Assembly (NCBI GenBank): GCA_903850885.1 | Contig: CAINMU010000100.1 | Location: 1-36,347, forward strand | Direction of reading: 5' to 3' | DNA: 36,347 nucleotides | From: an uncultured Opitutia bacterium | GTDB taxonomy: Bacteria; Verrucomicrobiota; Verrucomicrobiia; Opitutales; UBA953 | Part shown: positions 1 through 36,347 of the stretch, in pieces | Numbering within the stretch: the stretch's first letter is position 1 | How the letters are laid out: every line of letters begins with the position of its first letter | Program-made: the position numbers and the translations under genes | Notes under the pieces: generated by a model | What the model saw: only the letters and a program-made list of their open reading frames with translations | Database searches by the model: none | Told to the model about the DNA's origin: nothing

Positions 1-39
1 CCGTTCGCCAAGAGAGCTTCGAATCGAGATCGGCCCAAC

Positions 40-198
40 GGCGGGCTCGGAGAGCCCGCCCTACCCAAGGCAGAGATGCACAACTCAAAGGGAAACCGGA
101 GACCGGATGATTGGCTGGGGGTATTATAGTCCCAGCATCCTTTCCGGTTTCCGGTCTCCCTTTGTCTTTCCGCGAACGGACGCGATGTCATCGCGTCC
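40..198. repeat. Island of three palindromic repeat elements
   Basis: Three inverted repeats lie within 160 bp. The first has 9-bp arms GGCGGGCTC (40-48) and GAGCCCGCC (52-60). The second is a 22-nt arm pair (87-108 with 142-163) matching at 20 of 22 positions, with a nested GCTGGG/CCCAGC stem (114-119/131-136). The third has perfect 10-bp arms GGACGCGATG (178-187) and CATCGCGTCC (189-198). None is followed by a clear T-run in either direction, so they look like intergenic palindromic (REP-like) elements rather than ordinary terminators, although the large hairpin lies just downstream of uvrC and could protect or end its transcript. Confidence 0.65.
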
Positions 199-203
199 CA
201 CCC

Positions 204-1673
204 TCAGCCTCTTGCGTCTAGATAGGCCTTCACTTCACCAGCTAACTTATCGCTGACGCCACTGACTTGCGCGAGCTCCTCGAGGGTGGCCTTGCGAAGT
301 TTCTGGATGGTGCCGAATTTTTCGAGCAGGGCTTCTTTGCGTTTGGGTCCGAGGCCAGGCATTTCGTCGAGGATTGATTCGCGTAATTTCTGGCTTCTCA
401 GGTCGGCGTTGAAATTATTGGCAAACCGGTGCGCTTCATCGCGAATGCGCATCAGCAAGGCCAAGCCGACGTCGTGGCGGGGTAATTTTAATTCACGGCC
501 ATCGGGGAAGACGATGGTCTCTTCGCGTTTAGCCAAGCCAATCAGGGGTGGGGGCGTAAGGCCTTCGGTTTTGAAAGCTTCCAGGGCGGCCCCGACTTGA
601 CCAAGGCCGCCATCGATGATGACCAGTTCGGGGAAGCTACGGCCTTCGCGGGCCAATCGGGCATAACGTCGCCCAACGACTTCCTGCATGGCCCGAAAAT
701 CATCGTTTCCTGCGAACGATTTTATTTTGAAGCGACGATAGCCGGCTTTGTCGGCCCGGCCGTCCACAAAGCGCACCATCGAAGCGACGGCGAGCGTGCC
801 TGAAATATGTGAAATATCAAAACACTCCGCCGTGGCGGGGGCGCGCGTCAGATCGAGCGCGACGGCGAGCGAGGCCAGCGCTTCGGATTCATCGCGCCGC
901 GGGAGCGGATTATCGCGCAAGAAACGACGGGATTTTTCCGTCGTCCGCTTTAAGGCATCGAGCAAGTCGCGCAAGCTGGCGGCTTTTTCGTAATCACGGG
1001 CGGCGGCCGCCGCGCGCATGTCTGCTTCGACTTGTTCGGCCCACGCCACGGCTTTGCCGTCAAGGAATGCACAGGCGGCGGTGACCCGGGCGCCGTATTC
1101 TTGGACCGTCACCTCGTTGGCGAACTTCTGGATTTCGGCCCGGGCGTCATCGTAAAGCTTCCATCGGCCGTCGGGAAGCAAGGCGGGTGAACTATCGGTG
1201 AGCAGGATCCCAAACTTCTTCTTCATCTCCGTCAGGGCGCGGCGGACGGCTTGCTGGTGAGGGAAGGGCCCAAAATAGCGGCAGGAGTCGCTGGTCCGGG
1301 CCCGGACGATGCGGAATTTGGGAATAGGGTCAGCGAGGTCGACCCGGACTTGGGGGAATTGTTTGTCGTCGCGGAAGAGGATATTCCATTTGGGACGCCA
1401 GCGTTTGATGAGCTTTCCCTCCAAGAGGAGCGCTTCCGTCTCGGAGCGGACCTCATGCCATTCGAGGTCTTGGACGGTGTCCATCATCGCCGCCACCTTG
1501 GGCGTCATGCGCATCCGGGGCATAAAGTAGGAGGCAAGGCGTTTTTTGAGGTCTTTGGCCTTTCCGACATAAACGACCCCCCCGGCGACATCCTTCATCA
1601 GGTAGACGCCTGGGGTGTGAGGGGCCCGCCTGGCCTTCGCCTTGGGTGAAAGTTCTTCCCGGTCGGTTTGCAT
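204..1673 (-). CDS. uvrC: UvrABC system protein C (excinuclease subunit), Fe-S cysteines absent
   Basis: UvrC makes the two incisions either side of a DNA lesion in nucleotide excision repair, after UvrA/UvrB recognition. An N-terminal GIY-YIG nuclease domain is visible (PGVYLM near residue 21, VYVGKAKDLKKRL near 34). A UVR motif for UvrB contact (ARDYEKAASLRD), an RNase H-like nuclease with Asp/Asp/His in ECFDISH, VIIDGG and RDEAHRF, and C-terminal helix-hairpin-helix repeats (MPGLGPKRKEALLEKFG) follow. About 489 residues is short for the family (about 600). The stretch that normally holds four cysteines (about residues 154-185 here) has none. The start at 1673 gives a normal-length N-terminus; ATG 1700 or GTG 1712 would also be in frame, and neither has a good ribosome binding site. 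It diverges from cinA. Identity is secure. Confidence 0.95.
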   Translation of the reverse strand: MQTDREELSPKAKARRAPHTPGVYLMKDVAGGVVYVGKAKDLKKRLASYFMPRMRMTPKVAAMMDTVQDLEWHEVRSETEALLLEGKLIKRWRPKWNILFRDDKQFPQVRVDLADPIPKFRIVRARTSDSCRYFGPFPHQQAVRRALTEMKKKFGILLTDSSPALLPDGRWKLYDDARAEIQKFANEVTVQEYGARVTAACAFLDGKAVAWAEQVEADMRAAAAARDYEKAASLRDLLDALKRTTEKSRRFLRDNPLPRRDESEALASLAVALDLTRAPATAECFDISHISGTLAVASMVRFVDGRADKAGYRRFKIKSFAGNDDFRAMQEVVGRRYARLAREGRSFPELVIIDGGLGQVGAALEAFKTEGLTPPPLIGLAKREETIVFPDGRELKLPRHDVGLALLMRIRDEAHRFANNFNADLRSQKLRESILDEMPGLGPKRKEALLEKFGTIQKLRKATLEELAQVSGVSDKLAGEVKAYLDARG

Positions 1674-1698
1674 TTTTAATCTAGACCGATAACTCTGC

Positions 1699-3000
1699 AT
1701 GGTCGCCCCCACCTCGCAAATGCAATCATGCCCTAGTCGTCCCCGTCAAGTTCTTGTCATTAATGTCGGCGACGAGTTGTTAGACGGCATCCGCGAGAAC
1801 GGACATTTACTTTGGTTAGGCGAACACTTGGCCCGCCGTGGTTTGCCGATCACACGTTCCATCGTCGTCCGCGATAACGCCGGCGAAATCGCCCGGGAGA
1901 TCGGTGCCAGTTGGGGCGCGTATGATTTGGTCGTGACGACGGGAGGGATGGGGCCAACTTCGGATGATCACACCCGTGCCGCCGTGGCAGCGGCGCTGGG
2001 CGTTAAATTGGTGCATTCGGCTCCGGCGGAAGCCGCCCTGCGTCAACGTTTCAAACAAATCACGCGCACCGTTGCGGACGCTGATTTAAGCCAATGCACG
2101 ATCCTGGAGGGAGGAGAAATATTAACTAACCCCAACGGGACGGCGCCGGGAGTATTTTTCCATCGCGACGGAAGTACGCTCGTGATGTTGCCGGGTCCGG
2201 CCTTGGAGTTGAGGCCGATGTTCGAAAATGAAGTCGTGCCGCGTCTGCGTAACGTCGGCTGCGCCTGTGACGGCGAAGCGTACGTGCAGGTGCGCACTTT
2301 CGGCCTCGGCGCCGTGCCGCTGGAGGCCATCGTGCGGCCATTACTCGGCCCGGGTATGGTTCTGACTTTCGGGACCCATACCGGCGTGGTGGATGCCCGC
2401 ATCGCCTCGGGCGGCAGTGGCGTCACCGCCGAACAACTTTGCGACGTCGCCCGTAAGGTCCGTGATGCCGTTGGGCACGACTTTGTTTGTACCGGCCATG
2501 CCAGTTTGGCTTCCATCGTGGTGGAGCAATTGCGGTGTATGGAAAAGACCGTCGCCTTGGCCGAGTCCTGCACGGGCGGATTACTCTCTAATGCTTTCAC
2601 CGATGTTCCGGGAGCGTCCAAGGTTTTTGCGGGGTCGGCCGTTTGCTATGCCAATGATGCTAAGATGAACTTACTCGGAATTCCCGAATGCCTGCTGGTG
2701 CAGCATGGTGCGGTTTCGGCTGAATGCGCGGAGGCGATGGCCTCGGCGGCGGCGGAAAAATTTGGAGCCGATTACGGCGTGGCGGTGACCGGTTTCGCGG
2801 GCCCAGATGGCGGGACGGCAGCCGACCCCGTGGGGACGGTTTACCTGGGTTATGCTTCGCCTAGCGGCGTCTGGTCGCGGCGGCTTTTCGTTTCCGGCGA
2901 TCGCTTGCAGGTCAAGGTTAGGGCCGTGAATACGGCCTTGGATTGGATGCGACGCAATTTGCATAAATATTGCGTCGAGGATTTGATTCAGGGGGCTTGA
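1699..3000 (+). CDS. cinA: CinA-family protein (MoaB/MogA-like domain plus PncC amidase domain)
   Basis: The N-terminal half is a COG1058 molybdopterin-binding-like domain, linked in this family to ADP-ribose pyrophosphatase activity (NVGDELLDG, then TTGGMGPTSDDHTRAAVAAALG). The C-terminal half is the PncC-type nicotinamide-nucleotide amidase domain (AESCTGGLLSNAFTDVPGAS, later VAVTGFAGPDGG). The family salvages pyridine nucleotides by deamidating NMN and is also known as the competence/damage-inducible protein. Both domains look complete at 433 residues. An in-frame ATG at 1720 leaves a more usual nine-residue leader before the first strand and may be the real start; ATG 1699 overlaps the alternative uvrC start in the palindrome CATG. 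holA follows after 92 bp. Confidence 0.93.
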   Translation: MVAPTSQMQSCPSRPRQVLVINVGDELLDGIRENGHLLWLGEHLARRGLPITRSIVVRDNAGEIAREIGASWGAYDLVVTTGGMGPTSDDHTRAAVAAALGVKLVHSAPAEAALRQRFKQITRTVADADLSQCTILEGGEILTNPNGTAPGVFFHRDGSTLVMLPGPALELRPMFENEVVPRLRNVGCACDGEAYVQVRTFGLGAVPLEAIVRPLLGPGMVLTFGTHTGVVDARIASGGSGVTAEQLCDVARKVRDAVGHDFVCTGHASLASIVVEQLRCMEKTVALAESCTGGLLSNAFTDVPGASKVFAGSAVCYANDAKMNLLGIPECLLVQHGAVSAECAEAMASAAAEKFGADYGVAVTGFAGPDGGTAADPVGTVYLGYASPSGVWSRRLFVSGDRLQVKVRAVNTALDWMRRNLHKYCVEDLIQGA

Positions 3001-3092
3001 GCCCAATCGTCGTTCCGGACCCCAGGTGTTTTTGGGGCATGTGAAGCACAAAGGATTGCCAGAACCCTCGTTGGGGCGAAATTAACCAGCGG

Positions 3093-4217
3093 ATGCCAGC
3101 CTTCTTCGCCATCGTCGCCGGGAAAGACGAATACCTCGTCGATCGGGACGCACGGGCTTTTTATGATAAAGCCAAGGCGGCGGCCGGCGCGGATGCGGAA
3201 GCTGAGGTGATTTCGGGTGCCATGATTAAGGTCGAAGACGCCCGCCCCATCGAAATCCAGTTCTCCGAATCAGTGAAGACGCTTTCCATGTTCGGCGGCA
3301 AGCGCGTCATTTGGTTGCGCAACTTCAATTGGGTTTCGGACTCCAAGCAGGCAAAATCCCTCGAGGTGAAGGAAAGTCTCGAAAATATCTTACATGTCGC
3401 AACGGAGGCTTCGGATGAGGTTTCGATTATCATTTCGGCGACGCCCTATGACGGCCGTCGCAAGGACCTCACGGAACTAAAAAAAGTCGCAAACGAATTT
3501 ATAGTCCATGCGTCCGCCGCCAAAGGTTTCTTCGATAAGACCGACCCGCAGGCCGACCTCCAAGAAAATCTGGCCGTTAATCATTTAAAATCATTAGGCG
3601 TAAAATTTGAACGCGGAGTGCCTGCGGCCATCATTGGTCGGGTGGGGCAGTCCACCCGGTTGGTCTTGGGGGAGTGCGAAAAACTTGCGACTTACGTGGG
3701 GGCGGGCGGCACCATTAAGGAGTCGGATATCCTTTTGCTGGTCCCGACTTTTGGGGAAGGTGATTTCTTCGAGCCCGTCGAGGCGTTGGCCATGCGTGAT
3801 TTAAAATGGTCGCTGGCGGCGCTCGACCGTTATTTCTTCAACGAAGATTCGAGCCGGCCTTTGTTGGCAGCTTTGCAGAATCGCCTTCGTCTGCTTATCC
3901 AGATTCGTTGTCTCGTCGACTCCGGTGACTTCCGGGTGACGGAAGCGGGTTTGCCGAAGGGGCAATTCGAAACCGCCAGTGGGCGGCATGGGCCAACTTT
4001 TGGTTCGGCCGCCAAATCGAGCGCCAACCTCTTTTCCCAGAACCCTTGGTATATAAGCAATAAGATAGCTCCGATGGCCGCCCGCTATTCTTTGGCCGAA
4101 TTGGTCGACCTACAATTGGCCTGCGGGGCCTGTTTCGACGCCGCCAATCGAGGGCAAGATGAGGTCGCCGTCCGGGCGATGACCATGCGGGCGCTTGCCG
4201 TCCGGCGTTCTCCCTGA
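3093..4217 (+). CDS. holA: DNA polymerase III subunit delta
   Basis: Delta is the clamp-loader subunit that opens the beta sliding clamp. The protein (374 residues) begins with the characteristic strand and loop (FFAIVAGKDEYLVDRDARAF). It continues with SVKTLSMFGGKRVIWLRN, the typical delta motif that precedes the clamp-contact segment. A degenerate AAA+ fold without Walker A and a C-terminal helical collar domain (RDLKWSLAALDRYFFNED, PLLAALQNRLRLLIQIR) follow. Sequence drift is high, as usual for HolA, but length and order fit. It sits 20 bp before purB on the same strand and probably shares a transcript with cinA and purB. The other clamp-loader gene, holB, is also in this window. Confidence 0.88.
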   Translation: MPAFFAIVAGKDEYLVDRDARAFYDKAKAAAGADAEAEVISGAMIKVEDARPIEIQFSESVKTLSMFGGKRVIWLRNFNWVSDSKQAKSLEVKESLENILHVATEASDEVSIIISATPYDGRRKDLTELKKVANEFIVHASAAKGFFDKTDPQADLQENLAVNHLKSLGVKFERGVPAAIIGRVGQSTRLVLGECEKLATYVGAGGTIKESDILLLVPTFGEGDFFEPVEALAMRDLKWSLAALDRYFFNEDSSRPLLAALQNRLRLLIQIRCLVDSGDFRVTEAGLPKGQFETASGRHGPTFGSAAKSSANLFSQNPWYISNKIAPMAARYSLAELVDLQLACGACFDAANRGQDEVAVRAMTMRALAVRRSP

Positions 4218-4237
4218 TACAAACTAAGACCTTTCCG

Positions 4238-5668
4238 ATGGAACAAGATATCGTCCCTAACGTCCTCGCCGATCGCTACGCTTCGCCCGCGATGAAAGCC
4301 ATCTGGTCCATCCGCGGCCGCGTAGTCCTTGAACGTGAATACTGGATTGCTGTCATGAAGGCCCAACGCGATCTCGGCTTGGAAATACCTGCCGCCGCCT
4401 TGAAGGCTTATGAAGACGTTAAGGAACAGGTTAACTTTGAATCGATTCGCGTCCGCGAAGAAGAAACCCGACACGACGTCAAAGCGCGCATCGATGAGTT
4501 CTGCGCCCTTGCCGGTTTTCAGCACGTCCACAAAGGACTGACGAGCCGTGATCTCACGGAATCCGTGGAACAGCTGCAAGTTTTCCGTTCGCTCCAATTG
4601 ATTCGCTCGAAAGCGGTCGCCGCCTTGGCGGCCTTAGCTCGCCGGGCTCAGGTGGATCGCGACGTCTTGATCGCAGCTCGCACGCACAACGTCGCTGCGC
4701 AACCGACCACGGTTGGGAAGCGCTGGGCGATGTTCGGCGAAGAATGCCTGCGCGGCGTATCGCAACTGGATGGGGCTCTCAACGATTTCGCGGCCCGCGG
4801 ATTAAAGGGTGCGGTCGGCACGCAGCTTGACCAACTGACGCTCTTTGGCGGTGATGCGGCCAAGGTCGCCGCCTTGGAAACTCGCGTATTGGTGCACCTC
4901 GGCATTCCGCATGTGCTCGGTGCGGTCGGGCAGGTTTACCCGCGTTCGATGGATTTCGAAGTCGTCTCGGCTCTCTTGTCGGCGGCCTCGGGACCGTCTT
5001 CTTTCGCAAAGACCTTGCGCTTGATGGCGGGGCATGAGTTGGCGAGCGAAGGTTTTTTGCCTGGCCAAGTGGGTTCTTCGGCGATGCCGCACAAGATGAA
5101 CGCCCGGACCTGCGAGCGCATCAATGGCTTCCATATTATTCTTCGCGGTCACGTGGCCATGGCCGCTTCGTTGTCCGGCGACCAGTGGAACGAAGGCGAC
5201 GTTTCCTGCTCGGTCGTTCGCCGCGTGCTTTTACCGGATGCTTTTCTGGCAATCGACGGCCTGCTGGAAGCTTTCCTTACCGTGCTCGGGCAGATGGAAG
5301 TCAATCGCCCGGTGATTGAACGCGAATCACGTCATTACCTGCCGTTCCTGCTCACCACCACTTTCCTGATGGAGGCGGTGAAGGCCGGGGCTGGGCGCGA
5401 AGCGGCGCACGAAGCGATTAAGGAACACGCCGTCGCCGTGGCGCGCGATCTACGAACTGGTAAGATTGATAAGAACGACCTCGTGGACCGACTGGCCGGC
5501 GATAGCCGACTGAAACTGCCCAAAGCCCTCTTGGTCGAAGCGGTGACCAAGGCCGGCGAGCTCACGGGAGCAGCGGGCGCTCAGGTCGACGCTTTTGTTC
5601 GCCTGACCGAGGCCTGGGTCCAGAAGGTGCCCGAGTCGGCTCAGGTGAAGGCTGGACGTATTTTATAG
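4238..5668 (+). CDS. purB: Adenylosuccinate lyase
   Basis: This enzyme of the fumarase/aspartase superfamily cleaves SAICAR to AICAR and adenylosuccinate to AMP, each time releasing fumarate, in purine synthesis. The superfamily signature is seen at residues 279-295 (GSSAMPHKMNARTCERI). The other active-site segments are GLTSRDLTES near residue 100 and ARTHNVAAQPTTVGKR near 147. At 476 residues it is full length. The QPTTVGKR and PHKMN forms resemble the longer eukaryote-like ADSL branch more than the short Bacillus type. It lies 20 bp downstream of holA. No terminator is evident before the pfp leader. Confidence 0.96.
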   Translation: MEQDIVPNVLADRYASPAMKAIWSIRGRVVLEREYWIAVMKAQRDLGLEIPAAALKAYEDVKEQVNFESIRVREEETRHDVKARIDEFCALAGFQHVHKGLTSRDLTESVEQLQVFRSLQLIRSKAVAALAALARRAQVDRDVLIAARTHNVAAQPTTVGKRWAMFGEECLRGVSQLDGALNDFAARGLKGAVGTQLDQLTLFGGDAAKVAALETRVLVHLGIPHVLGAVGQVYPRSMDFEVVSALLSAASGPSSFAKTLRLMAGHELASEGFLPGQVGSSAMPHKMNARTCERINGFHIILRGHVAMAASLSGDQWNEGDVSCSVVRRVLLPDAFLAIDGLLEAFLTVLGQMEVNRPVIERESRHYLPFLLTTTFLMEAVKAGAGREAAHEAIKEHAVAVARDLRTGKIDKNDLVDRLAGDSRLKLPKALLVEAVTKAGELTGAAGAQVDAFVRLTEAWVQKVPESAQVKAGRIL

Positions 5669-5678
5669 GCCTAAAGCA

Positions 5679-5724
5679 GGGGCGGGGCAGGGTAGAGGGT
5701 TTTCCGTGTTGCCAAGGGGCGGGG
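5679..5724 (+). other. G-rich leader with a G-quadruplex motif
   Basis: Between purB and pfp the coding strand has four G-tracts with short loops: GGGG (5679-5682), C, GGGG (5684-5687), CA, GGG (5690-5692), TAGA, GGG (5697-5699). The first nonamer GGGGCGGGG recurs exactly at 5716-5724. The first block meets the standard G3+N1-7 pattern for an intramolecular G-quadruplex in DNA or mRNA. Its function is unknown; it would lie in the leader of the pfp transcript if that starts upstream. Confidence 0.5.
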
Positions 5725-5760
5725 TGCTTCCCACAACCCACTTTTCAACCCGTTCCAACC

Positions 5761-7059
5761 ATGTCCTCCCTACAAGGCAATCTTCTCGTCGCGCAAAGCG
5801 GCGGCCCCTCCCCAGTCATCAACGCTAGCCTCGCCGGGGTTATCGCTGAAGCTTTGAAGCATGAGGACGAAATCGTCGAAATTTACGGCGGGCTGAATGG
5901 CATCCAAGGCATCCTCAATGAACAGCTTATCGACTTGGCCGCTGAATCTCAGCAGACGTTACGTGCCCTGAGCCATACGCCGGGTGCCGCGCTCGGTACC
6001 TGCCGCTATAAGGTGAAGAAACAGGAAGACTTCGACCGCATCCTACAGGTCTTCGAAGCGCATAACATCCGCTACTTCCATTACATCGGTGGCAATGATT
6101 CGCAAGATACCGCCGCCAAGATCGACGCCCTCGCTAAAGAGCGTGGCTACGAACTCCGGGTCGTGGGCGTACCTAAGACAATCGACAACGACCTGCCTTT
6201 GACAGATCACTGTCCGGGCTTTGGTTCGGTGGCTAAACATATCGGCATCACGGTCCGCGAGTTGTCGCTCGATAACGCTGCCATGGGCCAGAACGACTTC
6301 GTTTCCATCCTTGAAGTCATGGGTCGAAATGCAGGTTGGCTCGCCGCCTCCTCGGTCCTCGCCCACCGCAAGGAAAAGCGCGATGACCGCAACCCTTCCA
6401 ACACTCATTACGGCTGCAATGCGCCCCACATCGTGCTCTTGCCTGAAGTACCTTTCAACGCCGATAACTTCATCCGCCGGGTCGAAGAAGTGTTGAAGAA
6501 CAACGAACATTGCTTCGTCGTCGTCTCCGAAGGCGTGCAAGACGCCACGGGTAACTACCTGGGTGCCGATACCACGAGTACGGATTCTTTTGGGCACGCC
6601 GTACTCGGTGGTGCCGGTGAATACCTTCGCTCACTCGTCGAAGAACGTTTTGATGGCGTGAAGGCACGCTCTTCCAAATTGGGCATCACCCAGCGCGCGG
6701 CTTCTCATAACGCTTCGAAGACCGACGTTGATGAAGCTGAGCTCTGCGGTCGCGAGGCCGTCAAGGCGGCGATCAACGGCGAGTCCGGCAAGATGGTCAT
6801 CCTCGCCCGCTCCGAAAAAGAGAACTATGCGGTCCACACACTTTTGGCCCCGCTGAACGAGATTGCCAACGGAGTTAAGGTCTTCCCGGAGAAATGGATC
6901 GGCGAAGACCGTATGTCCATTCACCCTGATTTTATCCGTTACGCACTACCCCTCATTCAGGGTGAATTGCAACTCCCTTACGATCAAGGGCTTCCAAAAT
7001 ACGCTCAACTTTCGGCTAATCTGGTGCAGCGCCGATTAGACAAGTACGTTACGGTCTGA
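5761..7059 (+). CDS. pfp: Pyrophosphate-dependent 6-phosphofructokinase
   Basis: This enzyme converts fructose 6-phosphate to fructose 1,6-bisphosphate reversibly with PPi instead of ATP, in cytoplasmic glycolysis/gluconeogenesis. The donor site reads GGNDS at residues 110-114, where ATP enzymes have GGDGS. The next motif is PKTIDNDL (138-145), with the lysine that marks PPi users where ATP enzymes have glycine. MGR near 187 contacts the sugar phosphate. At 432 residues it has the length of the single-subunit PPi-PFK clade with GGNDS. Its leader contains G-rich repeats, and it ends in a strong intrinsic terminator, so it is the last gene of its transcript. PPi use is inferred from these residues. 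Confidence 0.92.
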   Translation: MSSLQGNLLVAQSGGPSPVINASLAGVIAEALKHEDEIVEIYGGLNGIQGILNEQLIDLAAESQQTLRALSHTPGAALGTCRYKVKKQEDFDRILQVFEAHNIRYFHYIGGNDSQDTAAKIDALAKERGYELRVVGVPKTIDNDLPLTDHCPGFGSVAKHIGITVRELSLDNAAMGQNDFVSILEVMGRNAGWLAASSVLAHRKEKRDDRNPSNTHYGCNAPHIVLLPEVPFNADNFIRRVEEVLKNNEHCFVVVSEGVQDATGNYLGADTTSTDSFGHAVLGGAGEYLRSLVEERFDGVKARSSKLGITQRAASHNASKTDVDEAELCGREAVKAAINGESGKMVILARSEKENYAVHTLLAPLNEIANGVKVFPEKWIGEDRMSIHPDFIRYALPLIQGELQLPYDQGLPKYAQLSANLVQRRLDKYVTV

Positions 7060-7075
7060 AGGCCGTTTTAAGTCT

Positions 7076-7107
7076 AAAAAGCCTACTCATTTTGGGTAGG
7101 CTTTTTT
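7076..7107 (+). terminator. Intrinsic terminator after pfp
   Basis: An 11-bp perfect stem AAAAAGCCTAC (7076-7086) and GTAGGCTTTTT (7096-7106) encloses a 9-nt loop and runs into a six-T tract (7102-7107). It starts 17 nt after the pfp stop. It separates pfp from the FecR-domain pair. Confidence 0.93.
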
Positions 7108-7170
7108 GTTTACGGATTGCAAGCCGGGGGCTGCTCATCGATTTTGTTATCCCTATCTAATAACGCGCCC

Positions 7171-8343
7171 ATGCGAAATCTTCTTAAGCCAGTCATTTTA
7201 ATCCTCATCGCTCTTTTTCCTGCGCTGGTTTCTGCGGCTTTGCAGAACGGTAAGGTCGAAGTTGGCTTGGTCAAGGGCATCGCTACGCTCATCGATCCGA
7301 AGGCGGCTAAGAAGGCTCTCGCCTCTGGTCTGGTTTTTCAAGAAGGGTACACCGTTGAGACAAATTTAGAATCAACAACTGAACTCATCCTTTCGAATGG
7401 TTCTACTTTGATCGTCAGCCCGAACACATTGCTGGAGATCCGGACTTTTAAACAAGTCGCTTCCAATTTGATCATCGAAGGTTCTTACCAAAAGCTCGAC
7501 AAAGAGCCCAGTCCTTCGGTCACGGAAATTGAGGTCAAGCGAGGTAAGGTTCTCGGCGAAGTCCGAAAGCTGAATCCCATGTCATCTTACACGATCAAGA
7601 CTCCCGTCGGCGTCGCTCGTATTCGTGGTACGATTTACGAAGTTGGATACGAAGAGGATAAAAAAGGTATGGCAACCATGAGCGTTGGTTGCGTCCGCGG
7701 CTCAGTGGAGGCCACGGTCTTTGCTTCGAGCTCGGGTCCGGTTTCGGTGGCGCCAGGTCAGCAGGTGACTGTCGTGGCTCCCGCCCCACCTAAGCCTGCC
7801 GCTGAAGAGAAACCAGCTGCCGCCCCCGCCGCTGCCGCTGGTACCGCTGCGCCTGCCGCTGGTACCGCTGCGCCTGCCGCTGGTACCGCCGCCGCCCCGG
7901 CCGCCGCTGAGCCAGCCCCGCCTGCTCCCCCTGTGGCGCCTGTCTCTATTACGACTTCGGTTATGGATTCCAAAACGTTGAGTTCAATTGCGCTGACCCT
8001 GGCCTCATCGACTTCCCTTCCTCCGTCGATTGCTTCAGAGGTCAAGGTGCTAGCGGCGGCCGCCCCGCCGCCCGTTGAAGCAAAACCTGCCGCCGCCGCC
8101 GCCCCGGCTGCCGACGGAACTGCCGCCCCGGCTGCCGATGGAAGTGCCGCCCCAGCCGCCGCCCCAACCGCTGAGACTGCCACCGCAGCACCAACTTCAA
8201 CCACGCCTATGGCTCCTACGCCGACTTCAACCGGTGGCGGTGGCGGAAGTGCGATCGATTCACTTGTGCAAAAAATTACCGATACGGTGCAGCAGACCGT
8301 AGAAAAGGCCGTCCAAACTAATCCGTCCGGCACCGGAGGTTGA
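7171..8343 (+). CDS. Secreted FecR-domain protein with Ala/Pro-rich linker (paralog A)
   Basis: The protein (390 residues) starts with a signal peptide of about 22 residues, cleaved after ALVSA before ALQNGKVEV. A FecR-type beta domain follows to about residue 190 (LSNGSTLIVSPNTLLEIRTF, KTPVGVARIRGTIYEVG). The second half is low-complexity Ala/Pro with two DNA tandem repeats, a short helical block with SSTSLPPSIASEV, and a Gly run leading to a C-terminal amphipathic helix ending in TNPSGTGG. There is no N-terminal membrane anchor as in true FecR anti-sigma regulators, so it is more likely a periplasmic or surface protein. The next gene is a paralog with the same three blocks. ATG 7171 is chosen because it gives a proper signal peptide. 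Precise function is unknown. Confidence 0.82.
   Translation: MRNLLKPVILILIALFPALVSAALQNGKVEVGLVKGIATLIDPKAAKKALASGLVFQEGYTVETNLESTTELILSNGSTLIVSPNTLLEIRTFKQVASNLIIEGSYQKLDKEPSPSVTEIEVKRGKVLGEVRKLNPMSSYTIKTPVGVARIRGTIYEVGYEEDKKGMATMSVGCVRGSVEATVFASSSGPVSVAPGQQVTVVAPAPPKPAAEEKPAAAPAAAAGTAAPAAGTAAPAAGTAAAPAAAEPAPPAPPVAPVSITTSVMDSKTLSSIALTLASSTSLPPSIASEVKVLAAAAPPPVEAKPAAAAAPAADGTAAPAADGSAAPAAAPTAETATAAPTSTTPMAPTPTSTGGGGGSAIDSLVQKITDTVQQTVEKAVQTNPSGTGG
7834..7887 (+). repeat. 21-bp tandem repeat in the Ala/Pro linker
   Basis: The unit GCCGCTGGTACCGCTGCGCCT occurs at 7834-7854 and 7855-7875, with a third partial copy at 7876-7887. It keeps the reading frame and encodes the peptide repeat AAGTAAP. 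Near-perfect identity at the DNA level suggests recent slippage. Confidence 0.85.
8101..8148 (+). repeat. 24-bp tandem repeat in the Ala/Pro linker
   Basis: Two adjacent 24-bp units (8101-8124 and 8125-8148) differ at only two positions and encode APAADGTA / APAADGSA. Together with the 21-bp repeat, this shows that the linker of the first FecR-domain protein expands by in-frame duplication. Confidence 0.8.
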
Positions 8344-8361
8344 TTGTCTGAACTTAGTTTT

Positions 8362-9366
8362 ATGGCTCCATTTTTTAAACTATTCCTGATCGCGGCCCTT
8401 GCTGCTTTACCTGGATTGGCCAGCGCTGCTTTGCAGAATGGCAAAGTCGAGGTCAGCCAAGTTTCCGGCCAAGTCACCCTCATTGACGCGACTTCGCATC
8501 GTAAGGCCCTGACGGTTGGAGACGTCTTTCAGCAAGGCACCCAGATCGTCACGGCCGCTGGCGCTTCGGCGGAACTTCAATTATCGAACGGTTCGACAAT
8601 CTTGATCAGTCCGGATTCACATTTGGAACTCCGTACGTTCAGACAGGTGCCTTCGCGTGATATTGTCGAGAGCGACTATCAGAAGGTCAGCAAGGAGCCT
8701 AGCCCCTCGGTGACCGAGCTGATGCTTTATAAAGGAAAAATCGTCGGCGAAGTCAGGAAGTTGAATCCATCATCCACCTACACGGTTAAGACTCCGGTAG
8801 GTCTGGTGGCTATTCGGGGAACCGTTTATACGGTCGAATGCGGCAAATCTAATGCCGGACTTGATAAGGTTGAGGTGCAATGCGTGCGCGGTGCCGTTGA
8901 GGCGACGATTTATGAGTATGGTATGGGCCCAGTGGCGATTGCTCCTAGCCGTCGCTTAACGGCCGTCGTAACAGTCATTAAGGACCCAATTTTAAGCCCA
9001 CCCAATCTCGTTGCGACCAAGTCGCCTGAATTAGGGCGCAATATTGCCGCCGTCGAAGTCTATATGGCCGAGATGAGCTCGGTGCAGCTCCGTGATCTCT
9101 CGGCTAATCTGATTAAGTCATCTACGTTACCACCCGAGGTTTCGGCTGCCGTTGCGACTATGGCTGAAAAGGCTCCGGCTCGCCCGGATGCTCCCGCCGA
9201 AATTAAGAAGGACGTTACTCCGGAGGCACCCTCAATTAGTCACATCCCTCTGCAGAATACTCCCAGCTCTGGCTCTACCGGGCCAGTCTTGCAGCAGATT
9301 CTCGATAACGTGCAGAAGCTCGTGGAAAAGAACGAGCAGCCTAATCCGTCGCCGACGGCTGGTTAA
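8362..9366 (+). CDS. Secreted FecR-domain protein (paralog B)
   Basis: The protein (334 residues) has a signal peptide cleaved after PGLASA before ALQNGKVEV, the same mature N-terminus as its upstream neighbour. The FecR domain repeats the blocks LSNGSTILISPDSHLELRTF, KEPSPSVTE, GEVRKLNPSSTYTVKTPVG and VAIRGTVYTVE. A helical block with SSTLPPEVSAAV and a C-terminal helix (QQILDNVQKLVEKNEQ, then NPSPTAG) also match paralog A, while the long Ala/Pro linker is much shorter. The start at ATG 8362 is set by the signal peptide; it begins 18 nt after the preceding stop, so the two are probably co-transcribed. Function is unknown; a duplicated structural or sensory envelope protein is my inference. 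Confidence 0.82.
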   Translation: MAPFFKLFLIAALAALPGLASAALQNGKVEVSQVSGQVTLIDATSHRKALTVGDVFQQGTQIVTAAGASAELQLSNGSTILISPDSHLELRTFRQVPSRDIVESDYQKVSKEPSPSVTELMLYKGKIVGEVRKLNPSSTYTVKTPVGLVAIRGTVYTVECGKSNAGLDKVEVQCVRGAVEATIYEYGMGPVAIAPSRRLTAVVTVIKDPILSPPNLVATKSPELGRNIAAVEVYMAEMSSVQLRDLSANLIKSSTLPPEVSAAVATMAEKAPARPDAPAEIKKDVTPEAPSISHIPLQNTPSSGSTGPVLQQILDNVQKLVEKNEQPNPSPTAG

Positions 9367-9458
9367 GCAGCGCCGCCTTCATCCGTCCTGGACGGTGTAG
9401 GGTTGTCTAGATGTTTTCTCCGCTCGCTTTAGCGTCGGCGGGTTACCATCATCTTTTC

Positions 9459-10088
9459 ATGCCGATTGCCGGAAAGTTTATCACCCTTGAGGGGGGCGAG
9501 GGAGCAGGTAAATCTACCCAAGTGGCTCGCTTGGCTGAGCGGCTTGAAGCCAGGGGTGCGACGGTTTTGCGCCTCCGCGAGCCGGGGGGGACCGCCTTAG
9601 GCGAGCAAATGCGGGCGGTCTTAAAGCAGCCCGGATCGATGATCGTCCCGCAAGCCGAAGCCCTGCTCTTCGCCGCCTGTCGGGCTCAGCTTGTCAGTGA
9701 GGTCATCGTGCCAAGCTTAGCCGCCGGATCTGTCGTCCTCTGCGATCGATTCATTGATTCGACGGTGGCCTATCAGGCTGCTGGTCGCGGCTTGGAACGA
9801 AACCTCATTGATGCCGCCAATCGACTGGCGTGTGGCACCGTCTGTCCGGATTTGACCATCCTGCTCGACCTCGATCCGGCACATGGCCTTGGCCGCGCTT
9901 CTTTGCGGGATCATGGGAAGCATGATCGATTCGAGGCTTTAGAGACCGGCTTTCATCAACGGGTCCGGGCGATGTATCACGCGCTGGCCAAAGAAGAACC
10001 CCAGCGATTTTTCGTGGTCGATGCCGCGCAAACTCCCGAAAAAATCTCCGAAATAATCTGGCATGAAGTCCAACGCCGTTTCCTCTGA
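9459..10088 (+). CDS. tmk: Thymidylate kinase
   Basis: Thymidylate kinase phosphorylates dTMP to dTDP with ATP. The P-loop is at residues 12-20 (GGEGAGKST), the DR(F/Y) motif follows near residue 93 (LCDRFIDSTVAYQ), and PDLTILLDLDP is the conserved strand before the LID. At 209 residues it has the family's length. ATG 9459 is preferred because it places the P-loop at the usual distance; an upstream in-frame ATG at 9411 would add an unconserved 16 residues. The gene overlaps holB by 26 bp, and the tmk-holB pairing is a common bacterial arrangement. Confidence 0.95.
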   Translation: MPIAGKFITLEGGEGAGKSTQVARLAERLEARGATVLRLREPGGTALGEQMRAVLKQPGSMIVPQAEALLFAACRAQLVSEVIVPSLAAGSVVLCDRFIDSTVAYQAAGRGLERNLIDAANRLACGTVCPDLTILLDLDPAHGLGRASLRDHGKHDRFEALETGFHQRVRAMYHALAKEEPQRFFVVDAAQTPEKISEIIWHEVQRRFL

Positions 10089-11013
10089 CCTCGCGGCCCT
10101 GCCCGCCGTGAAGGTTCTTTTGCGTGCTCGCGCCGAAGGCCGGATGCCGCATGCCGTCTTATTGACGGGGGCGGACGATGCGTTACTCGAAAAAGCGGCG
10201 GAGAAATTAGCGGCCATTCACTTGGACGATCCGAACCCCATCGAGAGTCCGGACTGCCGCGTCCTCCGTCCTGCGAAAAAATCGCGACGCATTAATATCG
10301 AGAGTACGCAACAGGTGGTCGCTGGGCTTCGTCTGACCTCTGTCGGCGCGCGGAGGGTTGTGATCGTCCATGAGCCTGACCGGTTCGAGTCTTCGGCGGC
10401 GAATGCTTTTCTTAAGTCATTGGAAGAACCTCCGCCGGGCACCTTGATCATCTTACAGACGACAAATTACTACCGCGTCATGGCCACGATCCTGAGCCGT
10501 TGCTTACGATTCCATCTTGGCGGGCAGGCTTCGGCGGTTACCGATCCGGCTTGGTTGGACTGGCTGCGGGAATTCGATCGACTGATGACCAGGATGGTGA
10601 GCGGCCCAAGCAGCCCGACTTCTCGCGTATCGGAGGTATTTATCCCGCTGTATGCCTTATGCGCCCGTTTTGAGGTTTTGCAGGAACTCTTTGTCGAAGA
10701 AGCCCTGAAAGATGCGCCGCCGCCTCCGCCTACCGATGACGACGAGGATGAAATCGAAGAAGCCCATGAGTCGTCGGTACGCCGGGGGGTCCGGCATCGA
10801 ATGTTGGTTTCGATCGAAGAACGGCTCCGGCTTATGGGTCGAGCGCATCCGGAGTGCGGGGCTCAAGTCGCCTCGGCCGTAGAATACCTGGAAGAGGCCC
10901 GCGCCCGACTCGAACTTAGTTATCAGTCGGTGGCAGCCATGGAGCAGTTTTTCCTGCAAACATTGAGAACCTTTGCGGTCCGTGTCCGCCCAGAGCCGGT
11001 CGGCCTACGATAG
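10063..11013 (+). CDS. holB: DNA polymerase III subunit delta' (clamp loader)
   Basis: This is a clamp-loader AAA+ subunit that partners gamma/tau and delta. The conserved core is seen as RVVIVHEPDRFESSAANAFLKSLEEPP, split here by the usual Walker B-like and sensor regions, then GTLIILQTTN and ILSRCLRFHL (the SRC arginine-finger motif). The Walker A position reads TGADDALLEK, so it cannot bind ATP, and the zinc-module cysteines are also missing; loss of ATP binding is normal for delta'. An acidic insert (DDDEDEIEEA) lies near residue 230. The gene starts inside the end of tmk, suggesting translational coupling. Confidence 0.88.
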   Translation: MKSNAVSSDLAALPAVKVLLRARAEGRMPHAVLLTGADDALLEKAAEKLAAIHLDDPNPIESPDCRVLRPAKKSRRINIESTQQVVAGLRLTSVGARRVVIVHEPDRFESSAANAFLKSLEEPPPGTLIILQTTNYYRVMATILSRCLRFHLGGQASAVTDPAWLDWLREFDRLMTRMVSGPSSPTSRVSEVFIPLYALCARFEVLQELFVEEALKDAPPPPPTDDDEDEIEEAHESSVRRGVRHRMLVSIEERLRLMGRAHPECGAQVASAVEYLEEARARLELSYQSVAAMEQFFLQTLRTFAVRVRPEPVGLR

Positions 11014-11025
11014 TTCCGCTGCCAC

Positions 11026-11057
11026 TTGAAACTTCACCCCCCTAAAGGAGTTATACT
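11026..11057 (+). promoter_or_regulatory. Possible promoter / ribosome binding region of the sigma-factor gene
   Basis: TTGAAA (11026-11031) and TATACT (11052-11057) look like -35/-10 boxes, but their 20-nt spacing is long. The overlapping GAAACTT (11028-11034) resembles an ECF -35 element, which would fit autoregulation. AAAGGAG (11044-11050) is a good Shine-Dalgarno core but sits 13 nt from the ATG at 11064. The elements conflict, so the call is tentative. Confidence 0.3.
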
Positions 11058-11063
11058 TTAAAG

Positions 11064-11636
11064 ATGTCCCAAGATGAGCCGCTCCTCCCCGATGATGTGG
11101 AGGATAAGAGGCTGATGCTTTTGGTGGCAGGTGGAGACGACGACGCGCTCCGACTTTTGGTAAATCGTCATCACCCCCGCTTGGTAGGCTATTTGCGCGG
11201 CGAAGTAGGCTCCTTGGCCACGGCCGAAGAGTTGGCCATGGAGGTTTTTATCCGGCTGCATCGGGCGGCGAATCGCTGGCGGCCCGAGGCCAAGCTCAGC
11301 ACTTACCTGATTCATATCGCCCGGAATCTGGTTCTAAACGAATGGCGGCGGCGCGGGCGTAAGCCAACCACGGCTCTGGATTCCACCCCGGAGCCCGGCG
11401 ATCATAGCCAAACTTCCGCTCGTCGGCTGAACGAGCTTGATGAAGCCTTTCAGCGGGCGATTGCGCAGCTTCCCCCCGAGCAGCGGACGGCTATCCTCTT
11501 GGTCGTGCAGCAGGAACTGGCCTACGAAGATATCGCCGAAATCATGGATGCACCTGTTTCTTCGGTCAAAACTTGGATACATCGTGCCCGTGCGCGCCTA
11601 CGCGAGCTACTCAAAGACTTTTATGGACCCGCTTAA
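11064..11636 (+). CDS. ECF-family RNA polymerase sigma factor
   Basis: The protein (190 residues) has the two-domain plan of extracytoplasmic-function sigma factors. Region 2 covers about residues 20-95 (ALRLLVNRHHPRLVGYLRG, then TYLIHIARNLVLNEWRRRG). A short linker leads to region 4 at about 125-180 (LPPEQRTAILLVVQQELAYE, with helix-turn-helix DIAEIMDAPVSSVKTWIHRA). It would direct RNA polymerase to a small stress regulon. The next two genes encode a single-span membrane protein and an exported helical protein, the layout expected for sigma / anti-sigma / periplasmic sensor. The subfamily cannot be assigned by eye. Confidence 0.92.
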   Translation: MSQDEPLLPDDVEDKRLMLLVAGGDDDALRLLVNRHHPRLVGYLRGEVGSLATAEELAMEVFIRLHRAANRWRPEAKLSTYLIHIARNLVLNEWRRRGRKPTTALDSTPEPGDHSQTSARRLNELDEAFQRAIAQLPPEQRTAILLVVQQELAYEDIAEIMDAPVSSVKTWIHRARARLRELLKDFYGPA

Positions 11637-11685
11637 TCTCTGCAACTTCGCCGTTTCTACGGTGTTTAACCTAACGAACTGAACC

Positions 11686-12051
11686 ATGGATAACTCTGAT
11701 CAATCCACCTTCGAACGAGACCTCTCGGCCGCGCTAAGTCGTCAAGCCGCCGTGGTGGTTCCTGGGTTTGCGGACCGAGTGGTCGAGGGGGTCCAGGTTA
11801 AGCGTCGTCGCGCCAACGTCATCCTTTGGAGCTCGTGGATCACCACCGCCGCAGCTGCCTGTTTGGTCACCATTTTTCTGACCAAAGAACCTTCGGAAGA
11901 GTCTTTGATCAAACAGACCCACGCCTTGCTCGCCAGCGATGAGTCCGCCCAATTCAACGAAATCTTAGGCTTGGCCAATGATCTTTCGGTCTTAGCCCCC
12001 GTCATCGAGAAATCGACTTTGGTGGATGTCCTCACGTCTCCGGGCTCTTGA
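11686..12051 (+). CDS. Small single-span membrane protein, candidate anti-sigma factor
   Basis: The product (121 residues) has an N-terminal cytoplasmic region of about 40 residues, one membrane span (VILWSSWITTAAAACLVTIF) preceded by positive charges (VKRRRAN), and a C-terminal periplasmic segment of about 55 residues. There is no HxxxCxxC zinc anti-sigma motif. The anti-sigma role is inferred from position directly after the ECF sigma gene (49-bp gap) and from topology. It has no recognisable family, and the downstream gene begins six nt after its stop. It could instead be an unrelated membrane protein of the same operon. Confidence 0.6.
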   Translation: MDNSDQSTFERDLSAALSRQAAVVVPGFADRVVEGVQVKRRRANVILWSSWITTAAAACLVTIFLTKEPSEESLIKQTHALLASDESAQFNEILGLANDLSVLAPVIEKSTLVDVLTSPGS

Positions 12052-12056
12052 TCTCC

Positions 12057-12611
12057 ATGAGATTTGCCCCTCTTTTTATTGCACTTGGGTTAGCCATGAA
12101 TGCTTGTGCAGCAGATGCCCCCGCCGGCAAAGGTTCGGCAGATACGGCGCCGTCAGCCGAAGAAATTCAGACCATCCGTAAGATACTGGAGCTTCCTCCC
12201 GAGCGCCTTTCACGCATCCGCGGGGCGATCGAACACATCGAGAAGATGCCGCCAGGCGCCCGGAAGGAATTTGCCGATAAATTAGCCAAATTTGAAACCG
12301 CGACTCCCGAAGAACGACGCAAGCTGACCAAGGAGCTACGCGACCACGGTGGCTTCAACGGTCGGGTCTTAGATCACTATTTTAAATCTCTCCCACCCGA
12401 GAAGGCGAAGGCTGAGCGGATGCGTATCAACGGACTCACCCCCGAGCAACGTGAGGAATTCATCCGTCAGCAAGCCGAGCGTTTTTCGGTTGAATTGGCC
12501 AAAGAGGGTGAAAAGAAATCCGGTGGCGAGAAAAAGGCGGTCAAGCGTCCAAAGGGTGAAGTGCCCCGTCCCGAAGGGGCGGTGGTGACGCCTCCGACGG
12601 TTATTCAATAG
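12057..12611 (+). CDS. Exported helical protein, DUF3106/Spy-like
   Basis: The protein (184 residues) has a signal peptide (RFAPLFIALGLAMNACA, likely cleaved after ACA). The mature part is charged and helical, with repeated short motifs LPPERLSRIRG, MPPGARKEFADKLAKFE, ATPEERRKLTKEL and LTPEQREEFIRQQAERF. This resembles DUF3106 proteins and, more loosely, the Spy/CpxP/CnrX group of periplasmic stress or metal sensors. The C-terminus is Lys/Pro-rich. In this position it may sense an envelope signal and act on the upstream membrane protein; that is inference. Its stop lies three nt from the end of the convergent acyltransferase gene. Confidence 0.65.
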   Translation: MRFAPLFIALGLAMNACAADAPAGKGSADTAPSAEEIQTIRKILELPPERLSRIRGAIEHIEKMPPGARKEFADKLAKFETATPEERRKLTKELRDHGGFNGRVLDHYFKSLPPEKAKAERMRINGLTPEQREEFIRQQAERFSVELAKEGEKKSGGEKKAVKRPKGEVPRPEGAVVTPPTVIQ

Positions 12612-12614
12612 CGA

Positions 12615-13475
12615 TTAAGCGATACCCTTCTGACCGTGCTTCCAGCGGTCGTGTGCCCAGAGCCATTCCACGCAGGCTTCATCGCTGGAGCGTAATCGGT
12701 CAGCCAGCCAGTTGTTTGATTCAATGGTCAGGCCGGTCGAGTCTTTGGCGTTAAGTACCACGGAGTGGAGTCGGCATTGCCAGAAACTTTTACGCTCCGC
12801 CCAGAAAATCCGGCTCTCCGCGCCAAAGCGCTGGGCGATGATGCCTGGAAGATCCGTGGCGAGGCAAGGGCTTCCCATAAAATCAATGGAAATCCCTTGG
12901 GGGGTATTTTGGTCGAACAGAATGCACGTGATTTGTTTTTCGCGGACCGCCTTCATGGCTCGGCCAAAGCCCTCTCGGCGCGAAACCAATTGCATCCCGA
13001 AGCGCTCGCGCGCGTCTTTGACCCAAGTGTTGGCGCCCGGTTGGTTGAGTGGACGAAAAAGCACGACCCACTGTTTCTTCGCAAATTGAGGGTGAAGCAG
13101 TGGGGCGGCCGTCATCATCTCCATGTGCGTGAAATGCGGAACGAAGAGGACGATACCTTCCGCCGTTTCGGTCAGGCCGGAGAGTCCATGCAGCATGCTT
13201 TCATCAAGCGAGACGCGGCGGCGGATTTCTTCGGGCGAAAAGAGGGGCGAGGCGATGGAGAAAAGGCCCATCTCCGCTGCTCGCCGACAGGAAGTTTGGC
13301 CGATACGTTTCACCCAAGCAGCATCACGATCAGGAAAAGCTACCCGAAGATTACGGGTGAGGATTTTTCGGCGTAAGATCCAAAGTACGCCACCCCAGCC
13401 GGCGGCATTAATCCGGGCAAAGCCTTCGGGCAGGCGAGTCAAGAGCCAGGCATAGATTGCGATGAAGGGTCGCAT
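12615..13475 (-). CDS. LpxL/HtrB-family lipid A lauroyl-type acyltransferase
   Basis: The family transfers acyl chains from acyl-ACP onto a lipid A precursor at the inner membrane. The HX4E/D catalytic motif is PHFTHMEM near residue 115. The following family blocks are visible: LFRPLNQPGANTW, then FDQNTPQGISIDFMGSPCLA (substrate-binding region) and the C-terminal WLWAHDRWK. At 286 residues it is close to LpxL/LpxM length. It is the last gene of a leftward run after aroC and the P-loop protein, with nine nt before it. Lipid A acylation fits a diderm host, but the exact substrate is not shown by the sequence. Confidence 0.85.
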   Translation of the reverse strand: MRPFIAIYAWLLTRLPEGFARINAAGWGGVLWILRRKILTRNLRVAFPDRDAAWVKRIGQTSCRRAAEMGLFSIASPLFSPEEIRRRVSLDESMLHGLSGLTETAEGIVLFVPHFTHMEMMTAAPLLHPQFAKKQWVVLFRPLNQPGANTWVKDARERFGMQLVSRREGFGRAMKAVREKQITCILFDQNTPQGISIDFMGSPCLATDLPGIIAQRFGAESRIFWAERKSFWQCRLHSVVLNAKDSTGLTIESNNWLADRLRSSDEACVEWLWAHDRWKHGQKGIA

Positions 13476-13484
13476 GCGGGATTT

Positions 13485-14216
13485 TTAGCTCCGACCTTCT
13501 TGACGGAGGATATCCCCGATTTCCGTCACTAAGATATTTCGTCGGCCTAATTCATCCCGGGCGAAATATTTGTCCGGCTGACGGACCAGGTCAAACGGCT
13601 CATCGGGTAGGTTATCTTCATCGAACTCCATCTCATCGACGGCATCGATATCATCGAAGATATGCGAAAGGCGGAGGGGTTCGCCGTGGATCGCCTGGGC
13701 CGGATTCGCGATACTGCCGTCTTTGAGCAGATTAAAAAACAGGCAGGGATAGAATGCTTTTTCATACGGAGCCAAGAAACGCGTGACCCATTGGCCAGGC
13801 ACTTCCCACCGCCGATTGATGACGACGGTGTCCGAAAAGTGAATGCACGGCTCGTACCATTTCTCCACCGCTTCATGCCGCTGAGTCAGCGGGCAATCGA
13901 CGACCGTGACGATACGTTGCACGCGCCACACCGCATCGGGCAGCGTGGGCTTGAGCGCCCGATGCAGGGCCTCCATCTGGTCGATGACGGACAGGCCGCC
14001 ATGCAGGACGAGGATGGCCGCCTCTTCTGCGCCTGGCGCCGGCACGGTGGCTTGCCCGTTCGTAAAACTCCATTGGTCAGGTACTTCGCCCCCTTCGCGG
14101 GTTTCGCGCAAAATTCGGATGACCTTGCCCTCGGGCCAGGCATTTTCGGAGAGTTCACGGACGGCGTCCGCCCGGCCGGAGCCCTTGGGACCGATGACAA
14201 GGATGAGAGGTGTCAT
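13485..14216 (-). CDS. P-loop protein resembling a degenerate CobW/G3E GTPase
   Basis: I do not recognise a named family with certainty. The protein (243 residues) opens with [15 protein letters not shown], a Walker A-like loop in which the invariant Lys-Ser/Thr is Arg-Ala. Later IVTVVDCPL and [10 protein letters not shown] fall where CobW/COG0523 proteins have TVVDA and the guanine-specific NKxD, so nucleotide specificity residues appear lost. No metal-binding CxCC is present. The C-terminus is acidic ([20 protein letters not shown]). ATG 14216 forms an ATGA overlap with the aroC stop, so translation is coupled to chorismate synthase. A non-catalytic or altered nucleotide-binding role is inference. 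Confidence 0.6.
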
Positions 14217-15322
14217 GCCTTGCGCCCACAACGACCGAAGGGAGCATTTTGACCGCGATCGCGGATCCAGTGGTCGACGGCGACGAGTGCCGCCATCGCC
14301 TCGACAATGGGAACGGCGCGCGGGAGGACGCAGGGGTCATGCCGGCCCTTAGCGCTTAGCTCAGTGGCTTTCCCGTCTGGCCCCACGGTGCGTTGCGGTT
14401 TCAGGACGGTGGCCGTAGGTTTGAAAGCGATGCGGAAGATCACGTCTTCACCGTTCGTGATACCGCCTTGGGTGCCGCCGGAACGATTAGTCGCCGTCCG
14501 AATTTTTCCGCCCTTGCGGATGAATTCATCATTATGCGCACTGCCGCGTAAAAGCGTGCCGTTGAAGCCGCTCCCGATTTCAAAGCCTTTCGTCGCCGGA
14601 AGGGAGAGCATGGCTTTACCGAGGTCGGCTTCAAAGCGGTCAAAGACAGGCGAGCCTAGTCCGGGGGGAAGATTTTCAATCACGCAACAGATGACGCCAC
14701 CAACGGAATCGCCTTCGGCGCGAGCGGCACGAATCAGCGCATCGATCTTGGCCGCCGTGGCCGGGTGCGGGCAACGCGTCGGACTGGCTTCGACTTGTTT
14801 GAGCGAAGGGGTCTGGGCAGGTGTCGGCATCTTGATTTCGGCGACGCTCTCAACCCAGGCCGTGATTTTAGCGCCGCAGGCGTGCTTTAGGACGGTCTTT
14901 GCCACGGCCCCGGCAGCAACCCGCGCCGCCGTTTCGCGGGCAGACGAGCGGCCACCGCCTTCGATTGCGCGGATGCCATATTTAGCATCGTAAGTATAGT
15001 CAGCATGCGACGGCCGGTAAGCGGTTTTCATTTCAGCATAGGCCTGCGGGCGTTGGTCGCTATTGCGAATGAAGATCGCGATGGGAGAGCCGAGCGTGAA
15101 ACCGTCGTGCGAGATGCCGGAAAGGATTTCAGGAAGGTCTTCTTCTTTACGCTGGGTGGTCAGGGCACTTTGGCCTGGGCGGCGGCGCGCCAGTTCGCTC
15201 TTCAAAAAATTAATATCAAACGGCACTCGCGGAGGGCAGCCGTCGATGACGACGCCCATGGCGGGGCCATGACTTTCACCGAAAGTCGCGATGCGGAAGT
15301 TCTGGCCGTGAATGTTGCCCAT
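14213..15322 (-). CDS. aroC: Chorismate synthase
   Basis: This is the last enzyme of the shikimate pathway, making chorismate from EPSP with reduced FMN. Signatures are [17 protein letters not shown] at the N-terminus, [16 protein letters not shown] near residue 103, [18 protein letters not shown] near 122 and [15 protein letters not shown] near 283. The C-terminal [17 protein letters not shown] is typical. At 369 residues it is full length. It starts only 12 nt after the T-tract of the upstream lipoprotein's terminator, so its own promoter must overlap that element or readthrough must supply it. Its stop overlaps the start of the P-loop gene. Confidence 0.97.
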
Positions 15323-15334
15323 GGAAAGTTTGGT

Positions 15335-15372
15335 AAAAAGAAACGCCGCCGAGCCTGAGGGCCGGGCGGCGT
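15335..15372 (-). terminator. Intrinsic terminator between the lipoprotein gene and aroC
   Basis: On the minus strand ACGCCGCC (15372-15365) pairs perfectly with GGCGGCGT (15350-15343), with a 14-nt loop, followed by TTTCTTTTT (15343-15335). It lies 26 nt past the lipoprotein stop and 12 nt before the aroC start codon. Confidence 0.8.
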
Positions 15373-15397
15373 CCGTTTGGCGGCTCCGCCCCGACGC

Positions 15398-15826
15398 TTA
15401 GCGGCGAAGGTTAGAAGTAATCTTGGAGACCAGCTGTTGGCTCTGGGGCAGATTGCCAAAGAAGCCGTATTTTACGGTGCACTGGGTGAAGGCTACCTTG
15501 GTGATAGGGTCTTCAACCTTGGCGACATCGATTCTGATTTCAAGGTCTCCCACGGTGCGGGCAAAGACCGTAACGGCCAGCAGCTCGTTGTTCGGGCCAC
15601 GTTCGTCGGTTTCGCCGGTGCGAAGGGTGCCGTTAGATTGATCGAGGGAGCGCTTCACCGCATTAAAAACCGCTTCGGTGTCGGTATTGTAACGGGTCAC
15701 CAGCGCCCCGGTGATATTGGAGAACGAGGCCTCGCGGGTGTCAGCGTTATCGACGCCAACAAGGGTGTTACATCCCGTGGTAAGCAGGGTGGAGGCGAGG
15801 AGGGCGAGGGCGAGGGCGTTCTTCAT
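15398..15826 (-). CDS. Small lipoprotein, DUF3568-like
   Basis: The protein (142 residues) has a lipoprotein signal (KNALALALLASTLLTTGC) with lipobox LTTGC, so it is likely acylated and membrane anchored. The mature part (YNTDTEAVFNAVKRSLDQSN, later LAVTVFARTVGDLEIRIDVAK) resembles DUF3568-type small lipoproteins, whose function is unknown. ATG 15826 is chosen because it starts the signal peptide directly. The gene ends before a strong terminator and faces away from mraZ across the AT-rich gap. Confidence 0.75.
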   Translation of the reverse strand: MKNALALALLASTLLTTGCNTLVGVDNADTREASFSNITGALVTRYNTDTEAVFNAVKRSLDQSNGTLRTGETDERGPNNELLAVTVFARTVGDLEIRIDVAKVEDPITKVAFTQCTVKYGFFGNLPQSQQLVSKITSNLRR

Positions 15827-16200
15827 GATCAAGAGTCGTGGTTGAGTGATAACAGACAAAGCAGAGCCGGGGCTTCATGGCAAACGATTTCGCCCTGCTC
15901 TGAAACCCGTAAACCAGGCATTTTGTAGTTAGATTATCATTACAAAGTAGAGGTTAAGGTTGATAAAATACCGAACTTCCGGGCCGGATCTGGCCGCACC
16001 GCGCCGTGTTTTTGTATAAAAAACAGCATTTATTCATAAGATACTGATGAACAATATTTTACATAATATAAGACTGAAACTAATCATAAATCTGATCAGG
16101 CGCGGCTGTGAATAATAAATTGGGGCTAATTGGGGCTAAAATCTTGACCAGTGGAGGTGAGTGGGGAAAAGTGGGTGAACAGGGGGCTTAAACCCACGAA
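15827..16200. other. AT-rich divergent intergenic region upstream of the dcw cluster
   Basis: This 374-bp gap contains no gene. The part from about 15920 to 16120 is strikingly AT-rich against GC-rich surroundings. It includes a TGTTTTT/AAAAACA inverted repeat (16007-16013/16019-16025), TTATTCATA (16030-16038, one mismatch from the DnaA-box consensus) and an exact TTATTCACA on the minus strand (16107-16115). A tandem AATTGGGGCT pair follows (16118-16137), then TAAAAT (16137-16142), a possible -10 box without a convincing -35. The MraZ operator closes the region. Promoters for both divergent transcripts must lie here, but I cannot place them firmly. Confidence 0.6.
16151..16185 (+). promoter_or_regulatory. 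MraZ operator (10-bp-spaced GTGGG boxes)
   Basis: Boxes GTGGA (16151-16155), GTGGG (16161-16165) and GTGGG (16171-16175) are separated by exactly five bases, with a degenerate AGGGG at 16181-16185. Known MraZ sites are GTGGG-type pentamers repeated with 5-nt spacers upstream of mraZ, so this is a near-ideal autoregulatory operator 15-50 bp before the mraZ start. Confidence 0.85.
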
Positions 16201-16659
16201 ATGTCTATTGGCGCAAACATCGGACTCTTTACCGGCATCCATAACGGAAAATTGGATGAGAAGAATCGCGTCACCATTCCAGCGGCCTGGCGCTTCGAGG
16301 GCGCGGGTGAAACCAGTTTCTTGGCGATGTTTCACCCCGCCCTTGGCACGATTGTCGTTTTCCCCCCCTCGATGGTGCAGCGGATTCGTGATGCCTCCTC
16401 GCAGGTGACCGTGAGCGATCCGGATAAGATGAACGCGCTTCGCTTGCTCGGCGAAAACAGTATCCAGGTTTCGTGCGACAAGGCCGGACGGATTACGCTG
16501 AACGATCACGTCGTAAACCAAGCGGCACTCGATCGCGATATCGTCTTCAGCGGCAGCTTTACTACTTTCCAGATTTCCGCGCCGACGCCGCCGAAAACCG
16601 ATCGCGATTCTGAAAGCACGCGCACCATCCTGCGCGCCTTGCGCGAACTGGGTATTTAA
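16201..16659 (+). CDS. mraZ: Transcriptional regulator MraZ
   Basis: MraZ is a double SpoVT/AbrB-fold DNA-binding protein, usually a ring-shaped oligomer, that represses its own dcw promoter. The first swapped-hairpin unit is at about residues 13-55 (HNGKLDEKNRVTIPAAWR) and the second at about 85-130 (VSCDKAGRITLNDHVV). At 152 residues the length is normal. The GTGGG array directly upstream supplies the expected target. The ribosome binding site is poor (only AGGGGG about 14 nt upstream). It opens the dcw cluster, with rsmH 52 bp downstream. Confidence 0.95.
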   Translation: MSIGANIGLFTGIHNGKLDEKNRVTIPAAWRFEGAGETSFLAMFHPALGTIVVFPPSMVQRIRDASSQVTVSDPDKMNALRLLGENSIQVSCDKAGRITLNDHVVNQAALDRDIVFSGSFTTFQISAPTPPKTDRDSESTRTILRALRELGI

Positions 16660-16692
16660 CTGTATCCAGAAGTTACTTACACTACTCACACC

Positions 16693-16701
16693 TTATTCAC
16701 A
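16693..16701 (+). promoter_or_regulatory. DnaA-box-like 9-mer between mraZ and rsmH
   Basis: TTATTCACA fits the DnaA consensus TTWTNCACA and lies 11 nt before the rsmH ATG. The same 9-mer occurs inverted at 16107-16115, upstream of mraZ. Binding is untested, and a chance match is possible. Confidence 0.3.
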
Positions 16702-16711
16702 ACCGCCGCCC

Positions 16712-17629
16712 ATGACCAGCCACGTTCCAGTCCTGCTCGAGGAGTGCTTGGTACTTCTTGCGCCCCAGGACGGAAGTGCACTCTTGGATTGTACGTTCGG
16801 CGGCGGCGGGCACACGGAAGCAATCTTGGCCCGAACGCTCGGCACCACGGTCGACGCGATGGATCGCGATCCAGCAGCGGCGGAACGTGCGACGGAAACC
16901 GCAGCGCGTTATCCGGGCCGACTCCGTTTTCATTCCGAAGATTTTCGCCACCTTGACCGCGTTCCGGGACGATTCGATGGTGTCTTGATGGACATTGGGG
17001 TGTCTTCATACCAGTTGGATATTCCGGAACGCGGTTTCTCATTTCGTAACGACGGTCCCAATGATATGCGCATGGATCCGCGCCGGGGCCGAAGTGCGGA
17101 AGAATTCCTTGAGCATGGCGAGCGCGGCGAAGTCGAACGTGCCGTGCGCGATTACGGCGAAGAGCCCCGCTGGTTTCGGGTCGTGAATGCGATCTTCGCC
17201 GCCCGGGGTACTGGACGTCTGGCCCGCACGGCGGCTTTCGCGGCGCTTGTCGCCGAGGCCGCCCCGCCTAAGCCCGGCCCCCGTGGCCCGCACCCCGCGA
17301 CGAAAACTTTCCAAGGTATCCGCATCGCGGTGAACGATGAATTAGGCGCACTCACCGACGCCTTGCCTTTGGCTTTCGAAAAATTAAATGCCGGCGGTGT
17401 GCTCGCGATTATTTCATTCCATTCGTTGGAAGACCGCATCGTCAAACGTTACCTGAACGGCGTGGCGGGTCGTCCTGTTGACCGGAACGATTCCCGGATG
17501 CAGGATGATCGCGTTAAACTGGCCGATCTCCTGACGCGTAAGGCGACTCAACCGTCCGAGGCAGAACAAGTACGTAACCCCCGCAGCCGCTCCGCGCGGC
17601 TCCGCGCCGTTCGGCGCCTCGCCCTATGA
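16712..17629 (+). CDS. rsmH: 16S rRNA (cytosine-1402-N4)-methyltransferase
   Basis: RsmH (MraW) methylates N4 of C1402 in the 16S rRNA decoding site with SAM. The N-terminal HVPVLLEE and the SAM-binding GGGG loop (LLDCTFGGGGHTEAIL) start the fold. DIGVSSYQLDIPERGFSF and the C-terminal ISFHSLEDRIVKRYL are family hallmarks, and the protein ends with the RNPRSRSARLRAVRR tail. At 305 residues it is full length. It joins the next gene by an ATGA overlap. Confidence 0.97.
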   Translation: MTSHVPVLLEECLVLLAPQDGSALLDCTFGGGGHTEAILARTLGTTVDAMDRDPAAAERATETAARYPGRLRFHSEDFRHLDRVPGRFDGVLMDIGVSSYQLDIPERGFSFRNDGPNDMRMDPRRGRSAEEFLEHGERGEVERAVRDYGEEPRWFRVVNAIFAARGTGRLARTAAFAALVAEAAPPKPGPRGPHPATKTFQGIRIAVNDELGALTDALPLAFEKLNAGGVLAIISFHSLEDRIVKRYLNGVAGRPVDRNDSRMQDDRVKLADLLTRKATQPSEAEQVRNPRSRSARLRAVRRLAL

Positions 17630-18015
17630 GTCTCCGCAGCTTGATGACCTGGGTTTTTCTTGGCGGTACGCTGGGCGCGGCTGCACTTGGGACGATTTAC
17701 ATCATGAAATTACGGATGGAAGCCGACGTCATCGGTTCGCGCATCGTGCGGCTGGAGCGTTCAATTGCTGATACCAAGAAAGATCTAGATACTTTGAAGC
17801 GGCAACGGGATCAATCGCTCGACACGTTACAGTTACAGTCGCGGATTGGTGATGCCCTCAAGCCTCCCACCCCCGAGCAGGTGGTTTGGATTTCCCGGGC
17901 CACCCTGGTTCCCGTCTCAGTTGCTCCGCTTTCTTCGATCATCAGTCCTCGTCTGACCCCCCGCGAAATTGCCTTCCGCCCATTGACTGGCCAGGGGGGC
18001 GGCACTGCGCGATGA
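17626..18015 (+). CDS. ftsL: FtsL-like bitopic septal protein
   Basis: The protein (129 residues) has a short N-terminus, one membrane span (MTWVFLGGTLGAAALGTIYI) and a periplasmic heptad-rich coiled coil (MEADVIGSRIVRLERSIADT, continuing to about residue 80). This is the FtsL plan, and it lies exactly where ftsL belongs, between rsmH and ftsI, with ATGA overlaps on both sides. FtsL usually links FtsB/FtsQ to FtsW-FtsI. Primary sequence is poorly conserved in this family, so the name rests on topology and position. A Pro-rich C-terminal extension of about 45 residues is unusual. Confidence 0.75.
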   Translation: MSLRSLMTWVFLGGTLGAAALGTIYIMKLRMEADVIGSRIVRLERSIADTKKDLDTLKRQRDQSLDTLQLQSRIGDALKPPTPEQVVWISRATLVPVSVAPLSSIISPRLTPREIAFRPLTGQGGGTAR

Positions 18016-19808
18016 GCCTACCCCATGCCAGACGAATGCGCTACCGTTCGCTGGCTTGGGGGGTGTCCGTCTGTTTCGTCGCCGTTCTTTGCCGGCTGGT
18101 TTGGCTGCATTGGATTGATGCTCCCCGTTTACGTGCCGAGGCGCTTCAAGCGCGTCGAGTCATGCAGGCCAAGTCTTGTCGCCGCGGCGAGATCCGTGAC
18201 GCCCAAGATAACCTTTTAGCTATTTCGGAAAACGTCTGGGATATCGGGGTCGATCCTGACGTCTTGCAAAAAGGCGACCGCGGCCGGATTTCAGAAATTG
18301 CGCTCATCTTAGGGATCCCTGCGACGAAGGTTATCGAAGCTTTCAATAATTCGGTCCGCCTGGATGCTGAAGGCGAAGAGCATAAGATTCGGTGGACAAT
18401 TTTAGCCCGTGAATGTGGCGAAGACATCGTGAAGCGGATTAAGGCGCTGGGTGTCAAGGCGCTGCGGGCGGAATTAAAATACCGCCGGAGTTATCCCAAA
18501 GGCCAGCTGGCTTCGCACGTCATCGGCTATGTCAATAAGGAGGGTGAACCCGCGGCGGGGATCGAACGCGTCATGAACAGTTTGTTAGTCGGTCAGAATG
18601 GTTGGATCGAATCTGAGCGCGATGGCCGCCACCGCGAAATTGCCAGCATTCGTTTACGCGAAGTCGCCCCGGTCGACGGAAGTACGGTGGTGCTAACGCT
18701 CAATAGTCTTGTCCAGAAAACCTGCGAAGACGCATTGGCCGCCGCCGCTGTCCGCTATAATCCCAAAAGCGGCATCATCATCGTGAGTGAACCTCGGACA
18801 GGCCGGATCTTAGGTTTGGCTAATTGGCCGACTTATGACCTTAACCGTTTTTGGGATCCCAAGTCCGCCCCGATGGACAGTCAGCGTAATCGCGCCGTCT
18901 CCGACGTCTATGAGCCAGGTTCGGTGTTTAAGATCGTTTCGATTTCAGGAGCTCTGGAGGAGCATCTGATCACGCCGAATTCAGTTTATGACTGCGGCGC
19001 GACCTCCGTGCCTTACCGCGGCCGCATGGTTTCGTTGCCAGCGGATTCGCACCCTCTCGGGGTCGTCGATATTCGCCATATCGTGCGTGAATCTTCCAAT
19101 CGCGGGACGGTTCAGGTCGGGATGCAGTATGCCGAACGCTTGGGAGAAGAAAAATTCTTCTCCTTAGTAAAATCTTTTGGGTTCGGTTCTAACTCGGGTC
19201 TAATCACGGGCGCCGAAGTCCCGGGCCTGTTGATCTCGCCGAAGAATTGGGATGGTATGACCATCTCCCGGATGCCGATGGGGCATTCGATTAGCGTGAC
19301 GGCCATGCAGATGCACTACGCCATGTCGGTCATCGCCGCGGACGGTCTACTCATGCAGCCGCAACTCGTCTTACGCGTCGAAGACCCGAAGACTAAATCA
19401 CCCATCTTAAGTTACATGCCCCGAAGCCGGGGCCGGGCGATTTCGGAATCGACCGCCCACGAAGTCGCCACGCTGTTGCGAGCCGTTTGTGGTAAGGGTG
19501 GAACGGCCCCGATCGCGGATATCCCCGGTTATGAAGTCGCTGGGAAAACCGGCACGACGCAAAAAATCATCAACGGTAAGTATTCGACGACCCATCACGT
19601 CGCTTCTTTTTCCGGTTTCTTCCCGGTGGGCGACCCTCGCTTGGCGATCACGGTGATCATCGACGAACCCCAGGGGGAGGGCGTAGCTTATGGCGGTAAG
19701 GTTTCCGCTCCAATCTTTCGCGAAGTCGCCGAGAAATGTATTCGCTGGCTCGATCTTCCTCCCATGACAGCGGTGCCCCGCGGCCCCTTGGCCCGCACTG
19801 AGCAATGA
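18012..19808 (+). CDS. ftsI: Septal peptidoglycan transpeptidase (penicillin-binding protein 3)
   Basis: This class B PBP cross-links septal peptidoglycan in partnership with FtsW. It has one N-terminal membrane span (residues 13-33), a dimerisation/pedestal domain with RRGEIRDAQDNLLA near 57, and a transpeptidase domain. The catalytic motifs are in order: SVFK at 304-307 (nucleophile Ser), SSN at 361-363 and KTG at 512-514. The start at 18012 overlaps the ftsL stop in ATGA; longer in-frame extension upstream would run inside ftsL. At 598 residues it has a typical length and no PASTA domains. Confidence 0.95.
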   Translation: MSLPHARRMRYRSLAWGVSVCFVAVLCRLVWLHWIDAPRLRAEALQARRVMQAKSCRRGEIRDAQDNLLAISENVWDIGVDPDVLQKGDRGRISEIALILGIPATKVIEAFNNSVRLDAEGEEHKIRWTILARECGEDIVKRIKALGVKALRAELKYRRSYPKGQLASHVIGYVNKEGEPAAGIERVMNSLLVGQNGWIESERDGRHREIASIRLREVAPVDGSTVVLTLNSLVQKTCEDALAAAAVRYNPKSGIIIVSEPRTGRILGLANWPTYDLNRFWDPKSAPMDSQRNRAVSDVYEPGSVFKIVSISGALEEHLITPNSVYDCGATSVPYRGRMVSLPADSHPLGVVDIRHIVRESSNRGTVQVGMQYAERLGEEKFFSLVKSFGFGSNSGLITGAEVPGLLISPKNWDGMTISRMPMGHSISVTAMQMHYAMSVIAADGLLMQPQLVLRVEDPKTKSPILSYMPRSRGRAISESTAHEVATLLRAVCGKGGTAPIADIPGYEVAGKTGTTQKIINGKYSTTHHVASFSGFFPVGDPRLAITVIIDEPQGEGVAYGGKVSAPIFREVAEKCIRWLDLPPMTAVPRGPLARTEQ

Positions 19809-21328
19809 CACCCGCGCCCCTCCCCATGTCTACTGCGATGGAGCGCCCTACGTTCAATTCCTTGTTGCAAGGACTGCCGGTTCTTTCGCGCACGGGAGAC
19901 GGCTCGGTCCGGATTACATGCATCGTCACCGACAGCCGCCGGATTATCCCGGGGGCTTTGTTTTTCGCGCTGCCTGGACTGCGCACCGACGGCCATGCTT
20001 TTATGGACGATGCGATTGCCCGGGGTGCGGCCGCCATCATTTCCGCTCAGCCCGTGAATGGGCTCCCGGCGGTCGCGGCGGCGCAAGTCGCCGAACCTCG
20101 GAAAGTTTTGGCCGAAGTCGCCCGCCGATTTTTCGGACATCCAGAACAGGCGTTGGCGTTAGCGGGGGTGACCGGGACGAACGGTAAGACGACCGTCGCT
20201 TTTTTACTTCGGCATTTCCTGCAGGCAGAGGCTTCGGTTTGGGGTTTGATCGGCACGGTCCGTTATCACCTCGGTCGACGTTCCATCCCTTCTTATAAGA
20301 CGACCCCCGAGTCGGCAGACCTTGCCGCGTTCTTCCGCCAGATGGTCGATGCGGGTTGTGTCGGAGCTTGTCTGGAAGTGAGCTCGCACGCCTTACACCA
20401 AGATCGCGTTCACGGTTTCCAATTCAAAGTCGCCGCCTTTACCAATCTGACACGCGATCACGTGGATTACCATGGTGACCTGGGTTCATACCTTGATGCC
20501 AAGACGGCGTTGTTCGATGGCCGTAACGGCGCGGTGCCGGCGGTCAGCGTCATTAATATCGACGACCCCAGTGGTCGCGTCCTTGCTGAAGCCTGTCGCC
20601 GTCGCGGTGCGGTCATTACTTTCGGCTTGGCCGATGATGCCGATCTGCGGGCGACGGAATTAACCTTGTCGCCCAGCGGGGCCATTTTTTCGGTGGCTTG
20701 GCGGCAACAGACGGCCCGGTTTACTTCGACCCTGCCGGGCGGTTATAATGTCTCGAACGTGCTGTGTGCCTTGGCCATGGCGGCCGCGCTCGGTCGCGAT
20801 CCCTTAAGCCTGAGCGCAAGCCTAGCTTCTTTTCCCGGAGTTTCCGGCCGGATGGAACGGGTCGATGCCGGCCAGTTCTTCCCCGTCTTTGTGGATTACG
20901 CCCATACAGATGATGCCTTGGGTAATGCCTTGCGTATGTTGCGCGCGATCACGCCGGGCCGTGTCCTTTGCGTCTATGGTTGCGGTGGTAATCGTGATCG
21001 CGGCAAACGCCCAACGATGACGAAGGCCGTCCGCGACCACGCCCATCTGGCTTGGGCGACGGCGGACAATCCCCGTAGGGAGAAAATCGAAGCCATCTTT
21101 GCGGACATGCGCGAAGGTTTGGGCGCATTGCCTACGATCGAGTTTGTGGCTGATCGCCGTGAGGCAATCGGGCGGGCCTTAGCGGCCGCCCGGGCTGGAG
21201 ATTGCGTCGTGATTGCCGGTAAAGGTCATGAGACGACCCAAGAATTTACGGATACCGTGGTGCCCTTTGATGATCGCCAGGTCGTCCGCGAAATTCTCGA
21301 ACTACGAAAAGGAGGCGCCAGCGCATGA
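19805..21328 (+). CDS. murE: UDP-MurNAc-tripeptide synthetase, meso-DAP type
   Basis: MurE adds the third stem-peptide residue to UDP-MurNAc-L-Ala-D-Glu using ATP. The P-loop is GVTGTNGKTT (121-130), the carbamylated lysine is in DAKTALF (Lys233), and the amino-acid selector reads DNPR at 421-424, which marks meso-diaminopimelate users. SYKTTPES and EVSSHALHQDR are further Mur-family blocks. At 507 residues it is full length. It overlaps ftsI by ATGA at the start and murF by ATGA at the end. Confidence 0.97.
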   Translation: MTPAPLPMSTAMERPTFNSLLQGLPVLSRTGDGSVRITCIVTDSRRIIPGALFFALPGLRTDGHAFMDDAIARGAAAIISAQPVNGLPAVAAAQVAEPRKVLAEVARRFFGHPEQALALAGVTGTNGKTTVAFLLRHFLQAEASVWGLIGTVRYHLGRRSIPSYKTTPESADLAAFFRQMVDAGCVGACLEVSSHALHQDRVHGFQFKVAAFTNLTRDHVDYHGDLGSYLDAKTALFDGRNGAVPAVSVINIDDPSGRVLAEACRRRGAVITFGLADDADLRATELTLSPSGAIFSVAWRQQTARFTSTLPGGYNVSNVLCALAMAAALGRDPLSLSASLASFPGVSGRMERVDAGQFFPVFVDYAHTDDALGNALRMLRAITPGRVLCVYGCGGNRDRGKRPTMTKAVRDHAHLAWATADNPRREKIEAIFADMREGLGALPTIEFVADRREAIGRALAAARAGDCVVIAGKGHETTQEFTDTVVPFDDRQVVREILELRKGGASA

Positions 21329-22698
21329 CGACTTTCTCCGCCATCAATCTGGCGACTTGGGCGCAAGGGCGCTGGACGGCTTTGCCTCCGGCGAGCCTCT
21401 CGGGCTTTGGGACTGATACCCGGACGTTACGTCGCGGCGACGTGTTTGTCGCCGTGCGGACCGACCGTCGGGACGGTCACGACTTCTTATCCGATGCCCG
21501 AGACAAAGGAGCTTCCTGTGCTTTGGTTTCTCGGCCGGTCGCGGATGCTTTGCCGCAGCTCGTGGTCGATGACGTGCTGGCGGGCCTGCGCCGCATCGCC
21601 CAAGCTTGGCGGCAGTGTTTCCAAGGCCAAGTCATCGGCGTGACCGGTAGCGTGGGCAAGACTTCCACGAAGGAGCTCCTGGCGGCCTTACTGGGCGCCG
21701 AAGCCTTCGTGACGGAGGCCAATCTTAATAATCTTATCGGCGTTCCGCTGATGTTGCTCCGAGTGGAGCCTGATCGGCATCGCTTCGCGGTCATCGAGGC
21801 GGGCATGAGCGTACCAGGCGAATTGGCGATCTCCGCTCAGGTCATTCGTCCGGATCTCGTCATCGTCACCGCCGTGACGCCGGTGCACCTTGAAGGACTC
21901 GGCACGATGGCTGTGGTGGCGCGCGAAAAAGCAACCCTGGTTGCGGCCTTACCTCCCGCCGGTCGGGCAATCTTGCCAGTCGCGCTGTTGGGTTGGGCAG
22001 AATTTGCTGCGCAGGCTCATAGATGCACCGCCGTTCAGTTTAAAGATGAGCCGGCGCCCGCGGTGACTCCGGCTCGTTTAATTCAGGCCACCCTCGGAGA
22101 AGATGAAAGAGGGTATCGGACTCTGGCTCTCGACGGGAAGACCTTCCGCTTGGGCGCGCTTTCGGACGGGTTAGTTCGGAACGCCGCGTTGGCGGTGGTC
22201 GCCGCCCGTGGTTTAGGGCTATCGGATGACCAGATTGCTCCAGCCCTGGCCGCATGGACCCCGCCAGCTGGCCGTGGAAGCGTGCATGGGCTCGGAAGAC
22301 AGACCTTCTATTTAGATTGTTATAATTCCAGTCCGGCTTCCCTTAGCGATGCTGCCGCTTGCTTCGATCGATTGAGTTCCAAACAAAACGAATCGCGGCT
22401 TTTCATTTTAGGGGGGATGGCTGAATTAGGAAATAACGCTGTTCAATTCCATCGCGAAAACGGCGCAAAGCTACCTTTGCGGGCCGGAGATAAAGTCGTA
22501 GCCTTCGGCGGTGAGGCGCCGGCTTACCTGCAAGGCGTCAGTCGGTCCGACGTCACTCTTCTCGCCGTCGAAACCATCGATGAGGTCGCGCAGGCTGTGA
22601 ATTCTCATGTGGGTTATATTTTCGTGAAGGGTAGCCGATCTCATGCCTTGGAGCGCTGCCTCCCGCTTTCCCTGCGCTCGGCGCTTACTTTCCACTAA
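21325..22698 (+). CDS. murF: UDP-MurNAc-tripeptide-D-Ala-D-Ala ligase
   Basis: MurF attaches D-Ala-D-Ala to complete the UDP-MurNAc pentapeptide. The P-loop is GVTGSVGKTS (105-114), with EAGMSVPGEL and NLNNLIGVPL also family specific. The motif usually written DDxYNANPxS is here LDCYNSSPASL, with Cys and Ser replacing Asp and Asn; this may be a lineage trait. A strong Shine-Dalgarno AAGGAGG (21309-21315) sits nine nt before the ATG, inside the end of murE. At 457 residues it is normal length. mraY begins one nt after its stop. Confidence 0.94.
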   Translation: MTTFSAINLATWAQGRWTALPPASLSGFGTDTRTLRRGDVFVAVRTDRRDGHDFLSDARDKGASCALVSRPVADALPQLVVDDVLAGLRRIAQAWRQCFQGQVIGVTGSVGKTSTKELLAALLGAEAFVTEANLNNLIGVPLMLLRVEPDRHRFAVIEAGMSVPGELAISAQVIRPDLVIVTAVTPVHLEGLGTMAVVAREKATLVAALPPAGRAILPVALLGWAEFAAQAHRCTAVQFKDEPAPAVTPARLIQATLGEDERGYRTLALDGKTFRLGALSDGLVRNAALAVVAARGLGLSDDQIAPALAAWTPPAGRGSVHGLGRQTFYLDCYNSSPASLSDAAACFDRLSSKQNESRLFILGGMAELGNNAVQFHRENGAKLPLRAGDKVVAFGGEAPAYLQGVSRSDVTLLAVETIDEVAQAVNSHVGYIFVKGSRSHALERCLPLSLRSALTFH

Positions 22699-22699
22699 G

Positions 22700-23812
22700 A
22701 TGCTTTATCGTCTCAGCGAACTCGAAAAATTCTGGGGACCTTTCCGTCTTTTTGAGTATATTTCCGTGCGGGCGATTATGGCGGGCCTGACGGCCTTGGC
22801 TTTGGGTATGTTATTATCGGGGACGATGATTCGACTCCTGAGTCGGCTGCGTCAGCCCGAGCGCTCAGCGAAACTGATGGGTGAACTCGCCAAAGAAAGC
22901 GGCAAAGTCCCGACCATGGGTGGGTTACTAATCGGCGTGGCGATGATTCCATCCGTCTTGCTTTGGGCCAAACTCAACGTCCTCGTGCTGGCTACGTTGT
23001 GGTGTTTGATCGGTATGGGCATGGTAGGCTTCGCCGATGATTGGCTTAAAGTACGCCACGGAAGTGCGGATGGTATTTCCGCCCGCACCAAGCTGGCCGG
23101 GCAGGGGATCGTGGCTTTGCTCGCTTTGGGCATTGTCCTGCTCGACCCCGCCTACCGTTCGAGTCTTTGTGAAATCTGGTTGCCGATTCTTAACGGCCCA
23201 ATCTGGACGGAGCATTCCTGGGGCTTGCCTTTCTTTCTTTCGTTCGGGTTAGCGGCCGTATTTTTTATCCTGGTCTGCGTCGGTTCCTCCAATGCGGTGA
23301 ATCTGACGGATGGTCTCGACGGCCTCGCGATTGGCTGCGTCTTAATCACGACGCTTATCTTAGGGAGCGTGGCCTACTTGGTCGGTCACCACGAATTTTC
23401 GAATTACCTTCGAATCAGTTATGTATCCGGGGCCGGCGAATTGGCGATATTCTGCGCGGCCTTGATCGGCGGCAGTTTGGTCTTCCTTTGGCATAATGCT
23501 GCGCCGGCGGAAATCTATATGGGTGATGTCGGCGCCTTGGGGATCGGTGGGGCTTTGGGTGCGGTGGCTTGCTTGATGCACCAGCCTTTCTTACTCGCAA
23601 TCGTCGGGGGTATTTTTGTCGTCGAGGCGCTTTCGGTCATGTTGCAGGTCGCCTACTTTAAACGGACGGGCGGCCAGCGGTTGTTCCTCATGACGCCGAT
23701 TCACCACCATTTCCAGAAGAAGGGCTGGCCGGCCACCAAGGTCGTCGTGCGCTTCTGGATTGTCTCCTTCCTCTTCGGGCTCCTGGGCCTGCTCTCCCTG
23801 AAACTACGATGA
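22700..23812 (+). CDS. mraY: Phospho-MurNAc-pentapeptide translocase
   Basis: MraY transfers phospho-MurNAc-pentapeptide to undecaprenyl phosphate, making lipid I at the inner membrane. It is a multi-span protein (370 residues). Conserved cytoplasmic blocks are KVPTMGG near residue 75, GFADDWLK (the DDxxK metal motif) near 112, NLTDGLDGLAIG near 207, and MTPIHHHFQKKGW near the C-terminus. The ATG at 22700 is one nt after the murF stop and gives the usual N-terminus. It overlaps murD by ATGA. Confidence 0.97.
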   Translation: MLYRLSELEKFWGPFRLFEYISVRAIMAGLTALALGMLLSGTMIRLLSRLRQPERSAKLMGELAKESGKVPTMGGLLIGVAMIPSVLLWAKLNVLVLATLWCLIGMGMVGFADDWLKVRHGSADGISARTKLAGQGIVALLALGIVLLDPAYRSSLCEIWLPILNGPIWTEHSWGLPFFLSFGLAAVFFILVCVGSSNAVNLTDGLDGLAIGCVLITTLILGSVAYLVGHHEFSNYLRISYVSGAGELAIFCAALIGGSLVFLWHNAAPAEIYMGDVGALGIGGALGAVACLMHQPFLLAIVGGIFVVEALSVMLQVAYFKRTGGQRLFLMTPIHHHFQKKGWPATKVVVRFWIVSFLFGLLGLLSLKLR

Positions 23813-25083
23813 GCGAATTCCCCGAAAGTCTTAAGCGTCGGCTCAGTCGCCCGGCAGCCATCTTTGGCGAAGGCGTGAGCGGGCGCTCCGTCGCCGAATC
23901 CTTAGCCTTCGGCGGTTTTGCTTCCGTCATTTATGACGAGAAGGGTATTAACTCCGTGTTTGGTCCTGAGCAGGCAGCGCGACACGATCTGCTCATCTAT
24001 AGTCCAGGTTTCGCCCAAGCTCACCCTTGGATCTTGGCGGCCCGGCGCGTCGGTATGCAGTGCATGCCGGAATTGGATTTCGGCGCCTTACTTTGGACGG
24101 GCCCGGCGATTGCGATTACGGGCACCAATGGAAAAACAACCCTCACCGAATTCCTCTCCTTTGCCTTTAAGCGCTCGGGCGTCGATGCTATCGCCTGCGG
24201 CAATATCGGGCACGCGCTGACATCGCTTTCTCGTACCGAGTCCAACGTCTCCTTCTTGGCGGTGGTCGAAGTGAGTTCTTTCCAGGCGGAAGATTTGCGT
24301 AACTTCACACCTGAAGCCGTCCTCTGGACGAATTTCGATGAAGATCACTTGGATCGCCATGGCGATCTCGAGAGTTACTTCCGGGCAAAATTTAAATTAA
24401 TCGAACGGATGATGCCGGGCGGAATCTTGGTCGTGGGGGAATCCGTGGTCGCGGCGGCCCGTAAATTCGGAATCGAACTTCCTGTCGAGGCTTTGGTGGC
24501 AACACGGGCGGAAGTCGCGGATAGCGTTCCGGCGGGTTCCCTCTTCTGCACCTGGCCTCAGCTCGAAAATTGGGCCGTGGCGGTCAAATATTGGCGGGCA
24601 CGGGGTATCGCCCTCCGCCTCTTAGAAGAATCGGCCAAACTTTTCCGGCTGGCTCCGCATCGCTTACGGAAGGTCGCCGAATCTCAAGACGTCGAATATT
24701 GGAACGACTCCAAGGGGACGAATTTCCATGCCGTCGAGGCCGCCCTGCGACAATTCACCATTCCGGTCCGCTGGATTGGGGGCGGCAAATGGAAAGGTGG
24801 CGACCTGCAGGCTTTTGCTGCACGCATCACGCCCCAGATTGAAGCCGCTTATCTCATCGGAGAAACCGGCGAGGAGCTCCACCGGCAATTCGCTGCTTTA
24901 GGCAAGCCCAGCCGGGTGTTCCCCTCGTTGCAGGATGCCGTGGTGGCAGCGACGAACGATGCGCACGGTCCCACCGCGATCCTACTCAGCCCCGGGTTCT
25001 CGAGCTTCGATCAATTTCGCAGTTACGTCGAACGCGGCATGGTCTTCGAACGCGCCGCCCTGGCCCTCGCCAATCGCGCCTGA
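23809..25083 (+). CDS. murD: UDP-N-acetylmuramoyl-L-alanine-D-glutamate ligase
   Basis: MurD adds D-Glu to UDP-MurNAc-L-Ala. The N-terminal UDP-binding fold starts IFGEGVSGRSVAESLAFGG, the P-loop is ITGTNGKTTLTEF near residue 103, and EVSSFQAEDL, FDEDHLDRHGD and NDSKGTNFHA are MurD-typical. The C-terminal LLSPGFSSFDQFRSYVERG (general form LLSPACASFDxF) is diagnostic. At 424 residues it is slightly short. The stop is followed by six Ts but no strong hairpin, and then by a G-free leader to the next gene. Confidence 0.95.
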   Translation: MSEFPESLKRRLSRPAAIFGEGVSGRSVAESLAFGGFASVIYDEKGINSVFGPEQAARHDLLIYSPGFAQAHPWILAARRVGMQCMPELDFGALLWTGPAIAITGTNGKTTLTEFLSFAFKRSGVDAIACGNIGHALTSLSRTESNVSFLAVVEVSSFQAEDLRNFTPEAVLWTNFDEDHLDRHGDLESYFRAKFKLIERMMPGGILVVGESVVAAARKFGIELPVEALVATRAEVADSVPAGSLFCTWPQLENWAVAVKYWRARGIALRLLEESAKLFRLAPHRLRKVAESQDVEYWNDSKGTNFHAVEAALRQFTIPVRWIGGGKWKGGDLQAFAARITPQIEAAYLIGETGEELHRQFAALGKPSRVFPSLQDAVVAATNDAHGPTAILLSPGFSSFDQFRSYVERGMVFERAALALANRA

Positions 25084-25122
25084 TTTTTTCATCAAAACAC
25101 CCACCCAAACCACCCAATACCC

Positions 25123-25710
25123 ATGCGTCCCATCATCACCGTCACTGCCGTCGTGCTTCTGCACCTCTGCGTCATCGCCGTACTCGTCGGAGTTAACGGC
25201 TGCCGAAGTACGAGCGGCTTCGAACAGGAGGGCGATCCGGCCGCGTTCACCGGCGGCGCTCGCTCAGCGAGTTCATCCGCTGTCTTGGTAGCGGTGCCGA
25301 CCACGGCTAAGATGGTAGTCCCCGCACCGACGAAAGTGACCCCCATTGCGGCTTCGGGCCCCGGCGGCGTTCACGTGGTAGTTAAAGGTGAATCTTTGTC
25401 TCTCGTTGCTTCACGGGAAAAAACCAGCATCGCTGCGCTTTGCGCCGCTAATGGGCTCGATCTTAATGCGATTTTGCACCCCGGGCAGAAACTTAAGATT
25501 CCCGCCGCCGGTTCGGCGCCAGCGCCCAAGACGACCAAATCTTCTTCGGGCAAGACGACCACCAAGGTCGCTCCGATCGGGGCTTCATCGGCTCCGGCTG
25601 CTCCAGCGGCACCACTGTTTACGCCCTTGAACATTATTTCACTCAGCAATCCAGCTCCGGCTGAACCCAAGGCCGCCGATGCTGCGGCCGCCCCGGCTGC
25701 GACCAAGTAA
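25123..25710 (+). CDS. LysM-domain lipoprotein inside the dcw cluster
   Basis: The protein (195 residues) has a lipoprotein-like signal (TVTAVVLLHLCVIAVLVGVN then GC). One LysM domain spans about residues 83-127 (VVVKGESLSLVASREKTSIA, then LCAANGLDLNAILHPGQKLK). Ser/Ala/Pro/Lys-rich linkers flank it and make up the C-terminus. LysM binds glycan chains of peptidoglycan, so it likely anchors to the wall, plausibly at the septum given its place between murD and ftsW. Its 39-bp upstream gap and 18-bp downstream gap break the chain of overlapping genes. Its exact role is unknown. Confidence 0.85.
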   Translation: MRPIITVTAVVLLHLCVIAVLVGVNGCRSTSGFEQEGDPAAFTGGARSASSSAVLVAVPTTAKMVVPAPTKVTPIAASGPGGVHVVVKGESLSLVASREKTSIAALCAANGLDLNAILHPGQKLKIPAAGSAPAPKTTKSSSGKTTTKVAPIGASSAPAAPAAPLFTPLNIISLSNPAPAEPKAADAAAAPAATK

Positions 25711-25728
25711 TCCCGTCACACTTCCGCT

Positions 25729-26943
25729 ATGGTGATAAAGGTTAAGCAAGACGGTCCCGGGGCCCTGGGTGGGTATTCCCTGGGGATCGCCTTGCTGGCC
25801 TTATCCCTGGCGGTGTTTGGATTGGTGGTTCAGTACAGCGCCGGCATTTCGCTTTCTTCGAGTAATCGGACGGCAGCCTTTGATCGGCAATTATTCTATG
25901 TGCCGTTCGCGATCTTTGCCGGCTGGTTGGCTTACCGGCTAAACCTCGAGCGCGTCCGCGAGTATCGCTGGCATATATTCTGGGTCGCCTTGGCTGCGAT
26001 GCTGGCCGCCCGCGTTCCGGGCATTGGAGTATCCGTCAACGGTTCTTGGCGCTGGATTGATCTGGGCATCATTCGGTTGCAGGCTTCGGATCTCGGAAAA
26101 ATCGCCTTAGTTGTACTACTCGCCGATTTTCTGGCAACCATGCAGCGACATACGCTGAAGGTGAAGTCACGGATGATTAAGTTGAGCGATCGGCCCCCTT
26201 ATTTTTTTACGCCGGCAGGCTGGTTAGATTTAAGAGAAGGTTTCATCAAGCCGACGGTGGTGATTATCGTAATCTGTGTCGGCATCGGCCTTGGCCCAGA
26301 CCTCGGCACCATTATTCTTTGCTGTGCGGTGGGCGGAACGATGATGTATATTTCAGGAGCCCGGTGGCGGTACATGCTCCCAACTTTTATTTTGGGGGCG
26401 ATTGCTTTCACGGCAGTCGTCTTGCATTGGGAGAATCGGCTACGGCGTTTTCTTTCCTTTATCGACCCGTGGGGTCGTCGCGGTGACGAAGCTTATCAGC
26501 TCTTCGAAGGGATGGTCGCTTTCGGAGTAGGAGGGATCACCGGTAAGGGTGCCGCGTTTGGGCTTCAAGGCCGCGCCTATCTGCCCGAGGCGCATACGGA
26601 TTTCGTTTTTTCGGTCATCGGGGAAGAGTATGGCCTGATCGCGACGAGCCTCGTCGCCGCAGCGTATCTCTCGATCTTCATCTTGGCTTATCGCGCCATG
26701 CGTCATTGTCCGGATCTCTTCCGGTTTAACGTCTGCTTAGGCGCCACGCTCTTTCTCGTCCTGCAGGCCTTGGTCAATATGGGTGTAGTCACTGGCTTGC
26801 TTCCGACCAAGGGTATCTCGCTGCCGTTCATCAGCTACGGGGGTACGAACTTGGTGATCATGGCCTGCATGGTGGGGCTCGTGCTGAACTGTATCCGCGA
26901 CTCGGCCGTGCCGGCCTTCGTGCCGAAGGAGGCGCGCGTATGA
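25729..26943 (+). CDS. ftsW: SEDS peptidoglycan polymerase FtsW
   Basis: FtsW polymerises lipid II at the septum with FtsI. This is a multi-span SEDS protein (404 residues). Hallmarks are VNGSWRWIDLGIIRLQASDL, GPDLGTIILC, and LPEAHTDFVFSVIGEEYGLI, which contains the catalytic Asp, then GLLPTKGISLPFISYGGTNL near the C-terminus. It could be RodA by sequence alone, but the dcw location and nearby ftsI favour FtsW. It overlaps murG by ATGA. Confidence 0.94.
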   Translation: MVIKVKQDGPGALGGYSLGIALLALSLAVFGLVVQYSAGISLSSSNRTAAFDRQLFYVPFAIFAGWLAYRLNLERVREYRWHIFWVALAAMLAARVPGIGVSVNGSWRWIDLGIIRLQASDLGKIALVVLLADFLATMQRHTLKVKSRMIKLSDRPPYFFTPAGWLDLREGFIKPTVVIIVICVGIGLGPDLGTIILCCAVGGTMMYISGARWRYMLPTFILGAIAFTAVVLHWENRLRRFLSFIDPWGRRGDEAYQLFEGMVAFGVGGITGKGAAFGLQGRAYLPEAHTDFVFSVIGEEYGLIATSLVAAAYLSIFILAYRAMRHCPDLFRFNVCLGATLFLVLQALVNMGVVTGLLPTKGISLPFISYGGTNLVIMACMVGLVLNCIRDSAVPAFVPKEARV

Positions 26944-28028
26944 GCCGGATGTTGCTGGCCTGTGGTGGCACCGGGGGACATTTGGCTCCGGGTATCGCCT
27001 TGGCTCAGCGACTCTCCGATGAAGGGCACGAGTGCTTGTTGATGGTGAGTAGCAAGGTCGTGGACGCCAAGATGACGGCCGCTTATTCACGCCTGCGCTT
27101 CGTGGCCGGACGGGGCCGAGGGTTTGGTCCGGGCTTGATCAATAAAATCAGATTTTTCCCCGCGCTCGTGGTTTCGGTTTGGTCGGCCTGGCGTTTATTA
27201 CGAAAATTTAAGCCCCAAGCGCTGGTATGCTTTGGGGGTTTCATGAGCGTGGCCCCCGCTCTGGCCTGTCTACTTTCGGGCGTCCCGGTATTGGTCCACG
27301 AAGCTAATCGCCGGCCGGGCAAGGCGGTACGGTTAATCGCTCGCTTCGCCGCCGCCATTCATCTGCCACAAGGCGTCCGCCTCGAAGGCATCGCTGCGTC
27401 TCGTCAGCATGATTCGGGCTATCCGGTACGGGCCGAGATTCGCCCCTTGGCTCGAGAGGTCGCTCGCCGCTCCTTAGGCATGCCCGCACTCGGGCGGATG
27501 CTTCTGGTCGTCGGGGGGAGTCAAGGCGCCACGGTCTTGAACCGTTGGGTGGAAACCCAGCAGGAAGAATTTTCCCAGCATGATATCCATGTGCTTTGTC
27601 TGACCGGACCAGGTGGCCGCGAAGGAGAAATTCGTTCCGGAAACTCTTTAATCAAATACCTGCCATTTTGCGATCAGATGGCTGCGGCGTATTCGGCAAC
27701 CGATCTCGCCGTCACACGCGCCGGGGCGGGTACCTTGGCGGAATTGGCGACCTGCCGGACGCCGGCGATTCTGGTGCCCTATCCCCAAGCCACGGACGAT
27801 CATCAGACGGCCAATGCCCGTCAAGCCGCCGAGGCGGGGAGTGCGTTCCTTCTCCCCGAGTTGGAAATCTCGCGCTTAAGCGAAGCGGTATTCAGTCGTA
27901 TCAATGATAAAACGATTTTGGCCAGCATGCGGGATGCGCTGGCTTTGGCGGATGCTTCGAATCGATGGGAAGAGCTCGCGCAGGAAACTATCCAACTGGC
28001 ACTCGCGCAGGAGCGCGCTACCCGATGA
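26940..28028 (+). CDS. murG: Lipid II synthase (UDP-GlcNAc transferase MurG)
   Basis: MurG adds GlcNAc to lipid I on the cytoplasmic face, giving lipid II. The GT28 glycine loops are CGGTGGHLAPGIALA at the N-terminus and VVGGSQGATVLN near residue 182. The acceptor/donor blocks read VHEANRRPGKA (usually HExNxxPG), TRAGAGTLAEL near 257 and VPYPQATDDHQTANA near 277. The length is 362 residues. A strong Shine-Dalgarno AAGGAGG (26926-26932) lies seven nt before the ATG. It overlaps murC-murB by ATGA. Confidence 0.96.
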   Translation: MSRMLLACGGTGGHLAPGIALAQRLSDEGHECLLMVSSKVVDAKMTAAYSRLRFVAGRGRGFGPGLINKIRFFPALVVSVWSAWRLLRKFKPQALVCFGGFMSVAPALACLLSGVPVLVHEANRRPGKAVRLIARFAAAIHLPQGVRLEGIAASRQHDSGYPVRAEIRPLAREVARRSLGMPALGRMLLVVGGSQGATVLNRWVETQQEEFSQHDIHVLCLTGPGGREGEIRSGNSLIKYLPFCDQMAAAYSATDLAVTRAGAGTLAELATCRTPAILVPYPQATDDHQTANARQAAEAGSAFLLPELEISRLSEAVFSRINDKTILASMRDALALADASNRWEELAQETIQLALAQERATR

Positions 28029-30307
28029 AGCCCACCGCTTCGGCCTGGTTGTTGGGCGCTTGCGGCATGGGGGTGGGCCCTTTGGCGATTTATTTGAAGG
28101 GAGAAGGTTGGGATGTTTCCGGTTGGGATGACGCGACCGGGAGTCCCATGGAATTACAGTTAGCGAATGCGGAGATACCTTTATTACGTGACCCTTGGGC
28201 CGCCGGCCGGCATCCGGAAGTGGTCGGTCGTTCGAGCGCAGTCAAAGCTGGCCATGAGGCCTTGGTCTTGGCGGAAAATAAGGAGGTGCGGATCTTGCGG
28301 CGCGGGGAATTACTGGCGGAGAGGGTCGCCGGACGGCGCTTTGTCGCTGTCTGTGGCAGCCACGGAAAAACGACCACCTGCGGGATGATCGTCGCGGCAC
28401 TCTCGACGGCCGGAGCTGACTTTGGTTACATCTTAGGCGGGCTTTTCCGCGATCCCTCTTTTCCGCCCGCCCGGACGGCCGTTTCGTCGCCCTGGGTGGT
28501 GGCCGAGGTCGACGAAAGTGATGGTACCATCGGAGCCTTTTCACCTGATATCACCGTCGCTGTGAACTTAGATTGGGATCATCCGGATTATTATCAAGAT
28601 GAAGCGGCCTTGGAGGCCGTCTTCCGGGCATTATTCGAACGGACTCGTTCGGCAGTGATCATTCCCGTTGGTAATGAGCGACTCGAACGTCTGACTGCCG
28701 GTTTGAAAGTCCCGGTTTGGCGCGTAGGGCAGGGAGGCGACTACCAGGCGCGCCCCATCGCTGGTGATCATGCGACATCGGTCTTGGAAGTCGGTGGACT
28801 TTTTGCACCGCAACAAGTGACGTTGCCGGTCGCGGGGACTTTTAATCGTTCCAATGCGGCGATGGCCTTGGCGGTGACGCATTTTATCACCGGATCTTTA
28901 TTACCCGAGCCCATGACGCGCTGGCGCGGAATCCGCCGCCGCCAAGATATCCTTTTTGAACGTACCGGGCTCCGCGTTTTGGCTGATTACGCGCATCACC
29001 CGACGGAAATTTCAGCACTTTTACAGTGGATTAAAGAAACCCATGTGGGCCGTTTGATCGTGGTTTTCCAGCCACATCGGCATACGCGGACGCGGCAGTA
29101 TGCCGCAGAATTCAGACAAGCCCTATCCCTGGCTGACCACGCTCTCGTCCTTCCCGTTTATGCCGCAGGTGAAACTGCCATGGAGGGAGGGCGTTCCGAG
29201 TCGGTCGTCGCCGGTACGGCACATCAATTGGTCGAAGATCGGCGTCAGTTACCTGCGTTGTTGAACGCGTTAAGTTCCAGCGCTGATACCGTCGTGGCCT
29301 TCGTGGGCGCGGGTGATATCGAACGCGACGCCGAAGTTTACGCCAAAGTATTGCGACGCTCAGGCGCGACGGTGCTCTCCCTTGATTTACCTGACAGGGT
29401 TGCCGGCCGACTTTCGACCGGGTGCGTCTTGCGGGCCAACGAAGCTCTCGCTCGTCGGACCACTTTGGGCGTGGGCGGATCAGCCCGCTGGTATGCCGAA
29501 CCCGCGACCGTCGATGATGTCGTTACGTTACTGCAAGCGGCCGCAGAACTCGACTTACGTTATTTTGTCTTAGGTCGTGGTTCCAACCTGTGGGTACCGG
29601 ATGAAGGTTATGATGGGCTCATCTTGCATCTGACATCGGAGCATTGGGGGAACATGACTTCGCTGGGTGAAAATCGCATCCGGGTCGACGGCGGCGTCCG
29701 ACTCAAGGAACTTTGCGGTTTCGCAGCTAAAGAAGGTTTAGCCGGCTTTGAATTTCTGGAAGGCATTCCGGGGACGCTCGGCGGCTCCTTGCGGATGAAC
29801 GCCGGGGCGATGGGTGGGTGGATTTTTGATGTCGTCGAATCGATCGAATGGCTCGCTCCGCATGGTCAGGTCCGGGCCGCCCGCCGCGATTGTTTTGATG
29901 CGCTCTATCGGGATTGCCCTCAATTGCACGGCGCCGTGGTGCTCTCGGCGGTACTCCATGCTTCGGGCAAGGATGACGGCACGCTCATCCGCCAGCGCAT
30001 GGAGACGATGTCCGTCAAGCGTCGCGCCTCGCAGCCGCGCGAAGCGAGCGCCGGCTGTGTTTTCCGCAACCCGGGGGCAGCTAAGGCCGGCCGGCTGATT
30101 GAAGTCAGCGGATTGAAGGGTCACCAAGTAGGGGCCGTGACGGTTTCGCCCGTGCACGGAAACTTCCTCGTCAACTTGGGGGACGCAAAGGCCGCTGATT
30201 TCATCTCGGTAATGCGCGAGGTGCGAGCATCGGTAAAACTTAGCCAGGGGGTCGAACTTCAACCTGAAATCATCGCGCTTGGGCGCGAGTGGAAGGATCT
30301 CTTATGA
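28025..30307 (+). CDS. murC/murB: MurC-MurB fusion protein
   Basis: One frame of 760 residues encodes two enzymes of UDP-MurNAc metabolism. Residues 1-450 are MurC, the L-alanine ligase: GSHGKTTT P-loop (111-118), EVDESDG (161-167), DYAHHPTEI (321-329) and VVFQPHRHTRT. Residues 470-760 are MurB, the FAD reductase that makes UDP-MurNAc: RRTTLGVGGSARWYAEP, VLGRGSNL, LEGIPGTLGGSLRMNAGAMG and SAGCVFRNP (675-683). Cys678 occupies the usual catalytic Ser position. No frameshift or internal stop is visible. The fusion couples UDP-MurNAc formation to first amino-acid addition; the order in the protein is C then B. ATGA overlaps flank it. Confidence 0.95.
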   Translation: MKPTASAWLLGACGMGVGPLAIYLKGEGWDVSGWDDATGSPMELQLANAEIPLLRDPWAAGRHPEVVGRSSAVKAGHEALVLAENKEVRILRRGELLAERVAGRRFVAVCGSHGKTTTCGMIVAALSTAGADFGYILGGLFRDPSFPPARTAVSSPWVVAEVDESDGTIGAFSPDITVAVNLDWDHPDYYQDEAALEAVFRALFERTRSAVIIPVGNERLERLTAGLKVPVWRVGQGGDYQARPIAGDHATSVLEVGGLFAPQQVTLPVAGTFNRSNAAMALAVTHFITGSLLPEPMTRWRGIRRRQDILFERTGLRVLADYAHHPTEISALLQWIKETHVGRLIVVFQPHRHTRTRQYAAEFRQALSLADHALVLPVYAAGETAMEGGRSESVVAGTAHQLVEDRRQLPALLNALSSSADTVVAFVGAGDIERDAEVYAKVLRRSGATVLSLDLPDRVAGRLSTGCVLRANEALARRTTLGVGGSARWYAEPATVDDVVTLLQAAAELDLRYFVLGRGSNLWVPDEGYDGLILHLTSEHWGNMTSLGENRIRVDGGVRLKELCGFAAKEGLAGFEFLEGIPGTLGGSLRMNAGAMGGWIFDVVESIEWLAPHGQVRAARRDCFDALYRDCPQLHGAVVLSAVLHASGKDDGTLIRQRMETMSVKRRASQPREASAGCVFRNPGAAKAGRLIEVSGLKGHQVGAVTVSPVHGNFLVNLGDAKAADFISVMREVRASVKLSQGVELQPEIIALGREWKDLL

Positions 30308-31227
30308 ACTCTGCTTTAGAAATTATCATCCTTTGTGGGGCGATCTCGCCCGAACGTGAAGTCTCGCTTCGTTCGGGTCGGGCCGTGGCTTCGGTGATGG
30401 CCGGCGCCCGCTTAGTCGAATTGGCCTCCAATGAACTGCCTGAATGGGTAGACGGCAGTCGCCACGTGGTTTTCCCGGTGATTCACGGAGACTATGGTGA
30501 AGACGGACAGATTCAGGCGGAATTAGAGGCGCGCGGCGTTTCGTTCGCTGGGTGCGATGCCGCCGCCAGTCGTATTTGTATCGATAAAGTCGCCACCAAG
30601 CAGCTGATGAGAAGGGCAGGGGTTCCGGCGATTCCAGAGCTCGTGTTCGCCGGCAAGGCCAAGCCTTCGGCCGATATGATTATGGCCGAGTTAGGGCAGC
30701 AAATCGTCCTTAAGCCCGCCGACAAGGGTAGTAGCGTGGGGCTTTACGTCACTCAGGGGTTGGGTGAACTTACCGCGGCGTTGGCTGGCATTCCTGCCGA
30801 AGGCCAATGGATGGCCGAACGACGGCTCAGCGGCCGCGAGATGTCCATTGGCTTACTGGATGGCCAGGCCATGGGGCTCGTCGAAATCGTACCCCTACAA
30901 GGCGTTTATGACTATAAGACCAAATATACCAAAGGCTCGTCAGATTACCGTTATCCCGCCCCGGTGACCCCCGCGCAGGCCGCGGGTATCGCGCAGGCGG
31001 CGGAAACCCTCTATGCAGCCTGCGGATGTCGTGACTTTGCCCGGGCTGATGTCTTTCTTGAGCCCGACGGAAACTTCTATTTTCTCGAAATCAATACGAT
31101 GCCTGGCATGACCGAAACCAGTTTGATGCCGAAGAGCGCTTCTTGTCTCGGGCTTGATTTCACCTCCCTGGCCCGGCGAATGATTGCTCCCGCTTTGGCG
31201 CGCGCGCGCGCGCCTCAAACCCGATAA
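30304..31227 (+). CDS. ddl: D-alanine-D-alanine ligase
   Basis: Ddl joins two D-alanines for use by MurF. The ATP-grasp enzyme shows FPVIHGDYGEDG near residue 60, KPADKGSSVGL near 140, YDYKTKYTKGSSDYRYPAP near 204 and FLEINTMPGMTETSLMPK near 262. At 307 residues it has the usual length. ATG 30304 overlaps the murC-murB stop and has a good GGAAGGA ribosome binding site (30291-30297). The C-terminus is encoded by an alternating CG tract. Confidence 0.96.
   Translation: MNSALEIIILCGAISPEREVSLRSGRAVASVMAGARLVELASNELPEWVDGSRHVVFPVIHGDYGEDGQIQAELEARGVSFAGCDAAASRICIDKVATKQLMRRAGVPAIPELVFAGKAKPSADMIMAELGQQIVLKPADKGSSVGLYVTQGLGELTAALAGIPAEGQWMAERRLSGREMSIGLLDGQAMGLVEIVPLQGVYDYKTKYTKGSSDYRYPAPVTPAQAAGIAQAAETLYAACGCRDFARADVFLEPDGNFYFLEINTMPGMTETSLMPKSASCLGLDFTSLARRMIAPALARARAPQTR
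31197..31214. repeat. Alternating CG palindrome at the ddl 3' end
   Basis: An 18-bp perfect palindrome consisting of alternating C and G between GG and CC ends lies in the last codons of ddl (encoding Ala-Arg repeats), 16 bp before ftsQ. Such tracts favour Z-DNA and replication slippage. Confidence 0.85.
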
Positions 31228-31230
31228 CGC

Positions 31231-32196
31231 ATGGGCTTCTTCGATCGATTCTTAGGTAAACGTCGGGACGCTTTCATGGGCCCCGCCGATCGGGACTGGC
31301 GTTCCCTTGTACCGCAAGAAGTTAATCGAGTACCCGAGGATGATATCGGCCGCAAGCGTGCCGTCCGGAGTCGGCTGCCGTTAGTCCTTAGCATTTTATT
31401 TTTTGTGGCCTTGGGCGTCGTCATCTATCTCTCGGTCGATGAATCCGTGCCGGTCGCCGCCGGACGGAGTTTCCGTTATAAGACCGACGGTTTTTTGCCC
31501 GCAGCCTTTGTGCAGAAAGTGATTTCGGCTGGGGTTGAAGGGCCTGCCAAGAATGTCCGGGCGATCAAGGCGGACTTAGAAACCGATAATCAGGTCCTGG
31601 CGGCCGATGTGCGCCGGCGAGCCGATGGTACTTTGGAAATCGTCCTCCGCGAACGTGTCGCGGTTGCCAAAATCGCCTCCGCGCCACCGACTGGGCCGAT
31701 GGTGGTGCGTCTGGTTAGCCCCGACGGACAGACCTTCGCGGGCACGGGTTATTCTGAGCAGACCATCCGGAGCTTACCAGAAATCCAAGATTTCCGTTCG
31801 ACTGGCTCGGGCGATCAATTGGCGATTGAAGGTATCGAAGTGGTCGGCCCCTTCCTGCTGGCGGCCCGGACGAGTTACGAGCGATTCTATCTACAATGGG
31901 CCTCGGTTTCTTTGCGCGATTGTTTCGGTGCCCAAGAAGACGCTCCAGGATCGAATCTTAACGTGACGGTGCGGACAGCGGCGCAACCGACGGATCGTCC
32001 GCCATTGGTCGGCATCATTTTCTCCACCGCTAACTGGCGTAAGGAATTGGCGCTGTTACCGCGGATCAAGATCGAAGAGTATCTGCGGATGCCGAACGCG
32101 ACGGCCCAGGCTTACGTCCTGAAACTTTCCATTCAAAACCGTACCATCTCTCCGCCCGTCCCTGAACCCCGCCTCGTGCCCGCACCCCTCCGATGA
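31231..32196 (+). CDS. ftsQ: FtsQ-like cell division protein
   Basis: The protein (321 residues) has a charged cytoplasmic N-terminus of about 50 residues, a single span (LPLVLSILFFVALGVVIYLS) and a large periplasmic part with the alpha/beta pattern of a POTRA-like unit (ADVRRRADGTLEIVLRERVA, giving the LxIxVxERxPVA-like edge). FtsQ links early and late divisome proteins. The name rests on topology and on position between ddl and ftsA, since FtsQ sequence is weakly conserved. A Pro-rich tail ends the protein. It starts three nt after ddl and overlaps ftsA by ATGA. Confidence 0.8.
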   Translation: MGFFDRFLGKRRDAFMGPADRDWRSLVPQEVNRVPEDDIGRKRAVRSRLPLVLSILFFVALGVVIYLSVDESVPVAAGRSFRYKTDGFLPAAFVQKVISAGVEGPAKNVRAIKADLETDNQVLAADVRRRADGTLEIVLRERVAVAKIASAPPTGPMVVRLVSPDGQTFAGTGYSEQTIRSLPEIQDFRSTGSGDQLAIEGIEVVGPFLLAARTSYERFYLQWASVSLRDCFGAQEDAPGSNLNVTVRTAAQPTDRPPLVGIIFSTANWRKELALLPRIKIEEYLRMPNATAQAYVLKLSIQNRTISPPVPEPRLVPAPLR

Positions 32197-33425
32197 CCCC
32201 CAAGCTTCTTCCTTCTCTTATCGCGGTCATTGATATCGGTACGCACAAGACCGTCAGCCTCGTCGGCCAGATGATTAATGGTAAGGCACGGATGTTGGGC
32301 TTCAGCGAACGTCGCACCGATGGCGTGGTGAAAGGTACCGTGATCGATCTCGAGCGGCTCCACCGTTGCGTGCATGAAGTCGTCAATGACGTCGAACGTA
32401 GTTCCGGTCGCTCGATTGAGCACGTCTACCTTTCGCTTTCCGGACCAGCGGCGGAAGGAGAACGGATCAAGGGCATTCACGCGATTCCGGCGCACGACGG
32501 CAAAGTCACCGCCAAGGATGTCACGGACGCCATCGCGTCGGCGAAGCGTCTGGAGCCGCCGGCAGGGCGCGCCACGTTGCTCTACATGCGCCAGCCGACG
32601 ACGATTGACGGCCGCGCGGTGGCCAATCCGGTGGGTATGGCCGGCAAGCGTTTGGAAGTCCATTTCTGGCGCGTGACGATGGAAGAGGGTAACATGCGGA
32701 TGCGCGTCGGCATGGTGAACGGCATGAGCATCAAAGTCCAAGATTTCATCTTGGCTTCGCATGCGGCGGCCTGCGCGACGGCGAGCGATTCTGACAAGCA
32801 AGGCGTGCTGGTTGTCGACATGGGCGCCGGCACGACTGATTGGATTCTCTATTACAAGGAGCACATCCTTTGTGCGGGCTCGATTCCGGTCGGCGGCGAG
32901 CATATGACCAATGACCTGAGCGTAGCTTTGCGGATCAGTCGCGAGACGGCCGAAGACCTGAAGCTTCGTTTCGGTTCGGCCATGCATCGCGAGGCGGACG
33001 CCAACCAGACCATCTGGAAAGACGGCGACCGTGGGCTCGGCGATCAGCAATTCAACCGCGGGACGATCACGCAGGTGCTTTCCTTGCGTTATCAGGAGAC
33101 GTTCGAATATGTTAAGAAAGATATCATACAGCACCTCGAACAACTTTTCCCGGGACACGCGGTGAAGTTGGACCAATACTTCCTGCCGGCGGGTATCATC
33201 CTGACGGGAGGCTCGGCGAATTTGGCCGACGCCGCCGAGGCCGTCCATGCCATCATGCAATTACCGACGCGGATCGGCGTCCCGACTTTCGAAAATGATT
33301 CGTTGCGTAAGCCGGAGTATGCGGGAGTAGTCGGCCTGATGACCGCCGCGATCACGGATTCGCCGCCCCCGGTCCGTCGTCCGCGAGGCTTCCTGGCTTC
33401 GCTCAAAGACCTCTTTCGCTTCTAA
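32193..33425 (+). CDS. ftsA: Cell division protein FtsA
   Basis: FtsA is the actin-like membrane tether of FtsZ. The ATPase phosphate-1 motif is IAVIDIGTHKTVSLVG, the SHS2/1C domain contains VYLSLSGPAAEGERI, phosphate-2 reads LVVDMGAGTTDWIL near residue 209, and the adenosine motif is GIILTGGSANL. The C-terminal amphipathic helix RGFLASLKDLFRF is the membrane-targeting sequence. At 410 residues it is full length. It is separated from ftsZ by three nt. Confidence 0.95.
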   Translation: MTPKLLPSLIAVIDIGTHKTVSLVGQMINGKARMLGFSERRTDGVVKGTVIDLERLHRCVHEVVNDVERSSGRSIEHVYLSLSGPAAEGERIKGIHAIPAHDGKVTAKDVTDAIASAKRLEPPAGRATLLYMRQPTTIDGRAVANPVGMAGKRLEVHFWRVTMEEGNMRMRVGMVNGMSIKVQDFILASHAAACATASDSDKQGVLVVDMGAGTTDWILYYKEHILCAGSIPVGGEHMTNDLSVALRISRETAEDLKLRFGSAMHREADANQTIWKDGDRGLGDQQFNRGTITQVLSLRYQETFEYVKKDIIQHLEQLFPGHAVKLDQYFLPAGIILTGGSANLADAAEAVHAIMQLPTRIGVPTFENDSLRKPEYAGVVGLMTAAITDSPPPVRRPRGFLASLKDLFRF

Positions 33426-33428
33426 ACC

Positions 33429-34559
33429 ATGGAACGTCCGCCTTCCATTCTCTTGGTTGGTTTAGGCGGTGCGGGCTGCTCGATTGTCGCTCGGCTGGCC
33501 ACCCGATTGCCGCCGGAAATCGGAGTGGCCTTGATCGATACAGACACCCGTTCCTTTCAGCAACTTCCCGGCGCTACGGTCGTGCAAATCGGTCGGGCCC
33601 AGACCCGGGGTATGGGCACGGGCGGCGAAGCGGCCTTGGGTAGCGCTTCGGCCGAATCCGATGAAACCGCTTTACGTCGGATTTTTACCGGCGTCCCCAT
33701 CGTGGTGATGGTCACGGGTCTTGGGGGTGGTACGGGAAGCGGGGCCGCGGCCGTCGTCGCCGGTTATGCTGCCGAGGTCGGAGCGACCGTGTTGACGTTC
33801 GCGACCATGCCCTTTTCGCATGAAGGAGAACGACGCCAACGCCAAGCCAACGAAGCCACGGGAGTATTGGGTTTGAAATGTCACGGGCTGGTGGTCGTCC
33901 ATAACGATTTACTTTTACAACAAGTCGCCACCGACGCTCCACTTTCAGAATCCTTTGCGGCGGCGGATGCTTGGGTTGGTGGTGCTTTGCGTGCGCTGGC
34001 GGGAGCCTTTACCCCTGGGGCGTTGGTGGCGGCTGACCCAGCAGCTTTGCGTTCGATTCTGGCCAACCCTGGCTCACCCACCCTCTTTGCTTTTGGAGTG
34101 GGCACCGGAGAGGGCGCCGCGATGAAGGCCGCCCGTGCCGCCAGTGAATGCCCTTTGGCGCACGGCCCCAGTTCCGTCACGAAAGTTGCATCGCTCTTCG
34201 TCCATGTGACGGGTGGTCCGACTTTGACGACGACCGCGGCCTTTGAGGCAGTCGCCGCGGTCCGGACGCGTTTTGGTGGCGAGACCTCAACAATCGTCTG
34301 CGCCCGTGTTAATCCTGACCTTGGCGATCGAATCGAAGTTTCGGTTTTGGGAGCTTCGCTGCCAGCGCCCAAGAGTCCGGCGAAGGCCAAGAAGGGGGCA
34401 AAAGCTGGCGACCCCTCTCAGCCGATGTTTGAGTTCGCGACCGAGGAAGCGATGCGCCGTGGTCTGTTTGGTGGGACCCCGATGACTTTTATCGACGGTC
34501 AAGACATTGATGTACCGACTTACATCCGGAAGGCCGTCCGCTTGCCCGCGAGTCCTTGA
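33429..34559 (+). CDS. ftsZ: Divergent FtsZ with degenerate T7 loop
   Basis: FtsZ is the tubulin-like GTPase that forms the Z-ring. The tubulin signature is GLGGGTGSG (97-105). The N-terminal G-loop is VGLGGAGCS (usually VGVGGGGGN), and the nucleotide contacts PFSHEGERR (128-136) and HND (158-160) are kept. The T7 loop, which completes the GTPase site of the neighbouring subunit, reads [10 protein letters not shown] (199-208). Against E. coli NVDFAD it keeps the middle Asp (203) but has Ala at the Asn207 and catalytic Asp212 equivalents. The C-terminal peptide DVPTYIRK (361-368), which binds FtsA, is conserved. It is 376 residues long. Position after ftsA and the peptide support FtsZ rather than a tubulin homolog such as BtubA/B. 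Confidence 0.9.
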
Positions 34560-34608
34560 TTTTCGCTTCCCGGTTGCGCCCCCCGCGTCTCCTCATACGT
34601 TCAGCCGT

Positions 34609-35829
34609 ATGTCCGCGTTCGACGTCGCCACCATCCGGCAAGACTTCCCCATCCTGGCCCGACGGGTGCATGGGCGGCCGCTGACTTATTTGGATAATGC
34701 GGCGACATCACAGAAGCCGACCGCCGTCATCCAAGCTCTGGAGCGTTATTACTCCGAAAGTAACGCCAACGTCCATCGCGGGGTACATTTGCTCAGCGAG
34801 CAAGCTACCACGGCTTATGAAAGCGCCCGCCAGACGGTCGCTAAATTCTTAGGCTTAAAGGATGCTCGTGGCTGCGTCTTCGTGCGTGGAGCGACGGAGG
34901 GTATCAACCTGGTCGCCGACTGTTGGGGCCGAACGCATTTACGATCCGGAGACGAAATTCTGATCACCCATCTCGAACATCATGCTAATATCGTGCCTTG
35001 GCAGGTGGTGGCTGAGCGGACGGGCGCCAAGTTAGTCGTCGCCCCCGTCACGCCGCGGGGTGAAGTCGACCTCGAGGCTTTTAAGAAATTACTTTCGCCG
35101 CGGACGAAGTTAGTGGCCTTTGCGCATGTTTCTAATGCTTTGGGTACGGTGAATCCCGCCGTCGAGATGACGCGACTGGCGAAGGCCGTGGGGGCCACGG
35201 TACTCATCGACGCCTGCCAGGCCGCCGCGCACTTTAAGGTCGATGTCCCTGCGCTCGGTTGCGATTTTTACGTCTTCTCCGGACATAAGACTTTTGGTCC
35301 CACCGGCATCGGCGTGCTCTGGGGTCGTCCGGAAATTTTGGATGCGATGCCGCCCTATCAATATGGGGGCGACATGATCCGTAAGGTGGATTTCGAGGGT
35401 ACGACTTATCGCGAGGCGCCGGAGCGCTTTGAGGCTGGCACCCCGCACATCGCTGGGGCGTTAGGTTTGGCGGCGGCCTTGGATTATTTTATACCACGGC
35501 AGGCCGGAGCGCATGCGCACGAACAAAAACTTCTCGCCGCCGCGACCGAGCGCCTCAAGGCCATCAAAGGCCTGACCATCGTGGGCGAAGCGCCCGAGAA
35601 AGTCGCCGTCATCTCTTTTCTGCTCGAAGGCGGACACCCGCACGATGTCGGGACGCTTTTGGATGCGGATGGGATCGCGATTCGGACTGGCCATCATTGT
35701 TGCATGCCTTTGATGAAGCACTTTGGCATCAGCGGGACCGCCCGTGCCTCGTTCGCTTTTTATAACACCTTTGAGGAAGTCGACCGCCTGGCAATTTCGC
35801 TCGAGAAGGTACGCAAGATGATGGCCTAG
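34609..35829 (+). CDS. sufS: SufS-type cysteine desulfurase
   Basis: This PLP enzyme of the group II NifS/SufS family removes sulfur from cysteine for Fe-S cluster or other sulfur biosynthesis. The PLP lysine is Lys227 in [10 protein letters not shown], the cofactor-stacking His is in [11 protein letters not shown], and the catalytic Cys364 lies in RTGHHCCMP, where HHCAQP is common. DFPIL near the start and [13 protein letters not shown] near the end are typical. At 406 residues it is full length. ATG 34609 matches the family start, and longer frames would extend into ftsZ. It follows ftsZ by 49 bp on the same strand and ends at a stop shared with the convergent gene. No other suf genes are seen here. 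Confidence 0.93.
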
Positions 35830-36347
35830 GCCGGCTTGGCGAGAGCCGCCGCTCCGGCTCGACGAAGCACGTCAAGGATACCTTGGATCTCCCAGTTACG
35901 CGAGGGGCCAGTCAGGCCGATGAGTCCACGGGCATCTTGGATATCCTCCGGATGATTACCTGGCGGCCAATCCAGCCACTGTTGCTCGTAGGTCGGCGAC
36001 TTGGTTTGCAGGAGCGGAAAGAGGGCATTGATGCAAAGCGTATCCGCGCGGCCGTCGGGCAAAACGCAGGAGAGCACATCATCAATTAGACGTCGCCGCA
36101 GGGAGGGAAGGGGGGTGCTGTCGGTTGTTTCCGCCCAGGTGCGGAGACGTTTGCGCCATTCCGGCTGGCGACGATTCAATTCCAAGTATTGCGCCAGACG
36201 GCGATAAGGATGTCCCGCGGGACGCAGCCCGCGCAGACGCCACCGCCCACATTTTTCCATGTAAAGGGCATCCAGGCCCAAGATAAGCATCTGCTCCGAG
36301 GAATGTGATCGGGCGAGTTCGCACATGGGCGCGCGGTTACCTCCGAG
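35826..36347 (-). CDS. DUF2851-like protein, C-terminal part (cut by window end)
   Basis: The frame is open to the right-hand edge, with LGGNRAP preceding the first internal Met, so the gene starts outside the window. The blocks [21 protein letters not shown] and [12 protein letters not shown] resemble DUF2851 proteins, whose function is unknown. About 173 residues are visible. Its stop and the sufS stop share the palindrome CTAG. The family call is by eye and moderate. Confidence 0.6.

Follow-up and report, generated by a model that had tools for sequence, protein, structure and literature searches.

The GTP-binding signature of FtsZ is described as GGGTG[T/S]G and its GTP-hydrolysis motif as NxDxx[D/E] (PMC12583498), and the residues N207, D209, and D212 of the T7 loop are described as conserved across species (PMC8936486; E. 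coli numbering is used here unless window residues are named). The ftsZ gene in the window, which is the whole 36,347-nucleotide stretch of DNA from an uncultured Opitutia bacterium that we analyzed, encodes a protein that reads AxDxxA at this place, and the hydrolysis motif is not matched. Is this protein still an FtsZ, and how would it hydrolyze GTP with two of the three residues missing?

The ftsZ gene, its protein and its neighborhood

The 376-residue protein matches both FtsZ domain profiles, PF00091 (Tubulin/FtsZ GTPase domain) with 97.3 bits (cut-off 33) and PF12327 (FtsZ_C) with 34.6 bits (cut-off 27). It stays below the NCBIfam equivalog cut-off of TIGR00065 (181.2 versus 295.2 bits), which is reached by only 12 of the 103 genomes of the order and by none of 64 other genomes of the phylum. 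Its sequence identity to canonical bacterial FtsZ is about 30%. The AlphaFold2 model (monomer, 46-sequence alignment) has a pLDDT of 82.6, and a structure search with it returns FtsZ for all top 50 entries with Z scores of 36 to 38.6. The match to solved FtsZ structures has a Z of 37 to 38 over about 305 residues with an rmsd of about 2 to 2.6 Å. The best profile models and structures are thus those of FtsZ and not of BtubA/B-type tubulins. A single PF00091 match, and no second FtsZ or tubulin, is found in the genome (2.34 Mb, 152 contigs, 96% complete), in keeping with the one ftsZ that the sequence-only reading saw, and nearly all family relatives searched likewise have one FtsZ only. A search of the genome with Tubulin_3 (PF14881) gave no match, and neither did the controls. 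On the strength of its fold, domains, signature, synteny, and tail, we class the protein as an orthologue of FtsZ whose T7 loop is reduced.

Table 1. Features of the ftsZ locus (window positions; Ec, E. coli numbering; Sa, S. aureus numbering)
Feature	Position	Strand	Basis
mraW, ftsI, murE, murF, mraY, murD, ftsW, murG, murC-murB fusion, ddl	16712..31227	+	dcw cluster
ftsQ position, between ddl and ftsA	31231..32196	+	position only, no NCBIfam match
ftsA	32193..33425	+	TIGR01174, 252.7 bits, cut-off 175.85
ftsZ, 376 aa	33429..34559	+	ORF, domain profiles, alignment, fold; sole FtsZ/tubulin homologue found in genome
R41 = Ec Q47 (Sa Q48, which pairs with N208 at the K+ site); Arg in 21/26 genus representatives	33549..33551	+	
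E67 = Ec N73, loop T3; an acid in most of the phylum and a possible carboxylate close by	33627..33629	+	
Tubulin signature loop T4, GGGTGSG (G99–G105), intact	33723..33743	+	sequence, alignment
R136 = Ec R142 (Sa R143, catalytic arginine), kept	33834..33836	+	alignment; role from PMC8936486
T7 (synergy) loop and start of helix H8, L199–R208	34023..34052	+	translation, alignment, AlphaFold2 model
A201 codon = Ec N207, without the side chain that binds K+; Ala, Pro, or Ser in genus	34029..34031	+	alignment; role from PMC8936486
D203 codon = Ec D209, kept; genus-invariant, both Asp codons	34035..34037	+	alignment
A206 codon = Ec D212, lost across order	34044..34046	+	alignment
C-terminal FtsA-binding-type peptide D359–R371 (putative binding)	34503..34541	+	sequence

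The gene ends a complete dcw cluster, as had been claimed from the sequence, and is followed by a sufS-type gene (Table 1). The murC-murB fusion (780 aa, 27965–30307, + strand) has a counterpart described for Verrucomicrobium spinosum (PMC12283558). In the gap between murD and ftsW lies an ORF of 195 aa (25123–25710, + strand) whose start resembles that of a lipoprotein and in which a LysM-like segment, HVVVKGESLSLVASREKTSIAALCAANGLDLNAILHPGQKLKIP, can be made out by eye.

Of the residues on the nucleotide face, D45, E138, R142, and F182 are unchanged, but Q47 is changed to R, N24 to S, N43 to D, N73 to E, and K140 to E. The earlier statement that the GTP-binding motifs of this face are intact holds for GGGTGSG, with a caveat for the positions 47, 24, 43, and 73. 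The C-terminal peptide with its predicted FtsA binding is intact, as had also been stated, and its residues D361, P363, and R367 (window numbering) are nearly invariant in alignment A3. With canonical FtsZ of E. coli and S. aureus the protein shares the fold, GGGTGSG, D209, R142, E138, and D45, the FtsZ_C domain, the C-terminal peptide, and the position in the dcw cluster, while it differs from them by N207A, D212A, F210P, Q47R, K140E, and N73E.

The T7 loop in the genus and the order

The loop aligns without gaps to L205–R214 of E. coli K-12 FtsZ and to S. aureus FtsZ (PDB entry 3WGJ), whose segment is GLINLDFADVKTIM. Together with the translation, these alignments bear out the original observation that N207 and D212 are replaced by Ala and that D209 is kept. 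No other acidic residue is found at the 212 position in the gap-free sequence alignment. In the AlphaFold2 model D203 is located just before helix H8 (residues 204–210) and A206 within it. Two relatives from separate assemblies, at 99% and 96% identity, have the identical loop, which excludes a sequencing error. All sampled members of the genus have Ala, Pro, or Ser at 207 and Ala, with one Val, at 212.

The reduced loop is maintained by selection. Among 26 genus representatives (below 97% identity) the median dN/dS over closest pairs is 0.105. D209 is present in 26/26 with both Asp codons in use, Pro210 in 26/26 with four codons, and Ala212 in 25/26 with all four Ala codons, the exception being Val. 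Judged from these substitution patterns, the ftsZ of the genus is under strong purifying selection and its loop is constrained, not decaying.

The loss of D212 is not peculiar to this genome. In the order set (55 distinct tree rows, below 68% identity, forming one clade with SH-aLRT 98) an acid at 212 is missing in 49 rows and an acid at 209 is present in 53. Fitch parsimony places the state "absent" for the D212 acid at the base of the clade, with four changes inside it, and on this reconstruction the loss is ancestral to the whole order. The sequence-only reading was right in its residues but incomplete, as the altered loop is not peculiar to this one protein. D212 is also absent in 77 of 80 named genomes from one collection scan. 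These include the strain Cerasicoccus maritimus NBRC 105382 (loop FAMLRK), and records without a MAG tag lack it too, for example Opitutaceae bacterium EW11 and IMCC26134 and also Opitutae bacterium BS6, in which the T7 loop is of the window type. The usual loop of the order is GLINLDFATLRQ. The FtsZs of other Opitutales (Opitutaceae, Cerasicoccus, and relatives) resemble that of the window in having Thr, Ser, Ala, or Met in place of D212 and in keeping D209. They differ in that most retain N207 and F210, while the loss of N207 and the change of F210 to Pro, giving a fixed Asp-Pro at 209–210, characterize the window genus and one sister genus.

Several small genomes of the same order have no FtsZ at all that we could detect. 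Fifteen belong to families f84 and f96–f99 (G445, G457, G461, G465, G469, G470, G479, G480, G482, G490, G492, G494, G501, G502, and G509) and one to f2 (G146). They measure 0.8 to 1.0 Mb and are mostly 89–95% complete; G146 has 1.3 Mb and is 98% complete. Neither TIGR00065 nor the order's own profile gave a clear FtsZ in these 16 genomes, with a weak 12-bit fragment in G146. FtsA is over its cut-off in none of them except G480, and FtsW/RodA is found in all. The pattern looks as if ftsZ and ftsA had been lost together within Verrucomicrobiota. In a further genome of the order (family f97, 1.1 Mb, ftsA present) a 232-residue FtsZ fragment (L331, G458:C8:185-607) is found at a contig edge. It is possibly an intermediate beside the FtsZ-less genomes, or merely cut by the contig end.

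The T7 loop across Verrucomicrobiota

For the phylum, 168 distinct FtsZ representatives (below 80% identity, reference sequences left out) were classified with Asp or Glu counted as acid. The genomes compared are all from Verrucomicrobiota, and the baseline outside it is given by FtsZ of E. coli and of S. aureus and by published work. The full N-D-D triad is observed in only 19/168, and at least one carboxylate in 163/168. The remaining classes are D209 without D212 (104), D212 without D209 (26), both acids without N207 (14), and neither acid (5), and the NxDxx[D/E] motif is failed by 149 of the 168. In the conservation ranking of 300 core positions, residue 209 is 33rd and residue 212 is 216th.

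The opposite pattern to that of the window is found elsewhere in the class. Verrucomicrobiales-type FtsZs, including those of genomes with bacterial tubulins, also have a reduced triad with a single acid, but here D209 is replaced by Gly, D212 is kept, and N207 is often Arg or Lys (GLVKLGLDDL, GIVRMGIADL). On raw rows, the losses of D209 and of D212 are mutually exclusive with a Fisher p of 1e-6. In independent pairs on supported branches a trend only is left (3.4 versus 0.8, median p 0.375), and the exclusion, with ancestry allowed for, is suggestive and not significant. One genome (G487) carries two FtsZs of opposite T7 types, GLINVDFATLRSA and GLINVGLDDLMSA (L328 and L329). A pair of functional paralogues was considered. 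Each gene sits in its own dcw region, one of them Verrucomicrobiales-type, so that a mixed bin or contamination is likelier. In four genomes of the same class (loci L002–L005 in G191, G200, G188, and G235) several paired tubulin-type genes stand beside an FtsZ without D209, as expected for Prosthecobacter-like bacteria.

The divergence and fast evolution of FtsZ in Verrucomicrobia are known from earlier publications (PMC1845146; PMC2474590). For the T7 pattern of these FtsZs we found no description in the open-access literature searched.

Proposed GTP hydrolysis with a single T7 carboxylate

In the S. aureus filament structures D210, the equivalent of D209, swings to place the water, D213 (D212) and R143 supply the surroundings of the catalytic water, and N208 (N207) binds K+ and is in contact with the lower subunit (PMC8936486). 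The sequence-only reading had called D212 the catalytic residue; by these structures the swinging residue corresponds to D209, which the window protein keeps. Its other proposal, an altered turnover, is a fair prediction, since E. coli FtsZ D212A is cited as retaining 7% of the GTPase (in PMC8142252). Taking the swing of the D209 equivalent and this residual activity together, we infer, with moderate confidence, a working FtsZ in which D209 alone positions the water and GTP turnover is probably slower.

The probable history and mechanism are as follows. D212 was already gone in the ancestor of the order, and the genus of the window later dropped the side chain of N207 as well and acquired the fixed Asp-Pro where H8 begins. 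GTP binding and head-to-tail polymerization are presumably retained. In the upper subunit D209, and in the lower one the T3 loop and R142, would jointly hold the catalytic water, with no second carboxylate and no N207/K+ contact at the interface. The lack of both would make GTP hydrolysis and filament turnover slower than in E. coli or change their dependence on ions.

The S. aureus mutants N208L, D210N, and D213N each abolished assembly (PMC8936486). The double loss in the window protein could thus stop polymerization unless it is compensated, and some compensation at the interface is likely. E. coli D212A and D212N and S. aureus D213N lack the same residue, but they are laboratory mutants of a canonical protein, while the window protein lost it long ago and its other parts have had time to adapt.

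The T7 loop of beta-tubulin also keeps the first Asp and misses the second acid, and it is not known to trigger hydrolysis in its neighbor. Beta-tubulin acts in a heterodimer in which the alpha subunit supplies the acid, whereas the window genome has one FtsZ/tubulin only.

Compensation might go so far that the site is rewired and not weakened, with another acid or a changed cation site replacing D212 and N207 and turnover being normal. We regard this as rather unlikely. Candidates are E67 in T3 (position 73), E134 beside R136 (position 140), an acidic residue of the H10-S9 loop (E285 in the window protein; positions 289/290), and R41 (Q47) in the role of K+ at the N207 site. Both E67 and E134 are found without exception among the 26 genus representatives, with both Glu codons in use, but neither is associated with the loss of D212 (Fisher p 0.50 and 0.51), so that the suggestion of a different acidic residue in use, made from the sequence, gains no support for these two. 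R41 is Arg in 21/26 and thus not fixed in the genus. A coupled loss of N207 and Q47R at the K+ site was rejected, as other families have R47 and yet keep N207. A screen of the 299 remaining core columns for an acid associated with D212 loss had its strongest match at position 290, where an acid is present in 30 of 82 tree rows lacking D212 and in 1 of 54 bearing it. This association is confounded by shared ancestry because the order forms one clade, and the window protein has Thr in this column; position 290 was discarded as the compensator. Most members of the order do carry an acid in the H10-S9 loop, which in the window protein is at 289, but canonical FtsZs also bear acids there, and the loop acid is a weak lead from sequence comparison.

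A second alternative is that hydrolysis is wholly lost and that the protein is a static or non-polymerizing scaffold, a step towards the loss of ftsZ in the order. Two of the three catalytic residues are missing, no FtsZ is detected in some members of the order with small genomes, and in most of these no FtsA either, and FtsZ of the phylum is known for fast evolution (PMC2474590). Against this speak the conservation of the loop in its reduced form under strong purifying selection, the retained D209, R142, E138, D45, and GGGTGSG loop, the intact C-terminal tail, and the essentiality of FtsZ in V. spinosum of the same phylum (PMC12283558). We hold this alternative to be improbable. An artefact might be suspected in a draft of 152 contigs and 96% completeness, be it an error in sequencing or binning, a wrong alignment, or a further, canonical ftsZ in another part of the genome, but it is hardly credible with the same loop type in every genus member across independent assemblies, a gap-free alignment through the loop, and a single FtsZ in nearly all family relatives searched.

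Catalysis by D209 alone, with slower turnover, is the reading we retain for the window protein. Its extension is more tentative: the whole order, and much of the phylum along another path, might hydrolyze GTP and divide with a single T7 carboxylate and a rewired interface. That the cation and water network of this interface would be unlike that of all FtsZs studied so far is part of the extension, and is put forward just as tentatively.

The order-wide, ancient loss of D212 under strong selection means that the rule by which all three T7 residues are needed would fail across the phylum. The window protein, like most of the phylum, fails both the TIGR00065 cut-off and the NxDxx[D/E] motif; these FtsZs fall outside the range on which annotation cut-offs were built, and FtsZ-directed inhibitors were probably built on a range that excludes them too. 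With most FtsZs missing at least one residue of the triad, and with a whole order that is without D212 by descent, the phylum provides natural, evolved test cases for the role of each residue and for the question of whether division needs fast GTP turnover.
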